DNA of 64,000 nt from assembly GCA_022822785.1 (NCBI GenBank), contig JAJEAL010000096.1, forward strand, positions 1-64,000, in the 5' to 3' direction. Source of the stretch: Candidatus Poribacteria bacterium (GTDB taxonomy: Bacteria > Poribacteria > WGA-4E > PCPOR2b). The translations under genes and the position numbers were made by a program. Position 1 is the stretch's first letter; each line of letters opens with the position of its first letter. Positions 1 through 64,000 of the stretch are shown here, piece after piece. The notes under the pieces were generated by a model. That model searched no databases. It was not told the origin of the DNA and worked only from the letters and a program-made list of their open reading frames with translations.

Positions 1-265
1 AGTCTTGGCCTTGGCTGAGCAGGCTGCGTGCGAACATCCAGAGCAGGGCCGCGGCTGCTGTCCCCAGACGGCGCGACCAGTCCCTGTCTGCCCATCCCGC
101 TGTGTCGTATACCGTCTCCTTGATCATGTCCTTGGTCATGATCGGCAATGAGGTGGACGCAGCCAACACGTCGGTGAGATGCGATTTGCCGGCGCAGGGC
201 GGCCCGTTGACCAGTACCAGCACAGGTGGCCGGCCTGTGGCCGTCATCGAACCGAAAGTAGACAT
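1..265 (-). CDS. P-loop kinase/AAA-type ATPase, N-terminal fragment
   Basis: The frame is open from an ATG at 265 to the left edge, so only the first 88 residues are visible. They contain a hydrophobic strand followed by a Walker A motif, GPPCAGKS, at about residues 21-28, as in small nucleoside or zeta-toxin-like kinases. An in-frame TGA lies four codons upstream, and GAGG about 7 nt before the ATG fits a ribosome binding site, which fixes the start. About three quarters of third codon positions are G or C, clearly richer than most genes in the window. That suggests recent transfer or an assembly join. The substrate cannot be told. Confidence 0.7.
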
Positions 266-336
266 GGCCAAACCTCAGCCGGCACAAGCCCGGGGAAGTT
301 GAAAGACGCTTGTGCGGCAGGCAGAACGCGGAGGAC

Positions 337-412
<76 letters not shown>

Positions 413-517
413 ATGTTGTGTCAAAATTTTGGGAGGAAAGTATGATATAGTTGAGTCTCACTCCGTCCAAACCGACTTATAACCACGCAATCATATCAGT
501 AGTTATAAGTTCAAAAA

Positions 518-602
518 CGGAGAGGGTGGGATTCGAACCCACGATGGCTTACGCCATAACTGCTTAGCAGGCAGTCCAGTTCAACCACTCCTGCACCTCT
601 CC
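518..602 (-). tRNA. tRNA-Ser (anticodon GCT)
   Basis: This is a class II tRNA of about 85 nt with a long variable arm. The acceptor GGAGAGG pairs with CCTCTCC, the anticodon stem ACTGC/GCAGT holds loop CTGCTAA, and the discriminator is G as expected for serine. The anticodon GCT reads AGC/AGU. CCA is not encoded; a T run follows the 3' end. Confidence 0.95.
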
Positions 603-609
603 ATATATA

Positions 610-697
610 TGGCGGTGGGAGTAGGATTCGAACCCACGGTGACTTGCGCCACAACGGTTTTCAAGACCGCCGCTTTCGACCTCTCAGCCATCCCACC
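610..697 (-). tRNA. tRNA-Ser (anticodon TGA), CCA encoded
   Basis: This is a class II tRNA. The acceptor GGTGGGA pairs with TCCCACC, the anticodon stem GCGGT/ACCGT (final pair G-T) encloses loop CTTGAAA, and the anticodon TGA reads UCN serine codons. The discriminator G is followed by a genomically encoded CCA at 612-610, unlike the other two tRNAs here. It is the first gene of the tRNA unit. Confidence 0.95.
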
Positions 698-711
698 AAA
701 AAAGCGTCTTT

Positions 712-740
712 ATTGTAACAAAAAAAAGAAGCGTTGTCAA
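712..740 (-). promoter_or_regulatory. Near-consensus sigma70-type promoter of the tRNA unit
   Basis: Reading the minus strand, TTGACA (740-735) is followed after exactly 17 bp by TACAAT (717-712). This matches the consensus at 11 of 12 positions. The predicted start, about 704, lies a few bases before tRNA-Ser(TGA) at 697, so it most likely drives all three tRNAs. Confidence 0.85.
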
Positions 741-829
741 GAAGCATTGAAAACTTAGAAGCGAAAATTCTCCCGCCGCCTGCAATTGAGTTTATCAAGC
801 TGATGCTAACCTCGGAACCTTTGATTTCC

Positions 830-858
830 TTGCATCTGTTTGTGGATATGGATATAAT
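830..858 (+). promoter_or_regulatory. Candidate promoter of the two-gene binding-protein unit
   Basis: TTGCAT (830-835), a 17-bp spacer and a perfect TATAAT (853-858) lie about 120 nt before the start at 989. The -35 box is weak. The same TTGCAT-N17-TATAAT form recurs on the minus strand at 53597-53625. Confidence 0.5.
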
Positions 859-988
859 ACCGAACGGCTACAACCGTACCGAACTGAAATAACAATCGAT
901 GCAGCGCAGAATCAGCAACGATATGGAGACATGGATATGACTCGTGATATACTAACACAACAGCTCATAAATGATAAGGAGAGACTTA

Positions 989-2200
989 ATGGTACCGCAA
1001 GGAATGTGCAGGATTTTTGGAGGTTGGAACAAGAGGTTTTTTTATAATATTAATTATTTGGTTCTAATCGTGGGAATCCTGTTCTTATTCGCAGGATGTG
1101 AGGAGGTCCAACACCTGCTTGCACCGTTACCGGTTGAGGAGGAGGCTGGTAACATCAGGATTGGCTTTATATATACGAGGGCGGCCCGAAGCAACAGTCT
1201 GAACGGTGCAGAATTAGCCGCGCTGCAACTGAACGGAGAGGGCGGCGTACACGGTAGGGAGATCGAAATTATCGCGCGTGGTAATATAAGTGATACGGAA
1301 CAAGCTGCAGAGATAGCTGAGAAACTGATTATCCGGGAGGGGGTATCGGCAATCGTCGGTCCCAATAGATCGAATTATGCTATAGTCATTGGACCGGTTG
1401 CCCAGCGCTATGGGATACCGATGGTGACTACTACCGCCACCAATCCGTCTGTTACGGCTGCGGGTGACTTTGTGTTTATGGCAGCATTCACCGACGATTT
1501 TCAGGGTAAGGTGATGGCTCAATTTGCCACGCAAGACTTAGATGCAAAGACCGCCGCAGTTCTCACACGCAGCGGGTCCCTTTATTCGGAAGGTTTATCA
1601 CAAACCTTTATTGATAACTTTACTGCTTTGGGAGGCGAAGTCGTATATGCTCAATTTTATATGTTGGGGGATACCGATTTCTCGACGCAGCTAACCGCAG
1701 TCGCTGAAGCTGGTCCAGATGTCTTTTTTCTGCCCGGTTTTGCGTCCGAGATTCCGTTGGTAGTTCAACAGGCAAAAGCGCTCGGTATAACAGGCATCCT
1801 GCTCGGGGGGGACAGCTGGGATAACACCGCGTTGATTTCTGAGAATAGCGAGATTCTTGAGGGCAGCTTTTTTAGCAGCCTGTTTTCCGCCGACGTTGCG
1901 CCGGGCGATTTGAGTGAAGATGCGGATCAATTTATCACCGCCTATACCTCAATTTTTAATGCCCTACCCGCCGGCGGCGCGGCGCTCGGTTATGATGGGG
2001 TCCGGCTTGTGGCTCAGGCGATGCGTCGTGCGGATGGCTTGACGCCAACCGCAATACGCGACCAGCTCGCAGCGAGCATGGACTATAGCGGAGCAACGTT
2101 TATCTCCGGCTACGATGAAAGCCGACATCCGAATAAGAGTGCAGTCATCAATCAGATTGTCAATGGCGAAGCACGATTTTATAAATTAGTTAAGCCGTAG
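989..2200 (+). CDS. ABC-type amino-acid substrate-binding lipoprotein (Peripla_BP_6), copy 1
   Basis: This is a 403-residue protein of the Leu/Ile/Val-type periplasmic binding family (LivK-like, type I fold). A lipoprotein signal ends at Cys37 (LFAGC). The mature part has the family segments: an early beta strand IRIGFIYT, a GVSAIVGPNRS loop, and the DTDFSTQLT stretch. The start at 989 is chosen because AAGGAGAG lies 5 nt before it; an in-frame ATG at 971 has no such site. It sits 55 nt before a close paralogue, and no ABC permease or ATPase is nearby. The ligand is unknown. Loss of transport genes may mean a shared transporter elsewhere or a sensing role. Confidence 0.85.
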   Translation: MVPQGMCRIFGGWNKRFFYNINYLVLIVGILFLFAGCEEVQHLLAPLPVEEEAGNIRIGFIYTRAARSNSLNGAELAALQLNGEGGVHGREIEIIARGNISDTEQAAEIAEKLIIREGVSAIVGPNRSNYAIVIGPVAQRYGIPMVTTTATNPSVTAAGDFVFMAAFTDDFQGKVMAQFATQDLDAKTAAVLTRSGSLYSEGLSQTFIDNFTALGGEVVYAQFYMLGDTDFSTQLTAVAEAGPDVFFLPGFASEIPLVVQQAKALGITGILLGGDSWDNTALISENSEILEGSFFSSLFSADVAPGDLSEDADQFITAYTSIFNALPAGGAALGYDGVRLVAQAMRRADGLTPTAIRDQLAASMDYSGATFISGYDESRHPNKSAVINQIVNGEARFYKLVKP

Positions 2201-2255
2201 ATTTATAGTGAGGTAGCGTACTGTGATTTGTCCAACGATTAACAGGAGAGTTTCA

Positions 2256-3479
2256 ATGACAGAACGACACCTCCGGTGGGCCGGACGCGGATATATCGGT
2301 CTGCTTTGGAGGCTACTCTTTTTAATGATTACCCTATTTTTGGGGTGCGATCAGGTTCAGCAATTGCTCACACCCTTACCGGAGATAGGCGATGAAGATG
2401 TCATTAAAATTGGTTTTCTCCATACCGCACCGGATCGAAACAACAGTCGTTACGGAGCAGAATTAGCGACGCTGCAGCTAAACGAAGGGGGAGGGGTGCA
2501 AGGTGTACCGGTACAACTGATTGCACACGGTATACCGACACAACGCTTCGTAAGCGAGGATATAAACGATACCGAATATGTTACAGAACTAGCACTGGAA
2601 CTGATTGATAAAGAGAAGGTATCGGCGATCGTTGGGCCCAATCGTTCAACCTATGCTGTCGTTGTTGGGGGAATTGCACAGAACCACGGCATACCGATGA
2701 TGGCAACATCTGCCACCAATCCGTCCGTCACTGCTGCGGGTAACTTTGTATTTATGGCGGCATTCACCGACGACTTTCAGGGACGGGCGATGGCAACGTT
2801 TGCCCTCCAAGATTTAGAAGCAAAAACTGCCGCAGTCCTTACGCACAGGGGTGATGTCTATTCGGAGGGCTTATCACAGACCTTCATTGAGAGCTTTATC
2901 GCTCATGGGGGTGAGGTGGTGGCGGATGAGTTTTACACAGCAGGGGATACCGATTTCACCGCGCAGCTGACGGTAATCGCTGAAGCAACACCGGACGTAA
3001 TTTTTAGCACCGGCTTCCTCCCCGAAGTCCCTCTGGTCGTTCAGCAGGCGAGGGGTGAGATTGGGATAACAGCGACCTTCATCGGCGGTGATGCTTGGGA
3101 TAACGCTGCGTTGATCGAGGCAGCTGGGACGGTTATTGACGGAAGTTTTTTCAGTAGTGGATTTTCGGCGGAGGCGGAACCGAGCGATTTGGGCGAAGAT
3201 GCCTATCAATTCGTGGCTGCCTACACCGCAATGTTTGGTATGCTGCCCGATGGGGGCGCTGCGCTGGGATATGATGCACTTCGGCTTGTAGTTGAAGCGA
3301 TGCGTCGCGTGGATAACCTAACGCCGGTGGCGATTCGCGATCAGCTTGCCGCAACGATGAATTATAGCGGTGCAACATTTATCTCTGGTTACGATGAAAA
3401 CCGACACACGTCGAAGGGTGTGGTCATGAAACGCATTGTCGACGGTGAAGTACAGTTCTACAAATTGATTGAACCATAA
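2256..3479 (+). CDS. ABC-type amino-acid substrate-binding lipoprotein (Peripla_BP_6), copy 2
   Basis: This 407-residue paralogue of the preceding gene shares long identical blocks with it (for example AGNFVFMAAFTDDFQG here, AGDFVFMAAFTDDFQG there). The lipobox Cys is residue 31 (TLFLGC), followed by DQVQQLL, the same post-lipobox signature seen in the minus-strand copies as DQIGQLL. The ATG at 2256 has AGGAGAG 5 nt upstream and is preferred to a GTG at 2223. It appears to be a tandem duplicate cotranscribed with copy 1. Confidence 0.85.
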   Translation: MTERHLRWAGRGYIGLLWRLLFLMITLFLGCDQVQQLLTPLPEIGDEDVIKIGFLHTAPDRNNSRYGAELATLQLNEGGGVQGVPVQLIAHGIPTQRFVSEDINDTEYVTELALELIDKEKVSAIVGPNRSTYAVVVGGIAQNHGIPMMATSATNPSVTAAGNFVFMAAFTDDFQGRAMATFALQDLEAKTAAVLTHRGDVYSEGLSQTFIESFIAHGGEVVADEFYTAGDTDFTAQLTVIAEATPDVIFSTGFLPEVPLVVQQARGEIGITATFIGGDAWDNAALIEAAGTVIDGSFFSSGFSAEAEPSDLGEDAYQFVAAYTAMFGMLPDGGAALGYDALRLVVEAMRRVDNLTPVAIRDQLAATMNYSGATFISGYDENRHTSKGVVMKRIVDGEVQFYKLIEP

Positions 3480-3533
3480 ACAACAGGGTGTATAAACCAT
3501 TCTGTAGATTTTTTTATTAAATAGGAGGATAAC

Positions 3534-4364
3534 ATGGACGATAATGAGCGGACATATACGATGGGACGTAGCAAGGAGGAGACGGAACGTTTAATTCAGC
3601 AGTCAGGACTGTATGAAGATATAACGCGACGTTTGCTCACAGATGCGGGTCTCTTTACCGGGATGAAGGTGCTTGATATTGGTAGTGGTGCCGGGGATGT
3701 GGCGTTCGCTGCGGCGGAATTAGTCGGTAGTGAGGGAGAGGTCGTTGGTGTGGATATGAATCCGGAGATCCTCGAAACTGCCCGAACACGAGCGCAGGCA
3801 GCGGGCTTAGCAAATGTCCAATTTGTGGCAGGGGATGTCCAAACTTTGGATCTACCAGACGACTTTGATGCCCTTATTGGACGCTTGGTCCTGCTGTATT
3901 TGCCGGATCCTGTAGCGACCTTAAAACAGCTTGCAACGCATCTACAGCCGGGGGGTATCGTCGCATTTCAGGATGCAGAGTTTTCGGTCTACTCGTTGAT
4001 TGCCCATCCGGAGACTCCCATTATGAACCAGTTAGCAGAATGGGGGGTAGAGGTGTTTCGACGTTCAGGCGCGCATGTTAATATGGGGCTTGACCTGTAC
4101 AGCACTTTTGTCAATGCGGGTTTGCCTGAACCCACTCTACAGTATTCAGCGCCGCTGGGCGGTCCGGAAACGTGGGGAGGTTACCAATTCATAGCAGCCG
4201 CTTTTCAGAGTCTACTCCCGCTCTTGGAAAGATTCGAGATTGCGACCGCTGAAGAGGTCGATTTGGATACGCTTGTCCAGCGGCTTCGGGCGGAAGTTGT
4301 TGCATCGAAACGTCCACTCATGTTGCCGCCGCATATTACGGCTTGGGCACAACTTCCAGCGTAA
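3534..4364 (+). CDS. Class I SAM-dependent methyltransferase
   Basis: This is a 276-residue cytoplasmic enzyme. Motif I, VLDIGSGAGD, is at residues 46-55, and the acidic end of beta-2 is VGVDMN near residue 75; these form the SAM site of the UbiE/Methyltransf_11 group. The C-terminal half is less conserved and should select the substrate, which cannot be read from sequence. An AGGAGG site precedes the ATG. It is 54 nt downstream of binding-protein copy 2 and may be cotranscribed, though a functional link is not obvious. Confidence 0.85.
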   Translation: MDDNERTYTMGRSKEETERLIQQSGLYEDITRRLLTDAGLFTGMKVLDIGSGAGDVAFAAAELVGSEGEVVGVDMNPEILETARTRAQAAGLANVQFVAGDVQTLDLPDDFDALIGRLVLLYLPDPVATLKQLATHLQPGGIVAFQDAEFSVYSLIAHPETPIMNQLAEWGVEVFRRSGAHVNMGLDLYSTFVNAGLPEPTLQYSAPLGGPETWGGYQFIAAAFQSLLPLLERFEIATAEEVDLDTLVQRLRAEVVASKRPLMLPPHITAWAQLPA

Positions 4365-4412
4365 AGTTACTTGTTAGTTTTGGTGTTCTGATTGATGGGC
4401 GGTTGGGCTATT

Positions 4413-6506
4413 TCATATCCGGTTTGCGATGAACATTTCCCCGACCGCCAACAGGAGCACCCCAAGCATTAGATACCACCACACTCCCTGATTTTTTTCA
4501 ACCTCGCCGTGATAGTTTGTAACCATCTCTGCTGTGACGACCTGTGTGGCGACTGCTTCCTCACTGCCAGCTAACATGCTAGTTAATTCTTCCGGGTCAC
4601 GCGAGGTGAGATCGGATTCAGCTGTGTCTGGGTTGACAATGAAATAGCGTGGCCCTTTGCCGGAGGTATGTGCTGAATAGATTCCCGGCTGCTCGGTGGT
4701 ATCGTAGATAATACCGCCGTTCTCATTAATTTGTGTTCGAGCCTCTTCACCCATTGGATTGAAAATGGCGACTTCTGTTCCCGGCGGTAGTTGATAGCCG
4801 CTCAACTCAACCACATCGCCGATGCGGTAGTCCGGTCTCTCCTCTGTCCGCTTGAGCGCGAGGTATTTGATCGTTTCGTACAGAAACGGGAGATAAACGC
4901 CGTGGATTGGCAGGTCTGTCCACTCCCTATCAATCGTTGAAGTGAAGCAGAGCACGCGCCCGGTCCCATAAACTTTCTCGAAGAGTGCCGGGGTGCCGTC
5001 GTCGAAACTTGCTAAAACTGTTGAACCTTTTAACGGTACGGCTTGGACGTATCGGTAGAATCGTCCTTTCCCAAAATCACCGTGATTCGGGTCTTTGAAC
5101 GGATGGAAGATGGGGTGATTGTAGTCAAGTGTCGCGAGGACGCTGAACCGATCGTGGTCAAGTGCATCGCCAACCGATTGTACGAAGTTACACGGCATCA
5201 ACGGTTCTTCCCCGTCACCTAGTGCACTCCGATATGCCTCCAAATCGACCCGATCCCCCACAGTGATAATCAACCCGCCACCGTTCCCGACGAACGCTTT
5301 CAAGGATTGTGCCTCCCCGCCGGTCACTTGCTTCACATTTGCTAGGATAATCACATCATATCTTGAAATCTCCGATGTATTTGGCAGTTGACGGGATTGT
5401 GTCAAGTCGATTGGTACAATCTGTGACCCAGGTTGAAGTGCTGCCTCTAGGAAGAACGTCTCACTCTCGTAATCGGGCTGCCCCGGCTCACCATTGACGC
5501 AATGTACTTTAATTGACTTCAGGCTCTGCAGGCCGAAATATCGGGTGTCGTCCAGCGTTAGGTGATCGTCCGGTAGGGCAGCGTAGCCGGTATGAATTTT
5601 CTCCGTTTGGAAACGGACCGGGAACAAGGCATCCATGACATCATTCGGCTCGATGTCAAGCGTGGTTGTGCCGACGTTGTTATCATCGATAAATAGTTGC
5701 ACAGGAAGCCCTTCGACCGCTTGCTCTCCGAAGTTCTGAACGCGGATAACTATCTGTACTGGTTTCTGCTCGTTCAGTACCACTTGAGGTACGCTGACGC
5801 CGGTGATAGCGAGATTAATCGGTTCTTTTGCACTCACATCGACAAAGGCAATCTCGACATCGGGACTGAGTTTATCGGTGTCAACGAAGCTTTCCCACCC
5901 GATTCGCTGTAGATCGCTGACGAAATAAATTTGTTTGGCACCGATTTCTGCCTCTCCAAGTAGCTCATCCGCCGATTGAATCGCGTCGAGGTAATCGGTG
6001 GTGTGATTGGTCAACTGCGCGCCCGTTACCGCTGATTGGATCCGCCGGTGTTCCTGGTCAAGCGGCTTGACTAGCTGTGATCGGTTGCTGGTAAAGATGA
6101 GGGCGGAGGTGTCACTCGGTTGAAGATCATCGGCGAGGTCGAGTGCCGCTTTTTTCGCCTGATCGAAGGTGTCGAGATAGCCCATACTATAGGAGGTATC
6201 GAGGATAATGACGACATTTCGCACCCCGCCTGTCACCCCAGTAGTGGTAGGGGTGTCCGCGAAAAATGGACGGGCAAACGCGAACCCAAGCAGCGCCAAG
6301 ATTAGGATTCGCATCAACAGCAGAAGCAGCTGTTTCAACCGGTGTCGCTGCACGTTCGCTTGATGGGACATCTTAATAAATCGAATCGTGCTGAACACAA
6401 GCTGTCTCGCCCGTTCCCGGTTGAGGAGATGGATAATCAGCGGTAGCGTTGCTGCCGCTGCGCCTACAGCGAGGAATAAGGGGGTTAGGAATTGGAGTCC
6501 AAACAT
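4413..6506 (-). CDS. BatA-domain/von Willebrand A membrane protein
   Basis: This protein has 697 residues. Residues 1-80 match the aerotolerance-regulator N-terminal (BatA) domain: a membrane segment, the HLLNRERAR motif, then a second hydrophobic segment. A VWA domain follows with an intact MIDAS, D103-x-S105-x-S107. A glutamine-amidotransferase-like segment lies mid-protein, and a final membrane helix (about 675-695) precedes the C-terminus. Start at ATG 6506 gives the usual family N-terminus; a TTG at 6542 is the longer option. Such proteins usually work with MoxR ATPases and DUF58 proteins; a DUF58 gene lies 40 kb away at 45880. MoxR is not in the window. Confidence 0.85.
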   Translation of the reverse strand: MFGLQFLTPLFLAVGAAAATLPLIIHLLNRERARQLVFSTIRFIKMSHQANVQRHRLKQLLLLLMRILILALLGFAFARPFFADTPTTTGVTGGVRNVVIILDTSYSMGYLDTFDQAKKAALDLADDLQPSDTSALIFTSNRSQLVKPLDQEHRRIQSAVTGAQLTNHTTDYLDAIQSADELLGEAEIGAKQIYFVSDLQRIGWESFVDTDKLSPDVEIAFVDVSAKEPINLAITGVSVPQVVLNEQKPVQIVIRVQNFGEQAVEGLPVQLFIDDNNVGTTTLDIEPNDVMDALFPVRFQTEKIHTGYAALPDDHLTLDDTRYFGLQSLKSIKVHCVNGEPGQPDYESETFFLEAALQPGSQIVPIDLTQSRQLPNTSEISRYDVIILANVKQVTGGEAQSLKAFVGNGGGLIITVGDRVDLEAYRSALGDGEEPLMPCNFVQSVGDALDHDRFSVLATLDYNHPIFHPFKDPNHGDFGKGRFYRYVQAVPLKGSTVLASFDDGTPALFEKVYGTGRVLCFTSTIDREWTDLPIHGVYLPFLYETIKYLALKRTEERPDYRIGDVVELSGYQLPPGTEVAIFNPMGEEARTQINENGGIIYDTTEQPGIYSAHTSGKGPRYFIVNPDTAESDLTSRDPEELTSMLAGSEEAVATQVVTAEMVTNYHGEVEKNQGVWWYLMLGVLLLAVGEMFIANRI

Positions 6507-6651
6507 GCTATTTATTGTAATACGCGATTGCCAAGTTTTCAACTGTTTATTTTTTATGCGGCATAACCTTCGAGTTATTTAGAGTGTCTAATTAATAACT
6601 TCATCATACCGTTAGGAGATTGTTTTCGTTTTTTTCGATCGGGAGGTCCTT

Positions 6652-8832
6652 ATGCGTTCAGACGACGAAAAATTAGTGTCCCAAACACTGGCAGGTGATC
6701 GGGACGCCTTCGGGGTGCTGGTCCACAAGTATCAGGAGATGGTCTACGCCTACGCCTTCCAGAAAGTGCGGAACGAGGAAGATGCACAGGATGTCACGCA
6801 AGAGGTCTTCTGGCGGGCATATCACGGTCTCTACCAACTCCGGCAGCCACATCGGTTCCGAAGCTGGCTCTATACGATTATGTCCAACGAGTGCAAACGC
6901 CGATTAATGAGCATCATAAAAACACGTCAGCGCGAAACCGCGTTAGAGAATGCTACGGACGATGTCCTACAGATTGAACCAGCGCACACGACTCCCACAG
7001 AGGAGTGGCGGGTGGATTTAGAGCAGGCACTCACTAGGCTTCCTGATGACAATCGAGTTGCGGTATCAATGTTCTATATGGGCGACCATTCGTTGAAGGA
7101 GATCTCCGAATTTCTTGGCGTCTCCGTCAACACGGTCAAGGGCAAGTTGTATCGTGCGCGTCAGCAACTTGGGAATGCACTATCTGAACGCTACGGCAGC
7201 CTCTTGAAAAGCCACAAACTCAAAGGAGGTTTTCTCATGCAATTTATGGAGCAAATTCATCATACAGCACCGCCGACAATGGTGTCGTCGTGGAGTAGTG
7301 CAGCTATTGGTAAAATTGTATTCTCGTTAATCTTGGCGGTATGTGCGTTAATCGGAATTGCTAGGGATGGAGCCGATTCGCCAACGGTTCCATCAATGAA
7401 TCAAGCTGGGATGGGACCGACCGAAGTGGTACTGTTGGCCCCCACTGCCGACTTGACACGATCGTCAATCCTAGTCACTTCTACCCAAACGGAAAACCTT
7501 CCACCGGCTGGTTCTAGCCGTACTTCGGGGGATCAGGGGCGGGAGTTGGCTTCCCGGAGGACGACGCCGGAAGATGATGGCAGCACGCAGCTCGCAGCAG
7601 CAAAGGACAAATCCGAAAAAATGATCTTTTCCGGCCGCGTCGTTGACAACAACAACATGCCGGTAGCGGATGCCAAAGTTCAATACGCCGTAAGTTTCTA
7701 TTACCTTGAAGGGGCTGCCAAATCCATATATTTCTCCACCCATTATACTTCTGACGGTTATACTTCCGACTCTTTTACACATACAAGGGTAGATGGGACA
7801 TTTCAGCTTTTGCCTTATAAGCTCAAATGGATGCCTTTCGACTCTAGGGGCGTGTTGAGTCGTCTGAATATTGTTGCCACGCATCCCGATTACGCAATCT
7901 GGTGGCGAGAATTTCCGCTTCAGAGCGCAGCGGATGTTGAGATTCAGCTCGAAGTGCCGGAAATCGTCTCTGGTAAAGTGATGAATGAAGGGGGCGAGCC
8001 GATTCAGAACGCAGAGGTGCAGATTCAATCCGTGTTCCGCCGTGACCTAATGCTAAGGGAACGCGAAAATAGTTTAAGGCTTGATACTTTGCCTCAACCC
8101 GTCAAGACAGATGCGAGTGGGGAGTTTGTGCTTCTTAGATTGCCGCAAGGTGCGACTATGACTCTTGAAGTCAAAGGCCCGGGATACGCAACGGAGAATC
8201 GTCACAACGTGCCGGTGAGCGCAAAGAGGCTTGAATTCCGGCTGAAACGTGAGGGCAGGATTACAGGACGGCTCACCTATGCGGATAACGGCGCGCCGGT
8301 CACACACGCGATGGTTCTGTGTGCGCTTACCCGGCCGAATTATGGGGTGAGACAGGCACGTGTTGATGCAAATGGAGATTATCTCTTGGCAAACCTTGCC
8401 CCCGGTGCGTACAGTGTTTATCTCGCTGACGGTCCAAAAGGGTGGACAGCTATCCCCAAAGAATCCATTTCAGTTTCTGAAGGAAAGACCGTTTCTAAGG
8501 TGGATCTGACCCTAATTCCGAGTGGGTTCGTCACCGGACGGGTGACCAATCGGGACACAAACGAACCGATTGCCAATCACTTTATCAGATTAAAGGATGC
8601 TGCCCGTCCAGAGGGGTCTCAACTGACGGATCATTTTGCGGTAACGGATATGACTGGTACTTATCGCTTCGACGCCGCGCCTGGTCGGGTGCTCGTCCAT
8701 ACCGATCTACCGGTTGGCTATCAAGATAGTGGGCAGATTGAAAGACTTGATATCAGACAGATTCGGCGATATATTGATGTCGTTGAAGGTGAGACCGTCG
8801 TCGTTGATTTTCAGTACTCGGGTGGTCGGTGA
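6652..8832 (+). CDS. ECF sigma factor fused to membrane anchor and carboxypeptidase-regulatory-like domains
   Basis: This 726-residue protein starts at an ATG preceded by GGGAGG. Residues about 17-88 are sigma70 region 2 (AQDVTQEVFWRAYHG) and about 124-178 are region 4 with its helix-turn-helix (LKEISEFLGVSVNTVKGKL). One hydrophobic helix at 216-236 follows, then a linker and several beta-rich CarboxypepD_reg-type repeats (from about 325; motifs like ISGKVMNEGGEPIQNAEV). The layout predicts a cytoplasmic sigma factor tethered to the membrane with an extracytoplasmic sensor. Sigma factors with long C-terminal extensions are known in Planctomycetes and relatives. A perfect internal ribosome site at codon 196 suggests a second product. 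No anti-sigma gene is adjacent. Confidence 0.85.
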   Translation: MRSDDEKLVSQTLAGDRDAFGVLVHKYQEMVYAYAFQKVRNEEDAQDVTQEVFWRAYHGLYQLRQPHRFRSWLYTIMSNECKRRLMSIIKTRQRETALENATDDVLQIEPAHTTPTEEWRVDLEQALTRLPDDNRVAVSMFYMGDHSLKEISEFLGVSVNTVKGKLYRARQQLGNALSERYGSLLKSHKLKGGFLMQFMEQIHHTAPPTMVSSWSSAAIGKIVFSLILAVCALIGIARDGADSPTVPSMNQAGMGPTEVVLLAPTADLTRSSILVTSTQTENLPPAGSSRTSGDQGRELASRRTTPEDDGSTQLAAAKDKSEKMIFSGRVVDNNNMPVADAKVQYAVSFYYLEGAAKSIYFSTHYTSDGYTSDSFTHTRVDGTFQLLPYKLKWMPFDSRGVLSRLNIVATHPDYAIWWREFPLQSAADVEIQLEVPEIVSGKVMNEGGEPIQNAEVQIQSVFRRDLMLRERENSLRLDTLPQPVKTDASGEFVLLRLPQGATMTLEVKGPGYATENRHNVPVSAKRLEFRLKREGRITGRLTYADNGAPVTHAMVLCALTRPNYGVRQARVDANGDYLLANLAPGAYSVYLADGPKGWTAIPKESISVSEGKTVSKVDLTLIPSGFVTGRVTNRDTNEPIANHFIRLKDAARPEGSQLTDHFAVTDMTGTYRFDAAPGRVLVHTDLPVGYQDSGQIERLDIRQIRRYIDVVEGETVVVDFQYSGGR
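7222..7239 (+). promoter_or_regulatory. Internal Shine-Dalgarno and in-frame ATG inside the sigma fusion gene
   Basis: AAAGGAGGT (7222-7230) is a full anti-16S match and sits 6 nt before an in-frame ATG at 7237 (codon 196). It lies between the sigma region 4 coding part and the membrane helix. Translation from here would yield a 531-residue membrane-anchored protein without the sigma domains. Confidence 0.7.
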
Positions 8833-8900
8833 TGAGTACAATATCTCTACGACCAAGCCATCTTGTGTCAGATCAAAGGGTGTGCGTTGCGTTCTCGCGT

Positions 8901-9875
8901 TCATTCTAGCATCCAGTGTTGCCTAACACGTGGGGCAGCAGGAGGGCCAAGAAGATCCAATCCATCGTCGTCGGTGTCTATACGAAAGGTCCCCCACACA
9001 GGTCGATGGTCGCTCACTGCGAGTGACGCTGCAGCGTCATCATTCCCGAAATGGATTTCATCAAAACGATCTATCCCGCTATCTCCGGTGTACTCGGTCA
9101 CATGGCGCGTTTGGAAAAAGATGTTGTCGTAGAGGCTGGTATCTTTGATATGGGACTTCTGCGGGAGTTGGAACAGATGCTCCATTGATCGGATGGACAG
9201 CAGCGGACCATACGCTGATTGATCATCGGGGTTGCGATTGAAATCGCCTAACAGTATCACGTCCTGCTCATCTTCGTCCGCCGCTTGCACCGCTTGATAC
9301 ACATTCGCTAGTTCCTGCACCTCCCGCCTCCGTCGATTGACCGAATCACCCCAAATCACATGCACAGCGATCGCGGTGAAGTCAAACTCACCTGCCCTGA
9401 ATGTGGCGAAATAGGGTTCACGAAGAAAGGCGTCATTGGGATCAGGAAACACTTCGCCATCTTCAATAACCCGGACTATCTGTCGGTCAAACAGAAAGGC
9501 ATAGCGTTCCTTCACCTTCGCCCCGACTGGTGGACTCATCACATAGTCATAATCCCTTCCCATGCCTACCAATATTGCTTCAGTCCGCATCAAAACCACC
9601 TCATCCCTCAACTCAACAATAGCGATAAAGTCGTAGTCTATCAGCACCTTGGCGATGTGGTGTAACTCCTCGTCAGTCCGGCTGCCATCGCTGAAGATGC
9701 GGATATTCCATGCGGCGAGGCGGAATGTGGATGTTTCCTGCTCTGTTAGAAGGTTCTCCTTAACCGGCTCCTTGGGGATATCTGTCTCAACAAGGGGAGT
9801 ATCGTCGCGATCCGCACACGCCGCGAAGATATAAATCAGGATAAGGAGCAGAACACTCTGTTTTCGCGCAGTCAT
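8901..9875 (-). CDS. Endonuclease/exonuclease/phosphatase (EEP) family lipoprotein
   Basis: This 324-residue protein has a lipoprotein signal ending at Cys20 (IFAAC). The EEP fold motifs appear in order: AAWNIRIF near residue 55, the catalytic-glutamate strand AIVELRDE, the central AVHVIWGDS, the LLGDFNRNP metal/phosphate site, and the C-terminal SDHRPVWGTF with the catalytic Asp-His. Members cleave phosphodiesters in DNA, RNA, nucleotides or lipids. Export points to an extracellular nuclease or phosphodiesterase acting for nutrients. It follows binding-protein copy 3 by 41 nt and could be its operon partner. Confidence 0.85.
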   Translation of the reverse strand: MTARKQSVLLLILIYIFAACADRDDTPLVETDIPKEPVKENLLTEQETSTFRLAAWNIRIFSDGSRTDEELHHIAKVLIDYDFIAIVELRDEVVLMRTEAILVGMGRDYDYVMSPPVGAKVKERYAFLFDRQIVRVIEDGEVFPDPNDAFLREPYFATFRAGEFDFTAIAVHVIWGDSVNRRRREVQELANVYQAVQAADEDEQDVILLGDFNRNPDDQSAYGPLLSIRSMEHLFQLPQKSHIKDTSLYDNIFFQTRHVTEYTGDSGIDRFDEIHFGNDDAAASLAVSDHRPVWGTFRIDTDDDGLDLLGPPAAPRVRQHWMLE

Positions 9876-9916
9876 AGGCCCCCGTCGCTGGCTTGGAAAA
9901 TGGTCTGAATCGGAAT

Positions 9917-11089
9917 TTACCCAAAGACCTGAAGTTCACCGTCCTTGACGATTAGCATAAATGGATCGTAGACCGTGTCCCCGACAGCGTTAAAGGAGAA
10001 CTTACCCAACACGGTGTCAAAATCTGAGAGATTTGCCATGGCGTCTCGAATTGCGGTTGAATCGGTGGATTGAGCGTTGGTAATCGCTTCCGCCAAGATA
10101 TAGAGTGAGGTGTACGACTGGGCTGCCCAGATGCTCGGCTCAACGCCGTATTTCTCGGTGTAATTCTGGACGAAGGCTTGGTTTCCCGGTGTATCAGCAG
10201 TGCTGAGCCAGCTCGCAGCGGTTATCAGACCTTCGGCGGCATCGCCTGCGGCTCGGACTTCATCAGCACTCACTTGGGCAACAATAAAGGGGATCGAGTA
10301 GGGAATACCGAGTTCACGCGCCTGAATCATAATGTCAGGCATATCTGTTGGCAGAGCGGAGATAAAGATGGCATCAGGATTTAGGTCCTTGATACGAGTT
10401 AACTGTGCGGAAAAGTCAGTATCGCCACTTTGGAAGACTTCTGTGGTCAGAATCTCGACACCGCTTTTGGTGAGGGCATCTCGCCATACCTGATCGCTAT
10501 TCCGGGCGACGAGTTCGACGCTGTCAACGATGGTGACCACTCGTTGATAGCCGAGTTTTGCGTGTGTTAGCTTGACACTGTTTGGGATAACCACATCTGC
10601 GGTGAGGCTGGCACGAAAGACATAATCACCAATCGCGCTCAAACCGGAGGCACCGGAAGTCGGGCTAAGAGCTACAACTTGGTTCTGTTGTGCGATTGGA
10701 AACGCCTCTCTTGCCGCACTTGAACTGGCGGGACCGAGTATAGCAGACACGCCAGCTTGATGTATTAGTTTATTGAAAGCTTCAACGGCACCTTCAGGGG
10801 TGGTCCCATCGTCCTCAATGATGAAGGTAATTTCTCCATCACCAAGTTGCCCTGAATTGTTAATTTCTTTACGTGCTAACTCAAAACCCTCTTCCATCCG
10901 TGAGCCGAGTGCGGCAAGTTGCCCTGTAATTGGCAAAACAACGCCTATCGGAATCTCTCCGGTGAGTTCTTCCATTTGAGGCGTTGTGGGGATGAGAAGC
11001 TGCCCAATCTGATCACAGGCGGAAAGCCCTGCAATCAGCATGGCGATCATCAAGACAAACGCAAATGTGGTGAACCTTCTGATGTTCAT
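9917..11089 (-). CDS. ABC-type amino-acid substrate-binding lipoprotein, copy 3
   Basis: This is a 390-residue Peripla_BP_6 protein. The signal peptide ends at Cys25 (GLSAC), followed by DQIGQLL. The start at 11089 is fixed by AAGGAGAT just upstream; a longer frame from 11179 would run through a palindromic repeat and is rejected. Domain marks include IPIGVVLPITGQLA, GVSAILGPASS and DTDFSAQLTRIKDLNPDAIF. It is the last of five tandem paralogues on this strand. No permease or ATPase genes lie nearby, so the ligand and transporter are unknown. Confidence 0.85.
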   Translation of the reverse strand: MNIRRFTTFAFVLMIAMLIAGLSACDQIGQLLIPTTPQMEELTGEIPIGVVLPITGQLAALGSRMEEGFELARKEINNSGQLGDGEITFIIEDDGTTPEGAVEAFNKLIHQAGVSAILGPASSSAAREAFPIAQQNQVVALSPTSGASGLSAIGDYVFRASLTADVVIPNSVKLTHAKLGYQRVVTIVDSVELVARNSDQVWRDALTKSGVEILTTEVFQSGDTDFSAQLTRIKDLNPDAIFISALPTDMPDIMIQARELGIPYSIPFIVAQVSADEVRAAGDAAEGLITAASWLSTADTPGNQAFVQNYTEKYGVEPSIWAAQSYTSLYILAEAITNAQSTDSTAIRDAMANLSDFDTVLGKFSFNAVGDTVYDPFMLIVKDGELQVFG

Positions 11090-11138
11090 ATTGAATCTCC
11101 TTCTTGGCTCATGTAAAAAGAAAGTACAAAGCACGACG

Positions 11139-11172
11139 AGAAACCGAGTTTTTTCTTGAAAACTCGGTTTCT
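11139..11172. repeat. Dispersed inverted repeat, family A, copy 1
   Basis: AGAAACCGAGTTTT and AAAACTCGGTTTCT form a perfect 14-bp stem around a six-base loop. This copy is 50 bp upstream of the copy-3 start codon, so it would lie in its 5' leader. Five other clear copies occur in the window. Confidence 0.9.
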
Positions 11173-11237
11173 GTTGCACGATTTCTTAACATGAGCGTCC
11201 TTCTTTTTAAGTTAAAAGAGTGTGGCACTGTTCTAAG

Positions 11238-11296
11238 CGGGCACCCACAAGTTGCTTTGAATCCCGATTCCATCGGAGGAGTGCCCCTACGAATCC
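11238..11296. repeat. Intergenic palindromic repeat, family C, copy 1
   Basis: The stretch begins GGGCACCCACAAG, continues TTGCTTTGAATCCCGAT and ends GTGCCCCTACGAATC. Related copies are at 12520-12575, 13785-13815 (shortened) and, in part, 33077-33106. It lies just beyond the stop of copy 4 and forms a hairpin through GGGCAC/GTGCCC. Confidence 0.75.
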
Positions 11297-11313
11297 TGTT
11301 GAGATTCGGAGAT

Positions 11314-12486
11314 TTACTCGAAAACCTGAAATTCGCCGTTTTTGACAATCAGCACAATCGGATCATAAACGGCATCTCCAACGGCGTTAAAAGAAAACTT
11401 ACCCAGAATGGTGTCGAAATCTGTGATATTCGCCAGCGCGTCCCGAATTGCGGTTGGATCAGCGGATTGGGCATCGGCAATTGCCTTGGCGAGAATATAA
11501 ACGGTGGCATACGACTGCGCTGCCCAGACGTCGGGTTCGACGCCGTATGCTGCTCGGTAATTCTGAACGAAGGCTTGATTTCCCGGCGTGTTGGCGGTAT
11601 TTATCCAATTTGTAAAAGTAATTGCCCCCTCGGCAGCCTTACCCGCGAGTTGAATTTGACTCGCGGCGAAAGTAACGCTTATAAGAAAGGGAACATCGGT
11701 GGGAATGCCAAGCTGACGTGCTTGAATCATAATATCTGAGGTCTCTGTGACCGCAGTCGAGATAAAGATGGCATCAGGGTCTGAATCCTTGATACGGGTC
11801 AGTTGAGCGGAAAAGTCAGTATCATCGGTTTGGATGGTCTCTGTGGTCAGGATTTCGACGTTGTTTGCAGTGAGGGCTTCTCTCACCACTGCGTTACTAT
11901 CAATGGAGAAGAGATCGATCTCATCATATATGGTTGCCACTTTTTTATAGCCGAGTTTTTCCTGAGTTATCCTGATACCGTTTGGAATCAATATATCTGT
12001 GGTGAGACTAGTGCGAAAGATAAAATCGCCAATCGCACTGAGTCCGCGGGCTGCAGAGGTAGGACTTAGTACCACAACCCGGTTCTGTTGTGCAATTGGA
12101 AATACTGCTTGTGCCTGCATTGATGTGGCGGGACCGAGGATAGCAGATACACCATCTTGTTGAATGAGCTTATTGAAGCCCGCAACGGCACCCTCAACAG
12201 TACTTTGGCTGTCCTCGACTATGAGTTTAATTTTTACGTCGCCGAGTTGTGAGCTGTTAATCTCTTTGACAGCGAGTGCAAAACCCTGCCCTATTGGCGG
12301 ATTATTGAAGCTGAGTCGTCCGATGATAGGATGGACGGCACCAATGGCAATTTCTCCACGTAGTCCTTCCATCTGAGGTGTTGCGGGTAGGAGCAGTTGC
12401 CCAATCTGGTCACAAGCGGAAAGGCCCGCAATCAGCGTGACAACTGTCAGAACAAACATGAATGTGGTGAGCTTTTGAATTTTCAT
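11314..12486 (-). CDS. ABC-type amino-acid substrate-binding lipoprotein, copy 4
   Basis: This 390-residue paralogue has its lipobox at Cys25 (GLSAC) followed by DQIGQLL. ATG 12486 has AAGGAGG upstream; longer frames lack support. It shares blocks such as DGVSAILGPATS and DTDFSAQLTRIKDSDPDAIF with its neighbours, and the C-terminal NAVGDAVYDPIVLIV motif. It differs most in the ligand-side loops, as expected for duplicates with changed specificity. Confidence 0.85.
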   Translation of the reverse strand: MKIQKLTTFMFVLTVVTLIAGLSACDQIGQLLLPATPQMEGLRGEIAIGAVHPIIGRLSFNNPPIGQGFALAVKEINSSQLGDVKIKLIVEDSQSTVEGAVAGFNKLIQQDGVSAILGPATSMQAQAVFPIAQQNRVVVLSPTSAARGLSAIGDFIFRTSLTTDILIPNGIRITQEKLGYKKVATIYDEIDLFSIDSNAVVREALTANNVEILTTETIQTDDTDFSAQLTRIKDSDPDAIFISTAVTETSDIMIQARQLGIPTDVPFLISVTFAASQIQLAGKAAEGAITFTNWINTANTPGNQAFVQNYRAAYGVEPDVWAAQSYATVYILAKAIADAQSADPTAIRDALANITDFDTILGKFSFNAVGDAVYDPIVLIVKNGEFQVFE

Positions 12487-12519
12487 CTTGAACCTCCTTC
12501 TTTTTAAGTGTTTTCCTAA

Positions 12520-12575
12520 GAGAGCACCCACCAGTTGCTTTGAATCCCGATCCATCGGGGGTGTTGCCCCTACTC
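12520..12575. repeat. Intergenic palindromic repeat, family C, copy 2
   Basis: The segment AGTTGCTTTGAATCCCGAT followed by CCATCGGGGG and TTGCCCCTACTCGA matches the copy at 11238-11296. Its end overlaps the stop codon of binding-protein copy 5 at 12570. Confidence 0.7.
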
Positions 12576-13739
12576 GAATACTTGAAGTGCACTGTTCTGA
12601 ACAATTAGTACAACCGGATCGTAAACCGCATCGCCGATGGCATCAAAAGAGAATTTACCCAAAATGGTGTCAAGATCTGTGATGTTTGCGAGCGCGTCTC
12701 GAATTGCGGTTGGATCGATGGATTGGGCATCCGCAATTGCCCTAGCGAGAATATAGACGGAAGCATACGACTGCGCCGCCCAGATATTCGGGTTGATACC
12801 ATACTTTGCGCTATAACTTTGAATGAATGCTTGGTTTCTTGGCGTATTGGCTGTATTAACCCAGCTAGAAAAAGCAATTGCTCCTTCAGCAGCATCGCCC
12901 GCGGCTTGTACATCGGAGGTAGTCAGCGTGTTAATAATGAAGACCACCGGATCGGGTATACCGAGTTGGCGCGATTGAATCAGAATCTCAGGTTTGTCTG
13001 GCGGCAAAGCGGAAACGAGGATAACGTCGGGATGTAAGCCTTTGATCCGAGTTAGTTGTGCGGAAAAGTCGGTATCACCACTTTGGAAGGTTTCCGTGGT
13101 CAGAACCTTGACGCCACTGGCAGCGAGGGCGTCCCCCATCACTTCGGCACCATCTGCGGAGAAAAGATCAGTTTCATCATATATGATTGCCGCCTTTTGA
13201 TAGCCAAGTGTCGCTTGCGTAGCATTGATACCGCTTGTAATCAACACATCTGTGGCGAGAATGGTGCGAAAGACAAAATCGCCAATCGCGCCCAAATCGC
13301 GGGCAGCGGCTGTGGCGCTTATCGCCACAACCCCACTCTGTTGTGCGATCGGAAACGCTGCTTCGGTTGCACTTGAACTGGCGGGCCCGAGGATGACAGA
13401 CACGCTGTCTTGATGGATTAGTTTATTAAAGGCTGCGGTAGCACCTTCAGCGTTACCTTGACTGTCCTCGATAATGAACTTGAGTCTTATCTGGCCAAGT
13501 TGCGAGTTATTAATCTCTTCAAGCGCTAGCTCAAAGCCACTTCCCATCTCTGTCCCGACCGAAGCAAGTCGTCCGGTGGCAGGATAGACGAGACCGATGG
13601 CAATCTCTCCGATAGGTTCGTCCATCTGTGGTGGGGTGGGGATGAAAAGTTGCCCAATCTGATCGCAAGCGAAAAGCCCTACAGTCAGTATGACAACTGC
13701 CAAGACAGATGCGAATTTGGTGCCCCCTCTGATGTTCAC
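12570..13739 (-). CDS. ABC-type amino-acid substrate-binding lipoprotein, copy 5 (GTG start)
   Basis: This 389-residue paralogue has Cys25 as the lipidation site (GLFAC) and the shared DQIGQLF/I segment. The start is a GTG at 13739 with AAGGAGAT upstream; it aligns exactly with the ATG of copy 3. Conserved blocks include SVSVILGPASSSATEAAFPIAQ and SGDTDFSAQLTRIKGLHPD. It is part of the five-gene tandem array. Confidence 0.85.
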   Translation of the reverse strand: MNIRGGTKFASVLAVVILTVGLFACDQIGQLFIPTPPQMDEPIGEIAIGLVYPATGRLASVGTEMGSGFELALEEINNSQLGQIRLKFIIEDSQGNAEGATAAFNKLIHQDSVSVILGPASSSATEAAFPIAQQSGVVAISATAAARDLGAIGDFVFRTILATDVLITSGINATQATLGYQKAAIIYDETDLFSADGAEVMGDALAASGVKVLTTETFQSGDTDFSAQLTRIKGLHPDVILVSALPPDKPEILIQSRQLGIPDPVVFIINTLTTSDVQAAGDAAEGAIAFSSWVNTANTPRNQAFIQSYSAKYGINPNIWAAQSYASVYILARAIADAQSIDPTAIRDALANITDLDTILGKFSFDAIGDAVYDPVVLIVQNSALQVFE

Positions 13740-13784
13740 CTTGAATCTCCTTGTTTTTACACAAAAAAATACGGTGTTGTCCAA

Positions 13785-13815
13785 AGAGGGCACCCACAAG
13801 GGGTGCCCCTATGAA
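13785..13815. repeat. Intergenic palindromic repeat, family C, short copy
   Basis: GGGCACCCACAAG is followed directly by GGGTGCCCCTATGAATC, giving a GGGCACCC/GGGTGCCC hairpin. It is the same element as at 11238-11296 without the central part. Confidence 0.7.
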
Positions 13816-13835
13816 TCGTGCTAGTGTTTGACCGC

Positions 13836-14996
13836 TTAGTCAAAGATTTGAAATTCGCCATTTTCGACGATCTGTACAATTGGGTCGTAGATTGCATCCC
13901 CGACGGCATTAAAGGAAAATGCCCCTAAAACGGTATCGAAATTTTTGGTGTTCGCCAGTGCGTCCCGAATAGCGGTTGGATCGATGGATTGAGCTTCTGC
14001 AATTGCTGCAGCGACGATATAAACAGCAGCATACGACTGCGCGGTCCAAGCGTTCGGTTCGGAGTCGTATGTGGCTCGATACTTCTGGACGAAATCTTGA
14101 TTTCTCGGTGTATCAGCCGAGCTAATCCAACCCGCAAAAGAGATTACACCTTCGGCGGCATCGCCTGCGTTTTCCACGTCATTTATCAGGCTTGTGATAA
14201 AGGGCGTTTCGGTGGGAATCCCAAGCTGGCGGCCTTGAATCAGAATTCCAGTCTGCTCCGGTAATTGTGCTGCGATAAAGATAGCGTCAGGATTTGCGTC
14301 TTTTATCCGAGACAATTGGGCAGAAAAATCGGTGTCGCCGCTTTGAAAGCTTTCTGTGGTCAGGATCTCAACGCCGCTTTCAATAAGCGTGTCCCTGAAT
14401 TTTTCATGGCTATCTATGGAGTAGAGATCTATTTCGTCATATATGGTTGCTACCCGTTGATAACCGAGTTTCGCGTGTGTTGCTCTGACACCACTGGGGA
14501 GCAGGATATCTGTGGTGAGTCCAGCTCGGAAAATAAAATCGCCAAGCGCACTTAGACCGGTGGCATTTGAAGAGGAGCTAAAAGCCACAACTCCATTCTG
14601 TTGCGCGATTGGAAACGCCGCTTCGGCTTGGCCTGAGGTGGTGGGACCAAAGATAACGGGTACGCCCGCTTGAATCAGTTTATTATAGGCTTCAACGGCA
14701 CCCTCAACAGTGCTCTGATCGTCTTCGGTGATGAACTTGAATCTTACATCGCCGAGTTGTGAGTTGTTGATCTCCTCAAGAGCCAACTCAAAGCCATATT
14801 GTATCGGGCGCCCAAAATCGGCAAACCGTCCGGTGGCAGGGTAAACAAGACCGATGGGAATCTCTCCGGTGAGTCCGTCCATCTGAGGCGTTTCGGGTAG
14901 GAGCAGTTGCCCAATCTGGTCACAGGCAGAAAACCCGATAATCAGCGCAACAATCGTTAAGACAAAGGCGAATTTGGTCACTCTACTTATATTCAA
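13836..14996 (-). CDS. ABC-type amino-acid substrate-binding lipoprotein, copy 6 (TTG start)
   Basis: This 386-residue paralogue has the lipobox at Cys25 (GFSAC) and DQIGQLL after it. The start is taken as TTG 14996, at the position of the ATG in copy 4, behind the identical leader AAGGAGGTTCAAG; a longer frame from 15059 would add an unlikely polar N-terminus. It has the VPVIFGPTTSGQAEAAFPIAQQ and SGDTDFSAQLSRIKDANPDAIF blocks. Confidence 0.82.
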   Translation of the reverse strand: MNISRVTKFAFVLTIVALIIGFSACDQIGQLLLPETPQMDGLTGEIPIGLVYPATGRFADFGRPIQYGFELALEEINNSQLGDVRFKFITEDDQSTVEGAVEAYNKLIQAGVPVIFGPTTSGQAEAAFPIAQQNGVVAFSSSSNATGLSALGDFIFRAGLTTDILLPSGVRATHAKLGYQRVATIYDEIDLYSIDSHEKFRDTLIESGVEILTTESFQSGDTDFSAQLSRIKDANPDAIFIAAQLPEQTGILIQGRQLGIPTETPFITSLINDVENAGDAAEGVISFAGWISSADTPRNQDFVQKYRATYDSEPNAWTAQSYAAVYIVAAAIAEAQSIDPTAIRDALANTKNFDTVLGAFSFNAVGDAIYDPIVQIVENGEFQIFD

Positions 14997-15033
14997 CTTG
15001 AACCTCCTTATTTTTTTATTCTGTTGTTGAGGG

Positions 15034-16206
15034 TTACTCGAAGATTTCCAATTGACCATTTGTTACGATCAATATCTTCGGGTCGTAAACGGCATCTCCG
15101 ACTTCGTCAAAGGAGAATTTACCGAAAATAGTGTCAAAATCGGTGATATTTGCTAGGGCGTCTCGAATTGCGGTTGGATCGGCGGATTGAGCGTCCGCGA
15201 TTGCCTTAGCCAAAATGTGGAAGGCGGCATAAGACCGTGCTGCGTAGTTGCTCGGCTCTACCCCATATTTTGCGCTATAATTCCGGACGAAGTCTTGATT
15301 TCCCGGTGTGTCAGCTATGTTTGCCCAGCCGACAAAAGTGATCGCCCCTTCGGCAGCGTCACCCGCAGCCTGCACATCGGCTATGGTCAACGTGCGCATA
15401 ACAAGCGGCACTGAATCGGGTATGCCGAGTTGGCGACCTTGCGTCAAGATCCCAGGCTTTTCAGGCGATAAAGAAGAGATAAAGATAACGTCCGGATTTG
15501 CGTCCCGAATCCGAGTTAATTGTGCGGAAAAGTCGGTATCGCCACCTTGGAAAGTTTCTGTGACTAATACCTCAATGTCGTTCGCAGCGAGTGCTTCCCG
15601 CACTGCTTCATCGCTGTCCGTGGAGAAGACATCGTTTTCATCGTACATCGTTGCTGCTGTCTTATAGCCGAGTTTTGCGGAGGTCGTCTCAATGCCACTT
15701 GGAATCAGTACATCTGTGGTGAGCGCGGCACGAAAGACGAAATCGCCAATCGCACTCAGTCCTCGGGCGGCGGAGGTGGGACTAAACGCCACGACTCCAT
15801 TTTCTTGGGCTATCGGAAACACTACCGCACTCTGACTTGAGGTGGCAGGTCCGAGGATAACAGGTACGCCCTCCTGAAGAATCAGCTTATTATAGGCTTC
15901 GATGGCACCTTCAGTGGTACTCTGATCATCCTCTATGATAAACTTGATGCTTCTCCCTCCGAGTTGTGAGTTGTTAATCGCTTCCAGAGCGAGCTCAAAA
16001 CCTTGTTCTATTGGTACGCCAAATGTAGAGGCGAGCCGTCCTGTTGTAGGTAGAACGAGACCAACGGGAATTTCTAAACTCACATCTTCCATATCGGATG
16101 CTGCAGGGACAAGCAGTTGTCCAATCTGATCACAAGCAGAAAACCCCGCAATCAGCGTGAGGATCGCTAGTGCAAACGCAAATTTGATGGATCTTCTGGT
16201 ATTCAT
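15034..16206 (-). CDS. ABC-type amino-acid substrate-binding lipoprotein, copy 7
   Basis: This 390-residue protein is the first of the tandem array in transcription order. The lipobox is Cys25 (GFSAC), followed by DQIGQLL. ATG 16206 has AAGGAAG upstream. A TATAAT box on the same strand at 16288-16283 could be its -10, but no good -35 sits in front. Mature domains match Peripla_BP_6 throughout. Confidence 0.85.
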   Translation of the reverse strand: MNTRRSIKFAFALAILTLIAGFSACDQIGQLLVPAASDMEDVSLEIPVGLVLPTTGRLASTFGVPIEQGFELALEAINNSQLGGRSIKFIIEDDQSTTEGAIEAYNKLILQEGVPVILGPATSSQSAVVFPIAQENGVVAFSPTSAARGLSAIGDFVFRAALTTDVLIPSGIETTSAKLGYKTAATMYDENDVFSTDSDEAVREALAANDIEVLVTETFQGGDTDFSAQLTRIRDANPDVIFISSLSPEKPGILTQGRQLGIPDSVPLVMRTLTIADVQAAGDAAEGAITFVGWANIADTPGNQDFVRNYSAKYGVEPSNYAARSYAAFHILAKAIADAQSADPTAIRDALANITDFDTIFGKFSFDEVGDAVYDPKILIVTNGQLEIFE

Positions 16207-16398
16207 AATTATACTTCCTTGCCATTATTTGGCACGAAGGGGTTGGTTTATACTCATGCTTCCATGGGGGTAAAATTGCCTTATTATACCCTATCACGGT
16301 GCATTTTTGCCAGTACATTAAGATGTTGGTTATTGACGTCCAACGGTATCCCTGTGTCACGCCTTATCTCGTTTCTCTGAACAGCGCCAGAGCGATAC

Positions 16399-16427
16399 TT
16401 GATAGTCGTAGGGTGATGTGTTATACT
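16399..16427 (+). promoter_or_regulatory. Strong sigma70-type promoter for the membrane protein at 16461
   Basis: TTGATA (16399-16404), a 17-bp spacer and TATACT (16422-16427) match consensus at 10 of 12 positions. The predicted start near 16434 gives a leader of about 27 nt. Confidence 0.75.
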
Positions 16428-16460
16428 TTTGCTGGAGTCTCGAAAGGGGGCGCAAAAAAA

Positions 16461-17396
16461 ATGTTAAATCCCAACATGAACAGCAATGAGGTTGTCGCAA
16501 GGACAGTGCTTCAGCCGATGAGTTTCATGGATATTTTAGAAGCAGTATTCGGTATCTATCAGAACTATTTCCGACTGATTATAGGCATCTGCACCGTTTA
16601 TTTTATTTTAAAGTTAGGGGTGGACCTCTCCAAAGGTATTTCTACGTTTGTCTTAGGAAGCTCGGGTTTGCAAGGTGTGGCGATTGCAATAAATCCCGGT
16701 GCTACTTGGATTACTATTTTGATTTCGCTATTCTTCCTAGGGGCACTTCTATTCGCCGGTTCGCAAATCTATTTAGGCAGGCACATCACCGCTGGCGCAG
16801 CGTTCGGTCAGGTTACACGCCGGTTTTGGTCCTACCTCGGAAGTTTTTTACTGTTAATGATAACTATTGTGGTATTGGCGATAACTATTATCGGTATCCC
16901 GTTCGCCATTTATCTTGGAACACGATGGGGGTTCTACGCACAAGCGGTTTTGATTGAAGAAACTTCAGCGATGAATGCGCTGAAACGCAGCCGTGAATTG
17001 GTCAGGGGAGCATGGTGGCCTGTCTTTGGCATTATATTAGCGCTTTTTTTTCTCTCTTTCATGATTGAAATTGTGCTTCAGTTCTTCTTACTGTTTGCTT
17101 TTGGTTTCACAGAAGCGATAAGCGCCGAAGACGGGATGCTGGAAATGTTTCGACGGATGGTCACACCGGCACTGACGGCTTGGGACCGCTTGGCCGCTTA
17201 TATTATTCACAGCTTGATCAACAATGCTGTTACTAGCTTGCTACTTCCATTAACACCAATCGGTATCACGCTGCTTTATTTTGATCGACGTATTCGGAAA
17301 GAGGGGTTTGATATAGAGATGGACGCAACCAATGAAGGGGACTCTGCTTCTGAATCTATAGACATACTACCTCGCGGAGACGAAAGAAACTATTGA
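16461..17396 (+). CDS. Polytopic membrane protein, GPDPase-membrane-domain-like
   Basis: This 311-residue protein has about six hydrophobic segments. The pattern ALKRSRELVRGAWWPVFGI followed by a long helix is typical of the glycerophosphodiester-phosphodiesterase membrane domain family and related integral membrane proteins of unknown role. ATG 16461 is chosen because a strong promoter ends 34 nt upstream; the longer frame to 16299 would start before that promoter. Purine-rich AAAGGGGG lies upstream. The tail is polar and acidic. It has no catalytic motif, so function is not assigned. Confidence 0.7.
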   Translation: MLNPNMNSNEVVARTVLQPMSFMDILEAVFGIYQNYFRLIIGICTVYFILKLGVDLSKGISTFVLGSSGLQGVAIAINPGATWITILISLFFLGALLFAGSQIYLGRHITAGAAFGQVTRRFWSYLGSFLLLMITIVVLAITIIGIPFAIYLGTRWGFYAQAVLIEETSAMNALKRSRELVRGAWWPVFGIILALFFLSFMIEIVLQFFLLFAFGFTEAISAEDGMLEMFRRMVTPALTAWDRLAAYIIHSLINNAVTSLLLPLTPIGITLLYFDRRIRKEGFDIEMDATNEGDSASESIDILPRGDERNY

Positions 17397-17688
17397 CTTT
17401 TTCTATAGACATATCATTTTGCTAAGACTTTAGTCGCAATTTGCGTTAGAATAACTTTGATTGTTACAACGTTGTCCACTTGGTGAGTGAGGGCTAAATC
17501 GCATCAATTATCGATTATATTGGGTTTCTGAATCTAACAAAATCTAACACTTTTTGGTTTTTTATAGTTGAATATTCAAAACCAAGATCAGAAACGGTCG
17601 CGTGACAAAATATCCGGTAACGCCTAGCAACATGCCGGGCTGATTGAAAATACCTAGTCAGCACATTAACAGTAAAAGGAAAATAACC

Positions 17689-18753
17689 ATGTCCAATTCA
17701 GGTTTTAAGTCAGTCGAGCCTTTGACAGCGGATCAGATTGTGCAATTCAAGCGCGATGGATTCTTGGTGCTTGAAAGAGCCCTGGACCCTGGGCTCTGCC
17801 GCGAAGCGCGTGACGAAATGTGGGAGGTGATTCAAGCCCACCTGCCACGTATGGAAAGGGATGATCCCTCCACATGGGGTCCCATCACTGAGGAGGAGAA
17901 TGCCAAGCTACAGCATCGGCCCGAGGGCGGTGGCGACCCGTATTTCAGCGGTAACGGACACCGGTTCACAGTTCGCAACGGGGCATCGGAGTTGATGCTC
18001 AACCTAGCTCCGCGTGCGTTGTGGAAGGTTGCTGAGCAGCTTCTTGGGGAAGGGACGGTGGTATGGCCCGCTGGACTTGACGAGTCGGGTTATACGGCTG
18101 GCCCGTGCTTTATGTGCGACGACGCTGTGGGCGGGCTGAATTCCCATGTAGGAAACACGATGGGTTTGCCCTCGGAGGGCACCTTCACAACAGAACCAGC
18201 GCTGCGGTTGCCCGAAACCGGACCGGTGTGGCTCAATGGGCAGGGGACGCGTGGATTATATTGCACGCTACCGAACAGTCCGTCCCATGCCCCCGAATAC
18301 CGTGGTGCACACTCCGATGGTGCGTGCTACGGTCGATGGCGGTTGCAGATGTCAGCGTACATTTCGGAGGTGCCGCCCAACTCCGGTGGATTTATGGTAT
18401 GGCCCGGGAGTCACTCGCGGATTTGGCCCGAACAGTGGGAGGCTTTCAAGGAGGGCGAGAAGCATACGGACAAGCATTTAGCGGTACGCAAGGCGGGTGG
18501 TTATACCGACCCTGTCATTGGGGAGATTAAGGCAGATACCGAGCCTTTCGATTGCCACGGTCCTACCGGCACAGTCGTATTGTGGCACACCAAAATTCTG
18601 CACATCGCGGGACAGAACGCTTCTGACGATGTTATCCGTCAAGCGACAATCTACGGTTTTAAAAAGACGCCTGAATCGGTTCCTGACGCGCTCGTGGTGG
18701 ACAACACCGATGGCGATATCTGGCGGGATTGGTCCGATGCGGTGCGTGTTTAA
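17689..18753 (+). CDS. Phytanoyl-CoA dioxygenase (PhyH) family protein
   Basis: This 354-residue Fe(II)/2-oxoglutarate oxygenase has the start KSVEPLTADQIVQFKRDGFLVL, the usual PhyH opening. The iron triad is visible: HSD (His208, Asp210) and a distal His near 305 in ILHIAGQN, with Arg317 as likely 2-oxoglutarate anchor. ATG 17689 has AAAGGA upstream; a TTG at 17644 is rejected. Members hydroxylate varied small molecules, so the substrate is open. The 290 bp before it shows no gene. It is convergent with the BCCT gene. Confidence 0.88.
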   Translation: MSNSGFKSVEPLTADQIVQFKRDGFLVLERALDPGLCREARDEMWEVIQAHLPRMERDDPSTWGPITEEENAKLQHRPEGGGDPYFSGNGHRFTVRNGASELMLNLAPRALWKVAEQLLGEGTVVWPAGLDESGYTAGPCFMCDDAVGGLNSHVGNTMGLPSEGTFTTEPALRLPETGPVWLNGQGTRGLYCTLPNSPSHAPEYRGAHSDGACYGRWRLQMSAYISEVPPNSGGFMVWPGSHSRIWPEQWEAFKEGEKHTDKHLAVRKAGGYTDPVIGEIKADTEPFDCHGPTGTVVLWHTKILHIAGQNASDDVIRQATIYGFKKTPESVPDALVVDNTDGDIWRDWSDAVRV

Positions 18754-18844
18754 CCGTTAATGTTGATATCAGTCAACCAGGTCGCCGGGAAATATTGTCC
18801 CTAATCAGTATCTGAACTCTTTTCCGATGATATATTGACTTGGA

Positions 18845-18877
18845 TTAGATGTGCTCTGGAGAGCAGAGCACATCTAA
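18845..18877. terminator. Bidirectional terminator-like hairpin
   Basis: TTAGATGTGCTCT and AGAGCACATCTAA form a perfect 13-bp stem with a seven-base loop. It sits between convergent genes (PhyH on +, BCCT on -). There is no long U tract on either side, so termination is inferred from placement. Confidence 0.65.
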
Positions 18878-18891
18878 AACTTCGTGACAAA

Positions 18892-20454
18892 TCATTGCGA
18901 TTCACGCGATTCGCTACGAAGTCCCATGAAAACACAAACCGCCATTCCCAATAAGACGATGGCAAATGGCAAGCCGGTTGCGAGCGATGCTGCCTGTAAG
19001 GATCTCAGACCGCCACCAAGTAGCAGTGCGATAGCAACCAACCCCTCAAGACTGCACCAGAACACCCGTTGAGAGACCGGTGCATCGACCTTGCCGCCGG
19101 CTGCGATGATATCGATGATTAGGGAGCCGGAGTCGGACGAAGTAACGAAGAAGATGATTGTCAGTAGCATCGCGACGGAGGAAAGCAGGGTTGTCCACGG
19201 TAGTTCATCGAACATTTTGAACAGTGCAAGCTCTAACTTCCAGTCCGCAACGTTCTCGGTCACACCCGTATAGCCATCAACCGTGTGCTGATGGAGCGCG
19301 GTGCCGCCAAATGCGCCAAACCATAGCAGACATAACAGTGTCGGTAGAAGGAGCACAAAGATCACGAACTGGCGTACTGTGCGCCCCTTTGAAATGCGGG
19401 CAATAAAAGTACCAATGAATGGCGCCCAAGCTATCCACCATGCCCAGTAGAAGGTGGTCCAGTCATGGAAGAAGCCGGTGTCCGTGCGGCCTATCCAGTT
19501 GCTGAGTGGCACAATCCTCATGGCATAGTCAACAAGCCCGGCGCCCATCGTGCGGATAATGTAGAGGGTCGGACCAAGTATAATAACTGCCAACAGCAAC
19601 AGAAAGGCGAGAATTACATTGAACTGGCTCAGACGTTTAATCCCGACATTAATACCGGTCAGCACGGATGTCATCGCGATGCCTGTTATCACCACGATCA
19701 ACACCACCATGGTGACGCTATTCGCTGGAATCCCGAACAGGTAGTTAAGGCCCGAGGTAACCTGTTGTACCCCCAAGCCGAGCGAGGTTGCAAGTCCAAA
19801 CATCCCCGCGAATATGGCAAACGTATCAATGACGTGGCCGGGCCATCCCCAGACACGATCACCGAATATGGGATAGAATGCCGAGCGCATGGTGAGAGGA
19901 AGTCCCCGGTTGTAGGCGAAAAACGCGAGCCCGAGTCCGACGACGCCGTAAACTGCCCAACCTTGTATTCCCCAGTGGAAAACCGTCGCCGCTATGCCGG
20001 CGGTCACGGCCTCCGCCGTTCCGGCGGTAATGCCGAGCGGGGGATTCTGGAAGTAGTACATCGGCTCCGCCACCCCGAAAAACAGTAAGCCAATGCCAAT
20101 GCCCGCAGCGAAGAGCATCGCAAGCCAGGTTATATTGGAGTACTCGGGTTTCGCATCGGCGCCCCCGAGACGTATCTTGCCGAGCGGGGAGAACGCCACA
20201 ATCAGACAGAATAGGCAGACAAGATTGACGGTAATCATGAACAACCAATCGAGATTCGTGGTAAGCCAGACGCGGACATCTCCAAACAGTTTTGTTGCGC
20301 CCTCTTGGAAGACGAGTGATCCGACGACAAATACCACAATGGCAATACTGGCAATCACGAATACTGGTGTCAGGTAGATATCTAAACCGAATAACTTCCG
20401 GTACTCCTTGTCCTCCGGTAGTTGCGGTTGTTGTCCTTCTTCGTGCATATTCAT
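18892..20454 (-). CDS. BCCT family betaine/choline/carnitine transporter
   Basis: This 520-residue inner-membrane carrier has about twelve helices. The BCCT signature is clear: the WWIAWAPFIGTFIARISKG stretch with GRTVRQF after it, and FVTSSDSGSLIID further on. These proteins take up quaternary-ammonium osmolytes such as glycine betaine with Na+ or H+. The ATG has AAGGAGA 4-5 nt upstream. It follows a porin gene by 54 nt on the same strand, suggesting an outer- and inner-membrane uptake pair for osmolytes or sponge/algal metabolites. Confidence 0.92.
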   Translation of the reverse strand: MNMHEEGQQPQLPEDKEYRKLFGLDIYLTPVFVIASIAIVVFVVGSLVFQEGATKLFGDVRVWLTTNLDWLFMITVNLVCLFCLIVAFSPLGKIRLGGADAKPEYSNITWLAMLFAAGIGIGLLFFGVAEPMYYFQNPPLGITAGTAEAVTAGIAATVFHWGIQGWAVYGVVGLGLAFFAYNRGLPLTMRSAFYPIFGDRVWGWPGHVIDTFAIFAGMFGLATSLGLGVQQVTSGLNYLFGIPANSVTMVVLIVVITGIAMTSVLTGINVGIKRLSQFNVILAFLLLLAVIILGPTLYIIRTMGAGLVDYAMRIVPLSNWIGRTDTGFFHDWTTFYWAWWIAWAPFIGTFIARISKGRTVRQFVIFVLLLPTLLCLLWFGAFGGTALHQHTVDGYTGVTENVADWKLELALFKMFDELPWTTLLSSVAMLLTIIFFVTSSDSGSLIIDIIAAGGKVDAPVSQRVFWCSLEGLVAIALLLGGGLRSLQAASLATGLPFAIVLLGMAVCVFMGLRSESRESQ

Positions 20455-20508
20455 AATTCTCCTTCGAGTTAGACAGACACAGGGGTCTATCCCTACAAGC
20501 GTAGAGGT

Positions 20509-21762
20509 TTAGAAATAGTAACCGAAGTTAACGTTAAACCGCCAATTCCACGCATCATTTCCGTTGGCACCATAATCGCCGGCACCTGTATAGATGTTCG
20601 CGTAGTCCTCTATGTTGCCGTCAGCATCGACGTTGCCGACAAAGCCGTTGCCGTTGGAAAGTGCCAAATCACTATAGACATACAGGGCACCAAAGAGTGT
20701 CCAGCTAGCACCAAGAACCACCATGGTACTAGGGTTGTAGGTATCGACTGTTTTCAGGATAGTGCTTGCTTCAACATAGGGCGTAACGCTGTCCATCCAT
20801 GAAATTCCTGACGGATCTATACCGCCGTAGCGCAAAGATAGTGCGGGTATCAATCCTTGGGATGCTATGGGCCAAGCGAAATCATAAGCACCCATTGGAA
20901 TTAGGTCACCGGTGCCCCACGGTGTATCATCGGTGATATTATACGCGTAATAAGAGAATTGTGAAAAGAGCGTGAAGTCCGCGAATGCGTTCTTCATGTG
21001 TGCAGAAAACGCATAGTGGTTCGCGCCATCATCGTCCACGTCTGTTCCCTTCAATAACCCGTATTGAACCGATGCACCCAGATCCGCGATGTTTTCAAGG
21101 GCATAGATTGCGCGTAGGTTCAATTGATGCTGCTCATCAAACCCGTTTTCACCGGCACCCCATTCAACGTCTCCCTTTGCGTTGGCTTTCTCTTCCCACC
21201 GGACAATGTCGTAGCTGTATCGCGAACTCGCAAGGCTATTTCCATCTGTCTGGGGTTCACTCCCAAGATAGTAACCCACGTCAAGGGTCAGTTTGCCGAG
21301 AGTGTCACTCCATCTGACTCCCAGATCCATATCATCGGCGAGCCCGACATAAAAATGTTGGTCAAAGAACCAGCTGCTGGAGACACCGTAAGCACCGGGC
21401 CCGAACGGTACTCGCACAATTCCTGCCTTGAGTGTGCCCAAATCGCCGAGGTTATACCCCAGCCATGCGGTGTGTATCATGCTGTAGGTGTCGTACCATC
21501 GATATTCGATTCTACTTATAACATTGTGATAGTCAAGGTCAGAGTTCAGGCGGAAAATCTCAAGGTCAACATCTCCGATCCTTTCGCTCCGGCGGCTTGG
21601 ATTGTCAGCGTCACCGTAACTACCGTATGCCCAGCCTACCCGGAGAGCACCCCCAATTTTAAGCGGACTTTTTTTCTCTTCCGCGAGAGCGGACAATTGT
21701 AAGACGAATAACAGACCCACAATACCGAGACTGAAAATTCGTTTGTACCCCCGATTTTTCAT
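20509..21762 (-). CDS. Outer-membrane beta-barrel porin
   Basis: This 417-residue protein has a signal peptide of about 29 residues ending at ALA, then repeated amphipathic strands rich in aromatic residues and a C-terminal Phe (FNVNFGYYF), the usual end of outer-membrane barrels. ATG 21762 has GAGGAGAT upstream; the longer frame to 21921 lacks a site. It is cotranscribed with the downstream BCCT gene. The ligand is unknown. Confidence 0.8.
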   Translation of the reverse strand: MKNRGYKRIFSLGIVGLLFVLQLSALAEEKKSPLKIGGALRVGWAYGSYGDADNPSRRSERIGDVDLEIFRLNSDLDYHNVISRIEYRWYDTYSMIHTAWLGYNLGDLGTLKAGIVRVPFGPGAYGVSSSWFFDQHFYVGLADDMDLGVRWSDTLGKLTLDVGYYLGSEPQTDGNSLASSRYSYDIVRWEEKANAKGDVEWGAGENGFDEQHQLNLRAIYALENIADLGASVQYGLLKGTDVDDDGANHYAFSAHMKNAFADFTLFSQFSYYAYNITDDTPWGTGDLIPMGAYDFAWPIASQGLIPALSLRYGGIDPSGISWMDSVTPYVEASTILKTVDTYNPSTMVVLGASWTLFGALYVYSDLALSNGNGFVGNVDADGNIEDYANIYTGAGDYGANGNDAWNWRFNVNFGYYF

Positions 21763-21941
21763 ACAATATCTCCTCTGTTTTTGAGAGTCCGGCGAAGAAT
21801 TATCCTGCCTTTCTCTCCCTGTTCCGCAAATCCTCGGAACTATATTATCGGTGCGTTTGGGCTTCGTGCGTTTCTGGATACGAATACACCTATCACCGAA
21901 GTTAATCTCCGGACGAACCAAAACCGAAGAACACTGAATCC

Positions 21942-21970
21942 ATTATAGACATTGTACAGATTAAAGTCAA
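21942..21970 (-). promoter_or_regulatory. Near-consensus promoter of the porin-BCCT operon
   Basis: On the minus strand TTGACT (21970-21965), a 17-bp spacer and TATAAT (21947-21942) match 11 of 12 consensus positions. The leader to the porin ATG is about 170 nt. Apart from this promoter I see nothing else in 21763-22190. Confidence 0.8.
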
Positions 21971-22190
21971 CTGTAATAACACAAGTTATTACCGATTATG
22001 GAAAAGCGCCAATTAAAATCCAACAAGCATGTCGAGTTTATTCGATTAGGGAAGATTGGGGCAAAGGGTGGGGCGATTCTCGTTCGTCGACCAATCAGTT
22101 CGCAAGAATGGGGGTAGGTTAGCGAATTGTTTACGGCTTTTCGTGGAAGTGCAGGGTTCAACATCAATTGGTGGGTGAGAAGAGTTGTTT

Positions 22191-22600
22191 TTATCGATTT
22201 GGCTGCTGTTTACTTGGGTATAACTTAATGCTTTTAGGCATATCCCATAGCAGCACTGTGCCATCAACGGAGCCCGACGCGATTTTTGTTCCATCTGGCG
22301 AGAACGCCACTGCGGTGACCGCTTCTTTATGCGCGGTCAGCAGTGCAATTTCATCAAACGTCTCTGCATCGTAAAGCCAAACACCCATGCTGGTCGCCAC
22401 AGCGAGACGACTCCCATCGGGGAAAAGGCGATCCCCCGGTCCTCGTAACTCACTCCGCCTTTCCCCAAACGGACGACGGCACCCTCGGGTAGGTTTACCC
22501 TCGAATAATCTTGGGTGTGGGCGATAGAAACCTGACTAAACGTGGAAAGGGTGAGGCTGCTCAATAGGGTAGCTGTAAAACGGAGTACTTGAAGTTTCAT
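22191..22600 (-). pseudogene. Exported WD40 protein, frameshifted and truncated
   Basis: From ATG 22600 the frame gives a signal peptide and the segment LPEGAVVRLGKGGVSYEDRG, like the start of the intact WD40 gene at 25390-27270, then breaks inside a FSPDG motif. Restoring one C in the C run at 22422-22419 joins it to the frame that continues as GVWLYDAETF, TAVAFSPDGTKIASGS and VLLWDM, and stops at 22191. Only about two WD40 repeats remain, against fourteen in the paralogue. It is either a decayed gene or carries a sequencing error in the homopolymer. Confidence 0.75.
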
Positions 22601-22624
22601 CTGTTTGTGTTTGATGAGGGTGTT

Positions 22625-22657
22625 AGAAACCGAGTTTTTTAGAAAAACTCGGTTTCT
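22625..22657. repeat. Dispersed inverted repeat, family A, copy 2
   Basis: AGAAACCGAGTTTTT and AAAAACTCGGTTTCT form a 15-bp stem. This copy ends 25 bp upstream of the start codon at 22600. Confidence 0.9.
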
Positions 22658-22691
22658 GGATATAACTTTGCATTGGACTCCCAAAGTAAGA

Positions 22692-23903
22692 TTACTTCTC
22701 TTCTGCTGGCATTTTGCTGGCCGGATTTTTTCTTTCAAGGATAGCCATTCGGACAGACATCCAGGCCCCACTCTCGGGTCCAACGTCAGACCATTCTCCT
22801 GTTGGCGAATGTCCCATGAAAACATAATCCTCCTCACCCCTATCGGTATCCATCGGTTCATAGGGTTGTCTCCAGTTGGTGTAGGTAACCGGCTCACCGT
22901 TTGTCCACCTCCATTCGCCCTCCTTGGCAACGTCGGTCAGCCCGATCCAATAGGGACGAGATCCAAAAATTTCCGAGAGCCACTTCTGCTCTGCTGCATC
23001 GTTAATTGCGACGAGATGTGCATCTTCAGCAACCGCTTGCTTGTTCGCTTCGTTCCAGCTCTCGCAACGGATACTTTTGTAAGCGTGTCCATTTGCCGGG
23101 TTCACTACCCATGCCCCTTCACCCGGTGCCGGCGAGGTTAACGCTTGCACCTGACCACGAGGGGCATCGGTGGGAATCGGTTCGCTCTCGACGGTGAAGA
23201 CCACATCGTCTTTTCTTTCGTCTTCCTGAAGTAGGAACGGTTCCGCCGTTGTCGAGAGTTCTTGGTAGTTCACCGTTACCGTGTAGAGTCCGGGTGAATC
23301 CACATATTCTATAAAGTAACCTGCATCATCCGTCTGAGCTCCGCCGCTTGACCTACCGCTGCTCTGCCCATCAAGAGAGCGATAGCGTACGTTGATGTCA
23401 ATCCTCACCTTAGCAAGTGGACTTCCGTCGGCAAAGACAACTTGACCCCGAATACGCATCCGAGGTTTCGCTATGACTTCAACGTTCTCGATGTGTGTCC
23501 CCGGCTTGATGGCAAACGCAATTCCACCAAAAGGTGGCAGTTCCCGCTGATAGACAGTCACCGCCCCTATTTTAACGGATAGAATCTCATAGTCAGGTGC
23601 ATCGTAGGGTAGTACAACCAATTGGACTGAAACCGGAGGGATATTCGCGATAGAGAAGCGTCCTACATCATCGGTTTGTGAGCCCAGTACAAAGAAGGGG
23701 CCCTGCCGTTCCATACCATCAAAGGTTTCCGATGGCTGAATTGCTATCGAAATCCCAGCGATCGGATTACCATCCACACCAACAACGCGACCGGATAGAG
23801 TACTGGTGGCTTCTTGAGCATTACTGTATGACAACGATCCAAATAAAAACACTACAATCGCAGTGAGATACATGAGGTTGGGTTTGAAACGTGAACGGTT
23901 CAT
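22692..23903 (-). CDS. Exported protein with carboxypeptidase-regulatory-like and C-type-lectin domains
   Basis: This 403-residue protein has a signal peptide cut near SNAQE. A CarboxypepD_reg-like repeat follows (STLSGRVVGVDGNPIAGI), then a second beta-rich repeat, then a C-type-lectin-like domain at about 270-395: ESWNEANKQAV, HLVAINDAAEQKWL, YWIGLTDVAKEGEWRWT and NW. Such domains bind sugars or proteins at the cell surface. ATG 23903 has AAGGAGAT upstream. It is 55 nt after a paralogue, from which it probably arose by tandem duplication. Confidence 0.82.
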   Translation of the reverse strand: MNRSRFKPNLMYLTAIVVFLFGSLSYSNAQEATSTLSGRVVGVDGNPIAGISIAIQPSETFDGMERQGPFFVLGSQTDDVGRFSIANIPPVSVQLVVLPYDAPDYEILSVKIGAVTVYQRELPPFGGIAFAIKPGTHIENVEVIAKPRMRIRGQVVFADGSPLAKVRIDINVRYRSLDGQSSGRSSGGAQTDDAGYFIEYVDSPGLYTVTVNYQELSTTAEPFLLQEDERKDDVVFTVESEPIPTDAPRGQVQALTSPAPGEGAWVVNPANGHAYKSIRCESWNEANKQAVAEDAHLVAINDAAEQKWLSEIFGSRPYWIGLTDVAKEGEWRWTNGEPVTYTNWRQPYEPMDTDRGEEDYVFMGHSPTGEWSDVGPESGAWMSVRMAILERKNPASKMPAEEK

Positions 23904-23958
23904 GGTAAATATCTCCTTTTGGGTGGGTTGCTTATGAAGGACTTGGTCAAGACTTGGA

Positions 23959-25224
23959 TTACTTCGCCTCCACCGACGACTCAACCGGCAAACCCTCCTT
24001 TTCAAGGATGGTCATTCGGGGCATCTGCCATTCCGGGCTTTGGGGACCAACTTTATGCCATCTCCCGTCCGGTGAAAATCCCATAAAGACATAATCCTCG
24101 TCGCCCCTGTCGGCATCTATCAGTTTATGGAATGCCCAGTTGAAATAGGTGAGCGGCTCCCCACTCGTCCAACTCCATTCGCCTTCCTTTACCGTATCGG
24201 TCAAGCCAATCCAGCAGGGAGCGGTGCCAAAAACCTTCACGAGCCACTCCTGCTCTGCTGCGTCGTTAATCGAGACCAGATGTGCACCTTCGGCAATCGC
24301 CTCCGCTTGGGCATCGTCCCAACTTTCGCAATGGATACGCTTGTAGCTGTGATTGTTTGCGGGGTTTAATACCCACTGTCCCGTGTTGTCTAGTTCCATC
24401 CGCTCGAAAAGTGGCTCAAAGGGAACCGGCTCGCCATCGAGCGTTAAGATCAGATTATCATATCTTTGGTCAGTTTCGAGGATAAATTCCTCCGAAGTTG
24501 CTGCAAGCCGTTGAAAATCGATTGCGACCGTATAGATTCCTGGCTTATCCACATATTCCACAAAGTAGCCCACATCATCCGTCCGAGATCCACCAGATGA
24601 ACTACCTCTGCCCTTCCCATCTATACTACGCCGTCGGATACTGGTCCCAATCTCTGCGTTGGCAAGGGGAGTTCCATCTGCAAAAACGATTTGCCCCCGA
24701 ATACGCATCCGTAGCTTCACCGTAACCTCGACATTTTCGAGGTGTACGCCCGGCTCAATGGCAAATGTAACCCCACCGAAAGGTGGATGCTTCTCGTACG
24801 GCGGGTAGAAGGTGATTGCTCCAATTTCGACGGATAAAACCTCAGCATCCGGGGCGAGGTCTGGTGATACCGATTCATCAGCCGGCAGATAGGCGGGTCG
24901 CGCCACGAATTGAATGGGCCCAGGCTTGATTCCCGTAACAGAAAATCGCCCCGCTGCATCGGTGTGCGATATAAGTAGAGGGATATACGCTTCTGGCATA
25001 AAATCCTTCAGAAAATGTGCCGATTCCAACCAGCCCCCCTCAACGACTACAAATGATTGAATCGCTATCGGAATATTGACAAATGGATTGCCCTCCACAT
25101 CAACAACACGACCGGATAAGGTGCATGTAGCCTCTTGAGCGAGGGCATGCGACCATGCGCTAAGTAAAAAGCCCACAGTTGTGGCCAGAGATATCAGGTG
25201 GAGTCTGAAACATGAACGGTTCAT
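23959..25224 (-). CDS. Exported carboxypeptidase-regulatory/C-type-lectin protein, paralogue
   Basis: This 421-residue protein has the same plan as the next gene: signal peptide (LAQEA), CTLSGRVVDVEGNPFVNI repeat, SIRRRSIDGKGRGSSSGG segment, then a C-type-lectin-like domain with HLVSINDAAEQEWL, CWIGLTDTVKEGEWSW and FNWAF. ATG 25224 has AGGAGG upstream. The repeats resemble the extracytoplasmic part of the sigma fusion at 6652-8832. The ligand is unknown. Confidence 0.82.
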   Translation of the reverse strand: MNRSCFRLHLISLATTVGFLLSAWSHALAQEATCTLSGRVVDVEGNPFVNIPIAIQSFVVVEGGWLESAHFLKDFMPEAYIPLLISHTDAAGRFSVTGIKPGPIQFVARPAYLPADESVSPDLAPDAEVLSVEIGAITFYPPYEKHPPFGGVTFAIEPGVHLENVEVTVKLRMRIRGQIVFADGTPLANAEIGTSIRRRSIDGKGRGSSSGGSRTDDVGYFVEYVDKPGIYTVAIDFQRLAATSEEFILETDQRYDNLILTLDGEPVPFEPLFERMELDNTGQWVLNPANNHSYKRIHCESWDDAQAEAIAEGAHLVSINDAAEQEWLVKVFGTAPCWIGLTDTVKEGEWSWTSGEPLTYFNWAFHKLIDADRGDEDYVFMGFSPDGRWHKVGPQSPEWQMPRMTILEKEGLPVESSVEAK

Positions 25225-25389
25225 GGTAACAACCTCCTGTTGGGTGGGTTGATTGTGATTGGTAGTGAGAGTTTACACAATCGAAAGATCAGCACTTGTT
25301 AGCTCACCTATTCATCGTTGGTAACCATAGCTCGCTGGAATCGCTGAAGTGTGCAGGTTCCGAGTATCTTTACAATGAGGTTCTCACAG

Positions 25390-27270
25390 TTAACGGGCGA
25401 GATCCCATAAAAGCACAGTACCATCGTAACTTCCACTTCCCAGTGTACTACCATCCGGGCTGAAGACAATACTAGTAATGTACGATGTATGCCCATTCAG
25501 GGTGTGGCGATGTACTCCAGTCATAGCATCCCATAAGTGGATGATACTGTCGCCATCCGCGCTTGCGAGAATGCTTCCGTCCGGGCTGAAGGCAATACTC
25601 GAAATACCTGTCTCATGTCCCTCTAGGGTCCAACGGGGAGTCCCTGTCTGGGCAGCCCACATACGAACGGTATGGTCGCCGCTGCCGCTGGCAAGTGTGC
25701 TGCCATCCGGGCTAAAAGCAACGCTAGTGATATCCGCTGTATGACCCTCCAATATTCGTTCCTGTACGCCTGTCTCCACATTCCAAAGACGAACGTTAGG
25801 GTCGCTCAGGTTGTTGCTTCCGCTTGCGAGTGTGGTGCCATCTGGACTGAATGCAAGGGTCGTGCTGGCAGCCGGTTTGTACGCGATGCGAGGGGTGCCC
25901 GAGGTATCCCAGTGCAGTGTTCGGAGCTGCGTACCGGTCTTGGGATTCCACAGTTGGATGGTGGTGTCGCCGTTCCAACTTGCGAGTATATTGCCATCCG
26001 GGCTGAATGCAATACTGTAGTCACGCCCTGTATCGTTCGTCAGGATTCGGAGTTGTGCACCTGTTTTGGGATTCCATAGGGGAATCGTATGATGGCTACT
26101 TCCACCCGCCAACATTGAGCCATCGGGACTGAAAGTGACGCTGTTGAACTGTGACCAATCCTCCACTAGTGTCTGTTTGATCGCCCCGGGCACGACATCC
26201 CATAGATGGACAGTCTCTCCTCTACTCGTACTGGCTAGCGTCGCACCATCCGGACTGAAAGCAATGTCATAGATGGTCCTTATATGCCCTTCTATTGTCC
26301 TGATAGGCACGCCTGTTGCCAAATTCCACAGACGGATGGTGCCGTCCTGATTCCCGCTTACAATTTGCCTGCCGTCCGGACTGAAGGTGAGATTATCGAC
26401 CCCATCTGTATGCCCTGCTAAGGTCCGCAAATGTACACCCGTCGTAACATCCCATAAATGGAGGTCACGATGCCCACTCGCCAGCGTGCTTCCATCCGGA
26501 CTGAACGCAATACTACCGACTCCAGGTATTTCTTCTCCTAGTGTGTCCAAGTGTGCACCTGTCATTATATTCCAAAAATGAATACCTTCGCGTCGACTCC
26601 CACCTGCTAGCGTCAGTCCATCTGGACTAAATGCGACGCTAGTAATATTCGACGTATGCCCCTCTAAGGTCTGCGGGGACTCGCCTGTTGCTACGTTCCA
26701 CAAACGGAAGGTCTTGTCCCAACTCCAGACTGCCAGCATACTTCCATCAGGGCTGAATGCCACACCGCTGACCTTCGACATGCTCGCGTCCAATGTTCGT
26801 AGCTGCTCACCTGTCCCCGGATTCCACAGACGGATAGTCTCGTCCCAACTTACGCTGGTCAGGGTGTTGCCATCTGGACTGAATACGACACGGCTGACAG
26901 CCGACGTATGTCCCTCCAGTGTATGCAAGTATGTACCCGTGTCTACCTCCCACAGGCGAATGGTTTTGTCCGAGCTCGCACTTGCCAACATCGCGCCCTC
27001 TGGACTGAATGCGACGTCGAAAATGATTCCTAAATGTCCTGTGAGTAGGTTGGTCTCTTGAAAGGTTGCTATATCGTAAAGCCAAATACCTATACCGCTG
27101 CCGACTGCAAGCAGGGTGCCGTCGGGAGAATACCGTATTTGACCACTTATCGCGCCTTTTCCGAGACGTGTTTTAACCCCTTGAGGCAAACCCCATTGCG
27201 AAGGATCCTCAGATGAAGCGTTGAATACGGATAGGGTAAAAAATGTAAGTAACGCTAAAATTACTTTCAT
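25390..27270 (-). CDS. Exported WD40 repeat protein, 14 repeats
   Basis: This 626-residue protein has a signal peptide (about 20 residues) and then fourteen WD40 repeats, each marked by an FSPDG-type turn and a closing LW. Fourteen repeats should fold as two seven-bladed propellers. No other domain is present, so it is probably a periplasmic or surface protein-binding scaffold. The lectin-domain genes lie downstream on the same strand (165 nt gap). About 110 nt past the stop at 25390 no further domain is seen. Confidence 0.88.
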   Translation of the reverse strand: MKVILALLTFFTLSVFNASSEDPSQWGLPQGVKTRLGKGAISGQIRYSPDGTLLAVGSGIGIWLYDIATFQETNLLTGHLGIIFDVAFSPEGAMLASASSDKTIRLWEVDTGTYLHTLEGHTSAVSRVVFSPDGNTLTSVSWDETIRLWNPGTGEQLRTLDASMSKVSGVAFSPDGSMLAVWSWDKTFRLWNVATGESPQTLEGHTSNITSVAFSPDGLTLAGGSRREGIHFWNIMTGAHLDTLGEEIPGVGSIAFSPDGSTLASGHRDLHLWDVTTGVHLRTLAGHTDGVDNLTFSPDGRQIVSGNQDGTIRLWNLATGVPIRTIEGHIRTIYDIAFSPDGATLASTSRGETVHLWDVVPGAIKQTLVEDWSQFNSVTFSPDGSMLAGGSSHHTIPLWNPKTGAQLRILTNDTGRDYSIAFSPDGNILASWNGDTTIQLWNPKTGTQLRTLHWDTSGTPRIAYKPAASTTLAFSPDGTTLASGSNNLSDPNVRLWNVETGVQERILEGHTADITSVAFSPDGSTLASGSGDHTVRMWAAQTGTPRWTLEGHETGISSIAFSPDGSILASADGDSIIHLWDAMTGVHRHTLNGHTSYITSIVFSPDGSTLGSGSYDGTVLLWDLAR

Positions 27271-27469
27271 AGTAGAATCCCCTTTGCGATTGATAGCGTC
27301 GAATGCTCAGTGTCTGGTAGTTCTAAGATTTATGGTCAGGTCCCCCTGTTATAACATACAATGAATTGTGCCATTACAGATAGAACTTTCAATACAAATC
27401 CACCAATTGGATCTACTCAGTAGATTTGATGCTCAGAACCCCTTGCCTTTGACTTGATCAAGGTTTGAA

Positions 27470-27592
27470 TTACTGCTCCCCCACTAATGGCTTGGTGGAC
27501 AAAACTTCCTTGTACATATTAATCACAAGCATTACCCTCGGAAGGAGAAGCCTGTCCTCAAAAACAGTCTGTTCCCGTGCAGACATAGGAGC
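27470..27592 (-). pseudogene. In-frame continuation after the stop of the 27593-28354 gene
   Basis: The frame of the upstream gene stays open for 40 codons after its TGA and ends at TAA 27472-27470. Its last part, LLLPRVMLVINMYKEVLS, faintly resembles the C-terminal PRMTILEKEGLPVES of the lectin paralogue. It may be the remnant of a deleted lectin domain. The rest of 27271-27469 holds nothing I can identify. Confidence 0.35.
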
Positions 27593-28354
27593 TCATTGGG
27601 GCGTGAAAACCAAATCGTCCCGTTGTTCGCCACTATTGAGGGTAAACTCGGAGGTGGCTGAAAGTCCTTGATATTTGACCGCAACCGTGTAGAAAGCGAC
27701 ATCAAACTCGGGTTCATCTACATACATTACAAAGTAACCGTCGGAGTCGGTTCGCGCTGGATAATCTTCCATCGTTGTGCGATTCCTGCCTCTGTTATAC
27801 TCGTTTCGCACGTCGAGGTTAATCGGGGTATTCCTAAGTGGTATACCATCCCTAGAAACGACCTTGCCCCGATAGCGAGTGCGAGGGCGCACCGTGATTT
27901 TAACATTTTCCATATGTGCACCCGGTTCAATAGAAAACGTGATTCCTTTAATGTATGATGGAATGGTCGGATGGAAGGTTATCTTACCGATTGTCATTGA
28001 AAGTAGCTCGTAACTTTTCCGAGATTTCTCTGACATGGACGGCAATCCAATCAATTGGACAGGACCGGGCATCACCTCGGCGATAACAAAACGGCCCGCG
28101 TCGTCGGTTTTATTGGCAGCTGATAATGATAGCGAAAAATCAGCTTCCAATGTAATGGCATGACCGTTGATGAGCTTTGTGTGCTGAATGATGAGCGGGA
28201 ACCCAGCAACCGGATTGCCCTCCACATCAACAACACGACCGGATAAGGTGCATGTAGCCTCTTGAGCGATACTAAGTGACGGGACGAGAAGTAACAGGGT
28301 TACAATCGCGGTGAGAAGTGGGGCGAAGTTGGATCTAAGGTGTGAACGATTCAT
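27593..28354 (-). CDS. Exported carboxypeptidase-regulatory-like protein lacking the lectin domain
   Basis: This 253-residue protein has a signal peptide (SIAQEA) and the same CTLSGRVVDVEGNPVAGF repeat and second beta domain as the two genes at 22692-25224. It ends with RDDLVFTPQ, exactly where the paralogues run on into the C-type-lectin domain. It therefore looks truncated by a TGA and a deletion, but the remaining domains are complete. ATG 28354 has AAGGGAGAT upstream and an extended -10 promoter is nearby. Confidence 0.8.
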   Translation of the reverse strand: MNRSHLRSNFAPLLTAIVTLLLLVPSLSIAQEATCTLSGRVVDVEGNPVAGFPLIIQHTKLINGHAITLEADFSLSLSAANKTDDAGRFVIAEVMPGPVQLIGLPSMSEKSRKSYELLSMTIGKITFHPTIPSYIKGITFSIEPGAHMENVKITVRPRTRYRGKVVSRDGIPLRNTPINLDVRNEYNRGRNRTTMEDYPARTDSDGYFVMYVDEPEFDVAFYTVAVKYQGLSATSEFTLNSGEQRDDLVFTPQ

Positions 28355-28430
28355 GGTGAGTATCTCCCTTCGATCGATTCATGCTAAAAAATAACGAATA
28401 GGCCTACGCAAGAATTATCAAACTACTTCT

Positions 28431-28439
28431 ATTATATCA
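28431..28439 (-). promoter_or_regulatory. Extended -10 promoter candidate
   Basis: The minus strand reads TGATATAAT, an extended -10 element, about 75 nt before the start at 28354. No good -35 hexamer is found at the usual distance. Confidence 0.45.
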
Positions 28440-28624
28440 TACTTGTCCAATAGCGTCTTAGATTTAGTCATCAATTTGGGTGAATGGTAAACCGCTTTCA
28501 ACCCCTGGAGCGTTAATACCACCGTGATAAGACTAGGATGCAAAGCAGTTGGAGCTATGTTAGCTCAGCCGTTATTAATGGAACCGTAGAATTCAATGGT
28601 CGCTCATGTAAAGAAATCGTGCAA

Positions 28625-28658
28625 AGAAACCGAGTTTTTTCTTGAAAACTCGGTTTCT
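28625..28658. repeat. Dispersed inverted repeat, family A, copy 3
   Basis: The same 14-bp stem as at 11139-11172 with an identical CTTG loop region, preceded by CGTGCAA as in the copy at 33177. It lies in the 490-bp gap 28355-28847, about 190 bp before the next start codon. Confidence 0.9.
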
Positions 28659-28847
28659 CCAAGTCGCTCTGCACTCTCTTTTGACATAAGCCCAATGGTT
28701 TGTGGGACAGAGGTTACGGCCGACGGAGTATGCCTACTATCTGGTGGCAACTTGCGTTATTCTAGGATAGTGGAGAGAATCATGTCATCCATCACTGTAT
28801 TATCCCCCTGCACACAAGCGGAACACTTCACCTTAAAAGATAAGACG

Positions 28848-29399
28848 ATGGTCGAATGCAAATATCTCAACAATCGAATCTACGCAGCATTAATGTCAAT
28901 TGGGCTCGTATTGACTCTACTTGTCTGGAGTTCGTGCGGCGAGGGGCCGTTTCACCCTGTTAGTGAAATGGAAGAAAAAAATATAAAGATGGCGTTAAAA
29001 AATCGGTCATTCCGGCAATTTGATCCTGACGATATAGACGCGAGTCCGAGGAAAGCGGTGGTTCTGGATTTCTTTGACGGGGTTAGGTTCTGGGCACAAT
29101 ATTCCGAGGGCACGTACGCAATCAACGAATGGGAGATTTTCGCAGCGGATTATCGCGTTGAAAAGGCGGAGAACGGTTCGACGATTAAGATCTATTTCAC
29201 AAAACCGAGTTCAGCGAGAATATTGCCAACGCCGTGTGAAGATTGTATTGAAACGTTGGGAATCTCTATTTCAATCAGAGAGGTCTTCGATAGTGAAAAG
29301 ATATCCTTCAAACTGAATGACCCTGATGATAGTTTGCCTTCACCGTTTCCTGTCTTTAAGTCGTGGACAAAATTTAGGGAAGATGAATATTTCGATTGA
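28848..29399 (+). CDS. Lipoprotein of unknown function
   Basis: This 183-residue protein starts at ATG 28848, giving a short basic n-region and a lipobox ending at Cys (LVWSSC, about residue 26). An ATG at 28782 with GGAGAG upstream is an alternative but would make the signal too long. The mature part is acidic with a CEDC pair (PTPCEDCIETLG) and alternating strands that suggest a small beta-sandwich. I do not recognise a family. It stands alone between the lectin cluster and the iron/redox group. Confidence 0.6.
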   Translation: MVECKYLNNRIYAALMSIGLVLTLLVWSSCGEGPFHPVSEMEEKNIKMALKNRSFRQFDPDDIDASPRKAVVLDFFDGVRFWAQYSEGTYAINEWEIFAADYRVEKAENGSTIKIYFTKPSSARILPTPCEDCIETLGISISIREVFDSEKISFKLNDPDDSLPSPFPVFKSWTKFREDEYFD

Positions 29400-29715
29400 T
29401 GTGTGCAGGCTAGCCTGACAGCTGCAGACAAAAAGGCGCGGGGAAATCGGACATAGAGGAGGACTTCAAACCCGTCTTTGTGGAAAAGCAGGAGGTGGGG
29501 GATATGCTACGGCAGGATCTGATATGTTCCCACACCCGCTGCGACGCAAAACGAAATTGGGAGTGAAATACCGAGGATAAGACGGGGACCGAATCCCGAC
29601 AGGTACAACCCATCCATCGTAACCATTCGCTTATTTTCTCTTTCATTTTTACTGTCTCTTCCCCTCGCTTGGATCTGCTGATCTAAATAGGACGTACAGG
29701 ATTGATCCATACGCG
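29400..29715. other. Gap without a supported gene
   Basis: Short minus-strand frames exist (for example ISLPISFCVAAGVGTYQ near 29550) but none has a ribosome site or recognisable domain. They may be decayed coding sequence. Confidence 0.4.
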
Positions 29716-30072
29716 CTAGTGCACCCTGAACGGCCCACCTTTTGGCTCCTCCTCAAGGTCAGGGCGGGTGGAATCGAGGAATACCTCGTGAAGCTCCAGC
29801 TTGTTTGATTGTGTGAATGCTTCCGCCGGCAGTGTTCCCGACTGAGCGTGTCCCTTGCGGAATTCTTCCGATTCGACCCAATTTTCAAAGTCTTTTCGCG
29901 ATTCCCAAAGCGTAAACACAACGTAGGGATCATCGTCATTGACCGGACGTAACACTTGATTCGAGATGAAGCCGGGCATCCCGTCAATGAGTCGAGCGCG
30001 GTTGCGGAAACGTTCCTCAAAGGCGTCTCGATATTCGGCTGCGACATAAATTCGATTTGCGACAGTGATCAT
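29716..30072 (-). CDS. Antibiotic-biosynthesis-monooxygenase (ABM) fold protein, heme-oxygenase-like
   Basis: This 118-residue protein has the dimeric alpha/beta-barrel ABM fold: TVANRIYVAAEYRDAFEERF at the start, then MPGFISNQVLRP and YVVFTLWESRKDFENWV. Small members of this type include heme-degrading IsdG/HmoB enzymes and cofactor-free monooxygenases. The ATG overlaps the TGA of the upstream Rieske gene (ATGA), so the two are translationally coupled. A Rieske electron donor beside it supports an oxygenase role, but the substrate (heme or other) is inference. Confidence 0.8.
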   Translation of the reverse strand: MITVANRIYVAAEYRDAFEERFRNRARLIDGMPGFISNQVLRPVNDDDPYVVFTLWESRKDFENWVESEEFRKGHAQSGTLPAEAFTQSNKLELHEVFLDSTRPDLEEEPKGGPFRVH

Positions 30073-30488
30073 GGTGTTACCCTCCGTTCTGGCTTTGTAT
30101 GATAAACGTGAATGGGATTATGTTGGACGGGTTGGCTGGGTGAGTTGATATCGACAAGAATATGCTCCCCGTCAACCTTCACCGGATAGGTCGCGATCTT
30201 ACACTTTCCGGGCCAAATGCACTGGCCCGTTTTGACATCAAACTTCCATTGGTGAATTGGGCAAACGATAACGTCGTTTTCTAGTCGTCCTGCGTGCAAC
30301 ATTCCACCGACATGGGGACAGATGTTGTTTACCGCGTAAAACTTTCCGTTGACGTTGTGGATACCGATGAAATTACCTTCTAACTTCGCGCTGATGCCGT
30401 TGCCGGGACTCACTTCATCGGTCTTGGCTGCTTTTATGAAGCGAGGGACTCCCGGATTTCGTTGTAATTCTTGGACTTGCAAAGCCAT
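30069..30488 (-). CDS. Rieske-type [2Fe-2S] ferredoxin
   Basis: This 139-residue protein has both Rieske cluster motifs, CPHVGG and CPIHQWKFD, giving two Cys and two His ligands. The length fits ferredoxins of dioxygenase systems or NirD-like subunits; no signal peptide is seen, so it is cytoplasmic. GAGGAGG precedes the ATG. It is coupled to the ABM gene and probably passes electrons to it or to another oxygenase. Confidence 0.9.
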   Translation of the reverse strand: MALQVQELQRNPGVPRFIKAAKTDEVSPGNGISAKLEGNFIGIHNVNGKFYAVNNICPHVGGMLHAGRLENDVIVCPIHQWKFDVKTGQCIWPGKCKIATYPVKVDGEHILVDINSPSQPVQHNPIHVYHTKPERRVTP

Positions 30489-30643
30489 AAGCCTCCTCTA
30501 CTTGGTTCATATCAAAAACAGGAGCAGAGCTGGTAAAAGAAACTGTTTGGATTGAGTAAACCCTCCACCCTTCCGCAGCGTTACTGTATACGGTTTCGAT
30601 TGACTCTATCTTACTTCAAATACTCAAATATAAGGAAAAAACA

Positions 30644-31135
30644 GTGAACGGACATCCTGAAATTATCGAAGTACTCAACGACGTTTTAACCGCTGAACTT
30701 ACTGCTATCAACCAATATTTTGCCCATTCCGAAATTTGTGAAAATTGGGGATATGAGCGTCTCCATCAAGCGATACGTGAACATGCCATCGGAGAGATGA
30801 AGCACGCTGAAGATCTGATCGCTCGTGTGCTCTACCTCAATGCGATGCCTAACATGGCACGCTATTTCGAAATTAAAATCGGCGCAAATGTCCAAGAGAT
30901 GATGGAAAACGACCTCGCCCTTGAAACAGAAGCGGTCGAGCGGCTCAATGAGTTTATCCAGCTTGCCCATACCCACAAGGATTTCGGGTCGGAGGAGCTG
31001 CTTGAGCAGATCCTCAAAGATGAAGAGGAGCATATTGACTGGATAGAGGCGCAACTCGATCAGATTAACCAAGTAGGCATCCAAAACTACCTCGCGCAAC
31101 AGATTATTTCTGATGAAGAGGGAGAGGAAGCGTAA
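30644..31135 (+). CDS. bfr: Bacterioferritin
   Basis: This 163-residue four-helix iron-storage protein starts with GTG behind AAGGAAA. All six ferroxidase ligands fall on the canonical numbers: Glu18, Glu51, His54, Glu94, Glu127 and His130. Met52, the heme ligand, is also present, which confirms the GTG start. It oxidises Fe(II) and stores iron in a 24-mer. It is divergent from the Rieske gene and convergent with the di-heme oxidoreductase gene, within an iron-themed group. Confidence 0.95.
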   Translation: MNGHPEIIEVLNDVLTAELTAINQYFAHSEICENWGYERLHQAIREHAIGEMKHAEDLIARVLYLNAMPNMARYFEIKIGANVQEMMENDLALETEAVERLNEFIQLAHTHKDFGSEELLEQILKDEEEHIDWIEAQLDQINQVGIQNYLAQQIISDEEGEEA

Positions 31136-31151
31136 CTCCCTCCCGTGTACG

Positions 31152-32567
31152 CTACAGCGATTCCAGAAAAGCGATGAGCGCATTTCTATCGCTTGCGGAC
31201 ATCCCCTGAACTGCATCACGCGATTGCTCTGCTTCCCCACCGTGCCACAAAACTGCCTCCAGTAACCCTCTTGCCCGGCCGTCGTGGAGGAAGTTGGTGT
31301 GCCCGTTGACCACCTTGACCAACCCTATACCCCACAGCGGTGGTGTACGCCACTCCGACCCGCTCGCCAGAAAATCGGGACGGTTGTCCGCTAACCCCGG
31401 ACCCATATCGTGTAACAGCAGGTCGGTGTAAGGGTGAATTGTCTGATTGGAAACCTCCGGCACATCGGATAATGTTCCTGTCTCCAATGTTGGGATATGA
31501 CAACCGGAACAACCCGCGCTTTCAAAGAGCTCCTCACCGTGTTGAACAATCGGGTCGTCGAGGCCGCGTCGGGCAGGCACCGCGAGGGTTTGGACGTAAA
31601 ATGTCACTACATCCAAAATTTCATCGCTGAGTTCTGGGTCGTCACCCCGCCCATCGTATTGCGGTTGCCCATCCGAACTCTCTCTCGGCAACAGCGAGGT
31701 TGTAATACCCATGTCATCGTGATAGGCGGAGGCGACCTGTTGAATCAGTGTCGGCTGATTCGCCTTCCACCCGAACCGACCGAGGCTCAGTCCATTCTTC
31801 TGGACATCCCAGACGTAATTTGGTTTCCCGGAAATCCCATCGCCATCCTGATCGTCTTCGTCCGCCAAGGCGAGGATAGTCGCTTCGGGTACTGCTTCAA
31901 GTAGTCCTAAGCCGAACACAACGGGTGCGACGCGGGGCGAGATTTCAACGTCATCGGGCAACGGTTGATACGCGTTTTCAATTTTGTAGCTTGGTGTGCG
32001 GAGATGTACCTTCACTCCGTCGCTTGTCATGAATTCGCCTTCGGTATAATTGATTGTTACCGTTCCCTCCGGAGGGACGCCGAAGATTGCGCGGTTATTG
32101 AGTTGCGTACCGAAGCCGGGAACCGGCACCGGTCCTTGTGTGCCGTCACCATTTGGGTTCGGAAGACTCACACGGAAAAGCATTGATGTGAGTTTTTCAC
32201 CCGAAGTCGGTGCGCGTCCCCGTCCATCTCGCGCATGACAGTTGATGCAGGAGATATTATTGTAGACAGGACCCAGGCCCGGGTTGACCTCCGCGGGAAC
32301 TGTGACAAAAACGGCTTCAAACTCGACATCGCCTTCGAGGTGCTTTGCTAACCCATCTGCTGAAAGGTTTGGCGCGGGTGTCGAAAACGCGTGGCTTGTC
32401 GCGTCAAACACGGTCGTCTCGCCGCCAGAAAACTTCTTATCTGAAACCTCCATCTTCGCCGGATCGGTTAAGTCACTCGAATCGCAAGCGGCGATTAGGG
32501 TACAGAGTAAGGCTATAAAAAATAAAACGTATGAAATATAATTTGATTTCACGGTTTCAACCATCAT
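31152..32567 (-). CDS. Di-heme oxidoreductase (DHOR/thiol oxidoreductase-like) lipoprotein
   Basis: This protein of about 471 residues has a lipobox (LIAAC) and two c-type heme sites, CINCH and CSGCH. Order and spacing match the DHOR family, related to MauG-like di-heme enzymes. In marine Gram-negatives these genes often sit with imelysin genes in iron-regulated clusters, as here with 33230-34348. The start is uncertain: GTG 32579, ATG 32567 or GTG 32555. All overlap or abut the stop of the NUDIX gene at 32557, so the two are probably cotranscribed. Confidence 0.85.
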   Translation of the reverse strand: MMVETVKSNYISYVLFFIALLCTLIAACDSSDLTDPAKMEVSDKKFSGGETTVFDATSHAFSTPAPNLSADGLAKHLEGDVEFEAVFVTVPAEVNPGLGPVYNNISCINCHARDGRGRAPTSGEKLTSMLFRVSLPNPNGDGTQGPVPVPGFGTQLNNRAIFGVPPEGTVTINYTEGEFMTSDGVKVHLRTPSYKIENAYQPLPDDVEISPRVAPVVFGLGLLEAVPEATILALADEDDQDGDGISGKPNYVWDVQKNGLSLGRFGWKANQPTLIQQVASAYHDDMGITTSLLPRESSDGQPQYDGRGDDPELSDEILDVVTFYVQTLAVPARRGLDDPIVQHGEELFESAGCSGCHIPTLETGTLSDVPEVSNQTIHPYTDLLLHDMGPGLADNRPDFLASGSEWRTPPLWGIGLVKVVNGHTNFLHDGRARGLLEAVLWHGGEAEQSRDAVQGMSASDRNALIAFLESL

Positions 32568-33144
32568 TTTTGGATTCACGTATTCTCGCTGTCAACTGAT
32601 ATAACTCCGCTAACTCGAACCGATTAATGGATCTGAACCGTTGAGCGGCTTCCTCAATAGTAACGAACTCGACGCTTACCACCTGTTCGCCACCTTCAGG
32701 ATTTTCAGGGTTGCCGATGATTTCTACCGCGCCATAGCCCACAAGCCGATAGAATTCGGGATGTGGCAGATGTGGACGATAGGGCTTTGAGGCAGTCGAA
32801 AAACAGTGCCAAGCGCCAAGTGGTTCAAAGGTTATCAGACGCGCACCGGCTTCTTCAATCAACTCACGGCTGATTGCGTCCGAGTAACTTTCGCCCGGCT
32901 CCAATGTGCCGCCCGGCACCTCCCATTCCCCAGTTTGTAGGCGAAGTACCAACCACCGATCCCCCTTGAATGGAACAAGGTTGACATTACTGATCAAATC
33001 GAGGGGTGGAATTTCGTTGAGGGGTTCAAACGTGCAGGTTACAGTTCCCCAAGTAGTGTCTGCAAACAGGTTTGGAAAGTTGCTTTGCATCCCGATCTTA
33101 TCGGGGTCATCTTTTAATATCGATTTTTCCCCTGTTGACTTCAT
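32557..33144 (-). CDS. NUDIX hydrolase
   Basis: This frame of 195 residues contains a complete Nudix box, GGTLEPGESYSDAI followed by RELIEEAG, matching Gx5Ex7REUxEExGU. Members cleave nucleoside diphosphates linked to another group; the substrate is not predictable. The first 22 codons overlap a palindromic repeat (33077-33106), so the real start may be ATG 33090 or later. It sits between imelysin and DHOR genes on the same strand. Confidence 0.85.
   Translation of the reverse strand: MKSTGEKSILKDDPDKIGMQSNFPNLFADTTWGTVTCTFEPLNEIPPLDLISNVNLVPFKGDRWLVLRLQTGEWEVPGGTLEPGESYSDAISRELIEEAGARLITFEPLGAWHCFSTASKPYRPHLPHPEFYRLVGYGAVEIIGNPENPEGGEQVVSVEFVTIEEAAQRFRSINRFELAELYQLTARIRESKNDG
33077..33106. 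repeat. Family C palindromic repeat inside the NUDIX N-terminus
   Basis: AAGTTGCTTTGCATCCCGAT followed by CTTATCGGGG matches the intergenic repeats at 11249 and 12532. Here it supplies about ten codons of the NUDIX frame. Confidence 0.6.
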
Positions 33145-33176
33145 TGTTTTTCCGGATCAATTAATGAATCGTGCAA

Positions 33177-33209
33177 AGAAACCGAGTTTTTGAGAAGCCC
33201 TCGGTTTCT
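33177..33209. repeat. Dispersed inverted repeat, family A, copy 4 (one arm degraded)
   Basis: AGAAACCGAGTTTTT faces CCCTCGGTTTCT; the inner stem is imperfect. It is preceded by CGTGCAA, as at 28625, and lies 33 bp upstream of the NUDIX start codon. Confidence 0.85.
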
Positions 33210-33229
33210 CTGCCGTGGGCTAACCTGCG

Positions 33230-34348
33230 TTACTCGAAATTACTGTCTAACACTAATTTCAAGATATCGTTTTCCAGTGTCTGCTGAACTGTGCTGACCG
33301 CGTCAATTGCTGCTTGGACAGCGGCACGTTGAGCAGTGATTGAGTCGCGGAAGGGGTCCGGAATCGCACCGATGGTGTCGATGGCGGTCTGGACTTCGGT
33401 TTGGAATCTCGCGTCTAGGTTGGGGTCCACCCCGTTTACAAATTCGTTAAGTCCCTGACCGTCTGCCATGAACTTGCCCATGTAGACGTTTTGAATGCCA
33501 CGGATATTGTCTTGGAAGTCACTAATCGAGTTAAAGCTAAACTGTGACTCAACAAGGGTCGTGTCACTCTCATTGAACGGGTCGGAGATTTTGCCATTGG
33601 CGACTTCATCGGCGATAACAATCATACCGTTGACCATCTCCTGCATTGCGTCTTTCTGTGATTGGTAAATGGTGCTGGTGTCACCGGCATTGGCGACCTC
33701 TCCGGCGTAATTTTCACCCGACGCCTCCCACGCCCTACGCAATTGAGCCGTTTTTGCTTTCAGATTCTCCGTTGTCGCGGTGAGGTATTCCAGCTCGCGG
33801 GGGGTAATATCCTCCGCTTTTCGCTGGTCCCCGTCACGGAAAAGGAGATACTCGATGGTATGGAAACCTTTCAGCGTGTCTTCGAGCGCGTCAATGGATG
33901 CTTCGGTCAATCCCTGTCCGCTGTTAAGCACGCCGTCGAGGTCAACCCGATTGACGGGCCAGCTATCGAGTGCTGGGTCAAGACCCTGCGTATCAACAGG
34001 ACCGAACAGGAATGCCTCGCTCTGTTCCCACGGTGTCCGGGCTGCCTTCCAGGCTGCTTGTGCCAGTTCCAAATGGGCTTGGTTGGGAGCCGCGTTCAAC
34101 GCCTGTACGGCGCCTAGCAGTTCGCCGGCTTTGTTGTCTAAGTCAGTATAGGTGGCGAGTACGACTTTGTTAGCGAAGTCGTTCAAGGTGGTGCTAGCAT
34201 CAAACACGGATTCTTCAGCGGCAGTAGTGACATCATCGTCGTCGCTGCCGCAACCAGTCAGGCTGCAACCGATGAGGCCAATTGATAGGACCAGAAGAGC
34301 CGATAGGGTTCTGCAAAATAGCTTTGTTAGATATTGATTGAATCTCAT
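33230..34348 (-). CDS. Imelysin family lipoprotein (peptidase M75-like, iron-related)
   Basis: This 372-residue protein has two possible lipobox cysteines (LIGCSLTGC) and a low-complexity acidic linker. The imelysin core shows WEQSEAFLFGPVDTQGLDP and the GFHTIEYLLF motif with the HxxE pair. Imelysins are outer-facing lipoproteins linked to iron uptake; peptidase activity is doubtful. ATG 34348 has AAGGAGG upstream. It follows a barrel protein (34378) by 29 nt and precedes NUDIX and DHOR, which suggests one iron-related operon. Confidence 0.88.
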   Translation of the reverse strand: MRFNQYLTKLFCRTLSALLVLSIGLIGCSLTGCGSDDDDVTTAAEESVFDASTTLNDFANKVVLATYTDLDNKAGELLGAVQALNAAPNQAHLELAQAAWKAARTPWEQSEAFLFGPVDTQGLDPALDSWPVNRVDLDGVLNSGQGLTEASIDALEDTLKGFHTIEYLLFRDGDQRKAEDITPRELEYLTATTENLKAKTAQLRRAWEASGENYAGEVANAGDTSTIYQSQKDAMQEMVNGMIVIADEVANGKISDPFNESDTTLVESQFSFNSISDFQDNIRGIQNVYMGKFMADGQGLNEFVNGVDPNLDARFQTEVQTAIDTIGAIPDPFRDSITAQRAAVQAAIDAVSTVQQTLENDILKLVLDSNFE

Positions 34349-34377
34349 TGGATCCTCCTTTTTGATTTGTGGTTAAA

Positions 34378-35580
34378 TTAGTATTGAAACCCGAAGCTGA
34401 GTGCAAAGGTGTTTTCCCGGTTTTCAACTTCGGTGCCCAATCTCCGTGCGGAGTAGTGTCCCTTGAAAACAAGTTGTGGGTGTGGCTGATAATTGAGGCC
34501 GAGGGTCCACGTCTGCCGTTCCCAACGCGGATTATCAAAGATGTCTCCCTCAGTCTCAGCCATTGTGTCGTAGTTGTCGTAACGGACGAACAGATCGAGC
34601 GCTGCCTCGGTGCTCAAGGATGATTTGAAGAACGTGAGCAGGTTGTAGCCAACTTCAAGGTATCCTCCAAAGGCTTGGCTACCGACAGGCGTCCGCTTTA
34701 CGTTCAGGTTATTTGAAAGATTACGATTGGTTTTGGAGATAAGTTCTGAGTTTTCGAGTGTTCCGTAAAGGAACATTCCACGAACCTTCAGCGCACCGAC
34801 CTCATAAAATCCGTGTAGGTCAACAATTGAGACATTGGCGTCAAGCTCGAAATCCGGTTTCGGACGGTTGTCCGCGCTGTCCCCGTAGTAACCAGAGACA
34901 CCGAGAACTGCACCATCCATGACCGTATAATCGAGGCGACCGACGAGCGCGAAATCTTCAGCATTGGCGGCCTCAAAACGCAGTTGGTGACCGCCGACAA
35001 TCCAACGGCGCGAACTGAAGCCGGTGGAGTCCAAGCCGTTGACGATTTGCGCTTGATAGCTGAGCGCGCCGATTGTGCCGAATAGCTCAATCCCATTTTC
35101 GTGCCAGATGGTTGGAATTAGATTTGATTCAGATTCGGGGCGGGTCGTTGTGAAGTAGTGTTGGGGGCGATGCCGCTTGGCGGTTAAGCCGACCGGCACG
35201 ATGATGTGACCAATCCGTAGGTTGAGTGTTGGGCGAAACTCAAAGACCGCAGCGAGTTTCTCAACGATGACTTCGCCGCCTTTTTCGACTTCCATCTCGA
35301 ATTCACCAAACTCCTCAAATTTATCAAACTCCATGGTAATGCCGGTGCCACCGTGCTCGAACTCGAGTTCTGATTCAAGACGGATGGTGTCGTTGATCTG
35401 GAGTTTTGGCGCGATGACGAACCGTTCAACATCAATATGAGCGCGCCGCTCCGGATCGGTCTGCCAATCAAAGTTGGCGTAGTTGATTACCCCGTAGCCG
35501 GAGATACTTAATCGTTTAGATTCAGCGGGCACGGTTTGAGCCATCGAAAACAGAAGTACGACGCAACAGAGGATTCGCAA
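34378..35580 (-). CDS. Outer-membrane porin, phosphate-selective-porin-like
   Basis: This 400-residue protein starts at TTG behind GAGAGG. A signal peptide (TVPAES) is followed by alternating amphipathic strands and a C-terminal aromatic residue (FGFQY). Strand patterns such as LNLRIGHIIVPVGL resemble OprO/OprP-type porins. It heads the imelysin-NUDIX-DHOR group and could admit the substrate of that system. A near-palindrome lies 23 bp before its start. Confidence 0.75.
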   Translation of the reverse strand: MRILCCVVLLFSMAQTVPAESKRLSISGYGVINYANFDWQTDPERRAHIDVERFVIAPKLQINDTIRLESELEFEHGGTGITMEFDKFEEFGEFEMEVEKGGEVIVEKLAAVFEFRPTLNLRIGHIIVPVGLTAKRHRPQHYFTTTRPESESNLIPTIWHENGIELFGTIGALSYQAQIVNGLDSTGFSSRRWIVGGHQLRFEAANAEDFALVGRLDYTVMDGAVLGVSGYYGDSADNRPKPDFELDANVSIVDLHGFYEVGALKVRGMFLYGTLENSELISKTNRNLSNNLNVKRTPVGSQAFGGYLEVGYNLLTFFKSSLSTEAALDLFVRYDNYDTMAETEGDIFDNPRWERQTWTLGLNYQPHPQLVFKGHYSARRLGTEVENRENTFALSFGFQY

Positions 35581-35602
35581 TTCTAACCTCTCAGGTTTAT
35601 TT

Positions 35603-35621
35603 GAAACTGAGTCTCAATTTC
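35603..35621. promoter_or_regulatory. Palindromic operator candidate before the porin-imelysin operon
   Basis: GAAACTGAGTCTCAATTTC is a 19-bp near-perfect palindrome (one mismatched pair) between the terminator at 35633 and the TTG start at 35580. A second TTGAGACTCA core is at 35682-35691. A Fur- or DtxR-like metal regulator is a plausible binder, given the genes, but this is inference. Confidence 0.4.
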
Positions 35622-35632
35622 ACTATGGTATT

Positions 35633-35658
35633 AAATAAAAACGGGCATCTTTTGCCCG
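35633..35658 (-). terminator. Rho-independent terminator
   Basis: On the minus strand CGGGCA, loop AAAGA, and TGCCCG are followed by TTTTTATTT. It probably ends the transcript of the gene at 35880-36950 and insulates the downstream porin gene. Confidence 0.85.
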
Positions 35659-35681
35659 ATTGATTCTTGTAGAAATTGATA

Positions 35682-35691
35682 TTGAGACTCA
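35682..35691. promoter_or_regulatory. Second palindromic core TTGAGACTCA
   Basis: It repeats the core of the site at 35608-35617 in inverted form, 74 bp away, on the other side of the terminator. The 220 bp around it (35660-35879) hold no gene. Confidence 0.3.
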
Positions 35692-35879
35692 TTCGCAAGT
35701 AAGATTTTGTAGTATTATAAATTGCTGTAAAGCGTTTGTCAAGTTTTTTTACAGATTATTCACAAAAAAGATTCCGGACGCCTAAATCACGGGTTGGACG
35801 AATCAGGATTGCCCCCCTCCGATTCGTGGCTGAAGAGCTAATCTGTTGAAGCGAGGACTGACTTGAGCAGGCTCCAAAA

Positions 35880-36950
35880 TCAGAACAGACAACCTGACAG
35901 GCAACCTGAACCACCGGGGACATAGTTTCGAGAAAAGGAGATGCCAAATGTTAGCGGCATTATATCTTGGCTTTCTAACGAAAAGAACGGCCTATCTATT
36001 CGCAATTCGAGATTCAAGCGGCTCTGGGTGAGGCGCAGTGCTTCTATTCCAACGACGGCATAAGCGCCCAAGCCAGTATCGGTTTCTGAATCATAGTCGT
36101 CGTAGTATCTCCACTCGTCACCGAACCACTCCTCCCCTTCACCGACAAACGAGGGCCAATTTCGCTCTCTTATCCTTACTTTCGTCTCATAGCTGGTATT
36201 AACAATGGCGAGCCCACCGCCCACATAGGGTGAGATATTCCGTTTATTAAAGAAGTAACGTCCGCCAATTGACCAAGCAAAGAAGGAAAACCCATCGCCT
36301 TCACTATCTTGGAACCCGGTTGCTACGGCCCCTTCAACCGCATCGCGTCCACTAGTCCGGAACTCGGTTCCCACAGCATAGGATGGGGTCTGATAAGACC
36401 AACCGTACTCAAAGCCGGGTTCGGCGGCTACATCTGTACCAGGGACAAAAGTTCCGAAGATGCCTAGGCTCCAAAGAGACTCACCCGATATCTTCCGAAG
36501 TTCGCGAGCCTCCTGTTCGGTGACGGTTTCCATATCCACTGTATCATCAATCGGCTTGTCGTGGACGAGTGCGTCAACCAGTCTCGGTGCTGCTGGGATC
36601 ATCTCTTCGATGTTCGCCAAGGTCAGCTGCCGTTCGGTGATAATCGTGCCGATAGGTTTTTCGTGACTCAAGCGCACGATAATCTTCTCACCCAGCCGGC
36701 GCAAAACAACGCGATACGCACTCGCTGTAGTGGGTACCTCAAATACGGGATCGCTGACCGGTATGCCTTGTTTGCGTAACTCATCACACACCAACAGCGC
36801 CGCGGTCTGCACGTCGGAGTCGAGGATACCCGGATGGTCTCCAATCAGGCAGACAGCGGAAGTATCCTCCTGTGCAATAGTGGGAACAACCGGTAAAACA
36901 AGAAAAATAAAGCCAAACACGGATATCCAAATCCGCTTGAAATCAAACAT
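35880..36950 (-). CDS. Exported protein with predicted outer-membrane beta-barrel, unknown function
   Basis: This 356-residue protein has a signal peptide ending near TIAQE. Residues 30-150 form an alpha/beta domain (ALLVCDELRKQGIPVSD, LGEKIIVRLSHEKPIGT). From about 160 on, alternating strands rich in Gly and aromatic residues (FFAWSIGGRYFFNKRNISPYVGGGL) point to a small barrel. The C-terminus, GGSGCLSGCLF, is unusual. ATG 36950 has AAGGAGAT upstream and a family A hairpin 26 bp upstream. No family name can be given. Confidence 0.7.
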   Translation of the reverse strand: MFDFKRIWISVFGFIFLVLPVVPTIAQEDTSAVCLIGDHPGILDSDVQTAALLVCDELRKQGIPVSDPVFEVPTTASAYRVVLRRLGEKIIVRLSHEKPIGTIITERQLTLANIEEMIPAAPRLVDALVHDKPIDDTVDMETVTEQEARELRKISGESLWSLGIFGTFVPGTDVAAEPGFEYGWSYQTPSYAVGTEFRTSGRDAVEGAVATGFQDSEGDGFSFFAWSIGGRYFFNKRNISPYVGGGLAIVNTSYETKVRIRERNWPSFVGEGEEWFGDEWRYYDDYDSETDTGLGAYAVVGIEALRLTQSRLNLELRIDRPFFSLESQDIMPLTFGISFSRNYVPGGSGCLSGCLF

Positions 36951-36975
36951 TTAAAATCTCCTTCTGAAGTGCAAT

Positions 36976-37009
36976 AGAAACCGAGTTTTTTCTTCAAAAC
37001 TCGGTTTCT
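36976..37009. repeat. Dispersed inverted repeat, family A, copy 5
   Basis: AGAAACCGAGTTTT pairs with AAAACTCGGTTTCT around TTCTTC. It lies 26 bp upstream of the start codon at 36950. A degenerate relative is at 37241-37273. Confidence 0.9.
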
Positions 37010-37278
37010 CTCTGATCTAACAACTTGTGCTTTGTTAGAGAATAACAGTTGTGGTGCAAATGTACGAGTCGTTGCGCAGATTGCCTAATCTGCGATCTAC
37101 CGTTATTCTAGGCAAATTGCCCGGTAGGCACTATTGACATCTCAACGGAACCAGATAGGATCTAATGAAATTCCCTCGATCCATCAAGTACGCGCAATTT
37201 CGATACCACCGTTATCTCAGATCATCTAAAAAGATTGTACAGAAAACTGAGTTTTTTGGCAAACGCTTTCTCTAGGCG

Positions 37279-37769
37279 TAGGAACATTTAACCCCAGGAG
37301 GGCGGTATGTACTTCGTCCTTCGCGAAGTTTCTGAAGTCCCCCTGACAAGGGGGATTTAGGGGGTTAGTTGTCTAGTGACAGTGTATAAGTAATTCTAAA
37401 ATCTACCATAAATAACCCTATGCCGTTTGTAGGGGCATTTAGCCCCATCGGGGCGACATGTTTATAGCCGGGTGATATGTCCCTGCTCCAAGCCCCATCG
37501 GAGCGGCATGTACTTTCGGGTTACTTTTGGGATGAGCTATGATCTTAAAGGGAGGGTTATGTCCACAGGGAGGTTGTGGGAAATGTGCCACACCGTCGTC
37601 GCAAAAATGCTACACCGGTGCTAAAGTGTGTTTCATCAACAAAATTGAGTTGAGCGAGTCTTTTTTCCGTTAAAGATGAAATGTCAGTCTTTCGCTCCAG
37701 AGGAGCGATATGTCTATAGAATGACGATATGTCCAATCTCCGCGCTCCAGAGGAGCGCAATGTGTATGG
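37279..37769. repeat. Cluster of short palindromic repeats (family B)
   Basis: At least five hairpins share the plan stem-loop-stem then (A/G)YATGT and TATAG or ACTTTCG: 37279-37316 (CCCC/GGG), 37429-37468 (GCCCC ATC GGGGC), 37487-37518 (degenerate), 37693-37719 and 37742-37769 (GCTCC AGA GGAGC). A separate palindrome, TCCCCC/GGGGGA, is at 37338-37355. This fills the gap 37010-37793, in which I see no gene. It abuts the end of the defence island. Confidence 0.8.
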
Positions 37770-37793
37770 CAGAATTGTTAGATATATCGTATA

Positions 37794-39656
37794 TTATGAA
37801 CTTTCCTCATTCGCAGAGTCCTCAAGTTGTTCCATCAGCTTCTGGGATAATCGCGCTAGGATAGCGAGGCGAAGGTTAGGATTCCCATCTACACCAGCGG
37901 ACTCAAAAACTTCCTCGATTCCACGCTCAATGTCGTCAAGTTGCGCCTCCGCAGTCGGCGGCACCGTAACGACCCGTTCCTGTTCTGTTGCGGAGAGGGT
38001 AGTGATACCAACCCGAATCACCTCACCTGCGTTGTCATCAGATTGCCCATGTCGCTCAAATGACAGTGCCTCAAAATGGTGAAACTTCCGTGCAAGCTCA
38101 GAAAGGTCCATCTCAAACTGGGCTTTATCTAAGTCTGTCCACGATGCCGGGGGTTTGTTGGCGAGGTACGTCCCGATTGCCTCAACCCATTCCTTAAAAT
38201 CAAGGCCTTCGTCGCAGATCCGAATCAAAAACCCTTTGAGTTTCGTGTCAATCGCCCAATCGAGTAGAGGTCGTGCTCTGTTAATGAGTTCAATATCGGG
38301 TGAATCACTGTTTGATTGCAACGAAAACGCAGAAATAAGCATCTCCTCAATAAAAGAAAGCAGGTCATCGTATGCTCGGTTTAACTCGGACAGCGAACTC
38401 CGCAAGATATTGAAAAACTCATGAACCGTGTCTGAATCTGTCTCCACCGATGGTCCAAAAGGGTCGAAGCCGAGGGCTTTAGGCAACTGTTCAAAAAGAA
38501 GCGCGTCCGGCTCTTGGGCATCAGTGATAGCTCTGCGTAAGGCGATTGCTGCGTCGCTTAAATCCTGCGTGAGCATCGTATAACGGGGCAGTTTGTGTAT
38601 AAAACTGATGAGTGGCCTGACAATAACTAGAAGATTTGGTGGGCTTCCTACCGTTGACACCGGTTTAGAGAGCATCCCTGTAAATTGTTCAAACACCTCC
38701 GCTCGAATACCTTCCATCCGGAAACGCTTGATTTCAAATTTCTCAGGAGCCCTAATCAACCGTTCAAAAACCGGCATTGAGATGTCCGCGACAAAGGAAC
38801 CATCTTCGTACAACGCGATTTCCGTCTCATAGTGCAGCAACACTGCACATAACAAGATGGGCATGGGACCGCTTCTCAATCCGAAGGGCGGCTGCTCCAA
38901 CCGATTGTAGAGTTCGGCAACGGATTGACGCTTCTCCTCACATTCGTTAAGAAACCGGTCAATCTCTGACCAACTGGGGGAGAAATTATTTTTATCATCG
39001 GTATTCGGTGGATGAAACCCCCAAACCCCTGAAACGCGACGGTGTATCCCGGTGTCGAATAGTAAAGAGAGGTAAATACTCAGTTCCGGGGGATAACTCT
39101 TGATATCCAGTTTTTCTAGATGTGGGAACTCAAGCATCCCTCCAATCAGTCTTCGTCTTGCGGCCGCTGCCTGTGAGGAAATTTTTCTCCGATTGATCAA
39201 CTCGTTACGAAGGATAGGTGTTTCATCGTAAACAGCGTCGCAGATTGTTGAGAGATACTCGTTGAGCCCTCTTCTTGAGGCAATCTGTCTCAGGTTTCCT
39301 CTGTGATACCATAAACAGCCTCCAGTGTCCCCTTTACGGGTAGGCACAAGACCTACCCCAACTTGCGGGGCAGCACTGTTTCCGCCAAAAAGCGCAGCTA
39401 ATTGCTCGGACACCCCTCGCTCAGTTTCAGTGCGCCGCGCCCGGAGCTCACGCCGTGCTGTTGCATCGCCAACGAGTTCGGGTGTGTTTTCCTCAACCCA
39501 ACCCAAACACCTAAGTTCAAGAACAGCATCGCGCAAACGACCAATTGATTGAGGAATCGCAACAAGCACCTCTTCTCGATCCGCAACCGATGCTTCAGTT
39601 GCCTTTTCAATAAGCTGTTCCGCTTCTGGCTCGCTTGCAGGCAGGGCGTAAAGCAC
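37794..39656 (-). pseudogene. C-terminal remnant of a large defence-type protein
   Basis: The frame from GTG 39656 gives 620 residues with no ribosome site; it is open back to 39689, where two TAA codons block it. The first residues (DADGLVLYALPASEPEAEQL) look like the middle of a protein, and no Walker motif is present. Later parts such as LRSGPMPILLCAVLLHYETEIALYEDG and FERLIRAPEKFEIKRF recall C-terminal halves of long ATP-binding proteins in phage-defence loci. The 5' half appears lost. An in-frame palindromic repeat sits at 39338-39359. It may still be made as a separate protein. Confidence 0.55.
39338..39359. repeat. Palindrome within the coding frame of the remnant gene
   Basis: GGGTAGGCACAAGACCTACCCC has a GGTAGG/CCTACC stem around CACAAGA. 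A relative with a changed stem, GCAGGTACAAGACCTGC, is intergenic at 46957-46973. Confidence 0.5.
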
Positions 39657-39799
39657 AAGCCCGTCGGCATCTGTACCGTTAGCATAGGTTTATTAGCTTT
39701 CATAGCCAATCTTTAGTCCAATATGATATGTGAACACTATCAGATAAATCGGAAACCTCTTAGCTTCACGAAAGAGTTTCTCTTTTTCTCTTCTGCTAA

Positions 39800-40687
39800 T
39801 TACAATTCACGGTAATCGCCTTTAAACACCTCTCTGACGTGCCAACTGATGAACTCTACCTCCGGATAATAGGATTGCCTTTGCGGGTAATTGATTTTTT
39901 GCCCATGGAAATCCATAAGCCACTCCTGAAAGCCCACTGAACCGTTGGCCTCATCTGATACCATTATTTCTAGTCGGTCAGACAAGGTAAACGCGCCACG
40001 GTCAAATAACTTGTGGTGTAGCGAGCATAGAGCCAATCCATTCACTTCTATATCAGGTCCATCTGCCTGACGCCATTTGATATGAGATGCTTCTAGTGCA
40101 ATAGGTTGATGACGTAATGTCACATCAAAACTGCAAACAGCACATTTATATTCGTAGGCTTTTAGGATATTCGCTCGGAAATTGGGGTCGCTTCTTTGCG
40201 GCTTAGAAATCTGGAGAGGAAGCTCAATCCCAACAGTCTGTAAAATGTCCTCATGAAGCGAGGAAGGAAAATGAGCACCTAATAGGCTTTGAATTATTTC
40301 AAAAGACAAACTGGAATCACTCTGAAGTTGATAGGCAATGTCTTCGAGAAAACCGCCAGAAACGTCGTAATGAACCAGATCGCTTTTTAGAGCATCTCCA
40401 CTGGATGTTTGTCTAATTTTGTCGGCGTCGGATATTTCCCAAACCTCATCGTTTTGGAGCCGCCAAAACGGATATTGTGTTCCCTGATTCGTTTGTCTGG
40501 TCCCAAATTCCCTCAGTAGGTTTCCAAGTTTGTCATCTATTTCGGAATATGGAAGGAGGCGGTTCCCATCTCGTAGTAATTCCCCGATGGCATACAAAAC
40601 CAGCAGAGGCTTGTGAGGTGCTCTCTCGTCAGCATTTCTCCACACCTTTAATTGTTCAAATTTTTGAATAATTGCTTCTCTGTCCAT
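39800..40687 (-). CDS. Sulfur-binding-domain HNH endonuclease (phosphorothioate-dependent restriction type)
   Basis: This 295-residue protein has two parts. Residues about 5-110 carry APHKPLL (23-29) and YPFWRLQND (72-80), the marks of the sulfur-binding domain of ScoMcrA-type enzymes, which binds phosphorothioated DNA. The C-terminal half is an HNH nuclease: CAVC (182-185), SHIKW with His202, Asn216, and LCSLHHKLFD. Known members cut DNA near phosphorothioate marks. The start is taken at ATG 40687, but the frame is open to 40870 and contains a relic of another gene. It lies in one strand with a PAPS-reductase-like gene. Confidence 0.75.
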   Translation of the reverse strand: MDREAIIQKFEQLKVWRNADERAPHKPLLVLYAIGELLRDGNRLLPYSEIDDKLGNLLREFGTRQTNQGTQYPFWRLQNDEVWEISDADKIRQTSSGDALKSDLVHYDVSGGFLEDIAYQLQSDSSLSFEIIQSLLGAHFPSSLHEDILQTVGIELPLQISKPQRSDPNFRANILKAYEYKCAVCSFDVTLRHQPIALEASHIKWRQADGPDIEVNGLALCSLHHKLFDRGAFTLSDRLEIMVSDEANGSVGFQEWLMDFHGQKINYPQRQSYYPEVEFISWHVREVFKGDYREL

Positions 40688-40717
40688 TTTGACGCTTTGT
40701 TGTTTGGGGGAATTTAC

Positions 40718-40759
40718 AACGATCTCACAAATCAGGCACGGCTCCTCATCGTCAAAGAT
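40718..40759 (-). pseudogene. Relic of a PAPS-reductase-like C-terminus
   Basis: Right after the GIY-YIG stop, in the frame of the HNH gene, IFDDEEPCLICEIV is encoded. The intact PAPS-reductase-like gene at 43065 ends with LDDEDDDKPCLICDL. The match, including the CxxC, suggests that a second copy of that gene once stood directly before the HNH gene. Confidence 0.5.
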
Positions 40760-40760
40760 A

Positions 40761-41249
40761 TCACTGATGAAATTCCAATATCCAAGATTCCAATAGGCCA
40801 GAAATTCTGTCTGTTTCTTCTTGAACGTCCTGAAGTTTGCCGTATGCATTAGAACGTGTTTGTGAAACAATACGAACCTTTAGGTTATGTGCATATAACC
40901 AATTAAGCAATCGCAGTTGTACTAAGTGTTCTACGGCTATCCGATATTCCTGGCTATCAATCTGAAAGATTTCTTTCGATGTGAATTTTATTGCTGCAAG
41001 ATTCACTTTCTCCAGGGGTACTTCCTCATAGTAATAGACATTAGACAAACGTTGAAGATAGGTATTATTATTTCCGTCAGATAAATGTTGGGCGAGTCTA
41101 CCGAGTGCCCCTGTACGGCCTCTTGTCTGTCCAACGTAGAGAGTCGCCTGATTTTCAACTGTCCCATAAATCGCATACAAAAAACCGTTTCTTTTCGCTA
41201 TTGTTGGATCAAAAACTGTTGCTAGTCCAAGTTCTGCAGCGTGTCTCAT
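40761..41249 (-). CDS. GIY-YIG-like nuclease domain protein
   Basis: This 162-residue protein has LYAIYG (24-29) and LYVGQTRGRTGALGRLAQH (37-55), matching the GIY and YIG strands and the Arg/His that follow in GIY-YIG nucleases. The rest is helical. Its ATG overlaps the TGA of the GHKL ATPase gene (ATGA at 41249-41246), so the two are coupled and probably act together. Nuclease activity is inferred from the motifs. Confidence 0.7.
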   Translation of the reverse strand: MRHAAELGLATVFDPTIAKRNGFLYAIYGTVENQATLYVGQTRGRTGALGRLAQHLSDGNNNTYLQRLSNVYYYEEVPLEKVNLAAIKFTSKEIFQIDSQEYRIAVEHLVQLRLLNWLYAHNLKVRIVSQTRSNAYGKLQDVQEETDRISGLLESWILEFHQ

Positions 41250-42955
41250 AGGTCCGTCAAAAAGTCAGTCAGATCAAGCTTTTGAATCACATCTGAAAGC
41301 GTTTCGCTAACTCGCTCCCGATATTCCGCCATAATCTCCTCAATTTTATCGTCATCCTGCTCTGATTTATAAACAAGGTCAAATTCACCTTTAACGATCG
41401 AATAGAAGAGAACGTCCATGACTTTCAGCAGATTGCTATTGTCGTGGGCCGTGTCTAAAATATCCCGACAAAATCTGTGAGATCTATTAACTCTAACAAT
41501 CAGCCCTTCCGTCGGATCATGGGCTCTTTCCCAAAGTTGATTGTTGTCTAGTATATCCACAAATAGCACACGCTGGCCCGTTGCTTTGACATATTGTGCA
41601 TCTTCAGGTGTTATCGGCTGGGCGCGAACAGCTTTATTCCGACGCTTTTCTAACTCCTTTTTTTCCTTTATAGGAGCAACACTCTCGTCACGTCTAGCTT
41701 CATCGGCTTGGAGATGTGAGATCCGATTTAGCTCCTGATTAGCAGCATCATGAGGACCTTGCCCAAGTGACGCGACCGTAACGCGGTGCACGGTTTGCCA
41801 AGCAATCCGACTCTTTTTTATAGCTTCCTGAACCTCTGGTTTCAGCTGGTCTTGAGCGTTTTCTGAGAGATGTACACGACTCTTTGTAACATTTATATTT
41901 AAAATATCATCAGCATCACTATTGATTAACAGTCTGCCACGAAAAGCATATAAATCTTGATCTTGTGGTACGAAATCTAACCTATCTGCCCACGAAATCA
42001 ATCGCCAGTTACGATAAATGTAGAAACCGTAATTTCCTGCCCCAATCAGATAATGGTTGTGACAATCCCTCCGGCTCATTAAACCCTTACGTTCTACGCT
42101 CGGTGGGTGTGGGAGTTGCGTTATTTCGACCTGTGCCCATGTGCTTCCGGTAGCATCCAGTTGAATCGCCTGTGGTTGTGTAATCCATTTTGGATTAAGA
42201 CCATCCCAATTGTGCTCGTTCAAATCTCCGTTATCAGCGTCAATTTCATCTATAAACAGCGGATCCACCGGTAGGACATTGCTATCATCAATTTTCAACG
42301 AGAGGCGTTTCACCTCATCAACCATACCTCTTAAATAGTAGTAGTAAATCACACCAGCTCTATCCTGTAATCCGCGGATAATCTCAGACGTCGACGGCAG
42401 GGACTGATAAAATAATTTGGTGATACGGATTAAAGTGCCAGATTTCCCTTGAGTGCAAGCGTCCAATTCATTTAAATCTTCCTCTGTAGGATCAATCAAA
42501 TTGTAAACATATTTTCCTTTTTCAACGATTAAATCTTGGTCTAACACGACTTTGCGGACCCTATGCAAGTCGTCTTTAGCACGTGATATTACTTCTAACC
42601 GTTTTCCTAGCGATGAAGCAGCTGACTTTAAGCCCATACCAAACTTTGAAAAGGTTTCCGCATGATATAGTTGTGCTGAAGAACCTAAGGTAAGAGCGTT
42701 ATCTAATCCCTTCTCGTCCATACCGCATCCGTTATCAACAATAACTAGTGACTTTAAAATCGCGCGTGGCCTTCCACGTTGTCCTTCTGCTCGCTCCTCT
42801 CTTTCTGTATTCACTTTGATCACAACGGAGGTTGAGCCTGCCGACACCGAATTATCCACAATATCCAAAATAGCAGATACTGGATCATATCCTATTCGAC
42901 CCATGGCTTGAAATACACGGACCGGATCCCATGCTCCTTCTTTTTGAATATTCAT
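41246..42955 (-). CDS. GHKL (Hsp90/MutL/MORC-like) ATPase
   Basis: This 569-residue protein has a GHKL ATP-binding fold at the N-terminus: N box DIVDNSVSAGS (31-41), G1 box DNGCGMD (74-80) and G2 box KFGMGLKSA (104-112). The usual N-box Glu seems replaced by Asp. A MutL-like transducer region should follow; the C-terminal 120 residues are charged and helical. AGGAAAA precedes the ATG. Coupled to a GIY-YIG gene, it resembles ATPase-nuclease pairs used in phage defence, with ATP-driven dimerisation gating cleavage (inference). Confidence 0.8.
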   Translation of the reverse strand: MNIQKEGAWDPVRVFQAMGRIGYDPVSAILDIVDNSVSAGSTSVVIKVNTEREERAEGQRGRPRAILKSLVIVDNGCGMDEKGLDNALTLGSSAQLYHAETFSKFGMGLKSAASSLGKRLEVISRAKDDLHRVRKVVLDQDLIVEKGKYVYNLIDPTEEDLNELDACTQGKSGTLIRITKLFYQSLPSTSEIIRGLQDRAGVIYYYYLRGMVDEVKRLSLKIDDSNVLPVDPLFIDEIDADNGDLNEHNWDGLNPKWITQPQAIQLDATGSTWAQVEITQLPHPPSVERKGLMSRRDCHNHYLIGAGNYGFYIYRNWRLISWADRLDFVPQDQDLYAFRGRLLINSDADDILNINVTKSRVHLSENAQDQLKPEVQEAIKKSRIAWQTVHRVTVASLGQGPHDAANQELNRISHLQADEARRDESVAPIKEKKELEKRRNKAVRAQPITPEDAQYVKATGQRVLFVDILDNNQLWERAHDPTEGLIVRVNRSHRFCRDILDTAHDNSNLLKVMDVLFYSIVKGEFDLVYKSEQDDDKIEEIMAEYRERVSETLSDVIQKLDLTDFLTDL

Positions 42956-43064
42956 TTTTTTCCTGTTCTTGCAAAAAACGAGTTTTATCGTTTATAGGCT
43001 CCAAAGCCTCTACCTAATGCTATTGACAATCCTCTATTCCCGAATACATAGGATTTCTCTATCA

Positions 43065-43883
43065 CTACAAATCACAAATCAAACATGGTTTATCATCATC
43101 TTCATCGTCAAGGACATCGCCAAAAATTTCAATTAACGAGCGATTCGGTTGAATTTTCTTTTCCTGTGCTATTGCTTTTGCATGGTTCTCCTTAATCTGC
43201 TGTTCCCGTTTAGGGTCGGTCAGTTCTTCTAAGCTCTCGCTTTGGCTCCAGGTATACCGCTCGCCGGTCTCTTTATCGAATTTCTCGTAATCCTTGGCGA
43301 GTTCAAAGAGGTCGGGGTGGTTCTTCTTCAATCCAATCCACTCCGCTTTGCGTTGGTAAAAACAGAAATAGCATCCGGAGCGGGTTCGCCATTTGTAATA
43401 CTCTGGTAAACCGAGACCACTCTCCTCTAAAATCCGATAGACATCCCGCTCGGTGATGCCGTCCTCTTTGAAGGGATACTTGGGTTCGATATTTCGTGCC
43501 TCAACGTTCTTCAGGGGTTTATAGCCAACACGGTCCTCGTCGGCACGGATAGCGATGTAGTTGTAAGCCTTATCCTCACCAACAAAATCCTCAAAGGGCT
43601 TGATTTTGAGGAGGCGTGTACACCACCGCACTTGTGATGACGGCAGTAATCCACCGAAAACCGAAAGCCAATGGTCAAATTCACGATCGGCGTTTAACCG
43701 TTCAATTTTTTTGCCTAGAAAGGCTTCCAACCGATCGAGAAATTCATACGTTTCCGGCAACTCCTTCCCTGTGTCGCAGAAGGCGTATTCCATCTCCGGC
43801 ACTTTGTCACGCATGTAAATCGCGAGTGCGGAACTATCTTTGCCCCCTGAAAGACCGAGGATATGGCGTGTTTTTTGTCCCAT
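43065..43883 (-). CDS. PAPS reductase/DndC-like sulfurtransferase family protein
   Basis: This 272-residue protein has the PP-loop SGGKDS at 12-17, which binds adenylated substrate. Cysteines at 88 (RWCTRLLKI), 171 and 174 (GCYFC) and 267 and 270 (PCLIC) could hold an Fe-S cluster. The family includes PAPS reductases, DndC and BREX type 4 BrxP. Lack of any cysteine biosynthesis gene nearby and the sulfur-binding nuclease downstream favour a role in DNA sulfur modification or its sensing. AGGGGGA precedes the ATG. No dndA, B, D or E homologue is in the window. Confidence 0.8.
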   Translation of the reverse strand: MGQKTRHILGLSGGKDSSALAIYMRDKVPEMEYAFCDTGKELPETYEFLDRLEAFLGKKIERLNADREFDHWLSVFGGLLPSSQVRWCTRLLKIKPFEDFVGEDKAYNYIAIRADEDRVGYKPLKNVEARNIEPKYPFKEDGITERDVYRILEESGLGLPEYYKWRTRSGCYFCFYQRKAEWIGLKKNHPDLFELAKDYEKFDKETGERYTWSQSESLEELTDPKREQQIKENHAKAIAQEKKIQPNRSLIEIFGDVLDDEDDDKPCLICDL

Positions 43884-43925
43884 AGTATCCCCCTGTTTTC
43901 TTTTTATCGTATACTTTGTGTCCCA

Positions 43926-44405
43926 CTAATCTGTCGCCTCTAGGTCAGTTAAATCTTCGACGCCAGCGATATCGGCTAGCATTCGAGAATATTTGCGTAA
44001 TTCCACCTGGAGAGAAGCGAGTTCTTCGCGGAAAGCGGAGCGTTCCGATTCCTGCTCAAAATCACCTGCCAAGCTCTTTCGATGCCACTTTGCAGTAAAC
44101 GGACGAACAACTTGGTTAAGCACAACAATTGCAATTTTTGTGAAATTGATGCAATCTGGACCTTGTTCTTTGATGACTTCCCGCGTAATTGCGAAGAGTG
44201 AATAAACACTGTCCAATGCTGTTTGCTCATCGCCGTGCTCGGTAGGCAATGGCTGTGTGGTGATTCTTGTAAGCAATTCAATGTATAGTGCCCAAGCGGC
44301 ATCTTTATCGGCCGTTTCTGTAGTCCACTCCATTTGCAGAAAAGGAGGGGTAATCTTCAGGCTCGTCATACCCGATTTTTCAAGGAAATCTGAGAATCTC
44401 ATCAT
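43926..44405 (-). CDS. Small protein coupled to a TIR-like gene, family not recognised
   Basis: This 159-residue protein starts at ATG 44405 (or 44402), which overlaps the TAA of the TIR-like gene by one base (TAATG). It is mostly helical, with the conserved-looking core AIVVLNQVVRPFTAKWHRKSLAG and an acidic C-terminus (GVEDLTDLEATD). No signal or membrane segment is seen. Tight coupling suggests it partners the TIR-like protein. I cannot name the family. Confidence 0.7.
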   Translation of the reverse strand: MMRFSDFLEKSGMTSLKITPPFLQMEWTTETADKDAAWALYIELLTRITTQPLPTEHGDEQTALDSVYSLFAITREVIKEQGPDCINFTKIAIVVLNQVVRPFTAKWHRKSLAGDFEQESERSAFREELASLQVELRKYSRMLADIAGVEDLTDLEATD

Positions 44406-44977
44406 TACCACCTTTCACCAGAATGGTTGTTTACAAACGAAGGGTAAGAATTATCGGGAATTATCTTGTTTCTCCGATTGAAAGCTTCATGTATCCACGA
44501 TTGTACGAGAGTCGGATCGATGTTCCAATTGTAAATCTGTGCGAACCCACACTCTATGTTATCGTGAAGCCTCGGAGGAATTGTGTGGACAAAATATTCA
44601 TTCGGTTTGCCGTATGGCTTAGGATAGGTCGGCAACAAAATCCCTAAAAGACCTGAACGAGGATTGTATTGTGTTTGACGTATGCTCGCCCCGATTTCCC
44701 AATCCACATGTTTTCTTTTCCATGTTTCCGCACCAATTAAAACGACTGTCACGGTCGAATCTCGAAGATATTCGTCCCGGATTTTTTGACGAATCGTGTC
44801 TGTTTTGAGGTTTGGATCGATATCACCAATTTGGACAGATTGTGATACGATGATGTCATGAATATCTGAAAACAACCCTTCAAACTGATTTCTGTATACT
44901 TGGTCATTATCATGATGATAACTGACAAAAACCTTATGGCGATTATTCATCTGATTTAGTCCATACTGTGGTCTCAT
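44405..44977 (-). CDS. TIR-like domain protein (ThsB/DUF1863-like)
   Basis: This 190-residue protein has a TIR-like fold: KVFVSYHHDND near residue 15 (strand A), TVTVVLIGAETWKRKHVDWEIGASI near 80-105 (strand D and the W-E motif). The layout matches the MTH538 TIR-like group that includes Thoeris ThsB, which makes NAD-derived signals on phage infection. No SIR2 or other known Thoeris effector is adjacent. M10 is an alternative start. It heads the defence unit. Confidence 0.8.
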   Translation of the reverse strand: MRPQYGLNQMNNRHKVFVSYHHDNDQVYRNQFEGLFSDIHDIIVSQSVQIGDIDPNLKTDTIRQKIRDEYLRDSTVTVVLIGAETWKRKHVDWEIGASIRQTQYNPRSGLLGILLPTYPKPYGKPNEYFVHTIPPRLHDNIECGFAQIYNWNIDPTLVQSWIHEAFNRRNKIIPDNSYPSFVNNHSGERW

Positions 44978-45028
44978 TCCTCAGTTTCCCCCATTAGACA
45001 CATAAGAACAAATTTCAATTTCAGCGGA

Positions 45029-45056
45029 AGTTTACTAAAACCCACTACAATCTCAA
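45029..45056 (-). promoter_or_regulatory. Candidate promoter of the defence unit
   Basis: TTGAGA (45056-45051), a 16-bp spacer and TAAACT (45034-45029) precede the TIR-like start by about 50 nt. The -10 match is only fair. Confidence 0.4.
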
Positions 45057-45066
45057 AAACATCTAA

Positions 45067-45294
45067 TTATTGAGCAGTAGCCACGTTAATAAACGTTGCT
45101 GTTGACAATGGCAGCGGAACAACAAATCCATCTTTTCGTAGACTATCAATATGAAATTGGATCGCTTCTGTAATCAATCCGCGCACCTCAACCATCGTCT
45201 TGCCTATTGCGACACAGCCGGGTAAGTCGGGCACATAGGCACCGTAACTATTCGCATCTTTTTCAAAAATGACAAGGTATTGCATCTCAGCCAT
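45067..45294 (-). CDS. HicB family antitoxin-like protein, without HicA
   Basis: This 75-residue protein has the HicB fold: YLVIFEKDANSYGAYVPDLPGCVAIGKT and the helix EAIQFHIDSL. ATG 45294 (or 45285) gives the usual family start; the longer frame to 45405 is rejected. No DNA-binding tail is present. HicA should be a 60-80 residue neighbour, but none is found in 44978-45066 or 45295-45879. It may be a solitary antitoxin or a remnant. Confidence 0.75.
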   Translation of the reverse strand: MAEMQYLVIFEKDANSYGAYVPDLPGCVAIGKTMVEVRGLITEAIQFHIDSLRKDGFVVPLPLSTATFINVATAQ

Positions 45295-45566
45295 CTTTTG
45301 TATCAACCTATCTTCTAGTCTTTGGATTTTGCGTGTTTTGAAACTTATCCTTAAAATATACCAGAAAAAGCAAACGGTGTGCAAATCTAAAAACAGCAGA
45401 GTCAAACTAATAGTTTAACTCCACCTGAAAAATGTTGGAGGTCATAAAAAAGTACATAGTAACCTTTGGTGCTAGTTAGTGAGAGGGGCTTTCCTACATT
45501 GTTGAAGCGTTCATTGATTCATTAGTGAGGTAGCTCATTGATTCTTCTTAGGTTCTACCCTTTGGT

Positions 45567-45650
45567 TGCACATGTCGCCCCTCCGGGGCTTTGGGGTATT
45601 TGTTTATCCGTGTACTATAAACATGTCGCCCCGCTGGGGCTAAATGCGCC
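45567..45650. repeat. Two family B palindromes, inverted orientation
   Basis: At 45567-45593 CATGTCGCCCC TCC GGGGC, and at 45615-45650 CTATAAACATGTCGCCCC then GCTGGGGCTAAATGC. The second is almost the reverse complement of 37429-37468, 8 kb away on the other side of the defence island. The gap 45406-45879 holds these repeats and one family A copy but no gene. Confidence 0.8.
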
Positions 45651-45761
45651 CTGTCCCTTTCTAAAATAGTCCCAGTTCACTTTCCGGTTTCTATCCTGAA
45701 AATCCTTCAATCCTGAGAATCCTGATTCAGGCAATAATGATGCACACCCCTCAACTATATG

Positions 45762-45795
45762 AGAAACCGAGTTTTTTTGAAAAAACTCGGTTTCT
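45762..45795. repeat. Dispersed inverted repeat, family A, copy 6
   Basis: AGAAACCGAGTTTTTT pairs with AAAAAACTCGGTTTCT. It lies 85 bp past the stop of the DUF58 gene at 45880, so it follows rather than precedes a gene. Confidence 0.9.
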
Positions 45796-45879
45796 TTATA
45801 CCATTTTTTAATATGAGCGTTGTTTTGGTGATTCGGTGTTCTATTACCCTGTTGAGGTTTTGGATTGTAACATAGATTA

Positions 45880-46782
45880 TCAAATCAACCCTTCCCGCTT
45901 GGCGAGATAGGCGGACAGCGCGTAATCGACAGGGGTTGATGTGTCGATTGTATTATAGTCGATGTCCGATCTGCTCAGTTCTAACTTATAGTGGTTGATG
46001 AAATCGTGCAGATGGCTGAGGTAGCTTTCGCGGATCGCCTGTGGTGTTGCGATAATCTCTTCGTCCGTTTCGGCATCGACGAAACGCGCCACACGATCAA
46101 ATGCAAATGCTAACTCCTGATTGTCCAAAACATGAAAGACAATCACCTCGTGCCCGTCATAGCGGAGATGTTCGAGGGCTTTCACAATCGTGTCGGGGTC
46201 ATCCTCGTAGAGGTCGGAGATGAGGATAACCAATCCGCGTTTGGTGAGGCGTTCGGCGATCTGGTGGATGGGTTCCCCCATCTGCGTGAGTTTATTGGTT
46301 TGGATCCGTTCAAGCGTCAGGAGAATTGCGTGAAGATGGGCGGGAGAACTCCGGGCGGGGAGGTATTCGTGAAGCCTTTCGTCGAAGTAGGCGAATCCGA
46401 CGGCGTCCCGTTGCTTTGCCATGAAGTAGGCGATCGAAGCGATAAGGTAGCTGGCGTATTGCAGCTTCGTTAGGTCGCCGGAACCGTAGGTCATTGACTC
46501 ACTGGTGTCGAGCAGGAGGTAGCAGTTGAGGTTCGTTTCCTCCTCAAACTGTTTGATATAGTACCGATTGGTTCGTCCGTAAGCTTTCCAGTCGAGATGT
46601 TTGATATCGTCGCCGGGCATATATTGCCGGTACTGAGCAAACTCGACGCTGAAACCGTGATAGGGACTTTTGTGGAGCCCTGAGATGAATCCTTCGACGA
46701 CAAATTTCGCGATGAGTTCAAGGTTCCCAATTTTTGCCAATGCGGCGGGATCCAGATACCGCTGTCCTTCTCGATTTTGCAT
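45880..46782 (-). CDS. DUF58 domain protein (VWA-like, MoxR-associated)
   Basis: This 300-residue cytoplasmic protein has the DUF58 core: FSVEFAQYRQYMPGDDIKHLDWKAYGRTNRYYIKQFEEE, then a VWA-like strand LLLDTSESM with the metal-site Asp-x-Ser-x-Ser. Such proteins act with MoxR ATPases and BatA-type membrane proteins; a BatA/VWA gene is at 4413. MoxR is often encoded just upstream but is not seen here. The longer region 46783-46989 holds a palindromic repeat only. Confidence 0.88.
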   Translation of the reverse strand: MQNREGQRYLDPAALAKIGNLELIAKFVVEGFISGLHKSPYHGFSVEFAQYRQYMPGDDIKHLDWKAYGRTNRYYIKQFEEETNLNCYLLLDTSESMTYGSGDLTKLQYASYLIASIAYFMAKQRDAVGFAYFDERLHEYLPARSSPAHLHAILLTLERIQTNKLTQMGEPIHQIAERLTKRGLVILISDLYEDDPDTIVKALEHLRYDGHEVIVFHVLDNQELAFAFDRVARFVDAETDEEIIATPQAIRESYLSHLHDFINHYKLELSRSDIDYNTIDTSTPVDYALSAYLAKREGLI

Positions 46783-46923
46783 CGGTTCTGTCCTAGTTGG
46801 TCCATTAGGGTGATTAATGAACTTTTGAGCAGATGAATTCTTGGGGTTACGGCATACGGAGTACGCGTACTACTTTAGATTTTCGCTAACACCAAAAGAG
46901 CGTGCTAAACAGTAGAGAAAACT

Positions 46924-46973
46924 GTAGGGGCAATCCCTTGTGGTTGCCCTTTTGGGCAGGTACAAGACCTGCT
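46924..46973. repeat. Palindromic repeat, family D
   Basis: GTAGGGGCAATCCCTTGTGG and TTGCCC form one hairpin, and GCAGGTACAAGACCTGC a second one just after it. The second resembles the in-gene palindrome at 39338-39359 with compensating stem changes. Confidence 0.6.
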
Positions 46974-46989
46974 CATTCTTTAGATGAGC

Positions 46990-48798
46990 CTAGATTTTTT
47001 TTAGCACCATCATTGTTAGGTCATCAAACTGCTCGGCTTCCCCCTGAAATTCGATAACATCGTCGTAAATGGCTTGGCATATCTGATCGACACTTTCGCT
47101 TTTCACGCGTGTTGCAACCACTTCCAAGCGTTCTTCGCCGTACAGATCGCCATCGGGGTTTACGGTTTCTGTGACCCCGTCAGTGTAGAGAAGTACGACA
47201 TCGCCGCTGTAGAGTTGGGTGGTTTCCTGTTCATATTCTGCGATGTCAGCCAGTATATCGTTAGCAAACATGCCCAATATCACGCCCCCTTTTTCCAGCT
47301 CATCACAACCACCGGCTGCCCGGATCACGAGTGGATAGTTGTGTCCGGCGTTAATCGAAGTAATCTGATCCGTTTCTGGATGTAGCTGAGCGTAGAAGAA
47401 GGTTGCAAATTTGCCGGAGGTACTGCTCGCGTAGAGCAGTGAATTGAGCGACTCCGCCATGCTCGGTAGGTCCTCCTTACGGGTGACCTCTGAGTGCAGG
47501 CCGGCTCGCAATGTCGCCATGAGCAGCGCGGCTTGCATCCCTTTACCGGAGACATCGGCAATGGCGAAACCCCAGCTGCCGTTTGAATCTGGGAGACAGT
47601 CATAGTAGTCTCCGCCAACACCACCACGGGGAAAATAAAGCCCGGTCGCCTCATAGCCGGAGATTTCCGGTAAGGTGTCGGGAATCAGATTCTGCTGAAT
47701 TTTTGCAGCTTCCTCCATCTCCGCCTGTAGCTGACGGCCCTCCAGCGCTTCTTGGTAGAGTTGGGCGTTTTCGATTGCCACCCCTGCCTGATTGGCGAAC
47801 GCTTCAAGCAGAACTCTATCCTCGTCGGTAAAATCCGGAGTGGCTCCACCTCTCCCCTCCTTATCAGCGACAATCAACACTCCAAGAGTATCCTCGCGTC
47901 CGCGCATAGGGACGGCGATAAGATTTCTGTGACCAAGCAATGCGCCATTCCCTTCATTGTTGGAAATTAACGTTTCACCGCCCGGCGCGGCGATTTGCGC
48001 GAGAGGGGAGGATGGAACGTCCTGATCGGTCTGTAGGGGGATTGATAAACTTTCCAGTGCCGTGTTAGCGTCCGGTTCAAAGGTGAAAAGGGATTTCATT
48101 TCGAGCCGTTGTGTGACTGGATTAATGAGCAGTAGGCCGCCTGCGCTGGCATCCAACAACGTAATCGCGTGTGTCACCACCTCTTCCTGCACAGCGTCCG
48201 TATCGAGCGATTTGCAAATCTGAGTAGCAGTATCAGAAAGCATGAAAAGGCGGAACTGTTCCGCACGGGTCTTGTCTAAGAGACGTGAGTAAGCGATGGC
48301 AACGGAGATCTGGTTTGCTAATACCGGTAAAAGTTCTCGATTCCAGTCCTCCAAATGATCTTGTGCCCGGAAACTTCCTAAGCTGATAACCCCCAGAAAT
48401 TCATCGCGTATCTTAAGGGGCGCCCATAAATTGGCATCAAGGAGTTCTAGTTGGGGTTGGATTTGAGCGAAAAAGGGATCCAAGGCAGGCGGTGGGCTGG
48501 CAGGATCGATGATTGAAGATTCAAGTATTGTTGCGATGTCATCGTCCGTCACCGGAATGGTCAGTGATTCGCCCTTGATATTAATCGCCGCTTCGATAGT
48601 GAGGCAATTTGCGGTGGGTTGAAAGAGCAAAATGGCGCAACGGTTTACCTGCAAGGTGCCGTGGATGATTCGTAGATAAGTCCGACTTGATACGTTAAAG
48701 TTGCCGCGCCCGGAGACGATTGTCTCACCTAGCTGTTCAAGTTCAGACAAGCTAAAGATTAGCCGGTGCATTGTTTCTTCAGCGGAAACAGATTGCAT
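46990..48798 (-). CDS. GAF-GAF-SpoIIE serine phosphatase (RsbU-like)
   Basis: This 602-residue protein has two GAF-type sensor domains (about 20-165 and 190-345), a coiled linker (EGRQLQAEMEEAAKIQQNLIP) and a PP2C-type SpoIIE domain (about 385-600) with GGDYYD, ADVSGKGMQAALLMA and YTDGVTE, which bind the metal ions. It should dephosphorylate the STAS anti-anti-sigma protein encoded 110 nt upstream at 48909. No membrane segment is present. Confidence 0.92.
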   Translation of the reverse strand: MQSVSAEETMHRLIFSLSELEQLGETIVSGRGNFNVSSRTYLRIIHGTLQVNRCAILLFQPTANCLTIEAAINIKGESLTIPVTDDDIATILESSIIDPASPPPALDPFFAQIQPQLELLDANLWAPLKIRDEFLGVISLGSFRAQDHLEDWNRELLPVLANQISVAIAYSRLLDKTRAEQFRLFMLSDTATQICKSLDTDAVQEEVVTHAITLLDASAGGLLLINPVTQRLEMKSLFTFEPDANTALESLSIPLQTDQDVPSSPLAQIAAPGGETLISNNEGNGALLGHRNLIAVPMRGREDTLGVLIVADKEGRGGATPDFTDEDRVLLEAFANQAGVAIENAQLYQEALEGRQLQAEMEEAAKIQQNLIPDTLPEISGYEATGLYFPRGGVGGDYYDCLPDSNGSWGFAIADVSGKGMQAALLMATLRAGLHSEVTRKEDLPSMAESLNSLLYASSTSGKFATFFYAQLHPETDQITSINAGHNYPLVIRAAGGCDELEKGGVILGMFANDILADIAEYEQETTQLYSGDVVLLYTDGVTETVNPDGDLYGEERLEVVATRVKSESVDQICQAIYDDVIEFQGEAEQFDDLTMMVLKKI

Positions 48799-48908
48799 CT
48801 CTTAATTACCTCTGATAGATCGATTGGGATTCATGATTTATTGCAAATTAGGAGGAGATGGGGCAGTGCTATCCGTTAATCTAGCTCAGTCTTTTATCGC
48901 CCAGCCAA

Positions 48909-49253
48909 TTACAGATTGGTCGTTGCGGTCTCCTCATCGGGATGAATCTCGGCATGCTGAGTGAGCCCCATCATTTTGAAAGTCCGCTCAATCACCGGTG
49001 TTAAGTGGCAAAAATGCAGTGCTCCTCCATGTTCGTCAAGCAGTTCAATAATTTCAATCAGGATGGAAATGCCGATACTGTTAACGAGTCGTGTCCGCTC
49101 AAGGTTAATCACAAACGTATTGTATCCTTGACTCATCAAATCTTTGGCAGTTTCAGCGAGCTTTTCTGCTGTCGGCCCGTTCAGATATCCATCGGTTTGA
49201 ATAACAGCGTAACCGTCTTCGGTACGCGTATTGACATTAAAAGATGACGCCAT
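48909..49253 (-). CDS. STAS anti-anti-sigma factor (RsbV/SpoIIAA-like)
   Basis: This 114-residue STAS protein has the loop LVNSIGISILIEI with the serine that is phosphorylated by the anti-sigma kinase. Length fits the family. It lies between the kinase (49304) and phosphatase (46990) genes on one strand, the standard partner-switching set. GGAGGC is upstream of the ATG. Confidence 0.92.
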   Translation of the reverse strand: MASSFNVNTRTEDGYAVIQTDGYLNGPTAEKLAETAKDLMSQGYNTFVINLERTRLVNSIGISILIEIIELLDEHGGALHFCHLTPVIERTFKMMGLTQHAEIHPDEETATTNL

Positions 49254-49303
49254 TTGTTGCCTCCTTCATCAAAATTTTTAGGTGGTGGTTGTGTTTCCTA
49301 TTT

Positions 49304-49729
49304 TTAGTTATCCCTTTTTTTCAGCATTGTGATGATGGTTCCTTCATCACTGCTTTTGATGTCCACTTCATCCATCATTTCCCGAATAATCTCCAACCCC
49401 CAGCCTCGTTTTTGCATAGCTTGGGCCCTTGCTTCTCCGGATAAAAGCTCGGTTTTTTCCATACCGAATCCGGTGCCGTGATCCGTAATTTTCAACTGCA
49501 ATTCATCATCGGTGAGAACGTAGGTGACTGTTACCTTGCTATCTCTGCTATTGCTATGTTCAAAAGCGTTGATGCAAGTTTCGATGATAGCTAATTGAAT
49601 CTCATCAATATGAGTTTCCTCAAAATCCATGATTTCTGCGATGATAGAAGCGGTGTGTGCAGCGACTAATTCCATATTGGGATGTATCGGAATGTTCAAA
49701 GTCACTTCGCGCCTCACTTGATTTGCCAT
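49304..49729 (-). CDS. Anti-sigma serine kinase (RsbW/SpoIIAB-like, GHKL)
   Basis: This 141-residue protein has the HATPase marks: the N box ETCINAFEHSN, DHGTGFGM and KRGWGLEIIREMMDEV. It would phosphorylate the STAS protein and hold a sigma factor. ATG 49729 has AAGGAGAT upstream; a longer frame to 49780 is rejected. The cognate sigma factor is not in the window. Confidence 0.9.
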   Translation of the reverse strand: MANQVRREVTLNIPIHPNMELVAAHTASIIAEIMDFEETHIDEIQLAIIETCINAFEHSNSRDSKVTVTYVLTDDELQLKITDHGTGFGMEKTELLSGEARAQAMQKRGWGLEIIREMMDEVDIKSSDEGTIITMLKKRDN

Positions 49730-49840
49730 TTGGATCTCCTTCCTTTTGGCGTTAGGCATGTTCCCTTTGTTGCGCTTCACAGCAAAATTGAGGGATTAAG
49801 TTCGGATAGGTCCCAGCCATTTAAGCCTGTTAACATTGGT

Positions 49841-50614
49841 TTATTTTTTTATCGGATACGGTCTGTTTTTGAGGATTTCCGACGTGGGAGCAAAACGATA
49901 TTTGAACAGGACCCATCCTGCTCGGATGCCCTCCCGCCAGAATCGAAGTTTTTTCCCAGCGCCCTTTGTCCGCGGGAAGTAAGAGATAGGCACTTCATGG
50001 ATATGGTAGCCTGCACGGAGCACCTTGGCTGTCACTTCTGGGCAGAACTCAAACCCTCGAGCGGTCAGATTCAGACTGACGACCAGGCTCGTATTAAATG
50101 CTTTGTAACAGGTTGCCTCATCGGTGATGTGCACATGATACAACAGATTTGTGAAGCTAGCAAGCATACGATTCGCTATGTAGGTTTTCAGGCTTGCCTG
50201 TTTTTTACCATTTAGGAATCTTGAACCGTAGACTACTTTGGCGATACCTTTTTGTAAGGCTTCTAGAATCGGTAGCAGATCGCTCGGACAGAGCTCAAGA
50301 TCGGCATCTTGAATGACGACAAACTCACCGGTAACCTGTTCCAGTCCCAGCCGAATCGCACTCCCTTTTCCACAATTTTCTTCGCACTGAAAGATTTTTA
50401 ATTTCGGTTCACCGCGCATCTGCTCCAAGATTTCGGGGGTCTCGTCGGTTGAACCGTCGTTGACAACGATGATTTCTGTGTCAATGGGTACTTCCTTTAC
50501 TGCTTCAACAACCTGTCGAATCGTTCCTGCCTCATTGAAAGCTGGGATAATGACTGACAGGGTTGGGGGACGGTGTGTGGGATTCCCACTTACCGGTTGT
50601 CCCGGCTTTTGCAA
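49841..50614 (-). CDS. Family 2 glycosyltransferase (DPM1-like)
   Basis: This 257-residue enzyme has LSVIIPAFNEAGTI, VNDGSTDET and the DxD motif QDADLEL, plus NCGKGSAIRLG. It resembles polyprenyl-phosphate mannosyl/glucosyl transferases but lacks a membrane tail. The start is a TTG that directly follows the TAA of the SDR gene; no other start exists until far inside, so translation is probably coupled. Confidence 0.9.
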   Translation of the reverse strand: MQKPGQPVSGNPTHRPPTLSVIIPAFNEAGTIRQVVEAVKEVPIDTEIIVVNDGSTDETPEILEQMRGEPKLKIFQCEENCGKGSAIRLGLEQVTGEFVVIQDADLELCPSDLLPILEALQKGIAKVVYGSRFLNGKKQASLKTYIANRMLASFTNLLYHVHITDEATCYKAFNTSLVVSLNLTARGFEFCPEVTAKVLRAGYHIHEVPISYFPRTKGAGKKLRFWREGIRAGWVLFKYRFAPTSEILKNRPYPIKK

Positions 50615-51406
50615 TTATAACAACCCCTTTGCCATGCCGCCATCCACCTGGATAGTGGTGCCGGTGATATAGCTGGCGCGATCGGAGGCGAGGAACACAA
50701 CGAGATTGGCGAATTCCTGGGGATCTCCGATACGACCGAGTGGTATATCTTGGGTCATGTTTGTGAGCGCTTCCTCATACGTGACACCTGCCTCTTCTGC
50801 TCTCACTGTCGCTAGCTGTTTAATCCGATCGGTGAAGATAATCCCTGGACAGACGTTGTTTATCAGGATATTGTCGGGTGCAAGCTCGGATGCAAGCGTT
50901 TTGGCGAACCCGATGACGCCGGTCCGCGCCATATTGGATAGCATCAATCCATCGACCGGCTGCTTTACGGAGATAGAGGTGAGGTTGATTATCCGGCCTC
51001 CTCCTCGGGCTTTCATACTCGGTACGACGCCGCGACACAGATTAATCGTGCTGAGTAGGTTGAGGTGCAGTGCGGTTTGGTAATCTTCGGGCGATAGATC
51101 TGCGAATCGGCCTGCCCTAGGCCCACCGGCGTTACTGACAAGAATATCAATTCCACCGAATCGATCGATGGCTTTGGCAATCAACCCACTAACCTGCTCC
51201 GGTTGGCTGACATCCGTTGGAACTGCTAAGACCGCCGCGCCCGTCTTTTCACGAATTTCGGCGGCGGTTTCCTCCAATGTCTCCGCATCCCGCGCACAGA
51301 TTGTTACTTTTGTCCCTTCTTCAGCCAAACCGAGTGCGATGGCTTTGCCGAGCCCTTTGCTTGATGCCCCAACGACTGCAACCTTACCCTTGAGTCCGAG
51401 ATCCAT
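50615..51406 (-). CDS. SDR family oxidoreductase with altered catalytic motif
   Basis: This 263-residue Rossmann protein has GASSKGLGKA for NAD(P) binding and the NAG motif (LVSNAGG). The catalytic YxxxK is replaced: at its place stands S-N-M-A-R (in LMLSNMARTGVIGFAKTLA). SDRs with LSNxxR are known from FabG-like paralogues, so this is a real subclass rather than an error. The activity is uncertain. AAGGAGA precedes the ATG, and a strong promoter is upstream. Confidence 0.88.
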   Translation of the reverse strand: MDLGLKGKVAVVGASSKGLGKAIALGLAEEGTKVTICARDAETLEETAAEIREKTGAAVLAVPTDVSQPEQVSGLIAKAIDRFGGIDILVSNAGGPRAGRFADLSPEDYQTALHLNLLSTINLCRGVVPSMKARGGGRIINLTSISVKQPVDGLMLSNMARTGVIGFAKTLASELAPDNILINNVCPGIIFTDRIKQLATVRAEEAGVTYEEALTNMTQDIPLGRIGDPQEFANLVVFLASDRASYITGTTIQVDGGMAKGLL

Positions 51407-51470
51407 TATTTCTCCTTATTGGTTTTTCAAGATATATATAATGTGTCAATTAATCCTTGTTGCAGAAACA

Positions 51471-51499
51471 AATATAGCACTGCTCTGTTATGATGTCAA
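51471..51499 (-). promoter_or_regulatory. Promoter of the SDR-glycosyltransferase unit
   Basis: TTGACA (51499-51494), a 17-bp spacer and TATATT (51476-51471) match 11 of 12 positions. It starts 15 bp beyond the alcohol dehydrogenase stop, so the two units are transcribed separately. Confidence 0.8.
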
Positions 51500-51514
51500 C
51501 ACCAAATCCGCAGG

Positions 51515-52510
51515 TTACGGCTCAAGCATCACCTTGCCCGCCTGACCGTTGGCAAATTTGCTAAACGCTGTCTGCGCTTCAACGAGCGGAAAGTGGTCGG
51601 TAATCATTCGTCCAATGGGTAAACCGCGCCGATACAGATCGAGCATCGCCGGGTATTCTGAGTAGTGATAAAACCAACTGCCCATCAGTGTGATGTCTTT
51701 CCGTATCAGGTCACGGCTTGGGCTAATCGGTAGGTCGCCCTGTTCGCCAACACACATGATTATCCCTGCCACGCCAACCAACGTGAAGGCAAGTTTGAGG
51801 GTCTCTGGACGGCCGGCGGCCTCGATGCACTTATCCACAAGCATGCCGTGGGTAATTTCTGTGATTGCCGCTAGCGGGTCGGTGTCCTTTGAGTTGATAG
51901 TGTGGGCGGCACCGGCTGCCTTTGCAAGAGAAAGTCGATAGTCGTTGATGTCAATAGCTATCACTTCCGCGCCTAAGAAGGATTGCACGATGGTGTTTCC
52001 GAGCCCAACGGGACCTGCTCCTAAAACGCAGACAAAATCCCCGCCTTTGGTGTTAAGGCGTTGGCTGACGTGGTAGGGGACACCGCAGCCGTCGCCGGTC
52101 AGGAGCACTCCTACGTCAAATGGAATATCTTCAGGCAGCTTGAGACAAACATGGTCTGGGGCAGCAAACCGTTCCACATGGGTCCCCAAATCGCGGCCTG
52201 TGCGGTTATTACAGTAGGTATATTTTCCAACCCCACACCACCGACAATCCCCGCACCCCCAAACGGCATGGACGCCAACGCGGTCTCCCACCTCGAATTT
52301 CGTTGACCTACCCGCGTCAATGACCTCTCCTGCGACTTCGTGTCCACCATTGGACGTGTGAGGGGTTGGGCTCCGATAGCCGTGCATCTCGCTCCCACAG
52401 AGTCCTGACGCCTTAACCTGAATTAGTAAATCGTTCTTATAGGTCAGTATTGGTTCGGGGTATTCTTTGACGGTGACTTTCTCATTTCCCAACAGTTGGA
52501 CACCAAGCAT
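51515..52510 (-). CDS. Zinc-dependent medium-chain alcohol dehydrogenase
   Basis: This 331-residue MDR enzyme has catalytic-zinc residues in GLCGSE and GGHEVAGEV, structural-zinc cysteines in CGDCRWCGVGKYTYC, and the NAD site VLGAGPVGLGN. It resembles sorbitol/threonine-type dehydrogenases acting on polyols or amino alcohols. ATG 52510 has GGGAGA upstream. It is 51 nt after the GNAT gene on the same strand and may be cotranscribed. Confidence 0.9.
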   Translation of the reverse strand: MLGVQLLGNEKVTVKEYPEPILTYKNDLLIQVKASGLCGSEMHGYRSPTPHTSNGGHEVAGEVIDAGRSTKFEVGDRVGVHAVWGCGDCRWCGVGKYTYCNNRTGRDLGTHVERFAAPDHVCLKLPEDIPFDVGVLLTGDGCGVPYHVSQRLNTKGGDFVCVLGAGPVGLGNTIVQSFLGAEVIAIDINDYRLSLAKAAGAAHTINSKDTDPLAAITEITHGMLVDKCIEAAGRPETLKLAFTLVGVAGIIMCVGEQGDLPISPSRDLIRKDITLMGSWFYHYSEYPAMLDLYRRGLPIGRMITDHFPLVEAQTAFSKFANGQAGKVMLEP

Positions 52511-52561
52511 CTGATTTCTCCCGATAACGGTTAACGGCACGCTATTGGGTGCCGGGGTTAT

Positions 52562-53539
52562 TTAATCGCGTGCAAAGACTAACACATCAACATCCCTATC
52601 GTGATGTTGGATTTGGTTTTTCAACGTCGCTTCGTGGTAGAATCCCGCATTTTGGACCGCTTCGGTCTTGCTCGTTGAGGTAGATTCAACATAACACTGG
52701 ATTTTGGCATCTGGAAAATCAATCGCTTCGAGCAGCACCGACCCTGATTCATAGAAATCCGGATGAATGAAAACATCCAGTACTCCTGTCTCGGGTTGCC
52801 AACGTGTATCCCAAGAGATGGTTGCGAAGCCGACTATTGCGCCGGTCTCGGATTCCAACAGTTTTGCATCGTGGTAGGTATCCCCGTTTTCCAACGATTG
52901 TTTGAACACCAGAAAACCGCCCTCGAAATTCGCGGGTCCGTAGATACCGAATGCGATGCTGCGAAGATAGTCGCCTTCAACGATACCGGTGAGAGCGGTC
53001 ATCTTAGCCCAATCGTGCCATACGACATCTTTCGTGTGAACCGGACGCTCGGCAAAGTAGCCTTTATCGAAGCCTTCAGCTGCGCGATATTTCATGAAAC
53101 CTGATCCGCGGAAAACACTCTCAAAACCGAAGCTGTTGTAGATATGGTAGGGGTGGCTATTGTATCCGGTGCCGAGGTAGAGTGCTTCACCACCTCGCCG
53201 GCGAAAGTCCTCCATTTGGAAGCCCATGACCGCTTTGCAAGCACCCTTACGGCGTTGCGTCGGTGTGGTAAAAACATGACCGAGGATACCGACGTGCTGG
53301 TGTTCAACGATCATGATGTTTGTGATGATTTCGCCATCCACTTTGCCGACATAGAAGCGTGTCTCCAAATCATCGAGCGTTTCAATAACGGAGCGTTCCA
53401 GATGCCACTTGAATCCACCGCCTTTGTGTGCCAAGAACGGTTTAATCTGTTCCGCATGCGGTTCGTCTGGAGCAATGATAACACCGACCTCCATCGTCTC
53501 GCTAGTTCTGAGTTTAACATCTGCAAATTTGTTGTACAT
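52562..53539 (-). CDS. GNAT family acetyltransferase, probably two domains
   Basis: This 325-residue protein has a clear acetyl-CoA motif in the N-terminal half (HVFTTPTQRRKGACKAVMG) and the GFESVFRGSGFM ending. The C-terminal half (GAIVGFATISWDTRW, LDVFIHPDFYESG) looks like a second, degenerate GNAT domain. ATG 53539 has GGGGAGG upstream. The substrate is unknown; neighbours suggest small-molecule metabolism. Confidence 0.8.
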   Translation of the reverse strand: MYNKFADVKLRTSETMEVGVIIAPDEPHAEQIKPFLAHKGGGFKWHLERSVIETLDDLETRFYVGKVDGEIITNIMIVEHQHVGILGHVFTTPTQRRKGACKAVMGFQMEDFRRRGGEALYLGTGYNSHPYHIYNSFGFESVFRGSGFMKYRAAEGFDKGYFAERPVHTKDVVWHDWAKMTALTGIVEGDYLRSIAFGIYGPANFEGGFLVFKQSLENGDTYHDAKLLESETGAIVGFATISWDTRWQPETGVLDVFIHPDFYESGSVLLEAIDFPDAKIQCYVESTSTSKTEAVQNAGFYHEATLKNQIQHHDRDVDVLVFARD

Positions 53540-53596
53540 TTTGCCTCCCCTGATTATATCCAACTTGAAACCCGTTTGACAGGTTCTCCGCGTGGC

Positions 53597-53625
53597 ATTA
53601 TATCACGTCCCCAGATGAAATGCAA
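53597..53625 (-). promoter_or_regulatory. Promoter of the GNAT-alcohol dehydrogenase unit
   Basis: TTGCAT (53625-53620), a 17-bp spacer and TATAAT (53602-53597) with a TG one base before it. A second TATAAT at 53558-53553 is too near the start codon to count. Confidence 0.65.
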
Positions 53626-53663
53626 GTGGACACCGGAGCGTGGAAGCTGAGACTAATTTCGCC

Positions 53664-53692
53664 TTTACACCCTCTCTGCTTCGGCGTATAAT
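53664..53692 (+). promoter_or_regulatory. Promoter of the PhyH gene at 53771
   Basis: TTTACA (53664-53669), a 17-bp spacer and TATAAT (53687-53692) match 11 of 12 positions. It is divergent from the GNAT promoter 40 bp away. Confidence 0.75.
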
Positions 53693-53770
53693 GTTGCCCT
53701 AAAGCTTTGGAACTTTCCCCGTTGCGATCAGATATGAAGTTATATTTTTGCCGATTGAGAGGACCAACGA

Positions 53771-54664
53771 ATGACACTGACAAAGGAACAGCTTGAGCAT
53801 TTCAGGGAAGAAGGGTATGTGGTGCTTGAGGAGGCACTACAGGCGGTCGATTTCGAGCCGGTAATCCAAGATTACGAGGCGGTTATAGACCGGCTCGCCA
53901 AGGATTTGTACACTAAAGGTCGAATTAGTCAACTATACGCAGACGAGTCGTTTGAAACACGTCTTGCTCGGATATGTGACGAAGATGAGGCAACCTATTT
54001 TGAGTCGGACACCTTTCTGGATGTGGGGCATATCCGAGGGGAAGGGACGTTCCATTTTATGCGGAACAGACGGCTGCTGGATCTGATAGAGGGGCTTATC
54101 GGTCCAGAGATCTGCTGTAGTCCGATGACGCATATACGGGCGAAGCTCCCTTCGGACCTAGAGCGGGGGCGAAACTCGAATGTGGTCTTCTGGCACCAGG
54201 ATGCGATATTCTTCCATGAGGAAGCGGACGCAACCTTTGTTCTGACCGTCTGGATCCCTTTGTGCGATACCACCGAGGAGAACGGCTGTCTGCGGGTGAT
54301 GCCCCGGATACACAAGCATCGTATGGTATATTGGGGAGATAGCCTGCCGGATGAAGACTGGGTTTCGGTGCCGATGAAAAAGGGAGATGTCATCTTTATT
54401 CACAAGCTCACCCCCCATTCGTCAGGTACGAATAACACGGATGCCATCCGGTGGAGCATGGATATACGCTACCAGAAAAGAGGAACGCCTACAGGGCGTG
54501 CCTTTTGGCCCAGCTTTGACGCTCGTAGCAGGTTGTCTCCGGAGTCCGAAACCGAGTACGAGGAGTGGCGGGAGGCTTGGGTTGCCGCACTCGAAAAATA
54601 TCCGACAAAGGTGCCACGTAAGAACCGACCGGAGGGACCAACCCCGTACCGAGCGGATATGTAA
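53771..54664 (+). CDS. Phytanoyl-CoA dioxygenase (PhyH) family protein
   Basis: This 297-residue Fe(II)/2-oxoglutarate oxygenase opens with LTKEQLEHFREEGYVVLEEAL. The iron ligands are His142 and Asp144 (WHQDAIFF) and His216 (LTPHSSGTN), with Arg227 for 2-oxoglutarate. GAGAGG precedes the ATG. It is distinct from the PhyH protein at 17689 and lies upstream of an unrecognised large protein on the same strand. The substrate is not known. Confidence 0.9.
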   Translation: MTLTKEQLEHFREEGYVVLEEALQAVDFEPVIQDYEAVIDRLAKDLYTKGRISQLYADESFETRLARICDEDEATYFESDTFLDVGHIRGEGTFHFMRNRRLLDLIEGLIGPEICCSPMTHIRAKLPSDLERGRNSNVVFWHQDAIFFHEEADATFVLTVWIPLCDTTEENGCLRVMPRIHKHRMVYWGDSLPDEDWVSVPMKKGDVIFIHKLTPHSSGTNNTDAIRWSMDIRYQKRGTPTGRAFWPSFDARSRLSPESETEYEEWREAWVAALEKYPTKVPRKNRPEGPTPYRADM

Positions 54665-54692
54665 ACCTAAATTGCTAGTTGTCAAACCCGCT

Positions 54693-54718
54693 CGGCTTGG
54701 ATAGACATATCCAAGCCG
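54693..54718. terminator. Strong hairpin between PhyH and the next gene
   Basis: CGGCTTGGATA and TATCCAAGCCG form a perfect 11-bp stem with loop GACA, 29 bp after the PhyH stop. No U tract follows, so it may be a terminator, an RNA-stability element or a processing site. Confidence 0.5.
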
Positions 54719-54798
54719 CTTTGGACTCTCGGAACGGAACCGAGCCGGTGAGAGTAATAAAGTCTTCGGGGTACATACACAGGGAGAACGCATTTCTA

Positions 54799-56733
54799 AT
54801 GATCCGCATATCTGCTAACGTACCGATTACGGGGCCGCCCTCTTGGGCGGTCTGGGAGCGGCAACTGTTCGACACGATGAACCAGTCTGTCCACCCCTTC
54901 CTCGACCACTTCACGCGAGAAAATGGAGAGTTTATCTGGAAAGATGAGTGGGGCGGCGGCAGTCCCGACGACTATTATGAGCCTTTCTTCAATTGGCCCC
55001 TCATCTACCTGATGGGCGGGGGTGACCACCTACTCACCTTGGCAGGCCGCCAATGGGAGGCGGTCACTAAGCAGTTGACGCGCCTCGGCACGGTCTACAA
55101 AGAGTATGGCATCCGCGAAGATCAGATGCACCAGTCCGAAAGCGACATCCTCTTTTTCCATCTCTGCCTCGCACAACCGAATGGACACAAGCGTCGTGAG
55201 CGTGCCCAGCGTTTTGCGGGATTCTACCTTAACGAAGATCCCAATGCCATTAACTACGACCCTGACCACAAAATTGTCCTCTCTGGACTAAACGGCAGCA
55301 AGGGACCTTACTACGCACCGATGTCAGAGCGGGAAGCAGCTAACTATGCCCCCCTTGGTGGCAGCATGGAGCGGTACAGTCTGCCATTTTTCGATCTGCC
55401 CGGTATCTCTACCGTGCAGGATTTGGCGGATCCAGATAACGCCCGCGCCATGGGACAGGCGCTATTCGATCGTTGGAGAAAGGGGGATACGCCGACCAAC
55501 CTGTCTATAACGTCGTTGGTTACAAATGCCTTTCTCCTGACCGGTGAGGAGAAGTACCGCGATTGGGTGGTGGAGTACACCGACGCTTGGGTCGAGCGAG
55601 CGCGCCAGAACAACGGACTCCTGCCAGATAACGTGGGGCACTCCGGGACGGTGGGCGAATACTGTAACGGCAAGTGGTACGGGGGGCGTTACGGTTGGAC
55701 GTTTCCGCACGGTTTCTTAACCCTTCAGAAAGCGACGCTTGATGCTGCAGCCAACGCCTATCTACTTACCCGTGACGACGCGTATCTCGAACTGCCACGA
55801 CAGCAGATGAATCGTATTCTAGAGCGTGGTGAGGTGAAAGACATCCGCGATTTCGATATGAGCGTCAGTGAACGGTGGGATAGTCAGTTTGCCTCGATGG
55901 GTGAGCAGCATGAAACCTTCTTGGTCCCTTACCGATACGGAGACGCTGGCTGGTTCGATTGGCAGCCGATCTCGCCTGTGTATCTGGTAACACTGTGGAA
56001 CCTTTCGATGGCAGACGAAGACTGGGAGAGTATAGAGCGTGTTCGAAGGGCGGAGGCTTTCGACTGGGACGCGGTCTTCGCCTTCCACAACAAGGAGGAT
56101 TCCGGACATGAGCAGCCGTGGGTCCGGTACTTGGCAGGACAGAACCCGAACTATCCGGAACAGATCCTTCACGCGAGCCACCAGATAGTGTGCCGTCGCC
56201 TTGCGCTGCTTCGAGAAGATGAAGCAGTGGGAACACATCACCACGTCCACCACTGGCAGTGGGGCAACCCAGTTTCGTCGGAGGCGTTGATCCAATTAAC
56301 GCTCGGTGCACCCCAGCCAATTTACAATGGTGGATTGCTCCACTGTCGCCTGCGCTACTTCGATGTTCACCGCCGTCGCCCCGGTCTGCCCGAAGATGTG
56401 GGGGCGTTGGTTGAGAAATTGGAAACGGCGCGCACTGTTGTGCGTCTAGTCAATCTCAATCCCAACGAAGCAAGGGAACTGATTATTCAGGCAGGCGGCT
56501 TCGGTGAACACCAATTCGGCATGGCGGAATACATCGTACGTACGAGCGAATGGCCCGGGGAGCTAGGCGGATATGCCGGCAGCTACGCCCCTCCACCGCT
56601 GACGACCGACGGGCGAACTGCCACCGTGAACAGCAAACATCTGCGCCTCACGCTCCCACCGGCTACTGAGATTACACTCGATTTGACCACTGAGCGTTAT
56701 GTGAACGAGCCATCTTATGCCGAACCGTGGTAG
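54799..56733 (+). CDS. Large protein of unknown function, probably alpha/alpha-barrel fold
   Basis: This 644-residue protein begins at ATG 54799 with AGGGAGA 11 nt upstream; the frame is open to TTG 54679. No signal peptide is obvious. Aromatic- and acid-rich helical repeats such as FNWPLIYLMGGGDHLL, NVGHSGTVGEYCNGKWYGGRYGW and AYLLTRDDAYLEL recall the six-hairpin toroids of glycosidases and lyases. The C-terminal part is beta-rich (VRLVNLNPNEARELIIQAGGFG). I cannot name a family. The PhyH gene upstream suggests a joint pathway. Confidence 0.75.
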   Translation: MIRISANVPITGPPSWAVWERQLFDTMNQSVHPFLDHFTRENGEFIWKDEWGGGSPDDYYEPFFNWPLIYLMGGGDHLLTLAGRQWEAVTKQLTRLGTVYKEYGIREDQMHQSESDILFFHLCLAQPNGHKRRERAQRFAGFYLNEDPNAINYDPDHKIVLSGLNGSKGPYYAPMSEREAANYAPLGGSMERYSLPFFDLPGISTVQDLADPDNARAMGQALFDRWRKGDTPTNLSITSLVTNAFLLTGEEKYRDWVVEYTDAWVERARQNNGLLPDNVGHSGTVGEYCNGKWYGGRYGWTFPHGFLTLQKATLDAAANAYLLTRDDAYLELPRQQMNRILERGEVKDIRDFDMSVSERWDSQFASMGEQHETFLVPYRYGDAGWFDWQPISPVYLVTLWNLSMADEDWESIERVRRAEAFDWDAVFAFHNKEDSGHEQPWVRYLAGQNPNYPEQILHASHQIVCRRLALLREDEAVGTHHHVHHWQWGNPVSSEALIQLTLGAPQPIYNGGLLHCRLRYFDVHRRRPGLPEDVGALVEKLETARTVVRLVNLNPNEARELIIQAGGFGEHQFGMAEYIVRTSEWPGELGGYAGSYAPPPLTTDGRTATVNSKHLRLTLPPATEITLDLTTERYVNEPSYAEPW

Positions 56734-56783
56734 GGATTGCAGGGCATGAGCGTGAGAGGCTGAGAGGGAGTCTTCCTGTTTTT

Positions 56784-57617
56784 CTAGGCTTTTCTGAGAC
56801 GCGCGTTAACCTGATCCAGTGTTGGGATGGCTGTCGTTCCGTGTCCTTCGACGGCGAATGACGCTGTGCAGTGCGCGAAGTTCAACGCTGCTTGCGGTGA
56901 ATGGGTCTCGTGATATTTTATTAGGAATGCTGCAGCGAACACATCCCCCGCGCCTGTTGGATCAACTTCATGTGCAGGATAGGCGGCAGATTCTATCACA
57001 CGACCGTTTTCGTACAGCGTTGCACCGTGTCTGCCTTTCGTTAGTACCACTATCCGTGTCCATTTAATATATTGTTTGAGATCTTCGGGAGAGGCAGCGA
57101 TGTCCTCTTCACTTAAAATCAATATGTCTGCGTGGGGTAGGATAGCTTCGGCGGTATGCCACCGTTTAGGGTGGACCCGCCGATTTTCATCCCACCCGCG
57201 CATCCATCCTTGCGGTGTGACCCCGATTAACGCACGGCCAAAAGATTGGGTTATTGGAGACTCCACCTCCCCGGTAAGTGGACAGAGATAGGCGATGTCC
57301 GCGCTTTTCCACTGAGGTGGAATGTGGTGTCCACCCAATTCGCCACCGACTCCCAAGATGAACTGCTGACGCTTGCCATCTAAGCCGTATCGATTATCGA
57401 AAATTGTGGTTTCGAGTGAGTCGTGGTAGGTGACATCGATACCAGCTAGAATCGGTTGTTGCCGATCGAAGTCCGGGCCGACAGCGGTGACCGCACAGGC
57501 ACGGCAGCCGAGGTTACGCGCTGTGATCGTCGAGTAAGCGGCACCCCCACCTAGCACGTATCCATCTGGTGCCACATCATTACAGAAGTGACCGATGGCT
57601 AAAAAGAGCGGTGACAT
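56784..57617 (-). CDS. PfkB family carbohydrate kinase
   Basis: This 277-residue kinase has the GGGAAYST motif near the start and the C-terminal signature DPTGAGDVFAAAF with the catalytic Asp and anion hole. The usual sugar-binding lid is short. The substrate may be a sugar or nucleoside. Its start is 8 nt after the stop of the arsenate-reductase gene, so the two form an operon; no functional link is evident. Confidence 0.9.
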   Translation of the reverse strand: MSPLFLAIGHFCNDVAPDGYVLGGGAAYSTITARNLGCRACAVTAVGPDFDRQQPILAGIDVTYHDSLETTIFDNRYGLDGKRQQFILGVGGELGGHHIPPQWKSADIAYLCPLTGEVESPITQSFGRALIGVTPQGWMRGWDENRRVHPKRWHTAEAILPHADILILSEEDIAASPEDLKQYIKWTRIVVLTKGRHGATLYENGRVIESAAYPAHEVDPTGAGDVFAAAFLIKYHETHSPQAALNFAHCTASFAVEGHGTTAIPTLDQVNARLRKA

Positions 57618-57625
57618 TGTTTTGT

Positions 57626-58075
57626 TTATTTGTTCCGATGCGAATGTGTGGGCGAGTCGAGCGTCTTTAACCAGTGCTGGATGCGCTGCTGAATCTCATC
57701 ACGGACGCGACAAAAAACGGCGAACCGCTCCGGCTCGCTCCCTGCTGCCCCCGCTGGATCATCAAAACCCCAATGATGGCTCTCGCCGGTGCCGGGAAAA
57801 ACCGGGCAACTTTCTTTGGCATGGTCGCAGACGGTGATCAGATGATGGAAGTTTTGGTCAAGGTATTTATCGAGCGAATCGGAAGTATGGGTTGAAATAT
57901 CGACTCCGATACTGTTCATCGCTTTGATTGCCAACGGATTAACAAACGATGGCTTCACCCCTGCGCTATACACCTCGAAGCAATCGCCAGCCATATCCCT
58001 CAAAAAACCCTCTGCCATTTGACTCCGACATGAGTTTCCTGTACAAAGAAATAACACTTTTTGCTTCTCGACCAT
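57626..58075 (-). CDS. arsC: Arsenate reductase, thioredoxin-coupled (LMW-phosphatase fold)
   Basis: This 149-residue enzyme has the P-loop CTGNSCRS with Cys11 and Arg17, and the redox pair Cys83 and Cys90 in VCDHAKESC. These match Cys10, Cys82 and Cys89 of the Bacillus/Staphylococcus type. It reduces arsenate to arsenite with thioredoxin. No arsenite exporter or ArsR gene is adjacent. Confidence 0.92.
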   Translation of the reverse strand: MVEKQKVLFLCTGNSCRSQMAEGFLRDMAGDCFEVYSAGVKPSFVNPLAIKAMNSIGVDISTHTSDSLDKYLDQNFHHLITVCDHAKESCPVFPGTGESHHWGFDDPAGAAGSEPERFAVFCRVRDEIQQRIQHWLKTLDSPTHSHRNK

Positions 58076-58120
58076 GTTTTCCCCTATTGCTTAGTAGATT
58101 ACTTTTGGAGCTGTTTTCAC

Positions 58121-58148
58121 ATTATACGCATTCACAAACCCATGTCAA
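58121..58148 (-). promoter_or_regulatory. Consensus promoter of the arsC-pfkB operon
   Basis: TTGACA (58148-58143), a 16-bp spacer and TATAAT (58126-58121) are both perfect hexamers. The predicted leader is about 40 nt. Confidence 0.85.
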
Positions 58149-58234
58149 CATAAATCCTGCGTGTTCATTTCTAACGCAGATTATTGCACATGCAAACCAC
58201 TTGTCTAATGGTACGCATAACCTCAATATTTTTG

Positions 58235-58264
58235 TTGACTATAATATAGAAATATTAGTAGAAT
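58235..58264 (+). promoter_or_regulatory. Candidate promoter of the enolase-superfamily genes
   Basis: TTGACT (58235-58240), an 18-bp spacer and TAGAAT (58259-58264) lie about 180 nt before the start at 58445. The rest of the gap 58149-58444 is AT-rich without a gene. Confidence 0.45.
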
Positions 58265-58444
58265 ATCTGACGGTATTTTTAACCGATAGGCAGTGAGAGT
58301 TGAAATCCAATCAACCCCAAATCGGGGGTAATCCGCATCCGGTCATAGGCAAAGCCAAAATGGCTCAATCTTATCGTGTCACCTGTCAGGTTTGGTCGGA
58401 TTCCTTCGCTGCGGTAGGAATAACAAACACGTGGAATACAAATA

Positions 58445-59626
58445 ATGAAAATCACAGAAATATCCGTTACACCGGTTCCTTCGTATTACCCAAAGGAGCT
58501 AGGCAAAAATGCATTCTCCGATAACATTGGTTTGCAACGGTTGGAATGGATCGTGCGCGCCCGAACGGATGGCGGTGTAGAAGGCGTGACGAGCGCGAAC
58601 CGAGCGATGGGGCGGGGACGGGTAGAAGACCTGATCACGCTGCTAAAAACGACACTGTTGGGCAGAGAGGTGGACTCGCTGCTGCAGGTACAAAACGGGG
58701 TTGTTACGGGCCCCGGCGCAGACGTAGCACGCACCTTCCGCAGTACTAGGTGGATGGATGCCCTCGCCTTCGATCTCTACGGTAAAGCCCACAACGTTTC
58801 AGCAATCAGTCTGCTTGGAGGAAAAGTGCGCGACACAGTGCCAGCTTATGATACGACGCTCTATTTCCAAGATTTCCTTGTCCCTGAGAAAGGCGCGAAG
58901 CAGGTCGCTGAAGAGGCTGCCGAGGCGAAGGCTGCCGGGTATCGGGCACTCAAGATAAAAACCGGGCGTGGTGGTCGCTGGATGATGCCGGAAGCCGGTA
59001 TGCGGCGGGACGTCGATGTAGTTTTAGGCGTTCGGGAAGCGGTCGGGGAAGATTTCCATATCTACGTTGATGCCAACTTCGGTTATGATGACCGACTCGA
59101 CCTGCTCGAAGATTTCATTCGGGAGACGATCCCCGCAAACATCTACTGGCTGGAGGAGATGATAACGCACGACGTGGCTGGCTACCGTGCCATGCGAGAA
59201 ATGCAGGCAAAACACGGTTCCAAAGCGCTGCTTGTGTGTGGCGAAACAGACCGTGACCCCATCAGCGAGACCTTCCGTCATCTCATTGAGGACGGCTTAA
59301 TTGACGGCTACCAGCCGGACATTGTGGGTGCCGGTTACCTCCGTTGGATAGAGATTGAGGGGGCGTTGCGCGGAACAGAAGTGCGCTCAATTCCACACAA
59401 TTTTGGTAACGGCACCTTCGGTACTTTTGCGACGCTAGCGTTTGGTGCAGCATCCAGGACCTTTGTGTCACTAGAGGACGAGCGCAATCTCCCCCACATC
59501 TTTGGCCCCTTCCCTCCTTTCAGGGACGGAGCATATCAGGTGGAGGAATGCCCCGGACTCGGTGTTTCTATCGACGAAGACCTGTTCCAAGCAAAGTATG
59601 CTTTACACGAATGGCAGGTAGAGTGA
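58445..59626 (+). CDS. Enolase superfamily enzyme (mandelate racemase/muconate lactonizing type)
   Basis: This 393-residue enzyme has the superfamily active site: Lys170 and Lys172 (KIKTGRG), metal ligands Asp209 (VDANFG), Glu237 or Glu238 (LEEM) and Glu267 (CGETD), then Asp292 and His318 (IPHNFG). The KxK and His set fits acid-sugar dehydratases or racemases. The substrate cannot be read. The next gene is a distant paralogue only 32 nt on, so the two are probably cotranscribed. Confidence 0.9.
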   Translation: MKITEISVTPVPSYYPKELGKNAFSDNIGLQRLEWIVRARTDGGVEGVTSANRAMGRGRVEDLITLLKTTLLGREVDSLLQVQNGVVTGPGADVARTFRSTRWMDALAFDLYGKAHNVSAISLLGGKVRDTVPAYDTTLYFQDFLVPEKGAKQVAEEAAEAKAAGYRALKIKTGRGGRWMMPEAGMRRDVDVVLGVREAVGEDFHIYVDANFGYDDRLDLLEDFIRETIPANIYWLEEMITHDVAGYRAMREMQAKHGSKALLVCGETDRDPISETFRHLIEDGLIDGYQPDIVGAGYLRWIEIEGALRGTEVRSIPHNFGNGTFGTFATLAFGAASRTFVSLEDERNLPHIFGPFPPFRDGAYQVEECPGLGVSIDEDLFQAKYALHEWQVE

Positions 59627-59658
59627 GGTTTTCAGTCCTGCCTAACCTGAAAGAAATT

Positions 59659-60870
59659 ATGTTAGAAAAACATATCATTAAAGATATTCGGATAACACCG
59701 GTCGAAACGTACTTCGGTGCTCCCGGTACTGGCAGAATTGTTGGTCGTAACTCGAAGAGTCAAAATTATGGCTACAATCAGCGTGAATGGTTGGTCCAAG
59801 TAACCACTGACAGTGGGCTCACCGGTGTAACCAACGCGCGGCCTGCGATGAACCGGAGCAAGTTGACAACGCTCTACGCTACGCTCCAGTTGCTGCTAGA
59901 TCGGGACGTGTTCGAGTTTTATCGTGTGAGTGAAGGGCGCGTTACAGGGGTGAACCCGCGCTGGGAGGAGTTGCTGCGAGAGAACGGGTTCATCGACTTC
60001 GTCATTTTTGACCTGATGGGGCGAGCGTTAGAGGTTCCTGTGCATCGTCTATTGGGTGACCAGGTTCGTGATTGGGTTGAGGGTTACGATTCCAGTCTTT
60101 ACTTCCAAGACTTAGTGCACCCGGAAGCGGGTGCCGATGCCGTAGCTCGTGAAGCGAAGGACGCTGTCGCTAACGGGTGGCGGGCAATGAAACTGAAACT
60201 CGGGCGGCCGGGGCGGTGGTTTGAGCCGAATGCCGGCGTAGCGCGTGACATTGAAGTGGTACACGCCGTGCGGGAAGCAGTTGGTCCAGAGATTAAAATC
60301 CTAGTTGATGCAAACAACGGTTACGATGGCAAATTGCCGCTGTTGGAAACCTTTGTGCGTGAAACAGGTCCAGCTAAGACGTTCTGGATGGAAGAGATGG
60401 TCACTGAGAACGTTGCAGACTACCGAAAACTCAAGGAGTGGCGCGACCGGTGGTCACCAGAGACGATGCTCGTCGATGGCGAAGGACATCGCGGTCGAAA
60501 CACCATTTACTGGCAGCTAATGGAGGAAGGGCTGCTAGATGGTATTCAACCGGATATGTTAGATATGGGTTTCTGGCCATTCCACACGCTCTCCCGTGAC
60601 ATCGAAGATTCTGGCTATGCCACCATGATCTGTCCGCACAACTACAATGCTGCAGCGATCGGTCTGCGCGGTGATATCCAGTTTGGTGCGGTGACAGAGC
60701 GATTCGTCATTGCTGAAGATTCTACTCTACATTTTGATCTGTACACTATGCAGGGATACGAGTTTGAAAATGGCTGTTACCAAGTGCCCGCCGCACCGGG
60801 ATTAGGAATAGAAATCGATCAGGAACGCTACGACCGGGTTTACCGCCAGCATGAAACTGTTGTAAGGTAG
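59659..60870 (+). CDS. Enolase superfamily enzyme, paralogue
   Basis: This 403-residue enzyme has Lys178 and Lys180 (MKLKLGRPG), Asp217 (VDANNGYD), Glu245 or Glu246 (MEEM), Glu275 (DGEGH), Asp299 and His327 (CPHNYN). ATG 59659 is chosen because an earlier ATG (59548) would overlap the upstream gene by 79 nt and has no family homology. It shares the VRDWVEGYDSSLYFQD strand with its neighbour (VRDTVPAYDTTLYFQD). Tandem duplication followed by divergence is likely. Confidence 0.9.
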   Translation: MLEKHIIKDIRITPVETYFGAPGTGRIVGRNSKSQNYGYNQREWLVQVTTDSGLTGVTNARPAMNRSKLTTLYATLQLLLDRDVFEFYRVSEGRVTGVNPRWEELLRENGFIDFVIFDLMGRALEVPVHRLLGDQVRDWVEGYDSSLYFQDLVHPEAGADAVAREAKDAVANGWRAMKLKLGRPGRWFEPNAGVARDIEVVHAVREAVGPEIKILVDANNGYDGKLPLLETFVRETGPAKTFWMEEMVTENVADYRKLKEWRDRWSPETMLVDGEGHRGRNTIYWQLMEEGLLDGIQPDMLDMGFWPFHTLSRDIEDSGYATMICPHNYNAAAIGLRGDIQFGAVTERFVIAEDSTLHFDLYTMQGYEFENGCYQVPAAPGLGIEIDQERYDRVYRQHETVVR

Positions 60871-60889
60871 ACAGCCGCTGTCGGTCTGA

Positions 60890-61849
60890 TTATGGAACCT
60901 GTGCGCCTTGCGTTTCTACATAGACAGCGTAAAGAGATTGGCTGCCAGTCATAAACAGTCGGTTCCGCTTAACGCCACCGAAGCAAACGTTGGAGCAGAC
61001 CTCTGGGAGATGGATCTTACCGATGAGATCGCCATCGGGGGCGAAGATATGCACACCATCGAACCCCTCGCCGACCCAGCCGGCGCTTGACCAGAGATTG
61101 CCATCAATATCACAGCGGATACCGTCCGCGAACCCAGATCCCATGTCGCAAAACGGCTTGCCATTTGCCAAGCGGGCGTTGTCTACGACATCATAGACGT
61201 AGACATGGCTGGGATGATCGGGAGCGTGTGAAATGCCGGTGTCAGAGATGTAGAGTCTGGAAAAGTCGGGTGAGAAGCACAGACCGTTCGGTTTGTCCAG
61301 TTCATCTGTAACGACTGTTGCCGCGCCGGTATTCGGGTTGAGTCGATACACATTGGTCGGTAACTCGAACTCAGCGCGATGCCCTTCATAGTTCATGAGG
61401 ATGCCGTATCCGGGGTCGGTGAACCAGACATGCCCGTCCGGGTGAACAACCACATCATTCGGGGCGTTCAACCGCCCTCCCTCAAAGCTGTCCATCAACA
61501 CCGTGACGTTCCCATCATACTCGGTGCGGGTCACTCGGCGTGAACTGTGCTCACAGGTGATAAGTCGGCCCTGTTTATCGCGGGTATTGCCGTTGCTGTT
61601 GTTGGAAGGGCTACGGAAAACGCTGACTTCCCCCGTTTCTTCGCTCCAACGCATTATCCGGTTGTTCGGGATATCACTGAAAAGCAGATAACGACCGTCC
61701 CCAAACCAAACCGGGCCCTCCGCCCATCGTGCCCCTGTCCACAGCCGTTCCACCGCTGAGTTGCCTATTTTGTATTGGGAGAAACGTGGATCAATTACCT
61801 CAATGGAGGGGTCTGGATACCTGACAATATCTTGATTCCAATCTCTCAT
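60890..61849 (-). CDS. SMP-30/gluconolactonase family protein
   Basis: This 319-residue six-bladed propeller has the family motifs AEGPVWFGDGRYLLFSDIP, the central NAPNDVVVHPDGHVWFTDPGYG and PNGLCFSPDFSRLYISDT, which contribute Glu, Asn and Asp metal ligands. Members hydrolyse sugar lactones. It is convergent with the two enolase-superfamily genes, so the three may serve one sugar-acid pathway: lactone opening, then dehydration. Confidence 0.9.
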   Translation of the reverse strand: MRDWNQDIVRYPDPSIEVIDPRFSQYKIGNSAVERLWTGARWAEGPVWFGDGRYLLFSDIPNNRIMRWSEETGEVSVFRSPSNNSNGNTRDKQGRLITCEHSSRRVTRTEYDGNVTVLMDSFEGGRLNAPNDVVVHPDGHVWFTDPGYGILMNYEGHRAEFELPTNVYRLNPNTGAATVVTDELDKPNGLCFSPDFSRLYISDTGISHAPDHPSHVYVYDVVDNARLANGKPFCDMGSGFADGIRCDIDGNLWSSAGWVGEGFDGVHIFAPDGDLIGKIHLPEVCSNVCFGGVKRNRLFMTGSQSLYAVYVETQGAQVP

Positions 61850-61922
61850 AGGTCCTGTTTTCCTCTGTTAAACTTGATCTGTGTTGGTTGCCTACAGTTT
61901 CACAATAGCGTTCCAAAATACA

Positions 61923-61951
61923 ATTCTAAACCAACTTACAGGTAAAATCAA
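61923..61951 (-). promoter_or_regulatory. Promoter of the SMP-30 gene
   Basis: TTGATT (61951-61946), a 17-bp spacer and TAGAAT (61928-61923) match 9 of 12 positions, about 70 nt before ATG 61849. Confidence 0.55.
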
Positions 61952-61974
61952 GGATTTCTACAGAGTAAACAGAC

Positions 61975-63054
61975 TTATTCTTTAGCGGCGAGAATCAATG
62001 ACTCGGTAACCTTAATGAGTTCATCTTGATGGAGTTCACCCATCACCGTAAAATTCAGATCGGAAATAGACCACTGCAGAATATGCGTTGGTCCACGCTT
62101 TTCGTGCCGAGTGTCTGTCCCCTGGATCTGTAAGTGTTCCACACCCTTCCGTTCAGCGTTCCGGTCGCTTCCCTGTTTTCCTTTCGATTCAAACACTGTA
62201 AACGTCAGCATACCGTCTGTATATCGCAGATAAACTGTTTCCGAACGATGTTTGAAATATCGGGTTTCTAGAAGTTGAAAACCGGGGGGAAGATAAGTCG
62301 GTTCAATGAGTTTGCCGTCCAGAACCGTTTTTGCTTCGTCAAGTGTGATTGACTGACTTCGACGACGCCTCTTTTCAATCGGAGATCTTGCGTCACGGCG
62401 CCATTCGGCTAACTTCTGCTTGACTGCCTCCTCAGTAAAGCTGATTTGCGTATAAACAGACATAAAACGGAGGGTGCCGTCCGGGTCAAAGTCTTCGATC
62501 CGCAAGATAACTCCTGTGTCGCGTGCAAGGTAGAGACGTTTGGTCGGGCGTGCCTCAAATCGTGGAGAAACCGTTACCAAATCAGTTTCCTGCGCTGCGA
62601 TCGGATCCGCGGGAGTCAAAGCGAATGTATAATTCTGTGCAAGCAGTTCAACCTCCTTTTGAGAAAGAGCTGTCATCCGTTTCCGATTCAGCGAAAATCT
62701 TCTTCGATCCCCACGCCTGTTGTCTCGTCTGACATCGCGCCGATTTCGTTCGCTACTTTTCTGTGATTCTTGATCGCTGAGTTTTAGGGAATGGCCAGTT
62801 TCCAAAATTGGCAATACGGTGACGGCATGAACCTCCGGAGGTTGATGGATCACTGCTTCCTCACGAGCGATCGTCCCACGTGACGTATTTATAACAATCA
62901 GGCGAGCACCGACGTAAGCAACTTTCTCCTCTGCATTCATTATACGTTTGAGGATCTTCAGTGACTCAGGCGATGCCTCTGCGTTTGTATTCAAAATCAG
63001 CAGCATCAACACGGTTGATAATAACCAACCTACGTCTCTCGGCTTTAAAATCAT
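61975..63054 (-). CDS. RseB/MucB-like periplasmic regulator
   Basis: This 359-residue exported protein has a signal peptide (NTNAEA). The N-terminal domain is LolA/RseB-like (YVGARLIVINTSRGTIAREEAVIHQPP). An Arg-rich insertion follows at about 105-130. The C-terminal part (YLPPGFQLLETRYF, YTDGMLTFTVFES) matches the second RseB domain. RseB guards the anti-sigma factor against proteolysis. It starts 5 nt after the anti-sigma gene. Confidence 0.82.
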   Translation of the reverse strand: MILKPRDVGWLLSTVLMLLILNTNAEASPESLKILKRIMNAEEKVAYVGARLIVINTSRGTIAREEAVIHQPPEVHAVTVLPILETGHSLKLSDQESQKSSERNRRDVRRDNRRGDRRRFSLNRKRMTALSQKEVELLAQNYTFALTPADPIAAQETDLVTVSPRFEARPTKRLYLARDTGVILRIEDFDPDGTLRFMSVYTQISFTEEAVKQKLAEWRRDARSPIEKRRRRSQSITLDEAKTVLDGKLIEPTYLPPGFQLLETRYFKHRSETVYLRYTDGMLTFTVFESKGKQGSDRNAERKGVEHLQIQGTDTRHEKRGPTHILQWSISDLNFTVMGELHQDELIKVTESLILAAKE

Positions 63055-63059
63055 GGCTA

Positions 63060-63599
63060 TTAATCTCCTAGATGAACTTCCAGAAGAAGGTCGGTGTTAT
63101 CTTGGATAGTGGTATCTGGTATATTGGTATCTGCACCAAATGAATCCGTGACAGCATACGAATATAATGGATTATATGCAGTGTCCTCGGTGTGAACTGC
63201 TAGGTAGAAATCCAGCGGATCGGCCGTATATGTGTCTTGGGTAGCGGGGATCATCAGATTAAAGTAGACAAGCGCTACAACTAAGCCGACCATCGCCAAG
63301 GCACCGACACTGCTGATAGCTGGACGGCATACCCAATCCCATAGTTCACCAAAGCTGGGGAGCTGTCTTCTTCGAACAGGGCCTCGGTCTGCCAACTGTG
63401 GCAGAACTGTATCGGCGATTGGAGGTGCTTCATGCGTTAACGCGCCAATCCACTGACGATTTCGTTGAAAGTCAGCGAGAATCGCAGTACACTCACGGCA
63501 TTCGCTCAGATGTACCTCGACACTTAAGCGTTGTTCCGGACTTAACTCATCGTCCAGATATGCGGAGAGCTGTTTTTGAATGCGATTGTGATTTTTCAT
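63060..63599 (-). CDS. Zinc-finger anti-sigma factor
   Basis: This 179-residue protein has the ZAS motif H-x3-C-x2-C (His30, Cys34, Cys37 in HLSECRECTA), one membrane helix near 92-115 and a periplasmic tail. ATG 63599 has GAGGGA upstream; the longer frame to 63683 overlaps the upstream gene. It should bind an ECF sigma factor on the cytoplasmic side. The usual sigma gene just upstream is missing; an unrelated gene stands there. Confidence 0.88.
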   Translation of the reverse strand: MKNHNRIQKQLSAYLDDELSPEQRLSVEVHLSECRECTAILADFQRNRQWIGALTHEAPPIADTVLPQLADRGPVRRRQLPSFGELWDWVCRPAISSVGALAMVGLVVALVYFNLMIPATQDTYTADPLDFYLAVHTEDTAYNPLYSYAVTDSFGADTNIPDTTIQDNTDLLLEVHLGD

Positions 63600-63633
63600 G
63601 GTAATCCCTCGTCGGGCGGTTGGTTTTAGTATC

Positions 63634-64000
63634 TTAGTTCCGAAGGTCTTCGAGCTTAATGATTTCTCCGTTCTCTTGAACAATGTACATAAACCCCATC
63701 CTATCGATTACAATTCCTTCTTGGTCATGTCCCGGTATCAGGTACTGGTGGCGAACGTTCCCATCGAGCGTTATTTCCTGCAGCAGGTTCGTCGTGTCGC
63801 TCATGACAAGCAGACACTGGCGCTCTTGGTCGTAGGCAAGCCCGGAGATATCGATAATCGGCAACGAGAAGAAACGAGAAATCTGCCCTTCAATTTTATC
63901 GGCATCTGAGAAAGCCTTCGATGACAGGAGCGGAACAGTAACTTCGCAGATGACTGACGGCTCTTTCCCTTCCTTTAAGCTGAAAGATTGATTTCCGACC
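63634..64000 (-). CDS. SdiA-regulated-like beta-propeller protein, C-terminal part
   Basis: The frame is open from the right edge to TAA at 63634 (121 residues visible); the N-terminus is outside the window. IDISGLAYDQERQCLLVMSD, QEITLDGNV and DQEGIVIDRMGFMYIVQENGEI match the SdiA-regulated (YjiK) family, a phytase/esterase-like propeller. An apparent start at 63864 (TTG) lies inside a longer frame. The role is not known. Confidence 0.72.
   Translation of the reverse strand, partial: VGNQSFSLKEGKEPSVICEVTVPLLSSKAFSDADKIEGQISRFFSLPIIDISGLAYDQERQCLLVMSDTTNLLQEITLDGNVRHQYLIPGHDQEGIVIDRMGFMYIVQENGEIIKLEDLRN

Follow-up and report, generated by a model that had tools for sequence, protein, structure and literature searches.

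Gene content and relatives of a putatively broken Ssp phosphorothioation locus with a sulfur-binding-domain HNH nuclease in a Candidatus Poribacteria relative

Genes at the Locus

The analyzed stretch of DNA, termed the window, has a length of 64,000 nucleotides and originates from the MAG assembly (96%-complete) of a Candidatus Poribacteria relative, a sponge-type bacterium. A sequence-only reading had placed a sulfur enzyme, a GHKL ATPase, a GIY-YIG protein and an HNH nuclease on one strand. All four open reading frames were confirmed, and all are located on the minus strand. The gene run also includes genes for a 161-aa protein and a ThsB-type TIR protein (43926-44977), and none of these six reading frames was found to be disrupted. 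The features of the locus are:

37794..39668, minus strand: 5'-truncated sspC, C-terminal half only (PADLOC SspC; alignment to intact relatives)
39800..40687, minus strand: SBD-HNH nuclease, predicted phosphorothioate-dependent type IV restriction enzyme (NF045808, SBD structures, HNH residues)
40727..40762, minus strand: second sspD 3'-end remnant, DIFDDEEPCLIC (nucleotide match to sspD 3' ends, tail scan)
40761..41249, minus strand: GIY-YIG-like protein (weak Pfam GIY-YIG match, pairing with GHKL in relatives)
41246..42955, minus strand: MORC/MutL-like GHKL ATPase (HATPase_c_3, MORC2 profile match, sspD neighbourhood)
43065..43883, minus strand: sspD, ATP pyrophosphatase/PAPS-reductase fold (PADLOC SspD)
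43926..44411, minus strand: 161-aa protein (94% identical in genome G021, found also in G019)
44405..44977, minus strand: ThsB-type TIR protein (PF08937 ThsB_TIR, 3e-20)

The sulfur enzyme had been read as DndC-like. It is instead SspD, with a PADLOC match of 5.3e-116 to SspD vs 3.4e-6 to DndC, and the gene is 92% identical to sspD in the intact locus of G021. The same reading saw no dndA, B, D or E, but overlooked the adjacent truncated sspC. The reading frame at 37794-39656 encodes the C-terminal half of SspC (PADLOC SspC, 3.2e-149, profile positions 549-1053). Full-length SspC has approximately 1190-1240 aa in relatives, the window fragment starts at approximately residue 549, and alignments to intact sspC of G021, G018, and G022 all end at 39668-39671.

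No match to sspB (DUF4007) was found anywhere in the 96%-complete genome, a MAG in which sspB could sit in unassembled sequence, and the same genome held no further, full-length copy of sspC. It also had no TIGR03183 match for DndC and no convincing match for DndD, only 70-residue ATPase-domain matches. Among the genes at 37.8-45.4 kb, scans with PADLOC, Pfam, and NCBIfam gave no SspE or SspFGH effector, and neither PglZ nor BrxL was found among the open reading frames there; PglZ-domain matches were on other contigs only. Judged by its gene content, the locus is apparently a broken Ssp phosphorothioation locus. With SspB gone and SspC without its N-terminal half, SspD alone should not thiolate DNA, and we know of no SspD activity on DNA without SspB and SspC. 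Housekeeping IscS can replace SspA as cysteine desulfurase (PMC13251355).

The HNH Nuclease and the GHKL-GIY-YIG Pair

The claim of a sulfur-binding-domain (SBD) HNH nuclease held. The protein matches NCBIfam NF045808, "phosphorothioated DNA-binding restriction endonuclease", above cut-off (E = 2.9e-102), and its N-terminus matches the sulfur-binding domain of ScoMcrA (5zmo, E = 2e-13) and the SprMcrA-type domain (7cc9, E = 6e-8). The published HK and YP sulfur-site motifs are present as PHKP and YPFW, and the catalytic HNH residues are unbroken in the alignment. The ATG start is probably at 40687; the longer frame of the sequence-only reading runs back over the 3' end of the GIY-YIG gene. Structure prediction from a two-sequence alignment gave a pLDDT of 37. 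The protein is predicted to be a phosphorothioate-dependent type IV restriction enzyme, with a presumed cleavage specificity for such DNA. Within the phylum, 23 of 30 full-length SBD-HNH homologues were located in ssp loci.

The GHKL ATPase call was well founded (Pfam HATPase_c_3, E = 8.6e-24), and the profile reaches the human MORC2 ATPase at E = 8e-4. The GIY-YIG call was weaker. The Pfam match (E = 0.015) is below cut-off, the domain was found in three of four homologues, and the structure model is poor (pLDDT approximately 37, two-sequence alignment); GIY/YIG-type motifs are visible in the protein. Matches of its profile in the PDB were dismissed as chance. The gene overlaps the GHKL gene by 4 bases, and the pair is kept in G014, G028, and G031.

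Within the phylum, sspD is the neighbour of all five close GHKL homologues, and the GHKL gene adjoins intact sspBCD in G014, G028, and G059. Plasmids of Pannonibacter, Mesorhizobium, and Roseobacter carry distant GHKL-helicase-PLD modules next to sspABCD. The closest full-length plasmid relatives lie inside dcm-vsr-GHKL-HNH-helicase restriction cassettes, which is the setting reported for prokaryotic MORCs (PMC2292703). Outside the phylum, the 41 distant GHKL relatives among the matches listed in a genome scan had no ssp gene in the flanks fetched. Together the two genes may encode a MORC-type ATPase-nuclease restriction module.

Mosaic Structure of the Locus

The gene order of the locus was unique among 85 genomes of the phylum, and its parts were found to match different relatives. 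The regions 37.8-39.67 kb and 43.07-45.06 kb correspond to the intact locus of the congener G021, 40.76-42.97 kb to the GHKL-GIY cassettes of G014 and G028, and 39.80-40.75 kb to the sspD-HNH pair of G020. The locus is thus a mosaic of a congener-like sspD, a GHKL-GIY cassette, a scrap of an sspD 3' end with the HNH gene, and a cut sspC. The scrap comprises 29 bp (40725-40753) that match the sspD 3' ends of G021 and G022 at 90-93% and are continuous with HNH in the sspD-HNH locus of G020. This remnant upstream of HNH appears to mark the junction with the GHKL-GIY cassette, the junctions being read as assembled in the MAG.

The ThsB-type TIR gene is common to the window and G021, and the 161-aa gene lies upstream of sspD in G021 and of HNH in G019. 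Flanking palindromic repeats were rejected as island boundaries, since they are interspersed repeats with further copies at 33.2 kb and in other loci. On another contig (C102), the same genome carries a second sspD-HNH scrap, which is decayed.

Gene Arrangements Across the Phylum

The exact set of sspD, GHKL, GIY-YIG, and HNH was not found beyond the window among the 85 genomes, and in agreement with the sequence-only reading we found no named system with this set. Parts of it recur: sspD adjoins HNH in 14 other genomes with a spacing of 10-42 bp, and sspD adjoins GHKL in 4 others. G059 carries HNH, sspBCD, and GHKL together, on a contig that ends before any GIY-YIG position.

Where HNH lies directly downstream of sspD, sspB and sspC were both intact in 0 of 15 loci vs 36 of 40 other sspD loci (p = 3e-10). 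This mutual exclusion was repeated: the label changes approximately nine times along the sspD tree, and well-supported branches force at least five of these changes. In most sspD-HNH loci sspD is full length, while usually no trace of sspB and sspC is left. In G036, G039, G019, and G079 sspD is broken or only its tail is left, with HNH or part of it remaining.

Co-expression of Dnd modification and ScoMcrA is lethal to cells (PMC3009677), and the earlier reading had cited a reported lethality of the two activities together. The exclusion downstream of sspD agrees with joint lethality. However, HNH lies upstream of sspB in 12 loci with intact sspBCD, and a Methylibium plasmid carries an SBD-HNH gene and an intact sspBCD locus 117 kb apart. 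Nuclease and mark can therefore coexist, perhaps with different target sequences. We rejected the idea that HNH is dead where sspBCD is intact, as the active-site residues are conserved and dN/dS is low in both arrangements. Upstream and downstream HNH genes as two clades were also rejected, as they are interleaved on the HNH tree, and the sulfur-site motif fails to separate them.

Branch dN/dS values for sspD in loci without sspB and sspC were approximately 0.02-0.16, indicating strong purifying selection, and the value was 0.026 between the sister genomes G040 and G043, both of which lack sspB and sspC. Such selection is unexpected for a mere leftover. Because the switches are scattered on the tree and possibly recent, long-term retention of sspD is not provable from these values. 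In the window, sspD, the 161-aa gene, and the sspC fragment showed undiminished constraint. As the fragment (dN/dS 0.15) shows no relaxed constraint, the truncation may be recent or the half-SspC may still work.

Interpretation of the Locus

We regard the locus as probably an Ssp (single-strand phosphorothioation) defence locus that has been remodelled and has stopped marking DNA, in which HNH acts as a type IV enzyme against phosphorothioate DNA and the MORC-type module as a second effector. Modification activity would have been lost with SspB and half of SspC, leaving the host DNA unmarked and the SBD-HNH enzyme safe for its own cell. The nuclease would then bind incoming DNA at the sulfur of its phosphorothioate links and cleave nearby. 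Marked DNA could come from the many Ssp- or Dnd-bearing neighbours, or from phages grown in such cells. The GHKL-GIY-YIG pair, a module type usually partnered with methylation systems, may have been recruited by Ssp loci and placed between sspD and HNH. The paradox raised by the sequence-only reading, a marking gene together with a mark-cutting one, is real in that both gene types share one neighbourhood, but with the marking machinery broken little of it is left in this genome. The selection on sspD, the constrained sspC fragment, the possibly unassembled sspB, and the coexistence in the 12 loci and on the Methylibium plasmid count against the remodelled-locus reading.

A tentative alternative is a genuine two-gene system of sspD and SBD-HNH that is independent of SspB and SspC, where SspD activates or transfers sulfur elsewhere or regulates the nuclease, and HNH is sensor or effector. 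The close spacing of the pair in 14 other genomes, the mostly full-length sspD, and its low dN/dS would fit, but the swaps do not cluster on the sspD tree, so that dN/dS may be uninformative for the more recent ones, and HNH or part of it persists where sspD is broken. We hold doubtful the further proposal that this pair is a minimal unit in which SspD does separate work, yielding another sulfur product or controlling the nuclease, and that by gaining it Ssp loci repeatedly turn from marking DNA to attacking DNA that is marked.

Possible, though we would not expect it, is a decaying defence island of broken Ssp leftovers with no joint function and an accidental neighbourhood. The truncated sspC, missing sspB, decayed second scrap, and unique gene order are what decay would leave; on the other hand, the four reading frames, TIR gene, and 161-aa gene are all intact, constraint persists, and the pairwise gene associations recur in independent lineages.

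SspE relies on the cell's own phosphorothioate mark as its licence to attack DNA that lacks the mark (PMC13251355). A phosphorothioate-sensing system like SspABCD-SspE, with HNH or GHKL-GIY taking the cell's own sulfur mark as such a licence, would suit the 12 relatives with a conserved HNH before intact sspBCD and the three genomes with GHKL adjoining sspBCD, but is unlikely here as known genes of the window genome cannot make the mark.

Relation to Known Systems

The locus shares sspD and an sspC remnant with SspABCD-SspE and SspABCD-SspFGH, and relatives carry intact sspB-sspC-sspD at the same chromosomal site. It differs from these systems in having SBD-HNH and GHKL-GIY-YIG as putative effectors in place of SspE or SspFGH, a lost sspB, and a cut sspC. 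Like SprMcrA and EcoWI, the nuclease combines SBD and HNH without SRA, and it keeps the sulfur-site motifs of the ScoMcrA/SprMcrA/EcoWI enzymes. However, published SBD-HNH enzymes lie near dnd genes in <3.6% of cases (PMC7461809), vs the 23 of 30 homologues in ssp loci of this phylum. The prokaryotic MORC/paraMORC modules (Iyer 2008, PMC2292703) combine a GHKL ATPase with a nuclease gene among restriction genes, an arrangement that the present pair may share, but here the partner is the weakly called GIY-YIG protein, helicase and methylase are lacking, and the coupling is to sulfur rather than methyl. Phosphorothioate-type enzymes beside SBD-HNH and GIY-YIG nucleases are also found in Dnd loci with SBD(wHTH)-SRA-HNH or GIY-YIG (URI) neighbours (PMC10853773) and in type 4 BREX (PMC12839542), whereas the window locus is Ssp, not Dnd, has no PglZ or BrxL, and has probably lost rather than kept modification.

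For approximately 84% of 2,678 known sspBCD loci, no restriction partner has been recognised (PMC8092258). The phylum supplies two strong candidates, the SBD-HNH nuclease and the MORC-type GHKL ATPase with GIY-YIG. The repeated loss of sspB or sspC when SBD-HNH follows sspD, set against the 12 coexistence loci, is a natural experiment on combining a DNA mark with a cutter, and it names exact gene pairs for testing. The swap was seen several times independently in related genomes, which offers a natural test of the coexistence of tagging and cutting.

Gene content and structure of the locus

The locus lies on the minus strand, from 45.0 to 37.8 kb in the following order:

43926-44977 (-), ThsB-type TIR gene overlapping a 161-aa gene
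43065-43883 (-), sspD
41246-42955 (-), MORC-like GHKL ATPase gene
40761-41249 (-), GIY-YIG-like gene
39800-40687 (-), sulfur-binding-domain (SBD) HNH nuclease gene
downstream to 37.8 kb (-), 620-aa ORF

The sulfur enzyme, called DndC-like in the sequence-only reading, is SspD (PADLOC 5.3e-116, compared to 3.4e-6 for DndC), and DndC was not found in the window's genome. The 620-aa ORF, unnamed in that reading, is the C-terminal half of SspC (PADLOC 3.2e-149, profile positions 549 to 1053). The SBD proposed for the HNH protein is probably correct: the protein has an above-threshold match to the NCBIfam phosphorothioated-DNA restriction endonuclease model (2.9e-102), and its N-terminal half resembles the crystallised SBDs of ScoMcrA and SprMcrA. 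This assignment is sequence-based, since structure models from shallow alignments gave no information. The TIR protein has the candidate system protein PDC-M50B as its top PADLOC match. The TIR/161-aa gene pair is also found upstream of sspD in the congener G021, relative to which the 161-aa gene has a dN/dS of 0.07.

As assembled in the MAG, the locus is a truncated mosaic when aligned to relatives' genomes (G handles). Positions 43065-45063 match G021 (88%), 40760-42971 match the GHKL-GIY cassettes of G014 and G028 (71-73%), 39802-40753 match the sspD-HNH pair of G020 (76%), the final 29 bases of G020 sspD included, and 37795-39668 align to sspC of G021, G018, and G022. The GHKL-GIY cassette thus has a complete sspD on one side and, on the other, an sspD scrap with HNH after it; the stretch that would be expected to carry sspB and the 5' half of sspC has been lost. 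Comparable scraps of the sspD 3' end were found in G021 and G037, 3-4 kb downstream of sspD with other genes between. A 34-nt palindromic repeat, AGAAACCGAG...CTCGGTTTCT, occurs at 36976-37009, 33174-33209, and 45762-45795 and near relatives' ssp loci; being interspersed in this way, it was rejected as an island boundary.

The modification module is broken. The window's genome assembly (5.6 Mb, 96% complete) gave no SspB match and contained no SspC copy besides the truncated one. Congeners have an intact system; G021 carries the TIR gene, the 161-aa gene, sspD, other genes, sspB, and full sspC. The window's genome also holds a second, decayed sspD-HNH unit on contig C102 (fetched locus L182, 7135-7407), internally deleted to sspD residues 1-28 and HNH residues 1-45, while G020 has an intact pair at the same site.

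HNH position and intact sspB and sspC

We tabulated sspB, sspC, sspD, HNH, GHKL, and GIY-YIG by whole-genome search of 85 genomes of the phylum, followed by reading of about 55 loci. HNH is located directly 3' of sspD, at 10-42 bp, in 14 genomes and also in the window, where GHKL-GIY intervenes. None of these 15 loci has both sspB and sspC intact, compared to 36 of 40 other sspD loci (Fisher p=3e-10); in the remaining four, the locus runs into the edge of a contig or of the fetched sequence, or is a second orphan copy. Most of the 15 lack both genes, while G081 and G082 have sspC intact with sspB broken or missing, G013 has sspB without sspC, and both are damaged in G033. The HNH-downstream label changes nine times on the sspD tree, at least five of them forced by well-supported branches, and the exclusion is therefore not one inherited event.

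HNH is found just upstream of intact sspB-sspC-sspD in 12 genomes, with HNH residues intact and low dN/dS, and a Methylibium plasmid carries both SBD-HNH and, at another position, intact sspBCD. A published survey placed SBD-HNH genes near dnd genes in <3.6% of cases, its authors expecting avoidance (PMC7461809). ScoMcrA together with Dnd modification is lethal (PMC3009677).

sspD branches in loci without sspB/sspC have dN/dS values of roughly 0.02-0.16, comparable to those in intact loci; for the sisters G040 and G043, both without these genes, the value is 0.026 (Nei-Gojobori; dS often near saturation). This favours, short of proof, some SspD function without SspB/SspC; the reason for sspD persistence we can only infer. 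sspD is broken or lost in G036, G039, G019, and G079.

Most likely, the cell has abandoned phosphorothioation, HNH would guard against environmental phosphorothioate DNA, and GHKL-GIY would be a second, ATP-driven restriction module. In this reading the gene identities, the truncation, the mosaic, and the exclusion pattern are observed, and the enzymatic activities are predicted. Sponge metagenomes are enriched in phosphorothioation genes (PMC5099237).

The GHKL-GIY pair

The four-gene set joined in the sequence-only reading was found only in the window in what was searched; its parts, sspD-HNH and GHKL beside sspD, recur. Within the phylum, GHKL has five close homologues, every one of them next to sspD; in the four whose contig extends far enough, GIY-YIG is the next gene. 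The best solved relative of the GHKL profile is the MORC2 ATPase, and the closest full-length plasmid homologues lie within dcm-vsr-GHKL-HNH-helicase cassettes, which are the MORC restriction systems described by Iyer et al. in 2008 (PMC2292703). sspABCD on Pannonibacter, Mesorhizobium, and Roseobacter plasmids is flanked by distant GHKL ATPases adjoining helicase and PLD-nuclease genes, and dual-HATPase proteins adjoin sspBCD in Chlorohelix and Methylorubrum. In the literature searched we found no paper naming GHKL modules as Ssp partners; 84% of sspBCD loci have no known partner (PMC8092258). SspFGH is toxic in the absence of the mark (PMC8092258). GHKL-GIY is intact in the window although no functional modification module accompanies it, which makes a dependence on the mark, or self-regulation, more likely than SspFGH-like behaviour.

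Congeners' intact Ssp loci carry DndB-like genes and another GIY-YIG-type or HATPase gene (L036 9625-15436; L037 14509-18722), which suggests a variable effector slot around sspD. In G063 and G083, PbeA- and PbeC-like genes directly 3' of sspBCD form an Ssp-Pbe combination (L091 2144-6668; L092 14598-19095). Elsewhere in the window, ABC receptor lipoproteins of the branched-chain-amino-acid type, an assignment made by eye, form a tandem run of five paralogues at 9917-16206, with two more at 971-3479.
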